Source of the DNA: Deltaproteobacteria bacterium
GTDB lineage: Bacteria; Bdellovibrionota_B; Oligoflexia; Oligoflexales; CAIYRB01
Reading direction: 5' to 3'
Length of the DNA stretch: 55,727 nt
Assembly: GCA_016874735.1 (NCBI GenBank)
Contig: VGTI01000023.1
Location: 1-55,727, forward strand
Part shown: in pieces, positions 1 to 55,727 of the stretch
Layout of the letters: the number at the start of each line of letters is the position of its first letter
How positions within the stretch are numbered: the first letter of the stretch is position 1
Made by a program: the position numbers and the translations under genes
The notes under the pieces: model-generated
Database searches by the model: none
What the model was told of the DNA's origin: nothing
What the model saw: the letters and a program-made list of their open reading frames with translations, nothing else

Positions 1-1
1 T

Positions 2-685
2 AGCGGTGAGACCATGTTCACTCTATTTGGATTAAGCATTCATGCTGGGTCTTGGATTGTGCTTGTCCTGATACCCCTGCAAGTCATGATCTTTCGTAAA
101 ATAAGCGGTCACTACGCACGGGTACGGAGGAGCATGGTTGTGGCCCTACCGACTGAACCGACTGAGGTCAGACACCGTTTTCTGGTACCAGTTGCTGATT
201 TGTGGCCAACAACCTTGCAGTCATTTGCCTACGCCCTTTCGATACCAAATTCAGAAGTCACGGCCATTCATGTGACTGAGGAGTCAGCTACAAAAGCTGA
301 TTTCCAGAAAGAGTGGGATAGCTATGTTGCTAAATATCCTCTGCTGAAAGGCGTAAAGCTTCGAGTAATTGAGTCGCCATATCGTTCATTGATTGGTCCT
401 CTACTTAGTGCGATTGACGATACTAGAGACACTGAACGCGGCGTCGTTGTCAGCGTTGTGCTAGCTGAATTTATCCCAGAGCACTGGTGGGAGAATTTTC
501 TACACAATCAAACGGCACTGCGTCTAAAAGCCGCGCTCTTATTTCGCCCTGGCGTAGTCGTCATTAGTGTGCCCACGCAAATGAGGAGTCGCCAGACAGC
601 AGCGGCAACGAAAGCAAGGGACGTCACACAGCAAACTCCGATTCTGGGTGTTAGCCTGAACAAAACGAGCGATTTTGCCAAATGA
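2..685 (+). CDS. APC-family amino acid permease, C-terminal part (partial)
   Basis: The reading frame is open to the left edge, so only the end of the gene is present; the ATG at 14 is probably internal. About 20 hydrophobic residues that look like a last membrane helix are followed by a cytoplasmic tail of roughly 180 residues. The tail has the USP-like pattern seen at the C-terminus of many APC-superfamily permeases: a run on chromosomal-type ESPYRSL, then EHWWENFLHNQTALRLK and a closing FRPGVVVISVP. Known members import amino acids or related cations across the inner membrane; the substrate cannot be read from this tail. A hairpin without a T-tract lies 40 nt after the stop. Confidence 0.75.
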   Translation, partial: SGETMFTLFGLSIHAGSWIVLVLIPLQVMIFRKISGHYARVRRSMVVALPTEPTEVRHRFLVPVADLWPTTLQSFAYALSIPNSEVTAIHVTEESATKADFQKEWDSYVAKYPLLKGVKLRVIESPYRSLIGPLLSAIDDTRDTERGVVVSVVLAEFIPEHWWENFLHNQTALRLKAALLFRPGVVVISVPTQMRSRQTAAATKARDVTQQTPILGVSLNKTSDFAK

Positions 686-724
686 TAACTTGGTAATCAA
701 TTTTGCCCCCTAATGCTAAATATC

Positions 725-753
725 CGAGCATCGCCCTTGAGTGGAGATGCTCG
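725..753 (+). terminator. Hairpin downstream of the permease gene
   Basis: CGAGCATC (725-732) and GATGCTCG (746-753) form a perfect 8-bp stem with a 13-nt loop. There is no following T-tract, so this is a possible factor-dependent terminator or 3'-end stabiliser rather than a classic intrinsic terminator. Confidence 0.4.
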
Positions 754-771
754 CTGATCGACGCCGACAAC

Positions 772-810
772 AAATACCTGGAAGAGATCAGCTTATTGCA
801 AAAAACTATA
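772..810 (+). repeat. Diverged 39-bp repeat, copy 1 (second copy at 6540-6578)
   Basis: This stretch matches 6540-6578 at 32 of 39 positions. In the shared frame the two copies read KYLEEISLLQKTI and KYLEAIRLLLKTI, and several differences fall at third codon positions, as expected for two decayed copies of a coding sequence. The leucine-rich pattern recalls the N-terminal region of IS66-type transposases, but this is only a guess. No intact ORF surrounds it. Confidence 0.4.
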
Positions 811-903
811 AGCTAAAGGCTCGAGACGTCTGATAAATCAAGTTATCTCGATACTAGTGAAAAACAGCGGACATCTGCTGAAAAAGAGAGTGACCAAATA
901 GCC

Positions 904-1866
904 ATGAATCTTTATGCCAACGCAGCCAGCTTCACTGGATCATTTATACTACTGGTATTTGCTACCTTATTTTTGAGATATCGAGGAGTCATTAGCAAGA
1001 GCGATGCGCCTTTAATCGCGCGCCTTACTGTCAATTTCATTTTGCCAGCTTTACTTGTCAGTAAGCTAATTTTTATCAAGTTAAGCCCACACGTACTTTT
1101 CGTGTCATCGCTGATTGTTGTGGCTGAATGTTTGGTTGGCCTGAGTGCTTACCTGATCGGACTACATGTTCTGAAGTTGCCGCGACCGTCGTTGGGTGTC
1201 TTTATACTTTGCTGTACTTTTGGCTCGACCGCCATCCTTGGATCCGCATTTATCACGGCCGTATTTGACCAGGACAAGACCGCCGTTGCCTATGCGCTGG
1301 TCATCAGTCAAATCTCGACCGGGGTACCGGCTTACATACTTTTCCCGCTTATTTCGAGTCACTTCGGAGAATCATCGGGACAACAGGAATCGTCATGGGT
1401 CAGGGCTAGAGACATACTTTTTTCCCCCACTGTACTTGCCATCATATTTGGACTTGGATGGAGTGCGCTGGAGCTACCTACCAATGGGTTGATCGTCACC
1501 CCTCTTGTTAATGCGGCTAATTTCATCGGGATGGGCTTGGTACTTATGGTGGCTCTGCTTAACGGCTTATCGTTAGACCGCATTCCGCTCAGGCAAAATC
1601 TGGCCGTCGTTGGCACCTGTGTCTTATGCCTATTATTGACCGAGCCGCTCTTAGTCTACGGATTAGGCAAGGTTTTTGACATCCCACTACGCGACCGACA
1701 GATATCGTTCATTTTATCAGGCATGCCATCGGCAAACTCAACGATAGCCTTCGCAATACGCTATAAATGCGATTCTAGGCTAGCTGCTATCCTAGTCACA
1801 TCGACTGCGATCGTCGGAGCATTTTCGTTGCCAACTTTGATGGCGAATTTAAGCATTTTTAATTAG
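904..1866 (+). CDS. AEC-family transporter (auxin efflux carrier / malonate carrier type)
   Basis: A 320-residue, very hydrophobic protein with about ten predicted membrane helices and no long soluble domain, the size and pattern of the AEC (Mem_trans) family. Features include an early FLRYRGVISKSDAP loop, the NFILPALLVSKL helix and a late GMPSANSTIAFAIRY segment typical of the second half-repeat. Family members export or import organic acids such as malate, malonate or auxin. The gene lies 36 nt before the aldolase gene at 1903 and on the same strand, so the carrier probably moves a substrate or product of the two predicted aldolases. The ATG at 904 follows a weak AGAGAG site. Confidence 0.8.
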   Translation: MNLYANAASFTGSFILLVFATLFLRYRGVISKSDAPLIARLTVNFILPALLVSKLIFIKLSPHVLFVSSLIVVAECLVGLSAYLIGLHVLKLPRPSLGVFILCCTFGSTAILGSAFITAVFDQDKTAVAYALVISQISTGVPAYILFPLISSHFGESSGQQESSWVRARDILFSPTVLAIIFGLGWSALELPTNGLIVTPLVNAANFIGMGLVLMVALLNGLSLDRIPLRQNLAVVGTCVLCLLLTEPLLVYGLGKVFDIPLRDRQISFILSGMPSANSTIAFAIRYKCDSRLAAILVTSTAIVGAFSLPTLMANLSIFN

Positions 1867-1902
1867 ATCCCCTGTTCTCCAGAAAACAAAAAAGGAGCTA
1901 CC

Positions 1903-2949
1903 TTGAAGTCTCTCACTAACACCCAGAGCAATTTGAAAACGCCAACCATCTTGGACACGACCTTACGTGACGGCTCTTATGTAATCGATTTTCAGTTTTC
2001 AGCGAGCGAGACATTCAGGATCTCAAAAAAACTTGATGATCTCGGTTTTGAGTTGATTGAGATAGGGCATGGGACCGGGCTAGGGTCGTCCGAGAAGAAT
2101 TTGAGCAAGGCGGCGGCAACCGATGAAGAGTACCTAAAGGCAGGGTCAGAGGCAGTCGACAAAGGCAAATGGGGCATGTTTGCTATTCCCGGTATCGCTG
2201 AAGTGCGTCACTTGGAGTTGGCAGCATCTTACGGCATGGATTTTGTCAGGATTGGGACCGAAGTGGCCTCGGTAGACAAAGGCAGGCAGTTGATTGATGC
2301 CGCTAAGAAACTTGGCCTCTATGTACATTGCAACCTCATGAAGACCTACGTCGCCACTCCCGAGTATTTTGCTGCTCAAGCAGCAATATGTTTTGAGATG
2401 GGAGCTGACGCCGTCTATATCGTCGATAGTGCAGGCGGTATGCTGCCTATCGAAATACAGGCGTACATAGAGGCATTTCGGACGGTTAATCCCAAAGGCA
2501 CACTTGGGTTCCACGGCCACAACAATTTAGGGCTCGCTGTCGCCAACTCTCTACACTGCGCTCTAAACGGAGTCGATATCATCGATACTTCGCTTCAGGG
2601 TTTAGGAAGATCGGCCGGCAACACCCCGATCAGTCAGTATTTGGCAGTTCTCACGCGCATGGGATTTTCTCACCGATTTGATCTGATTGATGTGATGGCA
2701 TCGAGTGAGGAACTAGCTCGTCCCTTGGTACGAAATATTGGCATCGATACGATAGACGTGACCGCTGGACTGGCTCAGTTTCACTCGGGGTTTCTTGGTG
2801 CAGTTCAGAAAGCAGCAGATGCAAATGATATCGATGTGAGACGCCTCATCATTGAGCTCTGTCAATTGGATCGCCAGAAAGCCGATCAACAATTGATTAA
2901 CGTAGCAGTGACAAATGTTCAGAAAAGCCTAAAGGTCCTGAGGTCTTAA
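1903..2949 (+). CDS. DRE-TIM metallolyase, 4-hydroxy-2-oxovalerate aldolase-like
   Basis: A TTG start at 1903 is preceded by AAAGGAG at the right spacing. The 348-residue protein begins its barrel with LDTTLRDGSY (Asp18, Arg22, Asp23), the HMGL-like metal/catalytic signature, and has the metal-binding HGHNN at about 204-208. A late QGLGRSAGNTP segment is typical of the MhpE/BphI group. Such enzymes split 4-hydroxy-2-oxo acids into pyruvate and an aldehyde using a divalent metal. The usual partner, an acylating acetaldehyde dehydrogenase, is absent. Instead an RraA-family gene starts 3 nt after the stop, so the pair is surely co-expressed. The exact substrate is unknown. Confidence 0.8.
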   Translation: MKSLTNTQSNLKTPTILDTTLRDGSYVIDFQFSASETFRISKKLDDLGFELIEIGHGTGLGSSEKNLSKAAATDEEYLKAGSEAVDKGKWGMFAIPGIAEVRHLELAASYGMDFVRIGTEVASVDKGRQLIDAAKKLGLYVHCNLMKTYVATPEYFAAQAAICFEMGADAVYIVDSAGGMLPIEIQAYIEAFRTVNPKGTLGFHGHNNLGLAVANSLHCALNGVDIIDTSLQGLGRSAGNTPISQYLAVLTRMGFSHRFDLIDVMASSEELARPLVRNIGIDTIDVTAGLAQFHSGFLGAVQKAADANDIDVRRLIIELCQLDRQKADQQLINVAVTNVQKSLKVLRS

Positions 2950-2952
2950 GAA

Positions 2953-3660
2953 ATGAATGTTCGCAGTAAATTAATCGACACGATCGTCAACGATAAAATT
3001 ACCACGACCATGATTTGCGATGTCATGAACAAGACGGGGTACTTGCCCCAAATTAAGCCTATCAATCCCGGCTGCTTTGCTGCTGGCGAAGTAAGGTACG
3101 TGTTCGCCCATTCTGGCACTAATTATCACCTGCACCAACAGCTGGCTAATATCGAAGAGGATAAAATCATCTACGTCGACGCTATCGATTGTGATGAGCG
3201 AGCTGTCTTTGGTGACATAGTCACGCAATATTTGCTGGAACATCGTCGAGCTCGGGCCATCGTCACGAGTGGATATATGCGCGATGTGAACGATCTGATC
3301 CGCGAGAAGTGTTTAGTTTGGTGCCATGGCGGCACCCCAATTGGCTGCCATAACGTCAATGTCCCGGTGCCTCCGGCTACCGCCGCATTGGTTGAAGAAC
3401 GCCGCAAGCTGTTCGAGGAATCGATACTGATCTGCGATGACTCTGGCGTTGCTATGCTGACTCCCAATTGGATGACTCCGGACTTTGAGCAAAAGCTTGC
3501 CTTTATCGAGGCTCAAGAGGCCGTGTGGCACTACTGCGTCAATACTCTCAAATGGAGTACCTACGAGACGGTCGCTCTGAAGAAGTACTTCGACGTACCA
3601 GACATGATTCCGCAAGAGCTGATGGCTCAGCTCCGCGAATTTGATAGCAGCATCCGATAA
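2953..3660 (+). CDS. RraA-like aldolase/decarboxylase family protein
   Basis: A 235-residue protein of the RraA / 4-hydroxy-4-methyl-2-oxoglutarate aldolase fold. The signature GYMRDVNDL lies at about 107-115, where Arg110 and Asp111 match the substrate- and metal-binding pair of the HMG/CHA aldolases; a GCHNVNVPV strand follows. Enzymes of this family cleave pyruvate-containing aldols or decarboxylate oxaloacetate, and the fold was also recruited for RNase E inhibition. Keeping the R-D pair argues for an enzyme. It is translationally coupled to the DRE-TIM aldolase and follows the AEC carrier, suggesting a small organic-acid catabolic cassette. A hairpin follows the stop. Confidence 0.75.
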   Translation: MNVRSKLIDTIVNDKITTTMICDVMNKTGYLPQIKPINPGCFAAGEVRYVFAHSGTNYHLHQQLANIEEDKIIYVDAIDCDERAVFGDIVTQYLLEHRRARAIVTSGYMRDVNDLIREKCLVWCHGGTPIGCHNVNVPVPPATAALVEERRKLFEESILICDDSGVAMLTPNWMTPDFEQKLAFIEAQEAVWHYCVNTLKWSTYETVALKKYFDVPDMIPQELMAQLREFDSSIR

Positions 3661-3681
3661 GCCAGATGACTCAAGTATCAA

Positions 3682-3707
3682 TCTTAGCGGTGAGATAGCC
3701 GCTAAGA
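3682..3707 (+). terminator. Hairpin after the aldolase operon
   Basis: TCTTAGCGG and CCGCTAAGA form a perfect 9-bp stem around an 8-nt loop, 21 nt after the stop of the RraA-like gene. No T-tract follows, so termination efficiency is uncertain. Confidence 0.5.
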
Positions 3708-3911
3708 CTCAGTAAAATTCACCTGAGATTTTGTCGTAAATATTCAGGCACTTATCCTCAATTTGTATGCTGGGAAACTATACTGACAGCCCAGTTTTGT
3801 TGGTCTTTTTTCAGTCTCGCCGCTCAAAAGTATGCGGATCTGTTGACAAATACTTCAGCATCCACGTATCTTCAGTACATTGAAGAAATTTGTTCATGAT
3901 ACTGAAGATTT

Positions 3912-5114
3912 ATGAAAAAAGTATATTTCAGGAATAATGTCATACAATTAGAGGAGAGGCTTCGCTCCGGCTCATCCCGCCTTCAGGTCCTTTTTGGCCC
4001 TAGACAGGTCGGCAAGACGACTCTAGCGCGTCAAGTTGCTGAAAGTCTGACTTGGCCTTTTCACTTTGCGACAGCCGATGCAGTTGGGACCGCGACGACA
4101 CCCTGGCTCATATCGCAGTGGGAGCAAGCGAGACAGCTCCAAGGGCTAAAGCCCTCATTACCCGCTTTGCTCATCTTAGACGAGGTGCAAAAAATACCCA
4201 ATTGGTCCGAAATAGTAAAAAAACTTTGGGATGAAGAAAAGGCCTCGGCCTCTGAACTTCGTGTGGTCATTCTCGGCTCATCCCCCTTACTGATGCAAAA
4301 AGGTCTGAGTGAAAGTCTCGCAGGGCGCTTTGAGGTTATTCCTGTCACGCACTGGACCTTTCAGGAAATGCATCAGGCTTTCGGATGGAACCTAGACCAG
4401 TACATCTATTTTGGTGGTTATCCAGGATCCCATGACATTATTAATGACCGCGAACGTTGGTCGCGATTTATTTTAGACTCATTGATCGAGACAACTTTGT
4501 CCCGTGACATTTTTTTGATGGCTCGCATAGACAAGCCAGCACTCTTTCGCCAACTATTTGAACTTGGTTGCCTCGCTTCGGGACAAATTCTCTCCTTCCA
4601 AAAAATCATGGGCCAACTTCAAGAAGCAGGGAATGCAAGCACACTAGCTGGGTATCTTCATCTAATGGAGGGAGCTGGGTTACTTGCTGGAATTTTGAAG
4701 TTTGCGAATGCTGAGCCTAGACGTAAGGCCTCTAGTCCAAAGTTTCAAGTTTTCAACAATGCTCTGCTGACAGCTTGGCAAGGGAAAGGTCTAGAGCAGG
4801 CCAAGGCTGACCCAGAGCTTTGGGGGAGACTAGTAGAAAGTGCTGTTGGAGCCCATCTCCTGAACGCAAGTCGCAGCGACTCCATCAAACTCAGCTATTG
4901 GAATGTGGGCGAGAAGGAAATCGACTATATATTATGCTATCGGGAGCAAGTTCTGGCGCTTGAGGTCAAAAGTGGACGAAGGTCAGCTAAGCTATCCGCG
5001 ATAGAACAGTTTGCTAAACAAAACCCACGGGCAAGATTTCTTACAGTTGGTTCCGGGGGAATGAATTTGGAACATTTTTTTTCAATTTCACCTAGGCAAT
5101 TATTTAAAGACTAG
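3912..5114 (+). CDS. AAA ATPase with DUF4143 domain
   Basis: A 400-residue protein of the AAA_14/DUF4143 type. A Walker A motif GPRQVGKT spans 29-36, a Walker B with the AAA-type Asp90-Glu91 follows (LLILDEVQ), and a sensor-1-like region reads VVILGSSP. The C-terminal third contains EIDYILCYREQVLALEVKSG, with the Asp...Glu-x-Lys spacing of a PD-(D/E)XK nuclease-like core. Such ATPases are widespread, usually solitary and strain-variable; their cellular role is unproven, with defence or antitoxin-like roles suggested. It stands alone between gene-poor stretches, consistent with an accessory gene. The region upstream (3708-3911) is AT-rich with no other ORF. Confidence 0.8.
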   Translation: MKKVYFRNNVIQLEERLRSGSSRLQVLFGPRQVGKTTLARQVAESLTWPFHFATADAVGTATTPWLISQWEQARQLQGLKPSLPALLILDEVQKIPNWSEIVKKLWDEEKASASELRVVILGSSPLLMQKGLSESLAGRFEVIPVTHWTFQEMHQAFGWNLDQYIYFGGYPGSHDIINDRERWSRFILDSLIETTLSRDIFLMARIDKPALFRQLFELGCLASGQILSFQKIMGQLQEAGNASTLAGYLHLMEGAGLLAGILKFANAEPRRKASSPKFQVFNNALLTAWQGKGLEQAKADPELWGRLVESAVGAHLLNASRSDSIKLSYWNVGEKEIDYILCYREQVLALEVKSGRRSAKLSAIEQFAKQNPRARFLTVGSGGMNLEHFFSISPRQLFKD

Positions 5115-5749
5115 TGTGAATTTTGGTCACTAAAGGATTATGACGTTTACTTCGATATTACCGAGGTCAACGAGGCCGCAGTCGCATCGGCTGATGGACT
5201 AGATTTGCAAAGCTACCTCGCCTACGGATGTCTGTCCGCAAGACAAGCACGACCTACAATTTCGTGACGCCAAATATTTCACATCATCTCACTTGAATTT
5301 GGATGAAAGTGCAGGTTGGGGGCGCATCCGAGAGTTATCCTAGAGTTGATAGCTCAGATCGATAAATGGATAGCCTGTGCGTATTTAACAAGGCTTGCGA
5401 ACCATTCGATACTCGGAATGTGGACGCGGTGATGAGTGCCAATGGAGTGGGCAGTAATCACAAAAGTCTAAACTATCCGTTTGGATCAGGTAAAAGTCGC
5501 CATCCGCAACCCGGCCTACACGGAAGTTTATTGCGGGTGCTGAGGTTTGCGCCGCCGACAGACTCCGGCCCTATGGGGCCCTCCAGCTGTCCGCAGAGTG
5601 AAAACAATCCTAACGCACCCGCCGTCCTGAGTATGGCCATGTCGGGCTCTCAAATTGGAGAGCCCGCATTGCCTGATACATGATACATTCTAAGTAAACT
5701 TAGACCCGTAATTCTTGCGGGGCCATGTCATGCGCAAGTCTGCGCTTCT
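5115..5749. other. Gene-poor interval, possible decayed coding sequence
   Basis: No convincing intact gene lies here. A short open frame near 5136-5265 reads like a conserved protein piece (FDITEVNEAAVASADGLDL) and then stops, suggesting a decayed gene, but I do not recognise the family. A 105-codon ORF at 5366-5683 has no family resemblance and is rich in Pro and Ser, so I do not call it. GGGCTCTC (5644-5651) and GAGAGCCC (5658-5665) form a perfect 8-bp hairpin that may serve as a terminator. Confidence 0.4.
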
Positions 5750-6454
5750 TTATATCAGCCCAGTTGCTGGATGTTTTCTTGTAACCAGACTGAAGGGATT
5801 AAAGTTAGTTTCGCGGTCAAAGAAGTTTTCTCCCTCGGCGCGTTTTAGAATGCTCACTACTTTGTAAGTCACTGGCGTAGCTAAGATCTCCCAGATGATT
5901 TTGAAGGCATAATCACCAAGCATAACTTTGACCAATAATGAAGTTGGCCAATGGCCCAAGAAGGCGACTGGATAGAAAATAAATGAGTCAACACCCGCGC
6001 CGACAACGGTGGACGAGATGGTTCGGGTCCAAAGCCAACGACCGTCTGTATATACCTTCAACTTAGCAAGTACGAATGAGTTCGCAAATTCACCGACAAA
6101 AAATGCCAGGATTGATGCTGCAACAAGCCGAGGCGTTGAGCCAAATACTGACTCCAAGGCAGATTGCCCGGTGAATCCTGCTGCAGACGGCATAGCTAGG
6201 ACTATCCAAGACATGAGGCTGGCGAATATTAATGACGCGAAGCCAGCCCATATAACGCGCCTCGAATAAGCATACCCGTAGACCTCAGTTAGTAGGTCCC
6301 CGAATAGATAACTTAACGGAAAAAATAAACTGCCGCCGCTAACCGTCAGACCAAGAACGGTGATGGGCTTCTCGGCGCCGATAAGATTAGTGCAAAGCAT
6401 CGTGGCGACAAATGCTGCCATAATAAAATCGTAATATCGGTATTTCTTTTGCAT
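5750..6454 (-). CDS. yhhQ: Queuosine precursor transporter (YhhQ/QPTR family)
   Basis: A 234-residue integral membrane protein with about six helices, matching the DUF165/YhhQ family in length. Family marks are the N-terminal helix with ATMLCTNLIGAEK, the GGSLFFPLSYLFGDLLTEVYGY segment, a later conserved GEFANSFVLAKLK and TISSTVVGAGVDSFIFY. Characterised members import the queuosine precursors preQ0 and preQ1 for tRNA Q34 synthesis. No queuosine gene neighbours it and I see no preQ1 riboswitch between its ATG and 6600 on the minus strand. The Shine-Dalgarno is weak. Confidence 0.85.
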   Translation of the reverse strand: MQKKYRYYDFIMAAFVATMLCTNLIGAEKPITVLGLTVSGGSLFFPLSYLFGDLLTEVYGYAYSRRVIWAGFASLIFASLMSWIVLAMPSAAGFTGQSALESVFGSTPRLVAASILAFFVGEFANSFVLAKLKVYTDGRWLWTRTISSTVVGAGVDSFIFYPVAFLGHWPTSLLVKVMLGDYAFKIIWEILATPVTYKVVSILKRAEGENFFDRETNFNPFSLVTRKHPATGLI

Positions 6455-6539
6455 GGGTTCTTAGCTTTCGGAGAGCGCCTATTCCGGCGATGAACTTAAG
6501 CATGACAATTTCATGATCGAGCGGATCTAGGAGAAAGTG

Positions 6540-6578
6540 AAATATCTCGAAGCGATCAGATTATTGCTTAAAACTATT
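6540..6578 (+). repeat. Diverged 39-bp repeat, copy 2 (first copy at 772-810)
   Basis: Second copy of the repeat described at 772-810, 32 of 39 bases identical, same strand. It lies in the 306-bp gap between the divergent YhhQ and GNAT genes, which holds no other ORF. Confidence 0.4.
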
Positions 6579-6707
6579 GGCCAATTGCGGCATGGCATAT
6601 GGTGAAATCTTCGGATATTGGACTTTAGCGCGCCTCTCACGCTCAATAGCCGCAGGCTATCAACCCATAGAGAACGCGAACTTAATTCCGACGGTAATCC
6701 GTTCGAT

Positions 6708-6760
6708 ACTGGATCTGTAGGGCGGAAGATCCCGCCTCAATCAATTAAGAGGAGTCCAGT
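6708..6760 (+). promoter_or_regulatory. Structured leader enclosing the ribosome binding site of the GNAT gene
   Basis: ACTGGA (6708-6713) can pair with TCCAGT (6755-6760), which ends one base before the ATG at 6761. Inside lies a GGCGG/CCGCC hairpin (6721-6725, 6732-6736) and the Shine-Dalgarno AAGAGGAG (6747-6754). The nested pairing could limit access to the start. It is only suggestive, since the outer stem is 6 bp. Confidence 0.3.
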
Positions 6761-7783
6761 ATGAATCTCGCTTATCTATACCGCCATACAACTGATTCTT
6801 TTCCGCTACTGGCAAATGTCGAACCAGTTCGGTCCAGCGACCCTGTTACCATCGCGCGCACTGGGAGTGCTGAGCGGACGGACCTCCAAAAACAGCTAAT
6901 GGTCCGCAGTATGACCAGGGAAGAACTCGATCTGACTCTCAGCTGGGCCGCCAAGGAGGGGTGGAACCCAGGCTTAGACGACGCGTCAGTATTCTGGTCA
7001 ACTGAGCGCGACGGACTCTTTGTCGCCGAGGTTGATGGGGAGATCGTTGGCACAGGATCTGTGGCGCGTTACCAGCCGAACACCTACTTTCTTGGTCTCT
7101 TCATCGTACGCCCTGATCTCAGGGGCCAAGGACTCGGTCGCCGGGGCTTTGATCACTGGCGTCGCGTCGTCAGTCGCCGCGCGGCAGGGCCTTCGCGTGA
7201 GGCTCCAGTAATCGGTATGGATGCTGCTCCAGAGATGCAGCGGTTTTATGCGGCCAACGGATTCCAATTTGCCCATCAGCAAACCAGATTCTGTTGCACT
7301 GTTGGAGCCTGGGCCCAGTATCCGACCTTGAGTCACGAAGCAATCCTTGACCTCTCTGTACTGCCGTTTGACATGGTTGAAGCTTTCGACCGTCAGCATT
7401 TTGGTGCACTGCGTAGTGACTTTTTGAAGCAGTGGATCTGGCCGTCGTCGGGTGCGGCTCGTGCCGTCGTCGGAGCCGACGGAGCCATCAAAGCGATGGG
7501 AGTGATTCGTAAGGCAGTCCGTGGCTGGCGCGTTGGACCCCTATTCGCGACAGAAACCGAAGCCGCTAATTTGCTACTCCATGACCTTTGCTACAGGGCA
7601 GAGGTGCCCGCTGGCGACAAGGTCTATATCGACGTACCTAACGTCAACAACGCTGCTATGGAACTGGCTGATTCGTACCAAATGGAGGTCGACTCAACAT
7701 TTGGCCGTATGTACTTCGGAGACGCACGCCCCGCGGTACGGTGGCAGCAAGTCTACGGCATAACTACGCTTGAACTTGGCTAG
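6761..7783 (+). CDS. Two-domain GNAT N-acetyltransferase
   Basis: A 340-residue protein. After a roughly 47-residue N-terminal extension, a first GNAT domain starts at SMTREELDLTLSWAAKEGWNPG and includes the acetyl-CoA binding loop RPDLRGQGLGRR (about 119-130), a Q/RxxGxG/A-type motif. The C-terminal half carries a second GNAT-like (Acetyltransf_18 type) domain with AMGVIRKAVRGWRVGPLFA. This architecture is common for uncharacterised acetyltransferases of small molecules. The ATG has a strong AAGAGGAG at 6 nt spacing, so the long extension is probably translated. The substrate is unknown. Confidence 0.8.
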   Translation: MNLAYLYRHTTDSFPLLANVEPVRSSDPVTIARTGSAERTDLQKQLMVRSMTREELDLTLSWAAKEGWNPGLDDASVFWSTERDGLFVAEVDGEIVGTGSVARYQPNTYFLGLFIVRPDLRGQGLGRRGFDHWRRVVSRRAAGPSREAPVIGMDAAPEMQRFYAANGFQFAHQQTRFCCTVGAWAQYPTLSHEAILDLSVLPFDMVEAFDRQHFGALRSDFLKQWIWPSSGAARAVVGADGAIKAMGVIRKAVRGWRVGPLFATETEAANLLLHDLCYRAEVPAGDKVYIDVPNVNNAAMELADSYQMEVDSTFGRMYFGDARPAVRWQQVYGITTLELG

Positions 7784-7877
7784 GCTTTACGCCAGGCAAA
7801 AAAGTCGGATGAGGCTGGAGCTAACTCTAATAAAGTCCACCGCAAGGCTCGGAATAGGTCAACACACTGGCATCATT

Positions 7878-7915
7878 TATAGGCTTCAGCTATAATCACA
7901 GAGCTGAAGCCTATA
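7878..7915. promoter_or_regulatory. Perfect 14-bp inverted repeat, candidate OxyR operator
   Basis: TATAGGCTTCAGCT (7878-7891) and AGCTGAAGCCTATA (7902-7915) are perfect inverted repeats around 10 nt, ending 28 nt before the oxyR ATG. The left part (7879-7893) is ATAG-N7-CTAT, the form of an OxyR half site; the right part (7900-7914) is AGAG-N7-CTAT. The spacing between halves is 6 instead of the E. coli 7. The position suits autoregulation. It could also form an RNA hairpin, but no T-tract follows. Confidence 0.55.
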
Positions 7916-7943
7916 AACTAAAAAACAGCGATTCCAGATACTT

Positions 7944-8912
7944 ATGACCCTCACGCAGATCGAATATGCCATTGCCGTGGCCAAATTCCTAAGTTTTCAA
8001 AAGGCTGCGCAAGCCTGCCATGTCGCTCAGCCTAGCCTGAGTACACAAGTCAAAAAACTTGAGGACCAACTCGGGGTCAAACTCTTTCAGAGATCCACCA
8101 ATACCGGAGTCACCGTCACCGAGGTGGGCCTGCGCGCAATTGAGCAAATGCAGGTGATCGTGAATGAGGCGAATCGACTAGAGGGCATCTGCTCCGATCA
8201 CAATGTGCAGTTAAGTGGAGTCGTCCGTCTCGGGATCGTGCCGACGGTGAGTCCTTATCTGATTCCGTTATTTTGGTCGGCATTTCGCAAGCAGTATCCC
8301 CACGTGAAGCTGGAACTCCACGAAGAGCCCACCAAGAGACTTATGGAGGGTCTAAGAGCGGGGCGCGTTGACATCACGATCATGTCGCCGCCTAAAGATG
8401 CTCCCGACTTCGTGATCGAGAAGCTGCTCTATTACGAGCCGTTCGTGCTCTATGCTAGCCCCGATCACCCCCTACTTGCGACGACTGAGGTAAAAAGCCC
8501 CGTCCTCGCCAAGCACGACCTCATCACTATCGATGAAGCCCATTGCATGAGGGAGCAAGTCCTCGCCGCATGCGGCAAGTTAGACAATCCAAATGACAGT
8601 GGGGTGCTCCGCAACGGCGGTATCCCTGCCCTAATCTCATTGGTCGATGCCGAGAGCAGTTACACCCTTATTCCTAAACTAGCTGAGTCTATACTTAGTC
8701 CCGACCAGCGACGGCGCGGAGTGAGACCCGTCGTAGCTAAAACACCGTATCGTCGTATCAGTATCGTTTATAACCGCAACCAGGTACGCAAGCGCTTAAT
8801 GGAGGCCCTTTTTCAGTGCATTCGGTCCTGCAAATTGCCAGATTCCGTCTCCTTGTCAGCGCCTAAAGGCAACGTGCATGAACCGTCGTTAGACCATTTT
8901 CAGCAAGTGTAG
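7944..8912 (+). CDS. oxyR: OxyR-type LysR-family peroxide regulator
   Basis: A 322-residue LysR regulator, slightly longer than E. coli OxyR (305). The N-terminal winged HTH (about 1-60) holds SFQKAAQACHVAQPSLSTQVKKLE. The effector domain contains the redox switch region DEAHCMREQVLAAC, with Cys201 and Cys210 nine residues apart exactly as Cys199 and Cys208 in E. coli OxyR. It is therefore expected to form an intramolecular disulfide with H2O2 and to control antioxidant genes. An OxyR-like inverted repeat sits directly upstream, and a probable catalase remnant lies head-on downstream. The last 30 residues are an extra tail. Confidence 0.9.
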   Translation: MTLTQIEYAIAVAKFLSFQKAAQACHVAQPSLSTQVKKLEDQLGVKLFQRSTNTGVTVTEVGLRAIEQMQVIVNEANRLEGICSDHNVQLSGVVRLGIVPTVSPYLIPLFWSAFRKQYPHVKLELHEEPTKRLMEGLRAGRVDITIMSPPKDAPDFVIEKLLYYEPFVLYASPDHPLLATTEVKSPVLAKHDLITIDEAHCMREQVLAACGKLDNPNDSGVLRNGGIPALISLVDAESSYTLIPKLAESILSPDQRRRGVRPVVAKTPYRRISIVYNRNQVRKRLMEALFQCIRSCKLPDSVSLSAPKGNVHEPSLDHFQQV

Positions 8913-9165
8913 CTAGTTGGTTCCATTTTAGAGCAACGGACTCCGTGCCAACGTTCCGTCGGCTAAGAGCATCTAATTCAGCCTCAAGCCGATAACCCAA
9001 ATCAAGGCTTGCGCAGCTAAGTTGTTGGATCATGCAGGTCTGGACAGAATGCTGCGCTTCACTCAGACCTCTCGCGATGTTTACAACTAAATTAGCGCGC
9101 CCCTCATCACTCAGCTCACGGTAAAAAATATCCCACCTGCGTGTGAATATCTCTAGCCGAGCCAT
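8863..9165 (-). pseudogene. Catalase C-terminal remnant
   Basis: The minus-strand frame reads FYRELSDEGRANLVVNIARG and continues with a helical stretch ending DLGYRLEAELDAL. This matches the catalase-related C-terminal domain pattern (lyr-x-LS-x-E-x-R-x-x-Lv-x-NIA ... a-x-DpdlGrRv). The heme domain is missing. Upstream (9166-9322) the frame changes: another minus-strand frame runs into ARDIHTQ at the place where the catalase D-(D/Y)-x-Q motif would be, which points to a frameshift. The remnant faces oxyR and overlaps its end, suggesting an ancestral oxyR-catalase pair that lost the enzyme. Family assignment is by eye. Confidence 0.55.
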
Positions 9166-9352
9166 AGGCGCTCGGGGCTGTATTCACAACTTCCACCGCT
9201 GATTCAAAGACGATCTGACCAACTTTCAGTATCGATATCTCGTCGGATCTAACGCGGTACTTGCGATCACTGGTATCTGAGGAGGCACCATTAAGCTGCA
9301 TCACTGGCGCGACCAGAGCCATGAGACGCCACGAGCCGGAACTGGTACCCTC

Positions 9353-9757
9353 TTGGTGCGATATATAACCTTATTTAACCGCTACGGGAGGCAAGCTCCG
9401 TCGCCCCTCGAGACCACTCAAAGTTTGGTAGGTACGACATGGAGTCAAAAAGGTACATCAGAGGCATTTTTTGAAATCAACCGTAGTTCCGTAGAAGGAT
9501 CCGATGGCTGCAACGGATTTGGACAAATCGAAGAGAATGAAGGAGAAGCATATTTCATTTTCGCCCCTGATGGGACAATCAAGCAGAATGCGCAAATCGT
9601 TTATGATATGATGCTGTGCGATCCTTGGCCTCAAGGCTTGTCGTCTTACCCATCGTCGTGCTGGAAGTCCTATCGGCTTTACGGCGGTAAACTATCGATC
9701 ACCACTGCTGACGGAACAATTCACACGTTTACACAGCGGTATTCATCGCCCAAGTGA
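9353..9757 (+). CDS. META/HslJ-like domain protein, possibly N-terminally truncated
   Basis: About 134 residues from a TTG at 9353. After LVGTTWSQKG the motif GSDGCNGFG and a later CxxxWP-x(n)-CW pair fit the META/HslJ beta-barrel domain, often found in exported lipoproteins and linked to stress or antibiotic tolerance. No signal peptide or lipobox is visible and no clear Shine-Dalgarno precedes the start. The frame is open back to 9281, so the true N-terminus may be lost through decay. It lies in a stretch with other broken genes. Confidence 0.5.
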   Translation: MVRYITLFNRYGRQAPSPLETTQSLVGTTWSQKGTSEAFFEINRSSVEGSDGCNGFGQIEENEGEAYFIFAPDGTIKQNAQIVYDMMLCDPWPQGLSSYPSSCWKSYRLYGGKLSITTADGTIHTFTQRYSSPK

Positions 9758-9946
9758 GCTTTAGTCCCACTTCCGGTGCTGCGACTAAACTTTAAACCCC
9801 AAAATTAGCAGCGATCATCCTAGCTCCTACTGATAGACACTAACCATGAGTTCATAGGCCGATCGATGGCTCGTAAACAAAGCGTGATCACGAAGTAAAT
9901 GCTAAACATCAAAATATGAATAAAACCGGCATGAGGGGATTTCATC

Positions 9947-10060
9947 ATGTTTACTGAATTTCGCGGTATCACCAATTCTAGCTACTTTGCAGGATCATGC
10001 GGCGGAGCGCCATTGGCTGCAGTGAAGCGATACATAGAGGGGCAAAACACGCCAGGGTAG
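9947..10060 (+). pseudogene. IS200/IS605-family transposase TnpA, C-terminal fragment
   Basis: A 37-residue open frame with SSYFAGSCGGAPLAAVKRYI followed by EGQNTP and a stop. This is the familiar end of IS200/IS605 Y1 transposases (S-x-SYF-x-x-x-GGAPL-x-x-(I/V)-x-x-YIE-x-Q). The HUH motif and catalytic tyrosine are absent, so it cannot function. A good Shine-Dalgarno-like AGGGGATTT precedes the ATG, probably by chance. A perfect hairpin at 10093-10134 follows after 32 nt, where the right end of such an element would be expected. Confidence 0.6.
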
Positions 10061-10092
10061 ACTCGCGAGCTACTGCGTGCTCGCTCGGGCGT

Positions 10093-10134
10093 GTGCCTTA
10101 TATCTCCGCCGTGAACGGCGGAGATATAAGGCAC
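10093..10134. repeat. Perfect 20-bp inverted repeat with 2-nt loop
   Basis: The left arm 10093-10112 (GTGCCTTATATCTCCGCCGT) is perfectly complementary to 10115-10134, separated only by GA. The resulting 42-bp near-palindrome could extrude as a cruciform or form a very stable hairpin in RNA. Placed just after an IS200/IS605 transposase remnant, it may be the subterminal hairpin of that element or a fusion of two ends. No T-tract follows. Confidence 0.6.
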
Positions 10135-10138
10135 GTAG

Positions 10139-10264
10139 AATAAAGTTCTGGCTTGGATTGAGTCGGTAAGACGTGAGCCGAGCGCTAAGGTCATCGACGC
10201 CCACGATGGGAGTTACGTTGGAACGCCCCATTCCCATGGACACGGTCATAGTCATAGCCACTAG
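10139..10264 (+). other. Short open frame with His-rich end (possible gene remnant)
   Basis: From 10139 a frame reads VLAWIESVRREPSAKVIDAH and ends in a run of alternating His with Ser or Gly (HSHGHGHSHSH) before a TAG at 10262. Such tails occur on metal-handling proteins. There is no start codon with a ribosome site, so I read it as the end of a decayed gene. Beyond it, GCCTCTGC and GCAGAGGC (10281-10323), enclosing CCCTT/AAGGG, make a branched hairpin next to the end of the minus-strand peptidase gene and could terminate it. Confidence 0.35.
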
Positions 10265-10332
10265 GGACTGATTGAAGGTGCCTCTGCCGTGGACACCCTT
10301 AAAGTAAGGGCGGAGCAGAGGCTCATCGGTGT

Positions 10333-11667
10333 CTAGAAAGTCGTAAGTACCGCTACAGCGCGCGCAACTAAACGCGTCATCCGCGTTAAGTAGTCCGCAT
10401 TGATCCGTTTAAACTGGTCACAGCTGCGGTGATAACAGGGGTTACCGTCCCCGCCAAAGAAGTTTTCCGACACCACGACGGCTGGGATTCCTGCGCGCCA
10501 AAAGCTCGCGTGATCACTGCGGTTGGTGCAAGCACGCTCAGGTCGCAGGCGCAATTCAACATCAGAGGCGGCAATACGTCGAAAAACCTGGGCTAACCTA
10601 TCAGACTCGTTTTCCGCGCAATCAATGACATGAAATGCACCGTCCTCGCGCGACTGATAGGCAAGCATCTCGAGATTGATCGCACCGACTATCTGGGAGA
10701 GCTCACCACGAGAACGAAGTGCGGAAACGTAAGCTTTTGATCCCACGAGCCCAATTTCTTCCTCGTCAAACGCCACCACGCGTAGCGTTACCTTGAGTGG
10801 TAGATCCTTGAGGGCCTTAGCAATGGCAAGTGCAGCGACCGTTCCTGAGGCGTTATCATCAGCTCCTGCATTACCGACGGAATCTAAGTGAGATGACAGT
10901 ATAAGCACCCGCCCCGGATCTTCACCTACGCGTTCTGCCACAAAGTTGGCACTGCCGGTGAAACTGAGACCTGCGTAACTCTCCTCGCGAACCGTATAGC
11001 CAAGAGCCTCATACTCCTGTCTCAACCAGTCACGAGCGTACTGCTTCATTTCGCCTTGGCGGCGTTCGCGAATCAACACCTCGCGTCCAGCGATCTCCGC
11101 TTTTTGCTCACCCGCTAAGGTGCGTAGTCGATCGAGCAGATAGACCTGGTCAATGTCCACCTTGGGAACTTGCAAATCCAAATCACTCGGTCCCGCGGCG
11201 ATAAACTTCGATACATGACCTAGCCCATCACTAGGAGGGGACTCCTGCTCTCTCTCCGCCACGACCTCACCGTAGACGGTTGGCTGATCGTCAATGAGAT
11301 GTAGGTCGGCGTTATGGGGTAGTGATAGGACGGCAAAGTTACCAAAGCGCCTCAGCTCCCCTTTTAGCTTATTGGAACTATCTTTCTGCACTTCAGCTAC
11401 AACTAATTGCTCTCCATCATTAGGGAACAGGATAGCAGTAGCTACGGCTGCTGAGACTGGATTTTTGGTGGCAACAAAATGATAGGAATCATCAGCGAGC
11501 CGATTCAGATACCTATGCACAGCCCCCTTTTTAACCAGCGAAAAATAGACCCCTTGGCTCGTATCACCGGCTAGGCCTCGGTCGCCGAGGGCAAAAGTTA
11601 GGCCCCATAGGCTCGATGCCAAAGCACTGCCAATAAGAAGTGACCTTAATAGCCGTACGCGCATCAT
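10333..11667 (-). CDS. Exported M28-family zinc aminopeptidase
   Basis: A 444-residue protein with an N-terminal signal segment (LLRSLLIGSALASSLWGLTFA). The C-terminal two thirds are an M28 peptidase: a His in ILSSHLDSVG, the bridging Asp in GADDNASG, the catalytic Glu pair in VAFDEEEIGL, and the late zinc His in CYHRSCD. All expected ligands are present, so activity is likely. Known relatives release N-terminal amino acids outside the cytoplasm. The N-terminal 150 residues have no recognised domain. A hairpin lies just beyond the stop. It is read in the same direction as the cyclase pair but 70 nt after it. Confidence 0.85.
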   Translation of the reverse strand: MMRVRLLRSLLIGSALASSLWGLTFALGDRGLAGDTSQGVYFSLVKKGAVHRYLNRLADDSYHFVATKNPVSAAVATAILFPNDGEQLVVAEVQKDSSNKLKGELRRFGNFAVLSLPHNADLHLIDDQPTVYGEVVAEREQESPPSDGLGHVSKFIAAGPSDLDLQVPKVDIDQVYLLDRLRTLAGEQKAEIAGREVLIRERRQGEMKQYARDWLRQEYEALGYTVREESYAGLSFTGSANFVAERVGEDPGRVLILSSHLDSVGNAGADDNASGTVAALAIAKALKDLPLKVTLRVVAFDEEEIGLVGSKAYVSALRSRGELSQIVGAINLEMLAYQSREDGAFHVIDCAENESDRLAQVFRRIAASDVELRLRPERACTNRSDHASFWRAGIPAVVVSENFFGGDGNPCYHRSCDQFKRINADYLTRMTRLVARAVAVLTTF

Positions 11668-11737
11668 CCTAAGTCCTCACATCTGAGTTTAGATTGCTAC
11701 GACGACCATACATGATTTCGCGGCAAAAACGAAGATC

Positions 11738-14005
11738 TTAAGCGATATCTCGCATGGGATCCAAGGCCCCATTCACCTCGTTAAGGGCCCCAAACCTGCC
11801 CTTTAGTATGTCATAGATAAAGCCACGTTGAGCTTTATTACCGCCGAATAATTTAAGACCATGCTCAAATCCGCTACCCACGGCCTTGCCCCAACGCACC
11901 TCTACGCTCAGGTTATCGAGCAACTTATCCGCTAGGGCTTTGTTCACATCGGGGTCACTGGTAACAACCTTGACTGGGATGACTGACCTTTGCCCAAACA
12001 GATCCGCACCCCCGACACGGAACCCAAAAAGTGACAAATCTTTAACGACAAAAGTCCCGTACGGACTCTCGAGTCGCACAGCGCCCGACTCCTTAACATC
12101 GACGATTTGATCAAAGGACATGACCCCAATCTGATCCAAGTAACGCCGCTCCACTTCGAACAGAATCTCGTGACGATCGAAAAACGGGTCGTACTCGCAG
12201 GCCCTTACGAGCCCTGTCTGGTGCTTAACGGCAATCGCGATATCAGAAAATCCGGCATCGCTGACCCCGATCCGCTCGAGCTGGTCGCGACACTCTGTAC
12301 TAACGATTATCTTAAACGGTGTGCACGCCGTTTCAAGCCGTCTGGCGAAGTTAACACCGGACCCTACCATGGTGAAATCAATGCGCGCCTCGCCACCGAT
12401 GTTACCGACGCTCACGGAAGCACAATGAATCCCTATGCGTACAGGCATGATTCGATTTGCATTTTTACCGGCCATCGCGCCTCTAGCCTCAGAGACTGTC
12501 ATCTCTTGAATCCGGATTCCAGCGCGGAAGGCATTCATGACGCTTTCCGTCAGTGGCAACCCCCCCTCGGTCCCAAAAAAGCAAAGGAGCCCGTCGCCCA
12601 ATGCCCGATCGATAGACCCACCGAATCCCGCGACAACCGCTGAAATCTCGCGCATTCTGTCGGCTAGCTCCGTGAAGGCACGACGCGACGGCAATGGTGT
12701 CGCCATTTGCGAAAACGACACAATATCGATAAACATGACACACACTTCTGTTGACTCACTGATAGCACCGTGGTGCCTGATAATCTTGCGGCGCTCTGCT
12801 TCCACTTCTCGGAGCCGCACGGCCAACAGCGTCGAGAAAAAACAACTAAGTCCCACACTAGCCAAAAGGTAGGTGTTATTTGTGTAGACATCACCACCAA
12901 TGACGCCAAACAATGAGGCACACGACACCAGCCAAGATGCTAAGTACCCCGAATTCAATACCGCCCATTCCATGGCGCGAATATGGCGCAAGTAACGGCG
13001 CATCTGTAGCTGTCTAAAAAATAAAAGCGCTGTCCCAGTTGCGATGGTAAACACAGAGCCAACCTGAGGGGCCAAAAAGGGAATCGCTAACCCCACACCG
13101 AGAAGACTGCCGTAGATCATTACATTGCCACGTTTGATGCGTCGATGATTACGTGCAAATCTGCAATAATCGTTCTGAAAAAGCACTAGGAGGCTGCAGG
13201 CGCAAAGAAATAGATACTGTATACCGAGTGAGAATCCCACCAAACTACGACCAAGTCTGGGCCAAAGAGTCGCCATAGTGCCCGTAAGGAACAGAGCCTC
13301 CGCACTGATCACAAAGAGGAATGCACCGTAACTAAAAAAAACACGCTGCCGCGTCACTAAAAACAGAAATATATTGTAGACACCCATACCAAAAGCGCAC
13401 CCAATCAGGATACCAACGATGATATTAGTAGCTGTAGTATTGGCTTCAAATTCAGCCTCATCAGTCACGGTCAACGTTGATGGCAATGACCCTTTTGCCA
13501 CTGTCTTGACATACAAAGTCCGCATCGAAGTTGGCGACGATGTAAACCGAAAACCATCTATCAACGGTCTGTACTTTGGACCTAGGTGGCGACCGTATCC
13601 AGATTGCCTAGAATCTATGACCTGCCCACCTTCCACCAGAAAATAGTCAATCTTTTCAAGAAAAACATCTGGTACCACGGCACGCAGCTTCGCCACCAAT
13701 ATACCGGTTGGTTTTATTTTCAGCCGACTCCAACGGTATTCATATGCTATTTTTGTATGACGTAAAGACGATTGATCTTGAGAATTCCACAGTCTCTCGT
13801 CGAGGTTTATGATTGCCTCAATGCCTGGATCATGCGCCCCGCTAACATACTGGTCAAAAGGTGCTGAGCTCTCTAGGCCTCGCGGCATGATTGCTCCGAC
13901 TAAAATAATCACGACCACCGAAAAAATCGGGATATTAACAAGCAAGCTACGCTTTAGAAAACGCTTCTTAAATTTTGAAATTGCTTCATATTGTATAATT
14001 TTCAT
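11738..14005 (-). CDS. 7TMR-DISM membrane class III nucleotide cyclase with PilZ-like tail (complete site)
   Basis: A 755-residue protein: one N-terminal helix, a periplasmic DISMED2-like sensor (about 45-190), seven membrane helices (about 190-400), a class III cyclase domain (about 418-600) and a PilZ-like domain (about 650-745). The metal aspartates are in FIDIVSF (about 427) and LGDG (about 471). The transition-state Asn and Arg are kept in GSGVNFARR (about 552 and 556). The base-selecting Lys is Arg (DRALGD), and its partner is Thr (DFTMVG). The PilZ-like part has KDLSLFGFRV but no clear RxxxR for c-di-GMP. Its ATG overlaps the stop of the partner cyclase (ATGA), so the two are translationally coupled. 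Confidence 0.85.
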   Translation of the reverse strand: MKIIQYEAISKFKKRFLKRSLLVNIPIFSVVVIILVGAIMPRGLESSAPFDQYVSGAHDPGIEAIINLDERLWNSQDQSSLRHTKIAYEYRWSRLKIKPTGILVAKLRAVVPDVFLEKIDYFLVEGGQVIDSRQSGYGRHLGPKYRPLIDGFRFTSSPTSMRTLYVKTVAKGSLPSTLTVTDEAEFEANTTATNIIVGILIGCAFGMGVYNIFLFLVTRQRVFFSYGAFLFVISAEALFLTGTMATLWPRLGRSLVGFSLGIQYLFLCACSLLVLFQNDYCRFARNHRRIKRGNVMIYGSLLGVGLAIPFLAPQVGSVFTIATGTALLFFRQLQMRRYLRHIRAMEWAVLNSGYLASWLVSCASLFGVIGGDVYTNNTYLLASVGLSCFFSTLLAVRLREVEAERRKIIRHHGAISESTEVCVMFIDIVSFSQMATPLPSRRAFTELADRMREISAVVAGFGGSIDRALGDGLLCFFGTEGGLPLTESVMNAFRAGIRIQEMTVSEARGAMAGKNANRIMPVRIGIHCASVSVGNIGGEARIDFTMVGSGVNFARRLETACTPFKIIVSTECRDQLERIGVSDAGFSDIAIAVKHQTGLVRACEYDPFFDRHEILFEVERRYLDQIGVMSFDQIVDVKESGAVRLESPYGTFVVKDLSLFGFRVGGADLFGQRSVIPVKVVTSDPDVNKALADKLLDNLSVEVRWGKAVGSGFEHGLKLFGGNKAQRGFIYDILKGRFGALNEVNGALDPMRDIA

Positions 14006-16308
14006 GAGGCCATCTCCATCGCCGCAAGCGACACTGGCACCACACTAGTGGCCTTGACGAGGATATCATTAAGCAGTTTAAGCTGATGATCATTCGCCCC
14101 AAGCACCTTCATCCCATGCAAGAAATCTTTGCCGTCACGCCGACTCCACCGCACCTCTACCGTGATATCACGCATGAACATGTCGTTAAGCACAGCATCT
14201 AAATCGGGTACATTTGTTTCAACCCTGAGTTCGACTATAGATTTTTGCGCTAAGAACATATTACCGACGCACTGGAATCCACCGGGCGAAAAATCGATGA
14301 CTTTGAAGGCTCCACTGGGCCCGAAGAGAGCGATTTTAGGCTGACCATCAGGACGCACTCGATCCTGACGCTGGCTACTGCTTAGGCGATTGCGATACAT
14401 TTTCGTGGCCATATTAAGCGCTTCAGGGTCCTGGACAAAAGGGTTAGCCTCGTAACCCCTCACTAAGTCTGACTTGTGCTTAACCGAGAACATAATAGAC
14501 TGAAATGCTTCACTATCAACACCCTCTGCAATGAGGCTCTGACGCGACGACTCACTGATCATGATCTTAAATGGTGCACAAGCGGTCTCAAGCTGGCCAG
14601 CAAAACTAACGCCTGACCCTACCATAGTAAAGTCCACCAACTTATCACTTCCGATATTGCCTATCGTCACTTGATCCGTGTGGATCCCTATCCGTACAGG
14701 CAGTGGAAAGTCATCGGCGTCTAGTCCGTAACGTTCGTAAATGGCCAGCGCCGATGCCACTGTGTCCTGCTGAATTTTTGCGGCTGCATTATAAGCATCG
14801 ACGACATGACGGTTATTTTTGCTCCCTGCGCCACCGCCAAAAAAGCAGATGATCCCATCACCAACCGATCGATCGACCGTCCCACCAAATGAGTGAATCA
14901 CTTTTGTCATCTCATCTAATCGCCTGGTCAACTTGTTTAAAACGGCACCGGAATCGAGTGCATCAGCAATTTGCGCAAATGACACGATATCGATAAACAT
15001 GATTGATACGTTTACATCAGCGGCATTTCTACGGTCACGAAACTCTTCACGTAAAATGGCATTTAGGCGGCTTTTAGGACCATGCGACCTAATGGTCTCT
15101 TGTGCCGAAAGGTTTCCGCTATGCAATTCGCGCACCCTAGCTGCTACGGAAACAGAAAAGAAAAGACCGGCCCATATCATACCTAAAACATACATCCTAT
15201 CGACATGGATATTAGACTTTATATATCCCGACCAAGCTGCAAAGCTGATGATTCCAGCGAAAGCAGCGCCGCGGACCGCAATGTTATAGTAGTAAGATGA
15301 CTGTAGATTACTGCGAAAAATTTTGAAGGCACTGTATTGAAACACCGTAATAAAAAGAAACACAACAGCTACCACAATCATGACCGATAACGGCAGAATT
15401 GGCGCAGCCAAGACGACCGCCATCGCGCCTATGCGGGCAAAGGTCAGGATCTGGTCCGACAACGGCAGGTCGGATCTCCGCTCCATCAAGCGACTGGCAA
15501 ACATCGTCTGCGTAATGATTGCCACCAACACTAAATCCGCCAAGAGCCGAATCATCGTGTCAAATTTTATTGCGATGGATGGCCAAATCGTATGAAAGCA
15601 ACCAGTGCCGATAAGAGCAAAAAGAATGACCGATAGCTGGAATATTGAATTATAAACATAGGATTTATAGCGCAGTGAAAGGTAAAGACATGCGTTAAAG
15701 AGCAATAACCCAATTGCTGAACCGATAAGGATCGCTGTGATTAACTCGCGAATCCGGTGATAGCGATCGAATGTACTGCGACTCAAGACGGTCAAAGGAG
15801 TCACCAAAAATCCGCGCGTAGAAATCCGAACAAACAGAGTGATTTCCTTGTCACGGTATCCATGGAAGGCGAATGTGTATGCTAGCCCCTTAGTTTGGAA
15901 CTCTCCGTCACTAGCGTCGAGTCCTTGCGATGACCATTTGACCAGATGTCCGTCCCGCATGACGTAAAAGTCAACGTTCCGTAACGCATAAAACTCAACA
16001 TCAGCCACGTACTCTGGTGGCGACTCTTCGGTGGTCGCTGGGATTTTGATCCTAAACCAAGCGGTCCTGTCGGAAAAATTGTCAAGAGGGATCGCATGGA
16101 GGGTTTTGGGCTCCCAATCAGAGCTAGGCAATTGATCGACATCGTATACATTAAGGTCACTTAAGCCTTCATTGAGAATCTCGACTTTAAATAGCGATCG
16201 CGGCGCCGCCGGGATTGCCTTTAAGATGGGCACTAGCAGCAGAAAAAACGGAATTGCCGCCCATGCTTTTAGCGTTTTGAGTAGAAATTGTTTAGTTGCG
16301 AGAGTCAC
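14002..16308 (-). CDS. 7TMR-DISM membrane cyclase homologue with PilZ-like tail, degenerate site
   Basis: A 768-residue paralogue of its neighbour with the same order: signal/helix, periplasmic DISMED2-like domain, seven helices, class III cyclase domain (about 430-615) and PilZ-like domain. Both metal aspartates remain (FIDIVSF, about 440; VGDG, about 484). The transition-state pair is lost: the motif reads GSGVSFAGQLE, so the Asn is Ser (about 568) and the Arg is Gln (about 572). Alone it should not cyclise nucleotides well, but paired with the downstream protein it could supply the metal site. It is the first gene of the pair, with an inverted repeat just upstream of its start. Confidence 0.85.
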   Translation of the reverse strand: MTLATKQFLLKTLKAWAAIPFFLLLVPILKAIPAAPRSLFKVEILNEGLSDLNVYDVDQLPSSDWEPKTLHAIPLDNFSDRTAWFRIKIPATTEESPPEYVADVEFYALRNVDFYVMRDGHLVKWSSQGLDASDGEFQTKGLAYTFAFHGYRDKEITLFVRISTRGFLVTPLTVLSRSTFDRYHRIRELITAILIGSAIGLLLFNACLYLSLRYKSYVYNSIFQLSVILFALIGTGCFHTIWPSIAIKFDTMIRLLADLVLVAIITQTMFASRLMERRSDLPLSDQILTFARIGAMAVVLAAPILPLSVMIVVAVVFLFITVFQYSAFKIFRSNLQSSYYYNIAVRGAAFAGIISFAAWSGYIKSNIHVDRMYVLGMIWAGLFFSVSVAARVRELHSGNLSAQETIRSHGPKSRLNAILREEFRDRRNAADVNVSIMFIDIVSFAQIADALDSGAVLNKLTRRLDEMTKVIHSFGGTVDRSVGDGIICFFGGGAGSKNNRHVVDAYNAAAKIQQDTVASALAIYERYGLDADDFPLPVRIGIHTDQVTIGNIGSDKLVDFTMVGSGVSFAGQLETACAPFKIMISESSRQSLIAEGVDSEAFQSIMFSVKHKSDLVRGYEANPFVQDPEALNMATKMYRNRLSSSQRQDRVRPDGQPKIALFGPSGAFKVIDFSPGGFQCVGNMFLAQKSIVELRVETNVPDLDAVLNDMFMRDITVEVRWSRRDGKDFLHGMKVLGANDHQLKLLNDILVKATSVVPVSLAAMEMAS

Positions 16309-16321
16309 CGGGCAGAGCCTT

Positions 16322-16351
16322 TTAGTATACGTAAGATAACCCGCATACTAA
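16322..16351. promoter_or_regulatory. Inverted repeat upstream of the first cyclase pair
   Basis: TTAGTATACG (16322-16331) and CGCATACTAA (16342-16351) are inverted repeats with one mismatch and a 10-nt spacer, 13 nt upstream of the start at 16308. Arm length and one-turn spacing fit a dimeric regulator. The regulator is unknown. Confidence 0.4.
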
Positions 16352-16463
16352 TCGGGAAAAGACGTCGCAAAGTTTAAGGTAGCTAATTCCGATTTTTTGA
16401 AGGAATGACAAAATCCAAGAAAATAAGCCGTATTATCTGAGGGCTTTTAAAAATGGGAAAGTA

Positions 16464-17981
16464 TTAGGAAAACCAGCGAGACCTGTCCAAAGCCAGGAAG
16501 TATACGTTGTATGTGCACTCATCTTGCCAAAGTTGGGTCAATTTTTCTCCCAGGTCGGGATAAAGTGTTCTGATGGTACGATCCAAAATATAAAAGCGAC
16601 CAGAATTTCCTCCGCGACAAAAGGTGAGGAGTTCCTCAGTAACCTTGTACTGCGTGGCCTTCTGAAAATATTGATCTGCATAGAGCTGGTCGTTGATTTC
16701 CCGTAGCGACCCAGATACTTGTTGCGCCGCAAAAAAGTCAAGTTGCGCCACAACAATTTGTCTTTTGGTCCCCCACAACATCAGAGCACCGAATATAAGT
16801 GTAAACAAAGCCCGTCGGGTATCTCTCATGCCACGCGCGGCGACTTGGCGGTAGGCAAATAGCGCCGGAATTAAGGTGAGGGAGATGGCAGGAACGAGAT
16901 AGCGCGGTCCAAATCCCCAGTCCCCGCGGCTATTTTTCCATCCGCCTGCAACGATGACAATCACGAGCAAGTTCAGCCAGATAAGCCAGCTCTCCCGCGG
17001 ATAGATCTTGGCGTGAATTTTTGCACCCAAAAGCGCAAACACTACAACCGGAAAGTATATAAATACACTCCCTGTCGGCCCGATGAAATAATCAGGTAGC
17101 GAGTTCTTAAAATGAGCGAGATCATACCAGTCACTGCGTACGCGCGGAAAAGCCGGTCCTAGCCCCATCTGCAAAACGCTACCGAATTTATAGTAGTTTA
17201 GTGCCAATTGTAGGATACCGCACAGCGTCATAAAAAATACGCCACAGTATGCCAGACGTCGCGACTCACGCGCATCGAGGCGCCGCCAAAAGAGAGCTAG
17301 CAACACAAAGCCGAAAAAAAGACAGTAGTAAACCTTGGTATGAACTAGCGTCGTCAAAAGCACCGAGATCAGGATCATCAGCTGCATCGGTCGAGCCGAC
17401 TTCCCCAACGTCTCTGGATGAGCCAAATAGTGATCCAGATATCTAAATAAACACAAAATCCCCGCAAGCTGCACCATCTGCAATAGTTCTGAGCTCTGTG
17501 CCCTTAAATAAAAGGAGATTGCAGTCGCAAAAAGGTAAGCGAATATGCATACAACGCCCCACAGCGCGGCCTGGGACTTCCGGGCAATCACGAGTAATGC
17601 GGCGAGGAATAGTGTCGCTAAAAGCGCGTTCCACGTATTTAACGCTAAAATCAGTCGCAACGGCTGAGCATCCGGCCCCACCACGGCCATTGGTGCTAAA
17701 AACGAGAGGGTGTTGGTGAGGCCCCAACGCGAAAAGTAGGCCTGGCGCTCCTGATTTTCCCAAAAGTACTGATCAGGTTGACTTTGGGGTGGTAGGAGAT
17801 TGGCTGGAATCTCCTCCTTGTCCGCGAAAGGAACGCCCAAAGTATGATGCTTGAGTAAATACCGAGCCTCGTGCCTGATGGCGACGGGATCACCAGCAAA
17901 GACGAAGAACGGCTGCGTCATCAGCTGAAACAGGAAGAATAGGCCAAGTATCAGATAAAATGATCGCGAGCTGAGGCGCAT
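16464..17981 (-). CDS. Polytopic membrane protein, possibly GT-C-type glycosyltransferase
   Basis: A 505-residue protein with about 10-12 predicted helices. Loops between the first helices are polar and rich in acidic and aromatic residues (after FFVFAGDPVAIRHEARYLL), and a GWKNSRGDWGFGPRYLVPAI segment sits late in the chain, a pattern like dolichyl-phosphate-mannose-type GT-C enzymes that use lipid-linked sugars. I cannot find a clear catalytic DxD or DE pair, so the function is unproven. It is separated by 155 nt from the cyclase pair and may have its own role in envelope or glycan assembly. Confidence 0.55.
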   Translation of the reverse strand: MRLSSRSFYLILGLFFLFQLMTQPFFVFAGDPVAIRHEARYLLKHHTLGVPFADKEEIPANLLPPQSQPDQYFWENQERQAYFSRWGLTNTLSFLAPMAVVGPDAQPLRLILALNTWNALLATLFLAALLVIARKSQAALWGVVCIFAYLFATAISFYLRAQSSELLQMVQLAGILCLFRYLDHYLAHPETLGKSARPMQLMILISVLLTTLVHTKVYYCLFFGFVLLALFWRRLDARESRRLAYCGVFFMTLCGILQLALNYYKFGSVLQMGLGPAFPRVRSDWYDLAHFKNSLPDYFIGPTGSVFIYFPVVVFALLGAKIHAKIYPRESWLIWLNLLVIVIVAGGWKNSRGDWGFGPRYLVPAISLTLIPALFAYRQVAARGMRDTRRALFTLIFGALMLWGTKRQIVVAQLDFFAAQQVSGSLREINDQLYADQYFQKATQYKVTEELLTFCRGGNSGRFYILDRTIRTLYPDLGEKLTQLWQDECTYNVYFLALDRSRWFS

Positions 17982-18008
17982 ATCTCTCGACCCTATCCTG
18001 CCATGACA

Positions 18009-18677
18009 TTATTTACCGCAAGCGATCTCATGCTTAGTTTCAGAATCTTTAGTCGCCAGGAAGCGTGCTTCCACGATCTGAGCAAATGGTCTCGCGGTAT
18101 CAAATTTGTCGCTGAGGATAACGAGCAGCTCTTTGTTTTCTCCGCTGTACTTAGCCTTCGTAGTCATAAAAACCGTCGGTTTACCCTCGTGTTTGTCGTC
18201 ACGACGAATAAAGGTCACATCCACAGGTTGCTCTTTGGTCCCCAGCGTCTTCTTATCTTCGGGCAAGGTGTAATCAAGAATTTTGCCAGGCTCCACATTA
18301 CCGCTTCCAGTAATGAGGAATCCCCCGTCACCGATGCCTTCGCTGTATTGAAACCCAAATGAGAACGACTCGCTGACACTTCCAGGTCGAACCTTATTGG
18401 CATCACGTCGCATGTGATTAAACGAACATCCATAAGCAGGCTTACGAAGAGCGTAAAGCGACTTCCCTTTGATAACGGTCATCCTTTTGGTGCCCCAGTC
18501 ATCACAAGTTGTGACACAGCCGACCAAACTCGAAGCAGCGAAAGCCCCACCGCAGGTTTCTTCGCACTGGGCTGCTGCGGCGGTTAACTGCGAGCCTTTG
18601 CCATCCTGGCTGGCACCATCAGAGGTACTCTTGCAGGCTGCTGCGACGACAACGAGACCGAGAATTGCCTTCTTCAT
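18009..18677 (-). CDS. Predicted lipoprotein, unknown function
   Basis: A 222-residue protein with a short signal peptide ending AILGLVVVAAAC, where Cys15 is the likely lipidation site. Just after it comes a Cys-rich stretch (CEETCGGAFAASSLVGCVTTC) that probably forms two disulfides. The rest is soluble and mostly beta-like. I recognise no family. It starts with a normal ATG and lies 83 nt downstream of the end of the exonuclease gene on the same strand. Export and lipid anchoring are well supported; everything else is open. Confidence 0.65.
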   Translation of the reverse strand: MKKAILGLVVVAAACKSTSDGASQDGKGSQLTAAAAQCEETCGGAFAASSLVGCVTTCDDWGTKRMTVIKGKSLYALRKPAYGCSFNHMRRDANKVRPGSVSESFSFGFQYSEGIGDGGFLITGSGNVEPGKILDYTLPEDKKTLGTKEQPVDVTFIRRDDKHEGKPTVFMTTKAKYSGENKELLVILSDKFDTARPFAQIVEARFLATKDSETKHEIACGK

Positions 18678-18760
18678 ACTAACCCCGTGTACCTAAATTT
18701 GATGATTTAGTGACAGGATAGCATGTAAACCCAGGAAAATGCACCGGTAGTTCCGTAGGA

Positions 18761-20437
18761 CTAGGTGCTGCGGCCTGCTAGCAAATCTGCTAATGATACA
18801 AAGCGCCCCTCGTATCTTCCGTTATAGATCCACCACAAAGTCGCATTGACCCGATTGGCATCGTGTTCGCTCAGTGGTTTGGCCTGAATTTTTTGGTGCT
18901 CACGCTCTAAAGTGGCAGCAAACTTGCCGGCGAGGTGGCCCAGCCAGTTTTCGTCGTCCAGGTCGAGGCTAAGCGGCGTGACCGCATGAGGATGACCGCG
19001 CACGATGTGATGAGCCTGCCAGGCACCATCACTGCCAGGAACGATGACGAGACCAGTCGTATCGAATATGGGAGTAAGCTTGGCTGGAATCCTTGTCTCG
19101 CGGAGCTTCTGACTGGTTTCACGCAACACGTCGTCACTGCGACGCGCCGCTGGCTTAAAGATGCGCACCAGGGCCTGTCGCCAAGCCGGTTTATCCGCCC
19201 TCAGTTTATCGAGCTCCCCACGGAAAAAAGCCTCTAAAATCGGTAGCATATGGCCTGGCAATTTCAGCCCATGGCGCGTGGCTTCAACGCCACAGGCAAG
19301 GCCAATGGCGTCTATAAGCTCAGCTGCAATGCGGCGATCACGCACTGGCCCAAAGGCCTGAATGGTCCCAGGAACGAGTGCCCCCACCCCTAACATTAAC
19401 CCATCACCGTCTGCCGCCACATAGATGGTTTGGAGGATGCGCTGATGCCACAGTACCGCTTGAAATACCGGCTTTGACTCCTGAATTGCGCTACATTCTG
19501 CCAGCATTGCCGCAAAACTATTCTCCGTGCGGCTGACCTTTAGGTCGGCGGCCTTCAGCACCAACTTTAGAAGCGGCCTCGGTAGCTGATCAAACACCTT
19601 GAGGCGACCAACCTCTCGGTGGAGATGGATCGCACTACTGGTAAACATCAGTCGATTTTGCTGGTCAAATAGCGAAAAAACGCCAGGTCCCGACGGGACC
19701 GCAGCCAAAACCTGCGGCTGCAGGCGCCACCCAAGACGCATACTGGACTCTATATCGCCTTGTAACCTAATCGCGGCATCGATGGTGGCGATCTGGTGAT
19801 CAGCCAGGCGACCGAGCAGCACTTTGAAGAGGTCCAGAGTCACAACCGCATCGGCCTCAGCCCGATGGAGCTCACCAGCATGGATCTCGAAGTACTTGGC
19901 AAGCCCACGCAGTGATTTATCGGGAGCCTCGGACGCCAACTTCTCGACCAAAAGATGAGTGCAGATATAGAAATTTTCCATATCAACGTTGGCCGCCACT
20001 TTGGCAAAGTGACGAATGAACTTCATATCGCCGATCGTATTGTGACTAACCAAGATGTCGTCACCGACAAAACTCAAGAAGAGAGGCATGACCTCACCGA
20101 TTTTCGGAGCGCCACGCACCATCTGGTTATTGATACCAGTCATGCGCCGGACAATCGGCGGAATCGGTATCTCGGGATTTACCATGGAGTAAAACTTATC
20201 GACGACCTTGCCGCCCTCGTACCGGAGTGCACAGATCTCGGTAATGCCGTTACGCTCGGGATTTCCACCTGTGGTCTCAATGTCAAAGACAATGTAGCGG
20301 CCTTCGCCTAGCGGACGCTCCACAGTGGTCCTGATATGGCCACTTACCCGCGGAATATTGAGAAGAGCACGCTTCTTACCACTGTGGCGCCGCTTTTGCT
20401 GATGCCGCCTATGGTCGGGGCGCTTCGACTGATTCAT
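18761..20437 (-). CDS. DnaQ-like 3'-5' exonuclease fused to a UvrC/GIY-YIG-type region
   Basis: A 558-residue fusion. The N-terminal exonuclease (about 47-215) has the DEDDh residues: FDIETTG, SHNTIGDMKF and HRAEADAVVTLD. After about 35 residues a second part follows the layout of the DNA polymerase III epsilon/UvrC fusions, where the GIY-YIG nuclease would begin PGVY..YVG-x-A-x-x-LrrRv. Here it reads PGVFSLFD...LMFTSSAIHLHREV, so both Tyr and the Gly are changed and nuclease activity there is doubtful. The fusion family is uncharacterised but expected in DNA repair. Its ATG overlaps the stop of the dihydroorotase gene (ATGA), indicating coupled translation. Confidence 0.8.
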   Translation of the reverse strand: MNQSKRPDHRRHQQKRRHSGKKRALLNIPRVSGHIRTTVERPLGEGRYIVFDIETTGGNPERNGITEICALRYEGGKVVDKFYSMVNPEIPIPPIVRRMTGINNQMVRGAPKIGEVMPLFLSFVGDDILVSHNTIGDMKFIRHFAKVAANVDMENFYICTHLLVEKLASEAPDKSLRGLAKYFEIHAGELHRAEADAVVTLDLFKVLLGRLADHQIATIDAAIRLQGDIESSMRLGWRLQPQVLAAVPSGPGVFSLFDQQNRLMFTSSAIHLHREVGRLKVFDQLPRPLLKLVLKAADLKVSRTENSFAAMLAECSAIQESKPVFQAVLWHQRILQTIYVAADGDGLMLGVGALVPGTIQAFGPVRDRRIAAELIDAIGLACGVEATRHGLKLPGHMLPILEAFFRGELDKLRADKPAWRQALVRIFKPAARRSDDVLRETSQKLRETRIPAKLTPIFDTTGLVIVPGSDGAWQAHHIVRGHPHAVTPLSLDLDDENWLGHLAGKFAATLEREHQKIQAKPLSEHDANRVNATLWWIYNGRYEGRFVSLADLLAGRST

Positions 20438-21840
20438 GACACTCCAGTTTCGTGATGAGATCCGCAGTATACTTGGCGCCCACGGTTCCAGGTGGCCAGT
20501 ACATCACGGGGTACATGCCATCCAGCGTAAGGCGTCCAGCCGCATTTACTGACGACATCTTGTGAGAGAATCGTATGTTCCTCGTCGCCAAGGACCACAA
20601 AGTCGGCATCGTTGCCAGGAGCCAACGATCCCTTATGGTGCCAGCCCAGTAGTTTAGCCGGAGCGGCGCTGGCCATGGCCACTGCGCGCTCTAGGGGCAA
20701 ACCAAAGCGGTTACTGCACGTAATCAGTAGTTGGTAGAAAAGCTCGACTCCAGGCACACCCGAGGGTGAGTGCGCGACATCCGCATATTTTTCCGCCAGC
20801 GTATGGGGCGCGTGATCTGTGGCAAAGATTTCGATCGCCCCTTGCGCAAAGAGGCGACTCAGGGCCTCGACCTCTTCGGGTGCACGTAGCGGGGGGTTCA
20901 TCTTGACCAACGGTCCAAGGCGCTCGTAGTCGGCTGTTGAGAACAGTAGATGGTGCGGCGCCACTTCGCAGGTGACAGGCACACCGCGTGCTCTGGCCTC
21001 GGCTACCAATTCCACCTCAAGCGCGGTGCTGATGTGCGCGATATGAATGGGGCGACGATAGGTGGTCCGCGCCCATTCGAGAATGGCGCGCGTCGATGTA
21101 TGGGCAGCGTCACTACTCCGAATAGCGGAGTGGACTGCAAAGGCCGCGTTATTGGTCTCGTGCAGCTGCCGCCCGAACCTTTGATGGTTACAGTCAATGG
21201 TGCATTGATCTTCAGAATGGAAGACCACAACTTTTTCGCCGTGATCGGGTAGCACCCGGGCCAAGGTCTCTAAATCGTCGTAAAGTAGCTCGCCCGTGGT
21301 CCGCCCGTAAAATACCTTGAGACCACACAGCGGCAACTCCGGGTCTAGCAGTAGTCCGCGCAAGTCATTGATGTTGCTGAGTCCGACACCCAAGAAAAAT
21401 GCATGCTCCAGGCCCGAGGCGCGCGCCCGTGCGGCCTTTTCCATGACGGATGATCTGGTCATCATGGGCGGCAGCGTGTTTGGCATATCAGCGACGGCTA
21501 TCACGCCACCACGCCAGGCGCCCCGCGCCAACGTATGCCAGTCCTCTTTATGCGTCAGCCCGGGATCCCGGCTGTGAACATGAACATCGATTGCTGCAGG
21601 AAGCAGTATGCGCCCCCCAGCATCAACCACGGTCGCCTCAGGCAGCGCCGCAAAGTCGCCGACCGACATCAGCGAGGCTCTCGAAACATCCTGTAATTTC
21701 TCTTTGTTATCTGTTGTAGTGACACTAACGATGCGCCCCGCTGCGATCTCCATCGCGAACCCGTCACCGTTTGCCTGTCTTGCGTTTATGAGTCGAACCA
21801 TGTGGCCCTTACTGCTTGCTTCGTCGTGAGCCGCCACCAT
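20434..21840 (-). CDS. pyrC: Dihydroorotase-type amidohydrolase
   Basis: An amidohydrolase of about 468 residues from the ATG at 21840, which follows TAAGG; another ATG at 21801 after AAGGG is also possible, and a longer TTG start at 21888 is less likely. Zinc-site motifs are in order: DVHVHSRDPG (HxH), GLKVFYGRTTG with a Lys in the usual carbamylated position, HSEDQ, HIAHIST and the catalytic Asp in ATDHAPHT. The set fits class I dihydroorotase, which closes the ring in de novo pyrimidine synthesis; allantoinase is the main alternative. No other pyr gene is adjacent, but uracil catabolism lies 10 kb away. Confidence 0.8.
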   Translation of the reverse strand: MVAAHDEASSKGHMVRLINARQANGDGFAMEIAAGRIVSVTTTDNKEKLQDVSRASLMSVGDFAALPEATVVDAGGRILLPAAIDVHVHSRDPGLTHKEDWHTLARGAWRGGVIAVADMPNTLPPMMTRSSVMEKAARARASGLEHAFFLGVGLSNINDLRGLLLDPELPLCGLKVFYGRTTGELLYDDLETLARVLPDHGEKVVVFHSEDQCTIDCNHQRFGRQLHETNNAAFAVHSAIRSSDAAHTSTRAILEWARTTYRRPIHIAHISTALEVELVAEARARGVPVTCEVAPHHLLFSTADYERLGPLVKMNPPLRAPEEVEALSRLFAQGAIEIFATDHAPHTLAEKYADVAHSPSGVPGVELFYQLLITCSNRFGLPLERAVAMASAAPAKLLGWHHKGSLAPGNDADFVVLGDEEHTILSQDVVSKCGWTPYAGWHVPRDVLATWNRGRQVYCGSHHETGVS

Positions 21841-21975
21841 AACCTTAGACAATCCGAGTGAGCAAGGTGTAAGACTACCTAAGTACAACCTTCAACCTAC
21901 CGAGTTGAGCGAGAAAAGGGCACCTTGCCGAATCATCGTGGTTGAGGTAGGCAAGGCAGCATAGGAGGAATTCTC

Positions 21976-22299
21976 ATGAGTGCTCAAGACGCATTACAAC
22001 AAATCAAAACTGACATCGAAACCAACCCGATCTGCCTCTTTATGAAGGGTACCCCCGACGCTCCTCAGTGTGGCTTCTCAGCGCAAGTCGTGCACATCCT
22101 GAACTCCTACGGCGTCAAGTTCCACGCTGTAAATGTCCTAGCTGACTGGGACATCCGTGAGGGCATCAAGCAGTACACCAACTGGCCGACGATTCCGCAA
22201 CTCTATGTGAACGGCAAGTTTGTTGGTGGCTGCGACATCACCGCCGAGCTTCACCGCAAAGGTCAATTGGCCGAAGTATTGGGCGCGACACAGAAGTAA
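21976..22299 (+). CDS. grxD: Monothiol glutaredoxin Grx4 type
   Basis: A 107-residue single-domain monothiol glutaredoxin with the CGFS site at Cys32, preceded by FMKGTPDAPQ and followed by the glutathione-binding TIPQLYV and GGCDI segments. Such proteins carry a [2Fe-2S] cluster bridged with glutathione and pass it to acceptors, and often partner BolA. A strong Shine-Dalgarno TAGGAGGAA precedes the ATG. It is a single gene between a divergent dihydroorotase and the PLP enzyme downstream, and all expected residues are present. Confidence 0.95.
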   Translation: MSAQDALQQIKTDIETNPICLFMKGTPDAPQCGFSAQVVHILNSYGVKFHAVNVLADWDIREGIKQYTNWPTIPQLYVNGKFVGGCDITAELHRKGQLAEVLGATQK

Positions 22300-22365
22300 C
22301 AAAATTCCGTTATGATACTCCAGAGATAATACTTCAGACATGATGTTCCAGGGAGGGATGCCGCC

Positions 22366-23511
22366 GTGGCTGTTGATTCGAAGCATTTTACCAATGTAGT
22401 CCACGCCGGAGCCCAACCTGAGGCCGTCACGGGTGCCATCATGACGCCAATCTTCATGACGTCCACCTACGTGCAGGAGGAGCCTGGAGTTCACAAGGGT
22501 TATGATTACTCGCGTGCCGACAATCCGACTAGGGCTGCGTACGAGGCAGCACTGGCGACGATTGAGGGCGCTAAATACGGACTCGCCTTTTCCTCAGGTC
22601 TAGCGGCGGAACAAGCCATTGTTCAGCTCCTATCTCCCGGAGCTCGGGTGATTGTGTCGGATGACGTGTACGGTGGGACGGGCAGACTGTTCCGGCGCCT
22701 TTACGCCAAGTATGGCATCGACTTTCAGTTTATCGACCTTGCCGACAAAGCTGCCTTAACGGCAGCGATGACTCCAGCTACAAAGATGATCTGGGTAGAG
22801 ACGCCGTCCAATCCGACGATGAAGATCATCGACGTCCGCCATGTCGCCGCACTTGCTAAAAAGGCGGGTGCCCTGACGGTCGTCGACAATACTTTTGCAA
22901 CACCGATATTTCAGTCCCCCCTGAAGCTAGGTGCGGACATTGTGGTCCATAGCACGACCAAATACATTGGTGGCCACTCGGACATGATCGGTGGCGCCCT
23001 CATGACTAGCGACGACAGCCTCTTTGAGCAGTTAAAGTTCATCCAGTTTGCCGCGGGAGCTGTGCCGGCCCCGCTCGAATGCTTTCTCTTGCACCGTAGT
23101 ATTAAGACGCTGGCTGTGCGGATGCAGCAACACGAGCGCAATGCGCAAATCGTCGCGACGATGCTTAGCTCACATCCTAAAGTCAAACGGGTTTACTACC
23201 CTGGACTGACCCATGATCCGGGACATCAGCTGGCCAAGGAGCAGATGAGTGGATACTCCGGTATGGTCAGCTTTGATCACGGCGGGAGTTATGCCGAGGT
23301 CGTCGCTTTCCTACAAAAGCTTAAAGTATTCTCGCTAGCAGAAAGCCTCGGTGGCGTAGAGTCTCTCGTCAACCATCCCGAACGCATGACGCATGCATCG
23401 GTGCCGGAAGATCTCCGGCGCAAACTTGGCATCGGGCCGCAGCTCATACGTTTATCGGTTGGTATCGAGCATGCCGACGATCTGATCAACGATTTAACTC
23501 AAGCTCTTTGA
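22366..23511 (+). CDS. Cys/Met-metabolism PLP enzyme (cystathionine gamma-synthase/lyase type)
   Basis: A 381-residue fold-type I enzyme starting at GTG with GGGAGGG upstream. It shows YDYSRADNPTR near the N-terminus (phosphate binding from the other subunit), SSGLAAEQAI, the cofactor Asp in VVDNTFATP and the Schiff-base Lys199 in HSTTKYIGGHSD, and a typical end with SLGGVESLVNHPERMTHAS. This supports the MetB/MetC/CGL group that makes or breaks cystathionine. The synthase versus gamma-lyase choice cannot be made from motifs alone. The following gene starts 15 nt after its stop. Confidence 0.85.
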   Translation: MAVDSKHFTNVVHAGAQPEAVTGAIMTPIFMTSTYVQEEPGVHKGYDYSRADNPTRAAYEAALATIEGAKYGLAFSSGLAAEQAIVQLLSPGARVIVSDDVYGGTGRLFRRLYAKYGIDFQFIDLADKAALTAAMTPATKMIWVETPSNPTMKIIDVRHVAALAKKAGALTVVDNTFATPIFQSPLKLGADIVVHSTTKYIGGHSDMIGGALMTSDDSLFEQLKFIQFAAGAVPAPLECFLLHRSIKTLAVRMQQHERNAQIVATMLSSHPKVKRVYYPGLTHDPGHQLAKEQMSGYSGMVSFDHGGSYAEVVAFLQKLKVFSLAESLGGVESLVNHPERMTHASVPEDLRRKLGIGPQLIRLSVGIEHADDLINDLTQAL

Positions 23512-23526
23512 CGCCACGAGGCTGCG

Positions 23527-25032
23527 ATGACGTCGTGCGGATCAGCTAAGCCATCGGCGGTAAATAAGTTTACGCGCCGCTCCTTTATTGGAGGTGCGGC
23601 GGCCCTTGGTGCTGCAGGATCCACAGCCGCGAGATCGGCACGCGCTGACGGGCTAGGCGCGGACGTGAGCGCTGACTATGGTATCAAACCAGGTGGCTCC
23701 GGCACGGCACCCACCTTCGTTAATTGGGCCCGCAATATTCATGCGCGGCCGCAAGAGATCGCCGTCCCGACCACTTTGGCCGCATTGCAAGAAGTGGTGA
23801 GCAAGGCTAAAGGGGTAAGAGCAGTAGGCTCGGGTCACTCCTATAGTCCTTGCGTACACTCAGATCTGGTGATCCTGAGTCTCGATAAACTCGATAAAAT
23901 TTTGGAGGTCGATCGCGCGACGATGCGCGTCAAGGTCGAGGCTGGCAAAAAACTTTATGCCTTCAACGAGGCCCTCGCTGAGCTTGGTCTAGCGCTCCCT
24001 AGTATAGGCGATATCGATCGGCAGTCGCTTGCCGGCATCGTATCCACAGGCACCCACGGTACAGGGATGCAGTGGGGTTCATTTGCCGATGCTGCAGCGG
24101 TACACGCGATCGATTTGGTTAAGGCAGATGGATCTCTCGTCAGCCTCAGTGCGGACCGTCCTGAAGACGCCGAGGCACTCGCCGCTGCTCGTTTAGGTCT
24201 AGGTTCCCTCGGCATCATCTACGCAATCACCTTCCAAGTGGTGCTAGCACATAATCTGGAGCTGCGGAGCTGGCTCACGACGCTGAGCGATGCCTTAGAT
24301 CCGCGCCATTACCGAGACAACGATCACTTCGAGTTTTTCCGCTTTCCTTTTACCGATAAAGTAAAGGCGATCAGTCGCAATCGCACGGATAAACCACGTG
24401 ACGAGCAGCGTGTCCGGACCTTCGTCGACAAAATCCTACTTGAAAACGTCGCGCTAGGAGGACTGCTTACTGCGGCTTCTCTCAGGCCGCGGTTGATGCC
24501 CAGACTTTACGATGCACTCACCAATCTGGTGTTTGATGAATCGCGTATCGACCGGTCAGACAAGATTATGGCATCCACGCGCCTCGTCCGCGTCAATGAG
24601 ATGGAATATGCGCTCCCTGTTGCTGCGATGCCCGAGGCGCACGAGCGCTTTAATAGACTGACGCAGTCCTTTGCCATGCGCGCCGAAAGTCCTTACTTTG
24701 CCAACTTCCCGACCGAGTCGCGCTTTGTACGCGGTGACCGCGGCAACCTTTTAAGTCCCAGTCAGGGCCAGGATGTTGGTTACTTTGCCGTCATGTCGCA
24801 TACCGCATTTAAAGGCTACGAGGAGTTTTTCCGAGCGATGGAGACGCAACTCCTCGCCCTTGGTGGGCGACCGCATTGGGGCAAGATGTTTTATCAAAAT
24901 CCGACATCACTCTATCCGGAATGGGCCAAATTTTTAGCCTACCGCGACCTCTGGGATCCAACCGGCAAGTTCCGCAATATCTATGTCGACCGTCTGATCG
25001 ACGGTCGTGAGATGGTGATCGAGATCGGCTAG
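23527..25032 (+). CDS. Tat-exported FAD-linked aldonolactone oxidase
   Basis: A 501-residue enzyme with a Tat-type leader (FTRRSFIGGAAALGAAG). The FAD-binding domain has RAVGSGHSYSPC, whose His is the usual site of covalent flavin attachment, and STGTHGTG. The C-terminal ALO domain ends with HWGK, matching the HWxK signature of L-gulono- and D-arabinono-1,4-lactone oxidases. These oxidise lactones to ascorbate or erythroascorbate using oxygen or another acceptor. Export by Tat fits a folded flavoprotein. The stop overlaps tail to tail by 4 nt with the convergent ALDH gene. Confidence 0.85.
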   Translation: MTSCGSAKPSAVNKFTRRSFIGGAAALGAAGSTAARSARADGLGADVSADYGIKPGGSGTAPTFVNWARNIHARPQEIAVPTTLAALQEVVSKAKGVRAVGSGHSYSPCVHSDLVILSLDKLDKILEVDRATMRVKVEAGKKLYAFNEALAELGLALPSIGDIDRQSLAGIVSTGTHGTGMQWGSFADAAAVHAIDLVKADGSLVSLSADRPEDAEALAAARLGLGSLGIIYAITFQVVLAHNLELRSWLTTLSDALDPRHYRDNDHFEFFRFPFTDKVKAISRNRTDKPRDEQRVRTFVDKILLENVALGGLLTAASLRPRLMPRLYDALTNLVFDESRIDRSDKIMASTRLVRVNEMEYALPVAAMPEAHERFNRLTQSFAMRAESPYFANFPTESRFVRGDRGNLLSPSQGQDVGYFAVMSHTAFKGYEEFFRAMETQLLALGGRPHWGKMFYQNPTSLYPEWAKFLAYRDLWDPTGKFRNIYVDRLIDGREMVIEIG

Positions 25033-26510
25033 TTTTTCGGTTCTCGCGGTTTCTGCGCAAAAGCCTCGAGCCGGAGACCCGTCCAAGCGATGCGTGCCAG
25101 TCGCCCCCAATGCGCTGTGTAGAGAGCCCCTATAAAGCGCACAAATCGGTCATACTTGCCCGGCGTATAGGGATACCAATTAGCCTCTATTTTATCGCCA
25201 GTTGCGTCTATCAAAACGGCTTTGCTACGGGTAAATCCGCGTAAGCCCTCAGGGCCCCTCAATTTACCAAAACCACTGCGTTTATAGCCACCAAATGGCA
25301 GACCCGGATTGCCTTCACTCATGTTGACGTTGTTAACTGAGACGCCACCCACCTCGAGAGCCCGCGTGATCCGATCTGCACGCGCTTGATCAGCAGTGAA
25401 CACACTAGCACACAGTCCGTAGTCGCTATCGTTAGCTAGCTGCACCGCGTCACCCTCATCACCGAACCTCATGATGGGGAGCACGGGCCCAAAGGTTTCG
25501 TCGCGCCAGACCTGCATGTCAGGTGTCACGTCAGTGAGAATAATCGGGCGCACCAACAAATCATCCGTGGTCGGCAGCTGGCCAAACACGAGCTTGGCAC
25601 CTTTGTCCAGCGCGTCTTTGACGTGGGCCACCACTTTGTCGCGCTGAAATCCTACCGTCATCCGCCCGATATCAACGTTGCCTTTGCTGTCGCCCTCGGC
25701 GACCTGGAGTTTACGCGCCTCTTCGACCAACTTAGCGACAAAAGCGTCATGCGCTTTGTCTTCAATTAGGAGCCGCTCGACTGCACTGCAGGATTGACCG
25801 GCGTTCGTAAAGGCCCCCCATAGGGCACCGGCCACCGGCCGTTTGAGTCCCGCATCGGCAAACACGATCATAGGATCTTTGCCACCGAGCTCCAGCTCAA
25901 CAGGGATCAAATGCCGTGCGGCTTGCGTCATAATTTTTTCTCCCGTAGCGCAGCTACCGGTGAAAAAGATTTTGCCTGGTTTTTGGTCGATGAGGTCACT
26001 GCCGACCTTACCGTCGCCATAAACAACTTTGACCGCAGCCCTCATTAAAGGCGCCGCCGCCAACATGTCCTCGACCAGGCCCTGACAAGGAGCATGTTCC
26101 GAGGGCTTATAGATAACGGCATTACCCGCCACATAGGCAGCTGCAATGCCAGTGATGGCATTGTGGAAGGGATAATTCCAGGGACAGATGATGAGAACCA
26201 CGCCGTAGGGTTCATGGTAGAGACGCGACTTCTTGCCAAGTAGCGTAATCGGTGTCGGTACTTTCTCATCAGCCAATATGCGGACGGCACGCCGCTCCAG
26301 CCAGTCCAACCAATCTACTGTGCCGACTATTTCAGCGATGAGGGCGTCGGTTCGGGATTTACCGACCTCAGCCATCACCCGTTCCACGATGGTCTCGCGA
26401 TTGGCCAAGATCGCTTTCTTAACTGCATTGATCTGATCGAGTCGCTCACGCGTTGTGAGGCCACGTTGCTGGACATAGGCTGCATATGCATCGTTGAATA
26501 TCTGCTTCAA
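25029..26510 (-). CDS. NAD(P)-dependent aldehyde dehydrogenase
   Basis: A 493-residue ALDH with the usual elements: a cofactor site near ICPWNYPF and YKPSEHAP, the general-base Glu in VELELGGKDP, the catalytic Cys in NAGQSCSAVERL, and a late EVGGVSVNN plus PFGGYKRSGFG. The lack of a long N-terminal region before the Rossmann part and the C-terminal hydrophobic stretch are like ALDH3-group enzymes that oxidise medium- to long-chain aldehydes. Substrate is not determined. Its 3' end overlaps the lactone oxidase gene by 4 nt in convergent orientation. Confidence 0.85.
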   Translation of the reverse strand: MKQIFNDAYAAYVQQRGLTTRERLDQINAVKKAILANRETIVERVMAEVGKSRTDALIAEIVGTVDWLDWLERRAVRILADEKVPTPITLLGKKSRLYHEPYGVVLIICPWNYPFHNAITGIAAAYVAGNAVIYKPSEHAPCQGLVEDMLAAAPLMRAAVKVVYGDGKVGSDLIDQKPGKIFFTGSCATGEKIMTQAARHLIPVELELGGKDPMIVFADAGLKRPVAGALWGAFTNAGQSCSAVERLLIEDKAHDAFVAKLVEEARKLQVAEGDSKGNVDIGRMTVGFQRDKVVAHVKDALDKGAKLVFGQLPTTDDLLVRPIILTDVTPDMQVWRDETFGPVLPIMRFGDEGDAVQLANDSDYGLCASVFTADQARADRITRALEVGGVSVNNVNMSEGNPGLPFGGYKRSGFGKLRGPEGLRGFTRSKAVLIDATGDKIEANWYPYTPGKYDRFVRFIGALYTAHWGRLARIAWTGLRLEAFAQKPREPKN

Positions 26511-26605
26511 TACTCGTCTCCCTAAAAACTACCGTCGCGCCCCAAGTCGACTCTAGACCTTTTGAACAGCATGCTATAACCCCTGACAGAGGGAGGCAAA
26601 TCACA

Positions 26606-27484
26606 ATGCACATCGCTCACGGTACCTTTCATGCCCCTATCGTCGCGCTGCACGGGGGCGCTGGAGGCCAGGATCCCAAAAGTCCAGATGCTGTTGCTAG
26701 AGCCACAGCCGCTCTCGTAGAGATCGCTCGGACTGCACGAGCATCGATACTCAGCGGGACAAGTGCCGCGGACGTCTTGCTCGCCTGTCTAAAAGCCATG
26801 GAGGCCGATCCGCAGTTCAATGCCGGCCGCGGCTCTGCCCTGCAGGCAGACGGCTGTGTGCGCATGACGGCCGCTGTTATGACTGGTGCGAGCCAAACTT
26901 TTTCTGGCGTGATCGGCGCCACAGATATGCTCCATCCATCGGTACTAGCGCATCAGCTGCAACACGCGGATGCGCGCGTCCTGGCGTCCCCCGGAGTGGA
27001 ACTCCTGGCAAGGGAGCTGGGCGTACCGGTCGCATCACCGGTGACACCAGCCCGGCTCACGCAGTGGGTTAGTAAAAAAAATACTGCAACTTGCGACACC
27101 GTCGGCTGCTTGATTTTAACCGCCGACGGCAAACTTTATGCGGGCACATCGACCGGTGGCCGCGGCTTTGAAACTCCGGGACGCGTCAGCGATTCAGCCA
27201 CGGTCGCAGGTACCTACGCCTCCGCATGTGCGGCTATCAGTGCGACTGGCATCGGCGAGCAAATTATCGATGATGCGGTGGCAGCGCGCATCGAAACGCG
27301 ATGCCGCGACGGTATGTCACTAGAGACAGCAGCGCAAACGACCTTTAGCGAGGCTGAGATGCGTGGCCGGTCCTACGGCTGGATTGCCCTAGCAAAGGAC
27401 GGAGCGTGGTCCGCTGCGCATACGACACCTGCTATGTCGTTCGTGATTCACGGTGCAGACGCTGGCGAGGTGGCACGATCTTAG
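26606..27484 (+). CDS. Plant-type (Ntn) asparaginase / isoaspartyl peptidase
   Basis: A 292-residue protein, the normal length for the precursor. It starts IVALHGGAGG and has FNAGRGSALQADG. The autocleavage site is CDTVGCLILTADG, whose Thr becomes the new N-terminal nucleophile, with the substrate loop TSTGGRGFETPGRVSDS after it. The enzyme cleaves itself and then hydrolyses L-asparagine or isoaspartyl dipeptides. There is a clean Shine-Dalgarno (GAGGGAGG) upstream. The stop overlaps that of the convergent lipoprotein gene by 4 nt. Confidence 0.9.
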   Translation: MHIAHGTFHAPIVALHGGAGGQDPKSPDAVARATAALVEIARTARASILSGTSAADVLLACLKAMEADPQFNAGRGSALQADGCVRMTAAVMTGASQTFSGVIGATDMLHPSVLAHQLQHADARVLASPGVELLARELGVPVASPVTPARLTQWVSKKNTATCDTVGCLILTADGKLYAGTSTGGRGFETPGRVSDSATVAGTYASACAAISATGIGEQIIDDAVAARIETRCRDGMSLETAAQTTFSEAEMRGRSYGWIALAKDGAWSAAHTTPAMSFVIHGADAGEVARS

Positions 27485-28254
27485 CGCACCGTCATGATGG
27501 CACCGCGCAAGCCACCGATGTTGTTGTTCCACTGATAAGTGTCCATCGTGCCGAAATAAAGGCGCGTGGCTCCCAACGGCACCACCACCTGCCTATTGGT
27601 ACCGGTCGCCGTTTTACCTTTGCCAATAAAGAATAGCTGACCGAGCTTGGGTTCAATGGTCAGATAGTCCCGGCTGGCGACCGTGGAAAAATCTAATTTC
27701 GAAGGCGCCGCGCTGCCACGCGGATCGCTCGCCCCTAGGAACACTCCGACCAGAGAATCGATGGGTGCCTTGATGTCGGAGATGCCATTCACCGCACCGA
27801 GTTGATGCGACACGATGACAGCCGTATTGCCATCGGCGCTACTTTGCTCCCTGGACTGATTGTGGGTGATCGAGCCTGCTACGGTGAAGGCGAGGATGGC
27901 GCCTGGCTTAAAGCAACTAGGATCCGTAGGCGTGACCAAAACTGGCGCCTGCTCCGGAGCACGATCGGTTGGCGACTGAGGGTCCCCATTGGTGAGTGTA
28001 TAGGTCATTGACGTACCCGATGCGGCACCCGCTAGGTAAGGATTGGCGGTCGCCGGGACCTCGTAATCCCTACTACAAGGCGCCGGTCTTGCAAGGGGTG
28101 GCAGTTGAGGGGCCGTTACGGAGGCTGGTGGTAAAGTCGGTGGGTTAGCCTGGCGTTTTTCGTTATTGCCACCGAATTTCACGGTATTACACGCCATAAA
28201 CAAGCTCGTCGTAAGGATCACTATGCGCGTCATTTGAGTTCGACTCTGCCTCAT
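27481..28254 (-). CDS. Predicted lipoprotein with lectin-like C-terminal domain
   Basis: From the ATG at 28254 the protein has about 257 residues; a longer GTG/TTG extension to 28341 is unlikely because the lipobox LFMAC would be too far in. After the Cys comes a Pro-rich linker (about 35 residues). The C-terminal half ends GATRLYFGTMDTYQWNNNIGG, which resembles the closing strands of PA-IL-type carbohydrate-binding domains. A surface-anchored sugar-binding role is my inference. It is convergent with the asparaginase gene and divergent from the phosphatase gene. Confidence 0.55.
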   Translation of the reverse strand: MRQSRTQMTRIVILTTSLFMACNTVKFGGNNEKRQANPPTLPPASVTAPQLPPLARPAPCSRDYEVPATANPYLAGAASGTSMTYTLTNGDPQSPTDRAPEQAPVLVTPTDPSCFKPGAILAFTVAGSITHNQSREQSSADGNTAVIVSHQLGAVNGISDIKAPIDSLVGVFLGASDPRGSAAPSKLDFSTVASRDYLTIEPKLGQLFFIGKGKTATGTNRQVVVPLGATRLYFGTMDTYQWNNNIGGLRGAIMTVR

Positions 28255-28378
28255 AACGTGCCCCCGCCTCTTCCGTCTAACGCGACCAGTGCCACCATCC
28301 AATTTGCGATTGGACTCGCGGCCAATATTGGTTAGTGTCACTCAAAATGAGAACTTTTATCAACTACTGAGGTCAAAT

Positions 28379-29326
28379 ATGCGGTACTTGAGTTCCAGCA
28401 GCATCGGCAAAGTTTTGTTAACGACAGCTGGCTTGACCTTACTCGGTTGCGGCGGGCACGACGGTGCGAGTCTCGAGCTTGCGCACCAAGATCACGTGCT
28501 GACGACAAATGACGGTATTAAAGTGCTCTTCTTTGGCGACTCCGGTAAGGGCAATGACGAGCAAAGAGCCACGGCCGCTGCGATGACGGAGCACTGTGCT
28601 AAGTATCGTTGCGATTTTGGGCTCATGCTCGGTGATAACATCTATCCAGACGGCGTCACCTCGGTGGATGATCCGCAGTTTCAATCCAAGTTTGAAGAGC
28701 CGCTGCGCAATCTTGACCTCAAGTTTAACGTGATTCTCGGTAACCACGATATGCACTCCGGACCTGCAGGTATGCGGGCTCAGATTGAGTACTCTAAGAT
28801 TTCGAAAAAGTGGAGCATGCCCGCCCGGTACTATAGCTTTACCGAGGGTAACGTCGAATTCTTCGCGCTCGACACCAACACGTACCGCAAGGATCAGGAA
28901 CAGATTCAGTGGTTAGCCAAAGCTCTTGAAAACTCCCAGGCACGCTGGCGTGTCGTCCTTGGTCATCACCCCATCTACAGCGTCGGTGACCATGGCTTCC
29001 TCGATTTTATTGAGGGCAAGTCGCAAAAGAAACTGCGCAAGGCACTAGAGCCACTCCTGTGCAAGCATAAAGCTCTTTATCTCGCAGGTCATGAGCATCT
29101 CATGCAAGTGAATCAGCTCCCTTGCGGGATCACTACGGTAGTCGCTGGTGCAGCCGCTGAGCGTAAAATCCCCTACAAAGACAAGATCGCCAGCCAAAAG
29201 GACACCCTACGCTACTACTCGACTAATGAACTTGGTTTCGGCTACGCAACATTTACTGATGATGCGATCCAGCTCAGCTTTATTAACGAAAAGAGCGAAG
29301 TGCTGTATAACTACGAGATCAAGTAA
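28379..29326 (+). CDS. Lipoprotein metallophosphoesterase (purple acid phosphatase-like)
   Basis: From the ATG at 28379 (GAGG upstream) the protein has 315 residues with a lipobox LTLLGC. The calcineurin-like metal motifs appear in order: FFGDSGKGND, LGDNIYPDG, LGNHDM, VLGHHPIYS and AGHEHLMQV. The pattern is like bacterial tartrate-resistant acid phosphatase homologues, which remove phosphate outside the cytoplasm with a two-metal centre. All ligands are kept. It is followed after 38 nt by another lipoprotein gene on the same strand. Confidence 0.85.
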   Translation: MRYLSSSSIGKVLLTTAGLTLLGCGGHDGASLELAHQDHVLTTNDGIKVLFFGDSGKGNDEQRATAAAMTEHCAKYRCDFGLMLGDNIYPDGVTSVDDPQFQSKFEEPLRNLDLKFNVILGNHDMHSGPAGMRAQIEYSKISKKWSMPARYYSFTEGNVEFFALDTNTYRKDQEQIQWLAKALENSQARWRVVLGHHPIYSVGDHGFLDFIEGKSQKKLRKALEPLLCKHKALYLAGHEHLMQVNQLPCGITTVVAGAAAERKIPYKDKIASQKDTLRYYSTNELGFGYATFTDDAIQLSFINEKSEVLYNYEIK

Positions 29327-29364
29327 GGCCAGAAAATTAATGTCCACACAGGGAGCAGTGACTG

Positions 29365-30669
29365 ATGCTTATGAGACTCAGTTTAGTGGGATCACTACTG
29401 GCAAGTGCCATGACTCTGCTCCCCTCGTGCAAATCACTCGACCGCCAAAGCGCCGCGGCACCTAAGGGCTCCGTCGATCTTAAGGGACAGGCTGAGCGGC
29501 AAGAGTTTATCAAAACGGCCAGAATCTGGTCGTCACCTGAGGTCGCGATCGAGGGTCAGGATTTGACACGACCTGGGCCCCGCTGTCGGGATTTTGCCCC
29601 GGACGACATCGTCACCTGTAAATTCGCGCCTCCCAAACGCGACGGTGGCGGCGCCGGCTGGACGCCTAAATTCAAGTGTGTCGATGCCACCGGGAGATCA
29701 CTTAAGGTCAAGTACGGACGCACCAATGCCGAGGTGTATCACGAACCCTTTACCGCGCGTTTACTGCAGGCGCTTGGGTACTACGCCGACTGCGATTATC
29801 CAGTTAAAAAAGTCATCTGTGACGACTGCCCCCAAGATCCCTTTGGCTACGGTAACGCTTACCGTCGATCTGCCGAGAACCCCAGCGAGGTCATGGCCAG
29901 GCGCGAGTTTGATGCTGCGATGATTGAAATCGGCTTCAGCGACACCGACGCTGTGGCTGCGGTGGACGGCAAGGAGATCGAGGGCTGGGGCTTTGACGAG
30001 GCTTTAACTGCCGCCTACATCTCACAAGATCGCGAGCAGATGCTGGCGCGCGAGGGGCTGACCCTCTTAATGGCTATCTTGCAACACGTCGACAATAGGC
30101 GCAGCAACCAGCGCCTTCACTGCGGCATCAAGGCCAAGACCTTGGCTGAATGTCCCGAGGACCAGCGCTTTATGCTTGTCTCCGACTTAGGAGCCACCCT
30201 GGGCGCCTTCAAGCTGCCGAAGGCTCTTGAAGACGGCGGCGTCGATGTACCACCGTCGCTCAGTCATTTTTTCTGGGATCATGCGCCGATTTGGAAAAAC
30301 TGGGCCGGACCTGAACGCAGCGACTGCACGGTCCAGGTGATCGCCTTTGACACCATCGAGCCCGCCACGCTGAAGACCGTGCAAATTTCAGAACCAGGCC
30401 GCAAATTCCTGGCCGACCTCCTAGCTAAACTAAGTGATAAGCAGCTGGAGCAGCTCATCAACTACGCCAAACTCGGCGAGCGCGAGACGACCAAACCGAT
30501 GACTGATCAGATCTGGGCCAGCATCACCAAGATGCAGCCCTGGGCTGCCCCATTTAAGTACCTGCCCTTTAGCCCCATCAACACCAAACCAATTAGCGCT
30601 GATAGCTGGCTCGCTACCCTCAAGAAAAAGCTGGCAAAGGTCCGTACCCAGCCGTGTTCCCGCGGGTGA
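29365..30669 (+). CDS. Predicted lipoprotein with kinase-like motifs
   Basis: A 434-residue protein with signal peptide ending LLPSCKS. Several residues follow the spacing of HipA/Fam20-type kinase folds: LKVKYGRTNAEVYHEPFTARLL (a Lys and a helix Glu), then QHVDNRRSNQRLHC as a possible catalytic loop with Asp and Asn, then FMLVSDLGATLG as a possible metal-binding Asp-Gly. I do not recognise a named family, so a secreted kinase is a hypothesis. Cys pairs around CDYPVKKVICDDC would suit an oxidising compartment. No partner gene is evident beyond the adjoining lipoproteins. Confidence 0.55.
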   Translation: MLMRLSLVGSLLASAMTLLPSCKSLDRQSAAAPKGSVDLKGQAERQEFIKTARIWSSPEVAIEGQDLTRPGPRCRDFAPDDIVTCKFAPPKRDGGGAGWTPKFKCVDATGRSLKVKYGRTNAEVYHEPFTARLLQALGYYADCDYPVKKVICDDCPQDPFGYGNAYRRSAENPSEVMARREFDAAMIEIGFSDTDAVAAVDGKEIEGWGFDEALTAAYISQDREQMLAREGLTLLMAILQHVDNRRSNQRLHCGIKAKTLAECPEDQRFMLVSDLGATLGAFKLPKALEDGGVDVPPSLSHFFWDHAPIWKNWAGPERSDCTVQVIAFDTIEPATLKTVQISEPGRKFLADLLAKLSDKQLEQLINYAKLGERETTKPMTDQIWASITKMQPWAAPFKYLPFSPINTKPISADSWLATLKKKLAKVRTQPCSRG

Positions 30670-30775
30670 ATGCGGGTACCCATGACCGGGCCAAATTTTG
30701 GCAAAGCCGCGGCTCTCTGCTATCATAGGGACACATAAATCCCAGTTACGACTAGTGAAACCAAGGAGATCGAGT

Positions 30776-31081
30776 ATGCGTATGGGTTGGTCCCTGATGT
30801 TGACGGCTGTACTTGGCGTTGCGGCATGTACCTCTACCGGTGGTGACAAGAAGGAAGGCGAAAGCGGCCTTACCCTCGACAAAGTTAAGGCTGAAGGCAA
30901 GAAGCTCGAAGCTAAAGCAGCGCCTTACACCGACGCTTGCAAGGCTGAGACCGAGAAGTACTGCAAAGTGGACAAGAGCGATCCGGCTAAGCTACACAGC
31001 TGTCTCAAAGCTAACAAAGACAAAGCCGGCCCTCAGTGCCGCGACGCACTGACAGGTCAAGTGAAAGCTAAAGCACTTTGA
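30776..31081 (+). CDS. Small lipoprotein with a Cys-rich GLG1-like repeat
   Basis: From the ATG at 30776 (AAGGAGA upstream) the protein has 101 residues and a lipobox LGVAAC. The mature part is Lys-rich, then has CKAETEKYC...LHSCLKANKDKAGPQCRDAL, the C-x6-C-x(n)-CL-x(n)-C pattern of the Cys-rich GLG1 (Golgi apparatus protein 1) repeat. In bacteria such repeats occur in small exported proteins of unknown role. The mature protein would be strongly charged. Confidence 0.7.
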   Translation: MRMGWSLMLTAVLGVAACTSTGGDKKEGESGLTLDKVKAEGKKLEAKAAPYTDACKAETEKYCKVDKSDPAKLHSCLKANKDKAGPQCRDALTGQVKAKAL

Positions 31082-31096
31082 TTTAGACGACGAATC

Positions 31097-31123
31097 GCGA
31101 GCATCTGGCTACCGGGTGCTCGC
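31097..31123. terminator. Hairpin between convergent genes
   Basis: GCGAGCA (31097-31103) and TGCTCGC (31117-31123) form a 7-bp stem with a 13-nt loop that contains the stop codon of the minus-strand kinase gene. It may end transcripts from the plus-strand lipoprotein gene. No T-tract is present. Confidence 0.4.
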
Positions 31124-31759
31124 TCCTCCTCCGCCCCAAGCAGCTACCATTCCCGCTAACATAGCCACAGCCCGCTCGTTATAGTTCATCCAGCTGACGA
31201 TGATGTCGGCAACCAGCTTTTGCGGTGCGATAAAACTGTCGTGCATGGGTTTCACGGTAGCCAGATACTGATGGATGACGCCGTCCACGTTACGGCCGCG
31301 CTCGCGAATATCGCGGCGCAAGCGGCGCAGACAGCGTACGTCGTCATCAACATCTACATAGACCGATAGGGTCAGGAGGTCGCGAATTTCTGGCCAGTGC
31401 AGTGTCAAGATACCGTCGAGGACGATGATCGGCGCCGGCTTGATCTCGACTGTATCCGCTGTCCTTGTATGGGTAGCGTAGTCATAGGTGGGGCGCGCCA
31501 CAGACTTTCCGGCCAGGAGTTGGCTCAAATGCTGACTTAGTAGCGCGGTGTCAAAGGCGTCGGGATGATCGTAGTTGCGCGCATCACGCTCGTCTTCCGG
31601 TAGGTGGGCCATGTCGTTGTAGTAGTGGTCCACTTGCAGCACGAGCAAGTCGAGTCCAAGCAGCTCGCGGCAACGCTCACGCAGCATCCGCACCAGGGTG
31701 GTTTTGCCGGATCCAGATCCCCCTGAGACGCCAATAATCTTAGGTTGTTGGTTAGACAT
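31109..31759 (-). CDS. udk: Uridine kinase
   Basis: A 216-residue P-loop kinase with GVSGGSGSGKTT at 10-21 and the uridine-kinase-type segments LLVLQVDHYYNDM, NYDHPDAFD and a late RRLRRDIRERGR lid. It phosphorylates uridine and cytidine to the monophosphates with ATP or GTP. Divergent placement beside the URC genes and UPRT fits nucleoside salvage that feeds UMP into uracil degradation. The last 12 residues are Gly-rich and lie beyond the family core. The 160-bp gap to the dehydrogenase gene should hold both promoters. Confidence 0.85.
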   Translation of the reverse strand: MSNQQPKIIGVSGGSGSGKTTLVRMLRERCRELLGLDLLVLQVDHYYNDMAHLPEDERDARNYDHPDAFDTALLSQHLSQLLAGKSVARPTYDYATHTRTADTVEIKPAPIIVLDGILTLHWPEIRDLLTLSVYVDVDDDVRCLRRLRRDIRERGRNVDGVIHQYLATVKPMHDSFIAPQKLVADIIVSWMNYNERAVAMLAGMVAAWGGGGASTR

Positions 31760-31931
31760 GAGCCGACTGTCCCCTGGCCTCGCGCGGCCGGTCTATAGAA
31801 TGTTCTTGCCGAGCCCGGGCGTTTATCACAACAATAGGGAAACTCCAGCAGATTTTTTAGTTACGAAGCTTTTGGTACGCAGTGTGCATTGAGAGCCTAA
31901 GATAGCCTCACTTTGGACTTTGGGAGCCGTC

Positions 31932-33425
31932 ATGACCAATGATGCCGCCGTTGCCGCTAGCAGCGAGCCCTACACCTGTCGCAACTTGATCGGTGGGAGC
32001 TGGCGCCCCTCGACTGGGCCGATGCGGGCGCTCCATAGCCCCCACGACGGCAGTCTCATCGGCCATGTGCCCATGAGTACGCCTAGCGAAGTGCAGGAGG
32101 CCGCCCGCGCTGCGGCTGCCGCCTTTCCGGCCTGGCGGGCCCTGACACTCAAGGAACGTTCGGCGCCCTTGTTTCGGTGGCGCGAGCTGATGCTCACCCA
32201 CCTGGATCACCTAGCAGCCTTGGCCGCGAGTGAGTCTGGCAAGACTGTGGCCGAGGCGCGCGCCGGTATACTCAAAGGCATTGAGGTCGCCGAGTTTGCC
32301 CTCAGCCTGCAAAACCTGGATGACGGTGGCTCCATGGAGGTGAGTCAGGGTGTCACCTGCCAAATACAGCGTCGCCCCCTAGGCGTGGTGGCCGGCATCA
32401 CGCCGTTTAACTTCCCGGCGATGGTCCCCCTCTGGATGATCCCAATCGCCCTCACGGTTGGTAATTGCTTCATCCTCAAACCATCGGAAAAAGTCCCCCT
32501 GACCTCACAAAAAATGGGGGAGATTTTTATCGCTGCGGGATATCCCGCCGGCGTTTTCTCCGTCATCAACGGTGGTAAGGAGACGGTGGAGGCTTTGATT
32601 GACGCGACAGAAGTGGCGGCGGTTGGCTTTGTCGGGTCGACCCCAGCGGCGCGGGCCGTCTACCAGCGTGCAACTAGTTTAGGTAAAAGAGCGCTCGCCC
32701 TCGGCGGCGCCAAAAATCCCGTCATCGTGGTCCCAGATGCCGACCCAGAGTTTAGCGTGCAGGGTATCGTCGATTCGTTTACGGGATGTGCGGGCCAGCG
32801 CTGCATGGCAGCGAGTTTACTCATCGCCGTAGGCAAGGTCGATCACATCATCGACGCCGTGGTCAAACGGGCATCCTCTCTCAAACTTGGTAAAGATCAG
32901 CAAATGGGTGCGATCATCGATGCCGCGGCTAAGGCGCGTATCACCGACATCATCGGCCGCGCCGAAAAAGACGGCGCCAAAATCATTCTCGACGGACGCC
33001 GCGTCACGCCGCCCAGTGGCAGTGCGGCGGGCCATTGGCTGGCACCAACCATCATCGATCACGCAAGCCCCGGCATGGAATGCGCGACGACGGAAATCTT
33101 CGGTCCAGTGCTCACTATAGTCCGTGTACCTGATCTCTCGGCAGCGCTCGCTCTCGAGGCTACCAGCGCCTACGGTAACGCCGTCTCCGTATTCACCACC
33201 AACGGGCGCGTCGCGCGCACGGTAACCGACCACGCCACCAGCGGCATGATTGGGATCAACATAGGCGTGCCTGTGCCGCGGGAGCCGTTCTCGTTTGGTG
33301 GCACTAAAGCATCTAAGTTTGGGCATGGCGACATCACGGGGCGTAGCGCGCTCGATTTTTGGACCCATCTCATCAAGCTGACTAGCAAGTGGTCGGCCAC
33401 TGCGGCGCAAAATTGGATGAGCTAA
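31932..33425 (+). CDS. mmsA: CoA-acylating (methyl)malonate-semialdehyde dehydrogenase
   Basis: About 497 residues from the ATG at 31932; a TTG at 31920 is in frame but less likely. It is an ALDH with the MMSDH marks FNFPAMVPLWM, the catalytic Cys in CAGQRCMA and a NIGVPVPREPFSFGG end. MMSDHs convert malonate or methylmalonate semialdehyde with CoA and NAD to acetyl- or propionyl-CoA. Placed first in the URC cluster, it probably takes the malonate semialdehyde released from uracil carbon to acetyl-CoA. This would replace the alcohol dehydrogenase that makes 3-hydroxypropionate in yeast. Confidence 0.85.
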   Translation: MTNDAAVAASSEPYTCRNLIGGSWRPSTGPMRALHSPHDGSLIGHVPMSTPSEVQEAARAAAAAFPAWRALTLKERSAPLFRWRELMLTHLDHLAALAASESGKTVAEARAGILKGIEVAEFALSLQNLDDGGSMEVSQGVTCQIQRRPLGVVAGITPFNFPAMVPLWMIPIALTVGNCFILKPSEKVPLTSQKMGEIFIAAGYPAGVFSVINGGKETVEALIDATEVAAVGFVGSTPAARAVYQRATSLGKRALALGGAKNPVIVVPDADPEFSVQGIVDSFTGCAGQRCMAASLLIAVGKVDHIIDAVVKRASSLKLGKDQQMGAIIDAAAKARITDIIGRAEKDGAKIILDGRRVTPPSGSAAGHWLAPTIIDHASPGMECATTEIFGPVLTIVRVPDLSAALALEATSAYGNAVSVFTTNGRVARTVTDHATSGMIGINIGVPVPREPFSFGGTKASKFGHGDITGRSALDFWTHLIKLTSKWSATAAQNWMS

Positions 33426-33485
33426 GAGCAACTGACTCAAGCACTCAATCGGAAGAATCACACTGTAGCGACTAAGGGACGAGTC

Positions 33486-34763
33486 ATGACCGACGCCGAT
33501 AAACCGAAGACCAACAAGAAAAAGAAACTCACGCACATCAAGCTCACGTCGCACCCCGAGCGTGGTGCCAAACATATTCCCGTCAATTGGGGAGCAGCGA
33601 CCGCCGCCGAGCGCGGTCCCATCATTGGCACGGTAACTAATCCAAATCAACGCAATGTGATCGGCGCGCATTCAGGCTCCTATGCCGTTTACCGTGCCTT
33701 GGCCATTGCTGCCGGTTCGCTGGATCCCGTGCACATCCCCGATCTCACCAATACATCTCCGGCCGCAAGTATCGGCCCCTACCCTCAGTGGCATGATCCA
33801 AAACGGATTGTTTCGCTTGATCCCTGGGGGCATCTCATCAGTGACTCGTTCCGACCGCTACTCGAGCAGGGATACGACATCCGCCCGACCATCGCTGTGA
33901 CGCGCGCCCATATCAATATGCCAGAATTTAGCGACGCTATTGCCGCTGGCCGCCTTAAACCGGACGGCCACATCTTGCGCGAAAACGGCGAGGTGTTAGT
34001 CACCAAAGCGGCCATCGATCCAGTCTGGTACCTCCCAGGGATTGCCGAGCGCTTCCAGGTTGATGAGGCCGAGCTGCGTCGTTCCCTTTTTGAACACACC
34101 GGCGGCATGTTTCCCGAATTAGTTACCCGCCCCGATATGCCGATCTTCTTGCCGCCGATTGGGGGCATGACAGCCTACTTCTTTGGCGACGTCACAACGA
34201 TGCCCGATCCTAAAAAAGTCTTGGCCTGCCGCGTCCACGACGAGTGTAACGGCTCGGATGTGTTCGGCTCAGATATTTGCACCTGTCGTCCCTATCTCGC
34301 TCACGGCATCGAGGTCTGCATTGCGGCCGCTCAGGAGGGCGGAGCGGGTCTCATCGTGTATAATCGCAAAGAGGGGCGAGCACTAGGTGAGGTCACAAAA
34401 TTTCTAGTCTATAATGCCCGCAAGCGGCAGGAGGGCGGAGACACCGCGGCCAAGTACTTTCAGCGAACTGAGTGTGTCGCCGGGGTCACCGACATGCGGT
34501 TTCAGGAGCTGATGCCAGATATTTTACATTGGTTGGGAATTTCAAAAATTGATAAATTTGTCTCAATGAGCAATATGAAGTACGAGGCGATTGTAAGGGC
34601 AGGAGTGACCATCAAAGAGCGGGTCGAGATTCCGAAAGAGCTAATTCCTGCCGATGCTAAGGTGGAGATGGATGCCAAGGTGGCAGCCGGATACTATACC
34701 CCAGGCCAAGTGCCTGAGGCCAAAGACCTGGGTGTTAAAAAAGGTCGCGGTCTCGACGAGTGA
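33486..34763 (+). CDS. URC1: GTP cyclohydrolase II-like URC1 protein
   Basis: A 425-residue protein whose C-terminal half is a RibA-like domain: zinc cysteines Cys254, Cys265 and Cys267 in HDECNGSDVFGSDICTC, the KEGRALGEVTK loop in place of the RibA QEGRGIGL, and the closing LGISKIDKFVSMSNMKYEAI. The N-terminal 200 residues are the extra region found in the URC1 group. In Lachancea kluyveri Urc1p is essential for uracil breakdown through UMP, though its exact reaction is not settled. Position next to URC4 and UPRT makes riboflavin synthesis unlikely. The next gene starts 3 nt after the stop. Confidence 0.85.
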   Translation: MTDADKPKTNKKKKLTHIKLTSHPERGAKHIPVNWGAATAAERGPIIGTVTNPNQRNVIGAHSGSYAVYRALAIAAGSLDPVHIPDLTNTSPAASIGPYPQWHDPKRIVSLDPWGHLISDSFRPLLEQGYDIRPTIAVTRAHINMPEFSDAIAAGRLKPDGHILRENGEVLVTKAAIDPVWYLPGIAERFQVDEAELRRSLFEHTGGMFPELVTRPDMPIFLPPIGGMTAYFFGDVTTMPDPKKVLACRVHDECNGSDVFGSDICTCRPYLAHGIEVCIAAAQEGGAGLIVYNRKEGRALGEVTKFLVYNARKRQEGGDTAAKYFQRTECVAGVTDMRFQELMPDILHWLGISKIDKFVSMSNMKYEAIVRAGVTIKERVEIPKELIPADAKVEMDAKVAAGYYTPGQVPEAKDLGVKKGRGLDE

Positions 34764-34766
34764 GTC

Positions 34767-36011
34767 ATGTCGCATACAACAGAAGTCAAAAGCGAGAGCA
34801 AAGAAAGCGTAACGTATCTCAGATCCCCCAAAGGCATTCGCGAGCAGTGTGCGAAGATCACTGACCGCGTGCTAACCGGAGAGTCGCCACACTTCAAACT
34901 CGAGCGTTCCAAGCTAGAGAAGGCGGCCGACCTGGTGGTGCAGGAGATGAGGTCGAATTATCCCGATCTAAGTATTCCGTATCACAGCCGGTGGCGCCAT
35001 TTTGGTGACGAGCGACTGAAGATGCTCAACGACAAGTTGGGCGCTTTAGATCCAGACGCTGCTGCCAAAAGTCGGATCGAATTGGCAATAGTCAGCGTAC
35101 TGCTCGACGCCGGCGCTGGTCCGACGTGGCGCTACACGGACCCGTTGACCGGTAAGGCGGTAGGGCGCTCCGAGGGACTCGCCCTGGCGAGCTTTGATAT
35201 GTTTATGGATGGCGGCTTTGCCAGTGATCCGGAAAATCCGCTGGTGGTCGATAATCCGACGTTGCGTAGCATTACCAAGCGTGATCTTGAAAAATACTTT
35301 CAGGTCACGCCACAGAATCGTCTGCTAGGTCTCGACGGACGTCTCAACTTATTGCATAAACTTGAGCACGCCGTGTCTGTAAACAAAAAGTACTTTGGTG
35401 ACATTGAACCACGTCTGGGTAATGCCTACGATTATTTAGTCACGCATGCAGGTAACAACAAGCTACCGGCACGCAAAGTATTGTCGGTTGTGTTAGAGGG
35501 CCTAGGCAATATCTGGCCAGGCCGCGCCTCGCTCGGTGGTGTGATGCTCGGTGACGTCTGGCACCATGCTGCTTTGCCGACCACAGATCACGGCCACGGT
35601 TTGGTGCCGTTTCATAAGCTATCGCAGTGGCTTACCTATTCTTTGGTTGAGCCTCTAGAAGACGCTGGTCTGGAGATCGGTGGTCTCGATGAGTTGACTG
35701 GTCTTGCCGAATACCGTAACGGCGGCTTATTGATCGATACTGGAGTCATCGGGATCAAAGACGCGGAGCTTGCGAGCAAGACGCACAAGGCCGACTCCGA
35801 GGTGATCATTGAGTGGCGCGCGCTCACGATTTCGCTACTCGATGAGCTTGCTGTTGTGATTAGAGACAAGCTTGGCAAGGCGGCTGCCGACTTACCGCTT
35901 GCTAAAATTATGCAGGGTGGTACTTGGAGTGCCGGACGTAAGTTGGCGGCTGGTTTGCGCGCTGACGCCGAGCCACCTATCCGGTTGGCTAGTGATGGGA
36001 CGGTGTTTTAG
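34767..36011 (+). CDS. URC4: DUF1688 protein, URC4 uracil catabolism
   Basis: A 414-residue soluble protein of the DUF1688 (URC4) family: the early YLRSPKGIREQC and SIPYHSRWRHF, the central GPTWRY-type motif, and the conserved GDVWHHAALP and LVPFHKLSQWLTYSL regions. Urc4p is needed with Urc1p and the uracil phosphoribosyltransferase for growth on uracil as nitrogen source in yeast; its chemistry is not established. It is coupled to URC1 by a 3-nt gap and precedes UPRT by about 50 nt. The start at ATG 34767 directly follows the URC1 stop. Confidence 0.85.
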   Translation: MSHTTEVKSESKESVTYLRSPKGIREQCAKITDRVLTGESPHFKLERSKLEKAADLVVQEMRSNYPDLSIPYHSRWRHFGDERLKMLNDKLGALDPDAAAKSRIELAIVSVLLDAGAGPTWRYTDPLTGKAVGRSEGLALASFDMFMDGGFASDPENPLVVDNPTLRSITKRDLEKYFQVTPQNRLLGLDGRLNLLHKLEHAVSVNKKYFGDIEPRLGNAYDYLVTHAGNNKLPARKVLSVVLEGLGNIWPGRASLGGVMLGDVWHHAALPTTDHGHGLVPFHKLSQWLTYSLVEPLEDAGLEIGGLDELTGLAEYRNGGLLIDTGVIGIKDAELASKTHKADSEVIIEWRALTISLLDELAVVIRDKLGKAAADLPLAKIMQGGTWSAGRKLAAGLRADAEPPIRLASDGTVF

Positions 36012-36065
36012 TCCGAACATATCTCATGGCCTATGTTACGGCTTATTTGGGAGCTGAGTGAATCT

Positions 36066-36716
36066 ATGACGCAATCAGCGGCAGCGGGTAGTAACGTTTT
36101 TGTCATCAAGCATCCGCTGGTCCAGCATAAGCTGACGATCATGCGCAAGAAGGAGACCAGCACCAGTAAGTTTAGACGCCTCGCTGGCGAGATTGCCATG
36201 TTACTCGCTTATGAGGTCACGCGCGATATGCCCATGACCCTGGCAGATATCGAGACACCGATAGCAAAGATGAGAGCGCCTGTACTTAAGGGCCAAGAGA
36301 TCGTCTTGGTGTCGATTCTGAGAGCAGGCAACGGTATTCTCGACGGCATGCTACGACTGATCCCATCGGCGCATGTCGGGCACATCGGACTTTACCGCGA
36401 GCCAAAGACGCAGGTGGCTGTGGAATACTATTTTAAGATGCCGCCCAATATGCCTGAGCGCGACGTCATCATCGTCGATCCGATGCTCGCCACTGGTCAC
36501 TCGGCCGTTGCGGCTATTGACCGTGTGAAAGAGCAAAAACCCAAGTCCATAAAATACGTCTGTTTACTCGCCGCCCCCGAGGGTGTGAGCTTCGTCCAAG
36601 AGCATCACCCCGATGTACCGATCTATACGGCCGTCATCGATGAGGGACTCAACGAAAAGGCTTATATCATCCCCGGTCTTGGTGACGCCGGTGACCGGAT
36701 GTTTGGAACGCTTTGA
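36066..36716 (+). CDS. upp: Uracil phosphoribosyltransferase
   Basis: From the ATG at 36066 (216 residues; an upstream ATG at 36033 lacks a ribosome site) this is a type I PRTase. It shows the [15 protein letters not shown] and [10 protein letters not shown] segments, the PRPP-binding [14 protein letters not shown], and the uracil-recognising C-terminus with [16 protein letters not shown]. It converts uracil and PRPP to UMP, the entry step of the URC route. All binding motifs are intact. It is downstream of URC4 and just before an RNA-modification gene. Confidence 0.9.
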
Positions 36717-36736
36717 GACGATGTGAGACTAGGCGC

Positions 36737-37417
36737 GTGACCGACTTTAGCCTTAGTGTTGCCTTTGCCAACGAGCACTTCGTTGCCGTCGATAAGCCGC
36801 CGGGATGGCTCAGCGTGCCCTCGCGTCTCGGGGAGTCCGACGCGAGGCCTTGTGTCGGCCGCGTGCTGGAGACGCAGCTAGGCGTGCGCCTATGGCCCGT
36901 GCACAGGCTCGACCTAGAGGTCACGGGGCTTTTATTATTTGCTAAAGATGCTCCTGCCCACAAGGTGGCCAATCTGTGGTTTGAAGAGCGCAAAGTCCAC
37001 AAGACCTACGAGGCCTTCACGACCGTTGGCGACGCGCTACCACTCAACCACCCACTCCAGTGGGAGTGCGTCATGATGCGCGGCAAAAAGCGCGCGTACC
37101 TAAGCCCTCACGGTAAGCCCTCGGTGACCACGGCGACACCACGCGCCCTGGTCACCTTACCGGACGGTCCGGCCCTCCTATGGGAACTTTCCCCCCACAC
37201 GGGCCGCCCCCATCAGCTTAGATTTGACCTGTCCCGCCACGGATTCCCCATCATCGGCGACCACCTCTATGGGTCGGATCGCTCATATTCTCTGGGCATT
37301 GCGCTGCGTTGCGTACGACTTGACCTGACTTCATGCCCACGGGCTGGGGATTTCGGCTTGCCCCGGGCATTGGCTGCGACTAGGTTGCGGGAGTCTCTAG
37401 GCCTCGAGGATAAGTGA
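36737..37417 (+). CDS. RluA-family pseudouridine synthase
   Basis: About 226 residues from the GTG at 36737, shorter than RluA/C/D because no S4 domain is present. It has AVDKPPGWLSVPSR, the catalytic HRLDLEVTGLLLF (with Asp), and a late HTGRPHQLRFDLSRHGFPIIGD. It should isomerise uridine in rRNA or tRNA; the site is unknown. It is read with the next methyltransferase gene, whose ATG overlaps its stop (TGATG), and probably shares the URC transcript, though its role is likely independent. Confidence 0.85.
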   Translation: MTDFSLSVAFANEHFVAVDKPPGWLSVPSRLGESDARPCVGRVLETQLGVRLWPVHRLDLEVTGLLLFAKDAPAHKVANLWFEERKVHKTYEAFTTVGDALPLNHPLQWECVMMRGKKRAYLSPHGKPSVTTATPRALVTLPDGPALLWELSPHTGRPHQLRFDLSRHGFPIIGDHLYGSDRSYSLGIALRCVRLDLTSCPRAGDFGLPRALAATRLRESLGLEDK

Positions 37418-38592
37418 TGACAGAGTCTGCCCCGCTACCAACAGTGCGCTTAACGCAACCCTTCAAGATTCAGCATCCATGGATCTTCGCGCGCGCAGTG
37501 GCTAAGCCCACGGAGCGTATTCCTCCTGGCACTTTGGTCGAGGTCTTGGGGGTCGACGGTAAATTCGTAGGCCGTGGTTTTTATAACGGGCACTCACGCA
37601 TCGGCGTCCGCCTGTTAACGACGGATCCGACGGAGCAGGTGGACGCTGGATTTTTTGCCGCAAGAATCGAGCGCGCTATCGAGTGGCGGCGTCAGCTAGG
37701 TCTCTTTGAGAAAACCACGGGCATGCGTCTCATTCACTCCGAGGGTGACGGACTCAGCGGCCTCATCGTTGACCTTTTGGGCGGTGTGCTGGCGATACAA
37801 TTCACGTCAGCGGGGATGTTTCGTCAGCGGGAGCTCATAAAATCCCTACTTCTCATTCATTTTCCTGAGGCGTGCGTTTACTGGTTTGCCGAGAAGCGTA
37901 TCCAAAAACAGGAGTCCTTTGACTGTTGGGATATGCCGGCTCCGGATCCCGTGGTGATCGAGGAGCAAGGCGTACGCTTTCACGTAGCTGTTGGCTCTAA
38001 ACACAAGACCGGCTTCTTTGCCGACCAGCGCGAGAACAGACTGCAGCTTGCGCGTCTATGCGCGGGCAAAGATGTACTCGACGTGTGTTGCCACACAGGT
38101 GGCTTCGGGCTTTATGCCAAAGTGATTGGCCAAGCCAAAAGTGTCATCGGAGTAGACTTGGACGAGGCCGAGGCGCTCACCACAGCGCGCGCCAATGCCA
38201 CGCTCAATGGTGTCGCTATCGACTTTATTGCCGCCGATGCCAGCGAGTATATGCGCGAGGCGGCCAAGCGCGGTGATCGCTTCGATGTCGTGATCCTAGA
38301 TCCCGCCAAACAAACGCGCTCGGCTGACAAGGTAGACGCAGCGTTGCATGAATATTGGCGTTTAAACCGCTTAGCCTTACCGCTAGTGAAACCTGGCGGC
38401 ATCTTGCTCACCTGCTCCTGCAGTGGTCTCATCAGTGAAGACGACTTTATCGCCACTATTAAAAATGCGGCGCGTGACGAGCAACGGGAAGCGCAAATCT
38501 TCCGTCTCAGTGGCGCTGCGCCGGATCACCCATTCCTGGCCCATGTCAGCGAGGGTAGGTATTTGAAGGCGGTTTGGGCCCGCATCCTGTGA
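37417..38592 (+). CDS. Class I SAM-dependent rRNA methyltransferase, RlmI-like
   Basis: A 391-residue protein with an N-terminal PUA-like domain (VGRGFYNGHSRIGVRLL), a linker with SEGDGLSGLIVD, and a Rossmann methyltransferase: FFADQRENR, the SAM loop DVCCHTGGFGLYA, VILDPAKQTRS and the CSCSG with a possible catalytic Cys. This layout matches the RlmI family that makes m5C in 23S rRNA. Which base it modifies here is not shown. The ATG lies within the TGATG overlap with the pseudouridine synthase gene. Confidence 0.85.
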   Translation: MTESAPLPTVRLTQPFKIQHPWIFARAVAKPTERIPPGTLVEVLGVDGKFVGRGFYNGHSRIGVRLLTTDPTEQVDAGFFAARIERAIEWRRQLGLFEKTTGMRLIHSEGDGLSGLIVDLLGGVLAIQFTSAGMFRQRELIKSLLLIHFPEACVYWFAEKRIQKQESFDCWDMPAPDPVVIEEQGVRFHVAVGSKHKTGFFADQRENRLQLARLCAGKDVLDVCCHTGGFGLYAKVIGQAKSVIGVDLDEAEALTTARANATLNGVAIDFIAADASEYMREAAKRGDRFDVVILDPAKQTRSADKVDAALHEYWRLNRLALPLVKPGGILLTCSCSGLISEDDFIATIKNAARDEQREAQIFRLSGAAPDHPFLAHVSEGRYLKAVWARIL

Positions 38593-38728
38593 TTGAGTCA
38601 GCTAACCGGCTGACCACAGGCGCGTTTCCTGTTTACTGCTTGACCGTTTTGGGAACCCTGATTTAAGGGCCACCCAGATGTGTCGAACCTAGAAAAGTGA
38701 TTCTAGTGCAACAGGACGTGAGGGTTTT

Positions 38729-39046
38729 ATGAAGACTTTATTGTGTCGAATCGTCGTATTGACCACAGTACTCATGGCAGGTTTAGGATCCGCCAGCCTA
38801 GCTATGGACGGGTATATCGTTTGCGGTACCTGCAAGTACTTTGACCCCGGAACCCGCTCTTGTCAGGACGCCCCTGATTGCTACGGCTACACGGAAGGCT
38901 ATGGCTACGACTGCGGCCACTGCGCGACTTGGTACGCAGATAACGAGCGCGGACACTGCGAAACCATTCCGGGCTGCGGCGGCGCCACATCGGCTAGCTG
39001 GCCTCAAGTGCTTTATGGGGAAAATCAAGCCACCGTGGCCCACTAA
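38729..39046 (+). CDS. Small exported Cys-rich protein with two CxxC-type repeats
   Basis: A 105-residue protein with a signal peptide (about 1-26, ending SASLA). The mature part has two similar units: VCGTCKYFDPGTRSCQDAPDC and DCGHCATWYADNERGHCETIPGC. Each carries CxxC, an aromatic, then two more cysteines, as in small zinc-ribbon-like or disulfide knots. Gly and Tyr fill the link. No family is recognised. A GAGGG at the right distance supports the ATG. Its pairing in the periplasm or outside remains open. Confidence 0.6.
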   Translation: MKTLLCRIVVLTTVLMAGLGSASLAMDGYIVCGTCKYFDPGTRSCQDAPDCYGYTEGYGYDCGHCATWYADNERGHCETIPGCGGATSASWPQVLYGENQATVAH

Positions 39047-39208
39047 GCGGCGCTCACGCGGCACGGTCCAGGCGGGACCGCCGTGGCGGATCAGCGACGG
39101 GATCAATCACTAGGTGATCGGCCCAAGATCTGGTAAAAATATCAGCCAGCTATGCGTATCTAATCGCTTCACTGAACTGACGTTTTGACACAAGCTCGCG
39201 AGGACCCC

Positions 39209-39982
39209 ATGGCGATCCCAACCCCCGACGCTCCAACTGGCGTCAATATGATCGAAGCCATCGCCGTTACCAAGGCCTTCAACGGCAACAATGTATTGGG
39301 ACCTGTTAGCGTCGGTTGTCCGCGGGGTAAGACCACCATCTTGCTCGGCCAAAGTGGTAGCGGTAAATCGACGCTGCTGCGTCTTTTTATGGGTCTAATT
39401 TGGCCGACTCAGGGTCACATCAAGATCGATGGTGTGATTTTGAGCCCGGCATCTGTTCAAGCGATACGCCGCAAGATCGGCTACGTCACCCAGGACGGTG
39501 GTTTATTCCCTCACCTGACGGCGCGGCAAAATATCCTACTGGCAGCGCGCTACTTCAAAGAGGAGCCCGCTGCAGAGGCGCGCCTACCGCACCTACTAGA
39601 GATTACAAAACTGACGGCCGATCTCATGGACCGCTTCCCATCGGAACTTTCGGGTGGTCAGAGGCAGCGCATTAGTCTCATACGCGCCCTAGTCCTCGAT
39701 GCCCCTGTTATTCTGCTCGATGAGCCGATGGGAGCCTTGGATCCTATGATCCGCGCTGACTTACAGACAGATCTAAAGGAAGCATTCACTATGCTCCACA
39801 AGACGGTCGTGATCGTCACCCACGATCTAGCCGAGGCGGCCTACCTTGGCGACCAGATTGTGATGATGAACGATGGCAAAATATTGCAGCAAGGTAGTTT
39901 TGCTGACCTCGTTAAGCATCCGACTGCTGCCTATGTGACGGACTTTATCGCGGCGCAGCGTCCGATCCCTTGGCCGACCTGA
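39209..39982 (+). CDS. ABC transporter ATP-binding subunit (orphan)
   Basis: About 257 residues from the ATG at 39209, after GAGGA. Walker A is GQSGSGKST, the signature is LSGGQRQR, and Walker B with catalytic Glu is VILLDEP, with a switch His in IVTHDLAEA. The ATPase resembles those of the glycine-betaine/osmoprotectant and related uptake systems (TTGA-less core of about 240 residues). No permease or binding protein gene flanks it, so its partner must lie elsewhere. Confidence 0.8.
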   Translation: MAIPTPDAPTGVNMIEAIAVTKAFNGNNVLGPVSVGCPRGKTTILLGQSGSGKSTLLRLFMGLIWPTQGHIKIDGVILSPASVQAIRRKIGYVTQDGGLFPHLTARQNILLAARYFKEEPAAEARLPHLLEITKLTADLMDRFPSELSGGQRQRISLIRALVLDAPVILLDEPMGALDPMIRADLQTDLKEAFTMLHKTVVIVTHDLAEAAYLGDQIVMMNDGKILQQGSFADLVKHPTAAYVTDFIAAQRPIPWPT

Positions 39983-40226
39983 TGCGGTAGATAATCGTTT
40001 AGCTTCTTCTTCGTTTTTTTTTGAGTATCGCCATGAAATATTCCAATCAATCAGAAGTCATAATCAAGAGTCATGATCGCGCCACATCTAAAGCCATGTG
40101 CGCATAGCAAGCCAGTTATCCTGCTTAGCGCACAAAGCCGCCATCTGATAATCACACTTTGTTTTGTTGCGACGGCGCAGCGACCATAATCTCCATGAAT
40201 TCCCGAGGGACCGAACTCCTTGGGGA
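39983..40226. other. Gene-free interval
   Basis: Between the ABC ATPase and the zinc-ribbon gene I see no ORF of note. There is a 10-base T-run at about 40013-40022 without a strong stem in front. Confidence 0.4.
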
Positions 40227-40493
40227 CTAGGTGGAGCTGGATACCTGGGACGTGACAGTTAGCATGCCTCGGAATACAGAGGTGAATTTTTTGATCACGC
40301 GTTTGATGGTACTTACAACATCACCAAAGCGGAAGAACGGCTGTGATACAAGGTGGTTTCTACAATTTAGACAGTGGTCTGACCCTGTGAGAGAATTTAT
40401 CACTGGGCCGCCACCGCAGCGACGGCAGCGACTATGCACGCCGGGAATGGTTCTCCGGAGATACTCGTGATGAAGGTAGGGATTGAATGACAT
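40227..40493 (-). CDS. Small zinc-ribbon-like protein
   Basis: From the ATG at 40493 the product has 88 residues. A strong AGAGGAG lies 5 nt before this ATG, which is why I prefer it over a longer TTG start at 40535. Two CxxC pairs, CRRC and CLNC, are 15 residues apart and could bind one zinc. The C-terminal part is basic (STIKRVIKKFTSVFRG). No family is recognised. It lies in an otherwise empty stretch, so it may be a genuine but lineage-specific gene. Confidence 0.45.
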   Translation of the reverse strand: MSFNPYLHHEYLRRTIPGVHSRCRRCGGGPVINSLTGSDHCLNCRNHLVSQPFFRFGDVVSTIKRVIKKFTSVFRGMLTVTSQVSSST

Positions 40494-40961
40494 GGGCACT
40501 CCTCTGAAGAGCGACATCTTGTTTAATGCTCTCAAAAGGGAGTAAGGCAGGAAACGTGCCAGACCAGATGTTTCGCGGTTGATCTTGCTTTTTTGTTCTT
40601 ATTTAAAGAGGCTTATCGCACTTGGTGGCAATCTCAATTTTTACGGCAGACTAAGCATGTCGCCAGGATTTTGGTAACAAATTATGACCACCCTGAGCAC
40701 TGTCGCGCGACAACAAGCTGCAAATAGCGGCAAGGCTGATTCTGAATACCCAGCAAATTCAAGTCATATCGGTAATTTGCACTGTGATCAGTAAATTGAA
40801 CGATGCAAGTAAAGAATTTGTGCGTGGTGGTAACAAAATTCACATCACTAGCAAGGCTTGCTTGTCACGGCCTCAGCTTAGGTAAAAAACCGGAAAACCA
40901 AGCCTTCGACAGGTGCCGCGGTACTTGTTTTGAGCCGGTCAGGAGTGTTCACTTAAAACGC
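40494..40961. other. Gene-free interval
   Basis: Nothing clear is seen between the zinc-ribbon gene start and the end of the AbiEi-like gene. The stretch is more AT-rich than its flanks. Confidence 0.4.
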
Positions 40962-41576
40962 TTAGCGTACCCGCGCTAAAAGCTCCTCTAACGCGGCGAT
41001 TACCAGTGATCGCCGCGCTGGTGATGATATCGATCTTGTGTACATCTCGATGCGCTTAAACTTGAAACTTTTTGGGATCTCGATTTCTGGTAGCGCGCGG
41101 AAAGCGCGGCTTTTTGCTGGCCGAAAGTAGAAGAAATCCACTAAGGCTTTTTCCGGTGTGGCCATTTGTGCAGGTCCATCACCAAAAGATTCGAAACCAC
41201 AAAAAAATGGTGGAGCCACCTGATGGACAGCATAGATGCCTACTGGAGTTTTGATAGTTCTGGTCTTGGCAGTTGAGATGACATGGATTGTTGTAGGAAT
41301 CTGCTCGATCATACCGTGGTGGAAGAGAGCACTCTGAAGCGACAGATAACTCGGCGATGGATCGGTCAAGTATGGGTGCAAAATCCAGGGCGAAATTTGG
41401 TTCGGTGTCAGCCACATGCCGCGTTGTAGTCGCGTGAGATGCCCGGTCGCCGCCAGGCGCCCGAGCATCTTGCTGGCCGACGCTGGTGATACGCCCAAGT
41501 GTGCGGCGACGTCGTTGGTCTTCAGCACCGGGGTCTCCAGGGTACGAAGTTTAGCAAGTGCTAGATTTAGGTTCAT
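40962..41576 (-). CDS. AbiEi-like antitoxin, winged-HTH protein
   Basis: A 204-residue protein from the ATG at 41576. The N-terminal winged helix (LKTNDVAAHLGVSPASASKMLGRLAATG) and the following YLSLQSALFHHGMIEQ and ATPEKALVDFFYF match the AbiEi family of type IV antitoxins, which bind promoter repeats and block AbiEii. It is translated second, overlapping the toxin stop by ATGA, the reverse of the usual antitoxin-first order. Both together may act in phage defence or plasmid-like maintenance. Confidence 0.8.
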   Translation of the reverse strand: MNLNLALAKLRTLETPVLKTNDVAAHLGVSPASASKMLGRLAATGHLTRLQRGMWLTPNQISPWILHPYLTDPSPSYLSLQSALFHHGMIEQIPTTIHVISTAKTRTIKTPVGIYAVHQVAPPFFCGFESFGDGPAQMATPEKALVDFFYFRPAKSRAFRALPEIEIPKSFKFKRIEMYTRSISSPARRSLVIAALEELLARVR

Positions 41577-42319
41577 GCTGAGATACTCTGTACCTTGGCG
41601 ACAACTTGATGCAGCAAAGTTTCCCAAACCTCCCCACTTCCGTAGTAGTCTTGGGCTTCAGCTGTTAAAAACTCGACGACCTGTCCCCTAAATTGATCAA
41701 AGTCGACACTTATGGCTGCATCAATAGCCTTTTCAATCAAAGACTTTTGCGCCTTCACAACCAAATTCGGGTTACGGTTAAACAGATGCGCCAGATCAAA
41801 AATATCTCTAGCCTGAGTTTCTGGCCGGCCGGCAAGGGCTTCAATCTTTTGCGTGACGGCGTAACTTGCTTTGTAGTGCGAGATAAAGCTGGGAGTAAGC
41901 CGATATTCAGCAAGTATCATAGGGTCTACCGACTCAAATACCGTACCTTCGCGATCAATACCGCGCCTTGAAAACTCGATCTTGGTCGGAATATCGAGCC
42001 CATGGGCATGTATCATGACCTTCCATCTTTGTACGGTGTCTGTCTGCTTGGGTGCTGAGTGAGCGATGATGTGGATCTTACGCGTAGCCAGGGAATTGCG
42101 CAGTGAGTGGCTGCTTAGTATCTTGTCCACACGCTTTTTCAGCGGCTCTCTACCTATAGTTGCCACGTCAAAATCAATGTCTTCAGAGTATCGGTTACTA
42201 CCCATAAAGAAACGAAGATTGCAGCCACCCTTAAGTACAACGAGCGATTTGTCCTGTGTAGTTAGGAACGACTTGATGAAGAGCAGATGGAACAGCTCAA
42301 TGTCAGCACGTATGCTCAT
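41573..42319 (-). CDS. AbiEii-like nucleotidyltransferase toxin
   Basis: A 248-residue protein of the AbiEii/DUF1814 nucleotidyltransferase family. The key motif VLKGGCNLRFFMGSNRYSEDIDFDV carries the Gly, Arg and Asp residues of the minimal NTase site, and a TPSFISHYKASYAVTQKIEALAGRP segment with a conserved Lys follows, then ARDIFDLAHLF. Known AbiEii/MenT enzymes add nucleotides to RNA substrates and stop growth. The catalytic Asp pair is intact. It is the first gene of the pair; a palindrome lies just upstream. Confidence 0.8.
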   Translation of the reverse strand: MSIRADIELFHLLFIKSFLTTQDKSLVVLKGGCNLRFFMGSNRYSEDIDFDVATIGREPLKKRVDKILSSHSLRNSLATRKIHIIAHSAPKQTDTVQRWKVMIHAHGLDIPTKIEFSRRGIDREGTVFESVDPMILAEYRLTPSFISHYKASYAVTQKIEALAGRPETQARDIFDLAHLFNRNPNLVVKAQKSLIEKAIDAAISVDFDQFRGQVVEFLTAEAQDYYGSGEVWETLLHQVVAKVQSISA

Positions 42320-42341
42320 ATCTTATATATTCCATTGAATC

Positions 42342-42353
42342 GACATATATGTC
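42342..42353. promoter_or_regulatory. Perfect 12-bp palindrome in the AbiE promoter region
   Basis: GACATATATGTC is a perfect palindrome 23 nt upstream of the AbiEii ATG. On the minus strand it overlaps a TTGACA that could be a -35 box, with an AATATA at 18-nt spacing. AbiEi proteins repress their own promoters at inverted repeats, so this is a fair operator candidate. Confidence 0.45.
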
Positions 42354-42395
42354 AATTGGAAGGAATATTAAAAATGCGGCGGTTGATCAGACCAT

Positions 42396-42546
42396 AACTG
42401 ACCCACTTAATTGTTGGTGTTGCCTCAGAACCCCCAGCATTTACTAATGAATCACTCGACAATCCAGGCAACCTCCGACGCTAGCCTGTAACAGTCCGGG
42501 ACGATTATCAAAACTTTCATCGACCAACAATTAAGTGGATCAGCTT
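42396..42546. mobile_element. 151-bp MITE-like element with 23-24-bp terminal inverted repeats
   Basis: The left end 42396-42418 and right end 42523-42546 are inverted repeats with only about two mismatches; the inner 16 bp CCACTTAATTGTTGGT is perfect. The 100 or so bases between have no ORF. Size and ends suit a non-autonomous (MITE) element or a heavily deleted IS, sitting between the AbiE genes and bfr. I could not identify the parent IS family or a target-site duplication. Confidence 0.55.
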
Positions 42547-42643
42547 TATCGTTGAACTAATCCCGCAGGTGAGCGATTGTTTTTGTCAACGGTAGGTTGC
42601 AAGCGCCTCCGACTAGCTCTTAGAAGAATTGAGAGGTGACACG

Positions 42644-43120
42644 ATGAAAGGTGATTCCAAAGTCATTGATGCCCTTAACGAGATCCTGACCGGGGAGCTC
42701 ACGGCCATCAATCAGTACTTTCTCCATGCGCGTATGGCTAAAAACTGGGGCTACGAGCGGATCGCAGCCAAAGTGTGGGCTGAGTCCATCGACGAGATGA
42801 AGCACGCCCAGGCTCTGACCGACCGTATTCTCTTCCTTGAGGGCATCCCCAATCTGCAGAAGTTGGGCAAGCTCAACATCGGTGAGACGATTGAGGAGCA
42901 GTTTCAGGCTGACCTGGCGCTCGAGTTCCAGGCAATGACCAACCTCAAGGCTGCCATCAAGGTATGCTTTGAAGCCGCCGACCACACTACCAGGGAGCTT
43001 TTTGAGCACATCCTGGCTGACGAAGAGGCTCATGTGGACTGGCTCGAGGCTCAACTCGGTCTGATTAAAGACCTGGGTCGCACGGCGTACCTAGGCGAGC
43101 AGATCAAAAAGGGCGAGTAA
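42644..43120 (+). CDS. bfr: Bacterioferritin
   Basis: From the ATG at 42644 (GAGAGGTG upstream) the protein has 158 residues, as E. coli Bfr. All ferroxidase ligands are at the canonical numbers: Glu18, Glu51, His54, Glu94, Glu127 and His130, and the heme ligand Met52 is present. It forms 24-mer cages that oxidise and store iron and bind heme at the dimer interface. The bfd gene is convergent just downstream, with stops 3 nt apart. Confidence 0.95.
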
Positions 43121-43123
43121 GCC

Positions 43124-43342
43124 TCACTTTTTGCTCTGGCCTACATCTCCCGCAGCGCCGCCACCGGAGCCACCGTGGCGCTGCCGGGATTTTTGGACCA
43201 TTTCTTTCAGCTGACAGATGCACGAGCCGCAGTCGCTACCCGCCTGACATGACGACATCACGTCCCGGAGACAGGTTGCCCCGTTTTCGAGTAAAGCATT
43301 GATTTTCTTGTCTGAAACACCCTTGCACAGACACACGACCAT
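43124..43342 (-). CDS. bfd: Bacterioferritin-associated ferredoxin
   Basis: A 72-residue protein with the [2Fe-2S] cysteines Cys4, Cys6, Cys38 and Cys41 exactly as in Bfd. Bfd binds bacterioferritin at the heme and gives electrons to release stored iron when iron is low. A Gly-rich tail of about 20 residues extends the C-terminus. Convergent with bfr; its own promoter region holds a Fur-box-like site 68 nt upstream, as expected for an iron-starvation gene. Confidence 0.9.
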   Translation of the reverse strand: MVVCLCKGVSDKKINALLENGATCLRDVMSSCQAGSDCGSCICQLKEMVQKSRQRHGGSGGGAAGDVGQSKK

Positions 43343-43409
43343 AGGTGACTCCGCTGCGAAGACTTAAGGCCTAAGACCTACCTATCTCCTTATCGGTCTA
43401 TTTTATAAT

Positions 43410-43428
43410 AAAACTGAGAATCATTTTC
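43410..43428. promoter_or_regulatory. Fur-box-like site between bfd and the ferrochelatase-like gene
   Basis: The 19-mer AAAACTGAGAATCATTTTC matches the classical Fur consensus GATAATGATAATCATTATC at 14 of 19 positions, including GA-AATCATT. It sits in the gap between divergent bfd and the exported ferrochelatase-like gene and could control either or both. Confidence 0.65.
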
Positions 43429-43588
43429 AATACGATGTACATTTATTTGCTGCAAACACCCCAGATTTATCACTAAGCATCCGTAATCAATGACTTATTT
43501 TTAGCTCACCCCAAACCTTCTCATTATCCCGAATGCCGGTTATGCTAGTGGAAACCATCATTTCGCATACAAGTCAGAAGGGGCTCTT

Positions 43589-44827
43589 ATGAGAACTCTG
43601 TCATTTGGACTCAGGCGTCGGGCCATGCTCGTTGGTATGGCAGCGCTCTTGGGCACTACCGGACTGATCGGCTGCAAAACCACTAACAATGCCGGCCAAA
43701 GCGGCGTCGCCTCGGCTACAGATGGGGACGAAACGATCGCTGTCATGCTGGCCTCACACGGCGACATCGACTCCATCAGTGAGCTCGAATCTTACATCAA
43801 GGTATCGTTTCAGAAGAATGTAGGCATACCGCTGCCCTACTGGGTGCGCCCGGCGATCAGTGATCCCGCATACAAATTGTCTGTTGGTGAAGTTAGATCT
43901 CAGTACGAGATCATTGGCGCCACCAAGTACCGCGAAAACTCGCAAAAACAAATTGAGGCTTTAGCCACAGCTCTCAAGGAAGCGGGTATCAAAGCCAAGA
44001 CTTACTACGGCTTCAACTTCACCACGCCGTTCATCGCAGACACCATGGAGCAAATCAAGAAGGACGGCATCAAGAAAGTCATCGTCTTTAACCAGGGCGC
44101 ACAATGCTCTTGGGCCTCACAAGGCGAGAATATGGAAGACGTTCGTGACTACTTGATGGAGCATCCAGAATTTGATGCCGACGTGATCGGCTACCGTGAG
44201 TACTCTAATGACACCAGATTTCGCGACCTATTGCACGACGTCATCATACGCGACGTCAAAGACAAATTTGGTGACAAACCCTCTAGCCTTACCTGCGTTC
44301 TCATGGCGTCCCACGGGCTACCAACCCGCATGACTAATGACGGCGACCCAGCGATCAAGCAGATGAAAGATGCCTTTGACTATGTCGCTGCCAAGGGTAA
44401 GCCCTACCGCTTTTATCACGGATTCCTTAACGATGACTTTATCCCCGGTGCTACCTGGGCGCAGCCCGAGGCTTCTGAGGCGGCCAAGAAAATGCGCAGC
44501 GACGGTTGCCGCAATATTTTGATGGATTCTCGCCTGTCTTTTACAGTCAACCACAGAGCCACCAAGTTTGACCTTGATACCGAGGCACGCCAAATTTTCG
44601 AGACCAAAGACCCCAAGCAAAATTGGCAAGCATCACTCACGTGGACCAAGCCTAAAGTGGAACTCGCTAATCAGTTTGATGGCGATGCAGGCCTTGCGAA
44701 GTTATTCACTGAGCTCACTAAAGAAACGTTGGCGCGTAAAGGTGATCTGGAGATCATTAAAGAACGTGGCAAACCAGTCTATCCTAAACCGCCTGTCAAA
44801 GAGTGGTGCCAATCAAAAAGACTCTGA
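43589..44827 (+). CDS. Exported ferrochelatase-like lipoprotein
   Basis: A 412-residue protein with a twin-Arg leader (LRRRAMLVGMA) and lipobox LIGCK. The mature part follows ferrochelatase: VLMASHGLPTRM carries the active-site His (about 242) of the SAHGLP motif, followed by DGDPAIKQM, and the C-terminal FTVNHRATKFDLDTEA parallels FVSDHIETLYEID. In the latter the His is kept (about 322) but the catalytic Glu is Ala (about 324). Normal ferrochelatases insert iron into protoporphyrin in the cytoplasm or at the inner membrane. Export, a nearby Fur-box-like site and iron-storage neighbours suggest heme or metal-tetrapyrrole handling outside the cytoplasm. The alignment is by eye. Confidence 0.7.
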   Translation: MRTLSFGLRRRAMLVGMAALLGTTGLIGCKTTNNAGQSGVASATDGDETIAVMLASHGDIDSISELESYIKVSFQKNVGIPLPYWVRPAISDPAYKLSVGEVRSQYEIIGATKYRENSQKQIEALATALKEAGIKAKTYYGFNFTTPFIADTMEQIKKDGIKKVIVFNQGAQCSWASQGENMEDVRDYLMEHPEFDADVIGYREYSNDTRFRDLLHDVIIRDVKDKFGDKPSSLTCVLMASHGLPTRMTNDGDPAIKQMKDAFDYVAAKGKPYRFYHGFLNDDFIPGATWAQPEASEAAKKMRSDGCRNILMDSRLSFTVNHRATKFDLDTEARQIFETKDPKQNWQASLTWTKPKVELANQFDGDAGLAKLFTELTKETLARKGDLEIIKERGKPVYPKPPVKEWCQSKRL

Positions 44828-44848
44828 TTATAAACTAAATTTATTTAG

Positions 44849-44877
44849 ACGCGGCCACTCGGGCCGCGTTTTTTTTT
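44849..44877 (+). terminator. Rho-independent terminator
   Basis: ACGCGGCC (44849-44856) pairs with GGCCGCGT (44862-44869), followed by an uninterrupted T-run (44868-44877). It ends the ferrochelatase-like transcript and, read on the other strand, lies at the end of cobS. Confidence 0.9.
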
Positions 44878-45649
44878 ACAAGTTAGCCGTAGCAAGAATC
44901 GTCAAATAAAAGACAACTTCCGTCACCTGTTGCACAGCCCCGCAGCAGTCGCCGGTGTAGCCACCGATCCAACGTTTGAAAAACCGTCCCATATGCCACG
45001 TCATAAGCCCCATGAGCGGCAACGGAAGCAGAAACTGCCACCGACCACTCGCTGCCACGGGCAACAAACCAAAGGCCAGTGCTAATAGCATTTGGCCAAA
45101 AGTTTGGTTGTGAAAGCTAGGCTTCAAATCCACACGTGCGGCATCCTCGCGCGCATTGATAAGAAAATGGGACATCGCTACTGGCATCGCGCGGCTCAAT
45201 GCGTGGGCTGTTACTAGAGTCCATACCATCTCGTGATCGCTCACATGAGACAGCGCCTGATATTTAAGTCCGAGAATGATTACCATACCAACAGCGCCGA
45301 AGGCCCCTATACGCGAGTCCTTCATAATCATGAGGATCTTGTCCTTGCTCCAGCCGCCACCAAAGCCGTCGCACACATCGGCAAAACCGTCCTCGTGAAA
45401 GGCTCCAGTCGCATAAATGGTGGCAGCCATGCTGAGCATCACTGCCACATCAATTGGCAGGACCACTGCAGTAGCGCGGTAGACTATGGCAGCGATCGCG
45501 CCGACCACCATGCCTACGAGGGGAAAATATGGTGCAAGAAGATTTAGGCTAGGATTGACGTCAGTCAAGCGACGAGGCATGCGCAGGCGCGTTAAATACA
45601 TCGTCGCAGCTGCGAGATATACTAATTGGCGATGGAGCCAAGTCACCAT
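44876..45649 (-). CDS. cobS: Adenosylcobinamide-GDP ribazoletransferase
   Basis: A 257-residue membrane protein with about six helices and the CobS motifs GAFHEDGFADVCDGFGGG (with metal-binding Asp residues) and DSRIGAFGAVGM; it ends with GGYTGDCCGAVQQVTEV. It joins alpha-ribazole to adenosylcobinamide-GDP at the inner membrane, the last assembly step of B12. Its ATG overlaps the cobT stop (TGATG), so both are made together. No other cob genes are in view, consistent with salvage or a dispersed pathway. Confidence 0.9.
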   Translation of the reverse strand: MVTWLHRQLVYLAAATMYLTRLRMPRRLTDVNPSLNLLAPYFPLVGMVVGAIAAIVYRATAVVLPIDVAVMLSMAATIYATGAFHEDGFADVCDGFGGGWSKDKILMIMKDSRIGAFGAVGMVIILGLKYQALSHVSDHEMVWTLVTAHALSRAMPVAMSHFLINAREDAARVDLKPSFHNQTFGQMLLALAFGLLPVAASGRWQFLLPLPLMGLMTWHMGRFFKRWIGGYTGDCCGAVQQVTEVVFYLTILATANL

Positions 45650-46713
45650 CAGTCTTGCTGGCTCCCCGCATCTTTTGCCGCGCGTGATACCTTCGCAATC
45701 TGCGCTTCATCAAAGGTTGCCATCTCACGCACCAGTGCCGTGGCCATCCGCAGGAGCGGCAAGGCAACCGCACATCCGGTGCCCTCACCGAGACGCATGG
45801 ATAGCTGCAATAGAGCCTTCACGCCTAGATGCTCCAAAGCCAGGGCATGCCCGGGCTCTGCCGAGAGATGGGAGAAAAAGCTGTAGTCAACAAGATGCGG
45901 ATCGATGGCGTGTGCCACTAAGAACGCTGCCGTGGAACAGTACCCATCTACGAGTTGCGCCATGCGTAGCTCACTTGCGCGAAGCATCGCGCCACACATC
46001 ATGGCCAGCTCAAAGCCACCAAAATAAGCAATCACGTCTTCGGGCTTACTCAGCTTGGGAGCACGGGCCATAGCCGTCTCCAGCACCGCGATCTTGTGCT
46101 GCAAGCCCCGATCATCAAGACCAGTCCCCGGCCCCACACATTGGCGTAACGGAACACCACACAGTTGACTCATGATCACAGCGGCTGCTGAACTATTGGC
46201 GATGCCCATCTCGCCGAAGCCTATCGTATTGCACCCCTGCTCATAGACCTCATTAACCAATGTGCGCCCATGTAGCATAGCCGTCTCAAGCTGAGCCTTG
46301 CTCATCGCTGGGCCGTGGAGAAAGTTTTGCGTGCCACTACCGACGCGGGCGCTGATCAGACCTGAGTGGGACGCAAGCTTGGCATTGACGCCAGCATCGA
46401 CCACCAAAAGTTCTGCCTGACTCTGGCGCGCCAGCACATTGATGGCCGCACCTCCGCGCAAAAAATTGGTCACCATAGACGCCGTGACACTTTGCGGATA
46501 AGCGCTGACCCCCTCCGCTGCAATGCCGTGGTCAGCAGCAAAGACAATGATGGTCGGGCGCAGTACCTCAGGCTTCAACGTATTGTGGATGAAGGCAAGA
46601 CGTCGCGCTATGTCTTCGATCACTCCAAGAGAACCCGCCGGCATCGTCTTCTCTGCCAGTAAAGTGTCGCATGCATGCAGGTTTGGTAGCGAGTGACCGG
46701 GTGTCTTACTCAT
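45649..46713 (-). CDS. cobT: Nicotinate-nucleotide-dimethylbenzimidazole phosphoribosyltransferase
   Basis: About 354 residues from the ATG at 46713, within the end of terC. CobT marks are PAGSLGVIEDIARRL, the DHGIAAEGVSAYPQSVT segment, GAAINVLA, GFGEMGIANSSAAA and a late conserved Glu in LRLGEGTGCAVALPLL, the catalytic base. It makes alpha-ribazole phosphate from nicotinate mononucleotide and a lower-ligand base such as DMB. It feeds CobS. I see no B12 riboswitch ahead because terC directly precedes and overlaps it. Confidence 0.9.
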   Translation of the reverse strand: MSKTPGHSLPNLHACDTLLAEKTMPAGSLGVIEDIARRLAFIHNTLKPEVLRPTIIVFAADHGIAAEGVSAYPQSVTASMVTNFLRGGAAINVLARQSQAELLVVDAGVNAKLASHSGLISARVGSGTQNFLHGPAMSKAQLETAMLHGRTLVNEVYEQGCNTIGFGEMGIANSSAAAVIMSQLCGVPLRQCVGPGTGLDDRGLQHKIAVLETAMARAPKLSKPEDVIAYFGGFELAMMCGAMLRASELRMAQLVDGYCSTAAFLVAHAIDPHLVDYSFFSHLSAEPGHALALEHLGVKALLQLSMRLGEGTGCAVALPLLRMATALVREMATFDEAQIAKVSRAAKDAGSQQD

Positions 46714-47719
46714 TAGGTTGACGCGCCGTAGCCAATAATGACGCGACAATCCCACCAGCCAAGAAACCACCTATAATGCTCAGCGACCATCCCATCGACA
46801 GTTCCTCACCAATGACCTTGCTGATCCAGGTCATCTTCGATCCCACAAATACGAGAATCAAAGCGATGGCATATTTGAGGTAATGAAATTTATCCACCAC
46901 GCCAGCGAGCAGGAAGTAGAGTGAGCGTAGTCCGAGGATTGCGAAGATGTTCGACGTGTAAACAATCAGCGGCTCTCTGGTGATGCCAAAGATGGCCGGT
47001 ACGGAATCGATCGCAAAAACGATGTCTGACACCTCGATAAAGATCAGGCCGAGTAGTAGCGGGGTGGCATAAATTCTGCCATCTATCCGTTTAAAAAAGC
47101 TCTGGCCATGGATCTCCGGAGTGACAGGCAGCACACGCTGGACCCACTTGATGATCGGATTATCTGCCGGATTTGGATCCTCATCCTGACTGAAGATCAT
47201 CTTGATCCCCGTGAAAATCAGGAACACACCGACCAACATCATCACCCAGTGAAACTTCAGCAAAGCGGCACCGAGGGCGATGAAAATCCCCCTAAATACT
47301 AGGGCGCCCATAATGCCAAAAAAGAGGACACGATGCTGATAGATGGACGGTACCGCAAAGAAAGAAAAGACCACGACAAACACAAAAATGTTGTCCACGG
47401 CCAACGACTTTTCGATGATGAATCCAGTTAAGAACTCAAGAGCCACGCGGCTCGCCGCCGTATCCGGCGTCATACCCGTGGCTGCGGCCATGGCCGCATC
47501 GCTAGAAAACTTATGATGCACATAGGCATAAAGCCCCGCATTGAACAGCAGTGCTAAGCTCACCCACACCACACTCCACCCGGCCGATTCGCGGATGGAT
47601 ACGGCTCGCGCATGGCGATGGAAGACGCCAAGGTCGATCACCAGCAGCATCAGCACAAAGGCAGTGAAGGCTAGGTAAAACCACCAATAGTCAGCGAATG
47701 GAAAAATTACTGTCGGCAC
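46706..47719 (-). CDS. TerC/Alx-family membrane protein
   Basis: A 337-residue protein with about nine helices and the TerC motifs FLTGFIIEKSLAVDNIFVF and FIEVSDIVFAIDSVPAIFG, each with acidic residues within membrane helices. Relatives (Alx, MntP-linked, TerC) export or balance manganese or affect tellurite resistance and metallation of exported proteins. The stop lies inside the start of cobT, so expression with the B12 genes is likely. No yybP-ykoY-like leader is visible in the 93-bp gap upstream. Confidence 0.85.
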   Translation of the reverse strand: MPTVIFPFADYWWFYLAFTAFVLMLLVIDLGVFHRHARAVSIRESAGWSVVWVSLALLFNAGLYAYVHHKFSSDAAMAAATGMTPDTAASRVALEFLTGFIIEKSLAVDNIFVFVVVFSFFAVPSIYQHRVLFFGIMGALVFRGIFIALGAALLKFHWVMMLVGVFLIFTGIKMIFSQDEDPNPADNPIIKWVQRVLPVTPEIHGQSFFKRIDGRIYATPLLLGLIFIEVSDIVFAIDSVPAIFGITREPLIVYTSNIFAILGLRSLYFLLAGVVDKFHYLKYAIALILVFVGSKMTWISKVIGEELSMGWSLSIIGGFLAGGIVASLLATARQPNE

Positions 47720-47812
47720 CGTCTAGTCCTAAGGCATATATTGAATGGTCACTGAGTATACCATCGAGGATCGGAGGCGTATGCACCGCGACGCCCGTCA
47801 CCTGAGGTCCAA

Positions 47813-49309
47813 ATGACAAAGAGTGTACTAGTTCTTTTAGGTAATCAATTGTTTCCAAAATCTGCCTTGGCAGCATTTCGGAATCAACCCGTTTATATGG
47901 CCGAGGATCTCGGACTTTGCACCTATTTTCGTTTCCATAAGGCTAAGATTGCCCTGTTCCTCGCAGCCATGAGGCAGCGCCGGGACGAGCTGCGCGAAGA
48001 CGTCTTTACCGTTTATTATCAGGAGCTTGGAGACGACAACCAAAGCTACGAAGCGCGTCTCATCAAGCTCCTGAAGGCCGAGTCCCTGAAGCAAGTCGAT
48101 CTGTTTGAGATTGAGGACCGCCCCTTTGCCGCCTGCCTCACTGCGGCCCTCAAGGCGGCTGGCATCGCCATTAAGTGGCACGAGTCGCCTATGTTTCTCA
48201 CCGCGCGGGATGATTTTAAGGCTTATCTGAAGGGCACTAAAAAGCCCTTCATGAAGACCTTTTACGAGTGGCAAAGGCGACGCCTCGACATCCTGATGAC
48301 CACTGACGGGGACCCGGTCGGCGGTCGTTGGAGCTTTGATACGGAAAATCGCAAGCGCCTCCCCAAGGGCATGCGGCTGCCAGACGTACCGACAAGTAAG
48401 CCCAGTAAGACCACCCAAGAGGTCCTTACTTTGGTCGGCAAGCGTTTTAGTGATCATCCGGGTTCACTCAAGCATTTTTCTCACACCGTGAGTCGCGCCG
48501 AGGCCCTCAGGTGGCTACGCGAGTTTCTGGACGAGAAGCTGACGGATTTTGGTCCTTACGAGGATGCCATCACCAAATCGTCGGCCTTCGTCTTTCATAG
48601 CGTTCTCAGCCCAGCCTTGAATCTTGGTCTGATCACACCGCGCGAGGTGATTGACGCCACGCTCAAGGCCTTTAAGACCGCACGCAACCCAAGCCTCATC
48701 GCCTCAGTCGAGGGCTTTGTTCGTCAGATCATAGGCTGGCGGGAATTTATTCGGGGCATCGACCAAAACTTCGGCCCCAAACAGGAGACGACTAATTTTT
48801 TTGGTCACGAGCGCCGTCTCACTGCGAGTTGGTATGATGGTTCGACGGGCATTCCCATACTCGACGATTCTATCAAAAAAGTCCTGCAGTTTGGCTATAC
48901 CCACCATATCGAACGTTTGATGATTCTGAGCAATCTGATGCTACTCAGCGAAATTCACCCCCACGACGTCTACAAGTGGTTCATGGAGATGTTTGTCGAC
49001 TCGAGTGACTGGGTGATGGGTCCTAACGTGTACGGTATGGGTCAGCATTCCGACGGTGGTATCTTTGCGACCAAACCCTATATTTGTGGCTCGAATTATC
49101 TGCTCAAGATGAGCGATTACGAGAGCGGCGACTGGACAGATATCGTCGACGGACTGTACTGGCGGTTTATCGATCGCAAGAGAGAGTTTTACCTGCGTAA
49201 CCCGCGCACCTCGATGGCGGTCCGGCAATACGATAAGATCGCGCCGGCGCGCCGTGCTAAACTAGCTGCCGCGGCCGACAACTTCTTGGCGACGCACACC
49301 ACATTGTAA
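47813..49309 (+). CDS. Cryptochrome/photolyase-related protein of the FeS-BCP (PhrB) group lacking Fe-S cysteines
   Basis: A 498-residue protein of the deoxyribodipyrimidine photolyase-related group. The N-terminal part is an alpha/beta cofactor domain (LVLLGNQLFP, then HESPMF), the rest the FAD-binding helical domain with GWREFIRGI, HIERLMILSN and FVDSSDWVMGPNVYGMGQHSDGG. In PhrB-type enzymes MSDYC-x-x-C and a later Cys bind a [4Fe-4S] cluster; here the same place reads MSDYESGDWTDIVDGLYW, with none of the three cysteines. One Cys at about 425 is nearby. It may still repair (6-4) photoproducts or act as a blue-light sensor. Confidence 0.8.
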   Translation: MTKSVLVLLGNQLFPKSALAAFRNQPVYMAEDLGLCTYFRFHKAKIALFLAAMRQRRDELREDVFTVYYQELGDDNQSYEARLIKLLKAESLKQVDLFEIEDRPFAACLTAALKAAGIAIKWHESPMFLTARDDFKAYLKGTKKPFMKTFYEWQRRRLDILMTTDGDPVGGRWSFDTENRKRLPKGMRLPDVPTSKPSKTTQEVLTLVGKRFSDHPGSLKHFSHTVSRAEALRWLREFLDEKLTDFGPYEDAITKSSAFVFHSVLSPALNLGLITPREVIDATLKAFKTARNPSLIASVEGFVRQIIGWREFIRGIDQNFGPKQETTNFFGHERRLTASWYDGSTGIPILDDSIKKVLQFGYTHHIERLMILSNLMLLSEIHPHDVYKWFMEMFVDSSDWVMGPNVYGMGQHSDGGIFATKPYICGSNYLLKMSDYESGDWTDIVDGLYWRFIDRKREFYLRNPRTSMAVRQYDKIAPARRAKLAAAADNFLATHTTL

Positions 49310-49314
49310 AGGAC

Positions 49315-51075
49315 TTACTGACAGCAGGTGAGCGTCGTTGCGATCCCCTTAATGAAGCCCACACTGGCAATATACTCACTGAGATCGCATTGCCCTTTGA
49401 GGGCGAAGGGATCCCAGTCACCTGGTATGAGCGAGAGCCGATCGTCTTTTTTCTCAAAGTTTACCTCGCGGCAAGTCGTGCCGAGACTCACGCTTGACCT
49501 AGCACAAAGTGCGCCCGCAACGCTGTATCGACCATTGACACGGTTTTGCGCCAGCCCGACGAGATAATGGTCACCCGCACACGCGAGGCGCCCGGCTCCA
49601 GTATCAGGTACGACAACCACATTGGTTGCACTACGGCTTGGTCCGTAGTCAGAGCACAGCACTCCGTGATTGGCGCGACTACCGCTACGCTGCGCCGAAC
49701 TTAGACCAACGATACGCTCGCCCTCGCGACAACGGGCCTTAAATGCTGATGGCATCCAGTCACTACGGTCCGTGGATAGCACAGAATCAAAATCACTGAA
49801 TATTAGCGATGTGAAATGATGCTGCGGCACGCTGTCCCATCCCGGCTCAACTCCAGGGCCAAGGCGTGGCGTCATAATGCTACGTAGCTGCTCCGTGCGC
49901 CAATCCGCTAGAGGCTCCTGCCAGCTCTCGTGCAGGAGACCAAACAGCTCCTCCTCGCCCGAGGCTTTAGGCCCCGGATTCAGCGCCCAATAAGCAAAAT
50001 CTAGATCCTGATCCCGCAGATAATTGACAAAGTTTGTAAACCATCGTTGGCTGCTGGCATTGTAAGCCTCACCAAATTCACTGACCCATACGGGCGCCGT
50101 AAAGTGTCGTGCCGGTGACACGACGTAACCCCACTCGCGGCTCACTTGAGCATGAAGCTGCGCCTCTTCCATGTCACCGTACTTCTGACCGAGCGTGCTG
50201 GGTGAAATGAATCCATAATTATGGGCCGCGTAGATCAACCTATCTGGCAACGGCAACCGGATCGGATCGCTCTGCACACCCTGAAGATGCTCGCGTGGGA
50301 AATTGATACCCTCGACTATGACTAGGAGGTTTGGGTTCTCGGCAAGTACGCGAGCTCCGGCCCGCTCAGCTGCGACGCGCCAATCATTTCCACCCTTAGC
50401 CCAGTTGGGGACGCTAGGTAAGAGGCGCCCCTTGAAGTTAGCAATACGGACCTCGTTGCGCAGATCGGCGGCGATGACCATGGAATTACCTGCGTAGCGT
50501 CTGGCCATCATCGCCCAATCATCAAGCCAAGCATCCTCAGTGTAATCATGCGTATACCAAAGACCGTCGCTATCAAAATTACAACACCACATGGGGTGCG
50601 TCGTGTGGTTGTTGATGATGACGTAGATCCCAGCCTCACTCAGTGCCGTGACGACGCGATCGTAAATCATGAGTGGAGTCAGAGAAGCCATTTCAGGGTT
50701 AGCTGCCACCGCTGCACTGTCTACTTCTCTTGCATGTAGCATGAGATTGGCAAACGGCAGCCGGACCGAATTAAACCCCAGTTTTTTGATCTGCTCGATG
50801 ATGGTACCGAGCGGAGCCTTGTCGAGTCCTCCCACCACCAGACTTGTATCACTGGCGCCGTACCAGTTGACCGAGGCTAGCTTCAGCCGCTTGCCGCGCG
50901 CATCCACAATAAAGCGTCCCAAAGTCCGAAGGGGCAACTCTCGCGGCTCCGCATCAAGCAGCTGCACCGCATGTCTGCTACGATCGGCAATGGATGCCAT
51001 CTTTAGCGGCGGTGTGCTGGCGGAACACGCTGCAATTAAGGCGGCAACGGAAGACGTCATCAGGAGTTGGCGCAT
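49315..51075 (-). CDS. GH5-family glycoside hydrolase lipoprotein
   Basis: A 586-residue protein with a lipobox LIAACSAS. A GH5 (cellulase-type) barrel spans about 60-400: LGFNSVRLPFANLML, INNHTTHPMWCC, the acid/base Glu in ADLRNEVR and the nucleophile Glu in WVSEFGEAY, both intact. About 170 extra residues follow, rich in Cys and Ser, that may be an unknown binding domain. The enzyme should cut beta-1,4-glucans or similar polymers at the cell surface. It is convergent with the photolyase gene and divergent from the second cyclase pair. Confidence 0.85.
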   Translation of the reverse strand: MRQLLMTSSVAALIAACSASTPPLKMASIADRSRHAVQLLDAEPRELPLRTLGRFIVDARGKRLKLASVNWYGASDTSLVVGGLDKAPLGTIIEQIKKLGFNSVRLPFANLMLHAREVDSAAVAANPEMASLTPLMIYDRVVTALSEAGIYVIINNHTTHPMWCCNFDSDGLWYTHDYTEDAWLDDWAMMARRYAGNSMVIAADLRNEVRIANFKGRLLPSVPNWAKGGNDWRVAAERAGARVLAENPNLLVIVEGINFPREHLQGVQSDPIRLPLPDRLIYAAHNYGFISPSTLGQKYGDMEEAQLHAQVSREWGYVVSPARHFTAPVWVSEFGEAYNASSQRWFTNFVNYLRDQDLDFAYWALNPGPKASGEEELFGLLHESWQEPLADWRTEQLRSIMTPRLGPGVEPGWDSVPQHHFTSLIFSDFDSVLSTDRSDWMPSAFKARCREGERIVGLSSAQRSGSRANHGVLCSDYGPSRSATNVVVVPDTGAGRLACAGDHYLVGLAQNRVNGRYSVAGALCARSSVSLGTTCREVNFEKKDDRLSLIPGDWDPFALKGQCDLSEYIASVGFIKGIATTLTCCQ

Positions 51076-51232
51076 CGGTTACCCCGCGAGAATCTATGCA
51101 ATAAATTTGTTTATTATATGGAAACCGGAAACCGCCAAAATTACAAGAACAAATTGCACGCCTCCCCACCCCTCAACTTCTGCCACCTGCTACCGAAAAG
51201 CTTTGTGGACTCAACAGGATAGAGGACATCGC

Positions 51233-53515
51233 TTGCACCTGCATCGCTCTCCCATGGCCCGACTGATTTGGCTAAGTCTACTCCCCGTAGCCCTAGCTTT
51301 GGGGCTTGCGTGGTACATCCAGGCAACTGATGGTGGCGTGCCACTGGAGCAGGCCTATGAATACGTCATATTCCCGGATACAAAAGGTGAGCCTAGCCTA
51401 GACGACATCCGCAACCTACCCGAACATTCCTGGTTGCCAGTTGATCCGCGGCGGCACGGAGGCGCGTCGAAGCCAGAAAGCTTGATACGTGGTTCGCTCA
51501 CTCTCCGAACCATTTGGCTACGTCATCGCCTGCCACCTACCGAAGCGCCACAGGCAAAAATCTTCAGTATCCCACTTCTGTTCGTGCAAAGTATTAACTT
51601 TTATACCCAGGATTCACCGAATGGCACCTTGCACCTAGCTTTAGCCGGTAGCGCTAGGGACCAGTGGTACGATCCACATCAACCAAGTCTCAAGGTCACG
51701 TCATCTCCCGATCAGACCATGACTGTTTATGTTGCACTACGCCCAACGAGGGGGCTAAAGACAGCCCTGCGCATCCAGCCAGAATCGATACACCAGGATC
51801 TTGAGAACTCATTTCGCGTTGCCTTGGGTTTGATCAGAGGTGGTAGCGCGTTCCTCATCGTATTCGGATTGGCACTACTCGTATCCCTACGCAATCTCAT
51901 TTATCTCTATTCTGTGACCTTTCAGGTCTTCATTGCCACCACCGTCATGCTAGCCTATGGCGATATCCTCGATTACTTGCCTTGGTTAGCCGGGCGACCA
52001 GACTTATACCAACAATTCGTAATCCTCGCCTCTGTCCTAGCGATCCAATTTTTTGGTCTCTGCCTAGTTGAGTTAACACGCCACCTTGCCGAGACGCAAA
52101 AGATCCGCAGCCGCTGGATCCGGGAAATTACAGTCGTCTTTATCCTCGTCGCGAGTCTACCTTATATACGGGAATCACTGCAGTTCGCGATTGTCGTGAT
52201 ACTCATAGCCATATCACTACTTGAAGCCGCCTTATTTCTGACTACCAAACCCGAACCAAGCATCCACTTGCATCAAATAGCTCTCATTGGTTCCAGTTTT
52301 TGGAGCGCTTTCGGCCTGACGGTTGCTGGCGTTACCGGCAACTTTGGCAATTCGATCTACATCGAAAACGCGCTGATTGCTGGTCAGTTTATCGTTGCCA
52401 CGATGCTGGTTATAGACTTTTCAAGGCGCATTAGAGTCCTCCATCAGGAACGTCTCCAGGCTGTTTCCTTACTTCGTGCCGATGCCCTGGCATTCCAGGA
52501 CGCGAAGACATCGGTACACAACCCAATGAGGGAGCACGAGGAATTCGATGTCACCATTATGTTCATTGATATTATGTCATTTTCTGTTATTGCCGAAAAA
52601 TTCGGGGGCGAGACGGTATTCAACGACTTGTCAATGCGCCTACGCCTACTTACTGATGTTATAGAATCTTACGGTGGGACTATCGATCGCTCACTGGGAG
52701 ATGGTCTCCTTTGCTTCTTCACTGGGGGCGAAAAAGACCACACGATTAGAGCATTCTTAGCTGCGGTCAAAATCCATGAAATTATCATCAGCGATGCCAA
52801 GCGCATAAATGCCGGAAAATCCAAACGTGCGCTCATGCCGGTGCGCATCGGAATTCATAGGGACAGGGTGATCATTGGCAATGTCGTTGGTTCCTATCAG
52901 ATTGATTTTACTATGGTCGGTAACGGCGTCAACTATGCCAGCAATTTGGAGCAGGCTTGTGGTCCCTTTCAAATTGTCGTCAGTAAAGAGGTACACGATA
53001 AGTTGACACGGAGCGACCTCGGAATGGTCACATTTGTTCCGATCCATATTGCCGTCAAACACAAGCATCAATTATTTCACGCGTACCGCCACAGCCCTTT
53101 CGCCCATCACAAAGGTGCCGTAAACGAAGCACTGAATCTCCATTATCAACAACTCGGCGTTCTTAACAGAGAACGGCGATTTTCAGTAAAAGATCCGGGC
53201 TCCATGACTTTGATCAGTGCTCACGGAAAACATCAAATCTTGGATTTTTCCCTTCAGGGGTTTCGCGTCCATTCGGATGTCATTCTCGGTCAAAATGCTT
53301 CATTTGAGGCCGAGTTACACCTAATGGATCCGGTGATCATGGGCAATTTGCGCAACAAACACCTACACACGCTCACGCTAGAGGTCCGATGGAGCCACCT
53401 CGAAGATGGGAAAATCATGCAGGGATTCAAAGTCGTGGGTGCAAACGAGGAGCAATGTCACTTCCGCGTAGCGCAGTTTTTATCAATCGTTAGCGACCTT
53501 AAAAAGACAGCATAA
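51233..53515 (+). CDS. 7TMR-DISM membrane cyclase homologue with PilZ-like tail, Arg-lacking site
   Basis: I place the start at TTG 51233, which has AGAGGA six nt before it; an ATG at 51254 is the alternative. The protein (760 residues) has a signal/helix, a periplasmic region, seven helices, a class III cyclase domain (about 437-615) and a PilZ-like end. Metal aspartates are kept (FIDIMSF, about 446; LGDG, about 490). In GNGVNYASNLE the Asn is kept (about 567) but the transition-state Arg is Asn (about 571). The base-selecting Lys is Arg. It is the first gene of the second pair; the next cyclase starts 14 nt after its stop. Confidence 0.85.
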   Translation: MHLHRSPMARLIWLSLLPVALALGLAWYIQATDGGVPLEQAYEYVIFPDTKGEPSLDDIRNLPEHSWLPVDPRRHGGASKPESLIRGSLTLRTIWLRHRLPPTEAPQAKIFSIPLLFVQSINFYTQDSPNGTLHLALAGSARDQWYDPHQPSLKVTSSPDQTMTVYVALRPTRGLKTALRIQPESIHQDLENSFRVALGLIRGGSAFLIVFGLALLVSLRNLIYLYSVTFQVFIATTVMLAYGDILDYLPWLAGRPDLYQQFVILASVLAIQFFGLCLVELTRHLAETQKIRSRWIREITVVFILVASLPYIRESLQFAIVVILIAISLLEAALFLTTKPEPSIHLHQIALIGSSFWSAFGLTVAGVTGNFGNSIYIENALIAGQFIVATMLVIDFSRRIRVLHQERLQAVSLLRADALAFQDAKTSVHNPMREHEEFDVTIMFIDIMSFSVIAEKFGGETVFNDLSMRLRLLTDVIESYGGTIDRSLGDGLLCFFTGGEKDHTIRAFLAAVKIHEIIISDAKRINAGKSKRALMPVRIGIHRDRVIIGNVVGSYQIDFTMVGNGVNYASNLEQACGPFQIVVSKEVHDKLTRSDLGMVTFVPIHIAVKHKHQLFHAYRHSPFAHHKGAVNEALNLHYQQLGVLNRERRFSVKDPGSMTLISAHGKHQILDFSLQGFRVHSDVILGQNASFEAELHLMDPVIMGNLRNKHLHTLTLEVRWSHLEDGKIMQGFKVVGANEEQCHFRVAQFLSIVSDLKKTA

Positions 53516-53529
53516 TACGGCAGACTCCT

Positions 53530-55727
53530 ATGTACTTTGGCAAACGAAATCTACTAAGAACATGCCTCTCGGTATTGCCAGGGGCCATCGTGGTAGCTGC
53601 GGCCTTCTTCACACAGGTATTCGAGTCAGACAACTCACTACCCATCAGTGATCTAGTGGCGACTGATACAACGCCCTCCAATTTAGCCGCGGCTCTCTCT
53701 CATACCTCCTGGCAGGCGCGACCTAACCTCGTGGTCAATCTGCCCCAAATAGCCCCCAAAATCACATGGACCAAAATCGAAGTTCCAGGACTAGCGACCA
53801 ACGAACCTTTGTACGTTGAGACCCGGTTTCCTCTCCTCATAGATCTCGACTTTTATCTAGTAGACGAGGGCCGGCTGGTAGATGAATGGCACACGGGCTA
53901 TGCCCATCCTGGGAGTTTCGAGAGGAATAAAGGACTATATTTTAACTTCCCAGTAAACACCAAGAATCATAATCAATCGCTATTTATTCGTGCCAAAAAT
54001 CCAGGAACGGGCGTACCTAAATTTCGTTTGTACGACCGACATACATTTGCATCGATGAATCAGCTGAGAGATCAGGTCATGGGGACTTTATTCGGCCTCT
54101 CGCTCATGATCATTTTCGTCAATATTTTGCTACTCACATCCCAAGAATCGATCACTTACCTGATGGATATCGGCGCTCAGATTTTCTTGCTAGTCGTTGT
54201 CTACTTTCTCGAGGGGTACTATAAGCGCATCACCCCTAACATCGGTGACGATCCCGATCTCCTTGCACGCATGATCATTAGCTCCTATATGATGGCATTA
54301 TTTTTCATCGCCGCATTTTATCGCCGGCATTTACTTATTGACCGTAATTTCCAGGACTTGACACGCAGCTACCGAGCCATTCAAGCACTCTATCTAATCT
54401 CGCCGGTCGTTGTGTTCACGACGCCTTTTGCCGTTGGCTTGAGTTATGCGATAGTGGTGACGTGGCTAGGCTCTGGGCTGATGATTAAAAGGTACATCCG
54501 GTTTGTTAATCTGCGGTCGATTTTCATCGCGTTCCTAAGCCAATCAGGTGGTGTTACGGCAATGATTGTCACGGCACTCACGGTACTCGACATCGTCAGC
54601 GACAATCTCCTGAATAAATCTATGGCTCACATTGGCATCGTTTGGATGGGCGCGACCAATCTCATTGCAAGCGGCATGCGCCTGCGTCTTATCGAGGCAC
54701 GCAGTAAACGTATTCGCAGCGCCTTGGCCAAGAGGGACAGCCGGGCCGAACTAAACCGGCTCCTGACGTCGTCCTACGACAACATTGAAAACATCAAAAA
54801 GGCGGAGGTAACCATCATGTTTATCGATGCCGTATCTTTTTCTCTGCTGGCGGCAGGAAGATCGACAGCGGCCATCTTCAAGGCTCTTTCGGAGCGTCTG
54901 AGCGAGATCATCAAAGTCATCGAAGCTGAGGGCGGCAGTGTCGATAGATCTCTCGGCGATGGGGTCCTATGTTACTTCTCCAACGATCAGATTGGACTTA
55001 GAAAACACCACGCAGTGGCGGCCTTTGATGCGGCCATCACCATTCAGCGCAACGCTATCGCGGCCGCATTAACTCATCCGGACAAGTTAATCATGCCAGT
55101 GCGCATTGGCATTCACTCAGCTGACGTGATTATCGGCAATTTGGGCGACGATCGGCACCTTGATTTCACTATGATCGGCAGCGGTGTCAATTTTGCAAGT
55201 CGTCTTGAGACAGCTGCCAGTCCCTTCAAAATCAATCTAAGCACCGAAACAGTCGATCACCTAACGCGTCATAAAATCGCCCCTCAACTCTTTGAACCCA
55301 TTAAATTATCGATCAAGCACCATAGTGCTCTGCATAACGCCTTTGAACATGATCCGAGTATCGGTGACGCTGATTCCCTACAGAGGGCAGAAGTCCTATT
55401 TTTTGAACAACTAGGCATCAGACGCGGCGACGAGCGCCACATGGTTGTGCCTAGCGAGTCGCTAAGACTCATGTACGGAGATCTTGAGTTCTCGGTCGTC
55501 GACTTTTCGCGCTACGGCTTTCGCGCCACGAGTGGATCACTATTCGGGCGACGTAGCGTGCTGACAGTTGAGTTCGTCACAAACAATATAGAGCTCCAGC
55601 GTATGCTCGCGGCATACTTCCTCCGCACAGTCGTAGTCGAGGTTAGGTGGAGTCGACAGGAGCAGGGTACGTTTACACATGGACTTCGGATCGTCGGCAG
55701 TAGCACTGCGCAACGTAATTTCCTGTA
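53530..55727 (+). CDS. 7TMR-DISM membrane class III nucleotide cyclase with PilZ-like tail, complete site (partial)
   Basis: An ATG at 53530 opens a frame with no stop before the window end (over 730 residues), so only the last residues are missing. Order of domains: N-terminal helix, periplasmic DISMED2-like part, seven helices, cyclase (about 425-605), PilZ-like domain with VVDFSRYGFRA and VEVRWSRQ. Metal aspartates are at about 433 (FIDAVSF) and 477 (LGDG); Asn554 and Arg558 in GSGVNFASRLE are both kept. The Lys is Arg (VDRSLGD) and the partner is Thr. It mirrors the layout of the minus-strand pair. Confidence 0.85.
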   Translation, partial: MYFGKRNLLRTCLSVLPGAIVVAAAFFTQVFESDNSLPISDLVATDTTPSNLAAALSHTSWQARPNLVVNLPQIAPKITWTKIEVPGLATNEPLYVETRFPLLIDLDFYLVDEGRLVDEWHTGYAHPGSFERNKGLYFNFPVNTKNHNQSLFIRAKNPGTGVPKFRLYDRHTFASMNQLRDQVMGTLFGLSLMIIFVNILLLTSQESITYLMDIGAQIFLLVVVYFLEGYYKRITPNIGDDPDLLARMIISSYMMALFFIAAFYRRHLLIDRNFQDLTRSYRAIQALYLISPVVVFTTPFAVGLSYAIVVTWLGSGLMIKRYIRFVNLRSIFIAFLSQSGGVTAMIVTALTVLDIVSDNLLNKSMAHIGIVWMGATNLIASGMRLRLIEARSKRIRSALAKRDSRAELNRLLTSSYDNIENIKKAEVTIMFIDAVSFSLLAAGRSTAAIFKALSERLSEIIKVIEAEGGSVDRSLGDGVLCYFSNDQIGLRKHHAVAAFDAAITIQRNAIAAALTHPDKLIMPVRIGIHSADVIIGNLGDDRHLDFTMIGSGVNFASRLETAASPFKINLSTETVDHLTRHKIAPQLFEPIKLSIKHHSALHNAFEHDPSIGDADSLQRAEVLFFEQLGIRRGDERHMVVPSESLRLMYGDLEFSVVDFSRYGFRATSGSLFGRRSVLTVEFVTNNIELQRMLAAYFLRTVVVEVRWSRQEQGTFTHGLRIVGSSTAQRNFL

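Follow-up and report, generated by a model that had tools for sequence, protein, structure and literature searches.

A PhrB-type photolyase of the published cluster-free kind, probably a (6-4) photolyase, encoded in a contig of a Deltaproteobacteria bacterium

Is a PhrB-like photolyase without the cysteines of the [4Fe-4S] cluster an exception within a cluster-defined group, or an ordinary member of a cluster-free kind? The question is raised by a gene in the window, by which we mean the whole stretch of 55,727 nucleotides analysed here (contig VGTI01000023.1, assembly GCA_016874735.1, Deltaproteobacteria bacterium). The open reading frame is complete, starts with ATG and encodes a full-length photolyase of the PhrB/CryB type (Table 1). 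Pfam searches of the 498-aa protein gave matches to DPRP (E 2.9e-63) and FAD_binding_7 (E 1.4e-08), and no NCBIfam model scored above its cut-off. The top sequence matches in the PDB were all prokaryotic (6-4) photolyases, the closest being SePhrB of Synechococcus elongatus (8ijy, E 1.4e-87), followed by CryB (3zxs, E 1.2e-85); further matches were a Caulobacter entry (9hnk) and PhrB of Agrobacterium fabrum (4dja). An AlphaFold model of the window protein (mean pLDDT 86.8, pTM 0.88, weakest at residues 410-415) superimposed on PhrB with TM-scores of 0.91/0.89 and an rmsd of 2.8 Å, at 33% identity in the structural alignment. With an N-terminal DPRP domain, a photolyase FAD domain and a PhrB-like fold, the protein has the domain composition of a prokaryotic (6-4) photolyase of the PhrB/CryB type.

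The original prediction of a PhrB-like photolyase lacking the iron-sulfur cysteines was borne out by the alignment with PhrB (4dja), in which 0/4 ligands were retained. I349 stands in place of C350 and E437 in place of C438, C441 is aligned with a gap, and D443 occupies the C454 column, a pairing that hinges on gap placement in a region without any cysteine. Between the MSDY and LYW motifs, 10 residues are missing relative to PhrB. Since the equivalent of C350, approximately 90 residues upstream, is also gone, the change extends beyond the shortened loop. Relocation of the cysteines to another part of the protein, for which an alignment check had been proposed, was ruled out, as the whole protein contains only C36, C108 and C425, none of them at the cluster position. 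With all four ligands absent, binding of a cluster in the known way is impossible, and the protein falls outside the FeS-BCP subtype, which has four cluster-ligating cysteines. PhrB and the window protein are alike in fold, active-site His, lesion-binding Tyr and W390, whereas the four Cys, the [4Fe-4S] cluster, the 10 additional loop residues and W342 are found only in PhrB, and I349/E437/D443, W340-Y341 and a Leu at the PhrB E37 column near the antenna site only in the window protein. SePhrB also differs from the window protein: it carries all four cysteines and has 8-HDF as its antenna.

Table 1. Positions in the window of the photolyase gene and of the residues discussed in the text.
Feature	Position	Strand	Basis
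Probable cluster-free prokaryotic (6-4) photolyase gene, 498 aa	47813..49309	+	ORF, Pfam, PDB matches, AlphaFold
W340-Y341, at the position of PhrB Y341-W342	48830..48835	+	alignment; PMC4619345
I349 codon, at PhrB cluster ligand C350; mostly Pro in the cluster-free clade	48857..48859	+	alignment
H364/H365, equivalent to PhrB H365/H366 (H366 the catalytic His); invariant in both clades	48902..48907	+	alignment; PMC4619345
Y423 to Y429; Y423 equivalent to PhrB Y424, Y429 to PhrB Y430; both invariant in both clades	49079..49099	+	alignment; PMC4619345
Shortened loop MSDYESGDWTDIVDGLYW, residues 433-450; PhrB has C438, C441, C454 and 10 more residues	49109..49162	+	alignment

Cluster-free proteins of this type are already on record. 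Among 110 prokaryotic (6-4) photolyases divided into seven subgroups, the four cysteines are found in all but subgroup M, which has 20 members from multiple lineages, including PromaPL of Prochlorococcus, and it has been proposed that the FeS-BCPs form a subtype within a wider group (PMC9178010). PromaPL is described in that paper as a cluster-free (6-4) photolyase. Most picocyanobacterial Phr2 proteins are also without the cysteines and have been argued to be likely CPD photolyases (PMC9426592), and the absence of the cysteines from ~7% of 464 homologues was noted in 2015 (PMC4619345). A well-known cluster-free clade, which the original prediction had itself named as speaking against it, is thus found in the literature. 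The window protein resembles subgroup M with PromaPL, and picocyanobacterial Phr2, in being a two-domain PhrB-type photolyase from which all four cluster cysteines are missing. This feature is diagnostic of subgroup M (PMC9178010), to which the window protein, judged by it, most likely belongs. Its host appears to differ from that of PromaPL, the relatives of the protein and the tree pointing to Bdellovibrionota.

A scan of representative genomes returned at least 592 relatives among the 595 pattern matches listed. The best 80 of these relatives were kept for comparison and were mostly from Pelagibacteraceae, with others from SAR86, other Alphaproteobacteria, Bdellovibrionota and a PVC bacterium. 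Within the class of the window, a DPRP gene was present in 24 of 58 genomes, and a phylum-level search gave the same result. The alignment comprised 112 distinct rows, 96 with none of the cluster cysteines and 16 with all four, in a sample drawn mostly with the window protein as query and therefore biased towards the cluster-free side; the FeS rows were obtained from same-class family searches, plasmid records and the PDB. Intermediates with one to three cluster cysteines were absent (0/112 rows), all 96 cluster-free rows were gapped at columns C441 and Y443, and all close relatives found were cluster-free. In an unrooted maximum-likelihood tree of 47 rows, one branch with a support of 100/100 parts the cluster-free from the FeS rows, and each of 200 bootstrap trees (100%) accounted for the presence or absence of the cluster cysteines with one change. 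The pattern suggests that the cluster-free form goes back to a single split marked by a uniform deletion, not to scattered losses. Because the kind is already published and every sampled member of it is without the cluster site, the window gene represents an ordinary case of a known cluster-free kind, and the idea of an unusual member of a cluster-defined group was not upheld.

In the shortened loop, G439, W441, D446 and G447 are invariant throughout the cluster-free alignment. A Tyr is aligned with window Y449 (49157-49159) in 94 of the 96 cluster-free rows, whereas the homologues without an equivalent of Tyr460 have been reported to be those without the cysteines (PMC4619345); the discrepancy may stem from how the gaps were placed near the deletion. 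Phage records contained no match. A short contig filed as viral (IMGVR_UViG_3300006481_000154) encodes a cluster-free photolyase (687-2180, 47% identical) and may be misfiled bacterial DNA. An 83-kb viral contig (IMGVR_UViG_3300016474_001053) carries a DPRP photolyase without the cluster cysteines (3001-4416, 35% identical), ~1 kb from an ORF whose translation, inspected by eye, resembles a dihydrofolate reductase fused to thymidylate synthase, as arranged in eukaryotes; the contig may come from a eukaryote or from a large DNA virus of eukaryotes.

Mutations in PhrB have identified H366 as the proton donor, Y424 as a lesion-binding residue and Y430 as required for efficient repair, and W390 and W342 are its electron-transfer residues (PMC4619345). 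In the window protein the equivalents H365, Y423, Y429 and W389 are intact, the active site of the PhrB/CryB type (His366, Tyr424/Tyr430) thus being present, and the columns of PhrB H365, L370, M410 and W401 are likewise invariant across the aligned rows. The equivalents of PhrB D179 and D254, which we take to be the Mg2+-related aspartates, are conserved in the window protein and throughout the alignment. Repair by PromaPL and its stimulation by Mg2+ were reportedly measured by Ma et al. in 2019 (FEBS J 286:1765), a study to which PMC9178010 refers. From its sequence, the window photolyase is probably catalytically active, and there is good reason to regard the gene product as a (6-4) photolyase that is driven by light and belongs to the cluster-free prokaryotic clade, most likely to subgroup M (PromaPL type).

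The PhrB W342 column contains Tyr in 93 of the 96 cluster-free rows, and position 341 contains Trp in 87. A clade-wide swap is seen at the Trp342 position, where FeS members have Y/F-W and most cluster-free members W-Y. A further clade-specific change in the electron-transfer region replaces PhrB Y399 by Ser. In the window protein, W342 of PhrB has Tyr341 as its counterpart, immediately preceded by a Trp, so the photoreduction path may differ or be displaced by one position. Replacement of W342 by Tyr and of Y399 by Ser would also suit a CPD photolyase, or an enzyme repairing both lesions, with the loss of the cluster tied to a change of substrate. The suggestion that the cluster-free Phr2 of most picocyanobacteria is a CPD photolyase (PMC9426592) points the same way, as does one SAR11 genome (G065, completeness not established) without another FAD_binding_7 gene. 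We nevertheless consider such a substrate improbable, since the residues equivalent to PhrB H366, Y424 and Y430, found by mutation to be important for (6-4) repair or lesion binding, are invariant, PromaPL is a (6-4) photolyase according to PMC9178010, and the host and most relatives checked have another, better-matching photolyase gene. In the host genome, two more genes of photolyase type have FAD domains that are nearly full (C11, C48) and a third match is partial (C6), so that CPD repair is probably covered elsewhere.

The neighbouring genes encode TerC, a CobT-type phosphoribosyltransferase, CobS, a ferrochelatase-family protein, a GH5 cellulase and a 7TMR adenylate/guanylate cyclase, and no functional tie between them and the photolyase was seen. 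A cryptochrome-like light sensor without repair activity has a parallel in CryB of the same superfamily, which also regulates gene expression (PMC9178010), but with the repair residues intact and neighbours (TerC, cobalamin genes, GH5 cellulase) that point to no signalling link, this role is very unlikely. The shortened loop is found likewise in two sister genes, L002 (87%) and L004 (82%). A second DPRP gene in the assembly, 87% identical to the window gene, is located on contig C62 (L134). This contig is colinear with the window at ~33866-50940, most of it being 75-79% identical at the nucleotide level, and for that reason probably represents a sister species in the bin; a host paralogue arisen by duplication was not accepted, as the colinearity fits a sister-species contig. 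Comparison with the C62 copy (L002) gave a dN/dS of 0.087/1.65, or ~0.05, with synonymous sites near saturation, and the window gene is under purifying selection. The same loop in the sister genes and the low dN/dS together indicate that the shortened loop is not an error. A defect of this individual gene (frameshift, sequencing or assembly error, or pseudogene) found no support, the loop being abnormal only relative to FeS members, and is refuted by the 96 rows with the same loop architecture, the full-length frames in sister genomes and the dN/dS, leaving it a negligible probability.

As a light-driven (6-4) photolyase, the window protein would bind FAD, with an occupancy that is predicted here, and take up the (6-4) photoproduct, which would be repaired by an electron from photo-excited FADH- with H365 as the proton donor. 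The C-terminal roof subdomain, stapled by the cluster in PhrB, would be held by the 10-residue-shorter loop in a putative packing where the conserved G439, W441, D446 and G447 could form a structural staple in place of the cluster, which would then not be needed. It is conceivable, if rather doubtful, that the cluster-free clade combines a rearranged photoreduction path (W340-Y341) with a re-packed roof subdomain that replaces the need for the cluster, and that the cluster and the electron path were altered jointly in one event at the clade's base.

PhrB mutants in the cluster ligands were insoluble or not expressed (PMC4619345), which indicates that PhrB needs its cluster for folding. The idea of probing the cluster's role with a cluster-free member is sound in principle, but PromaPL already serves that end. 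As the PhrB ligand mutants are insoluble or unexpressed (PMC4619345), natural cluster-free relatives are the practical route to the role of the cluster, and the window gene adds another, from a non-cyanobacterial lineage, whereas the type was described in cyanobacteria.
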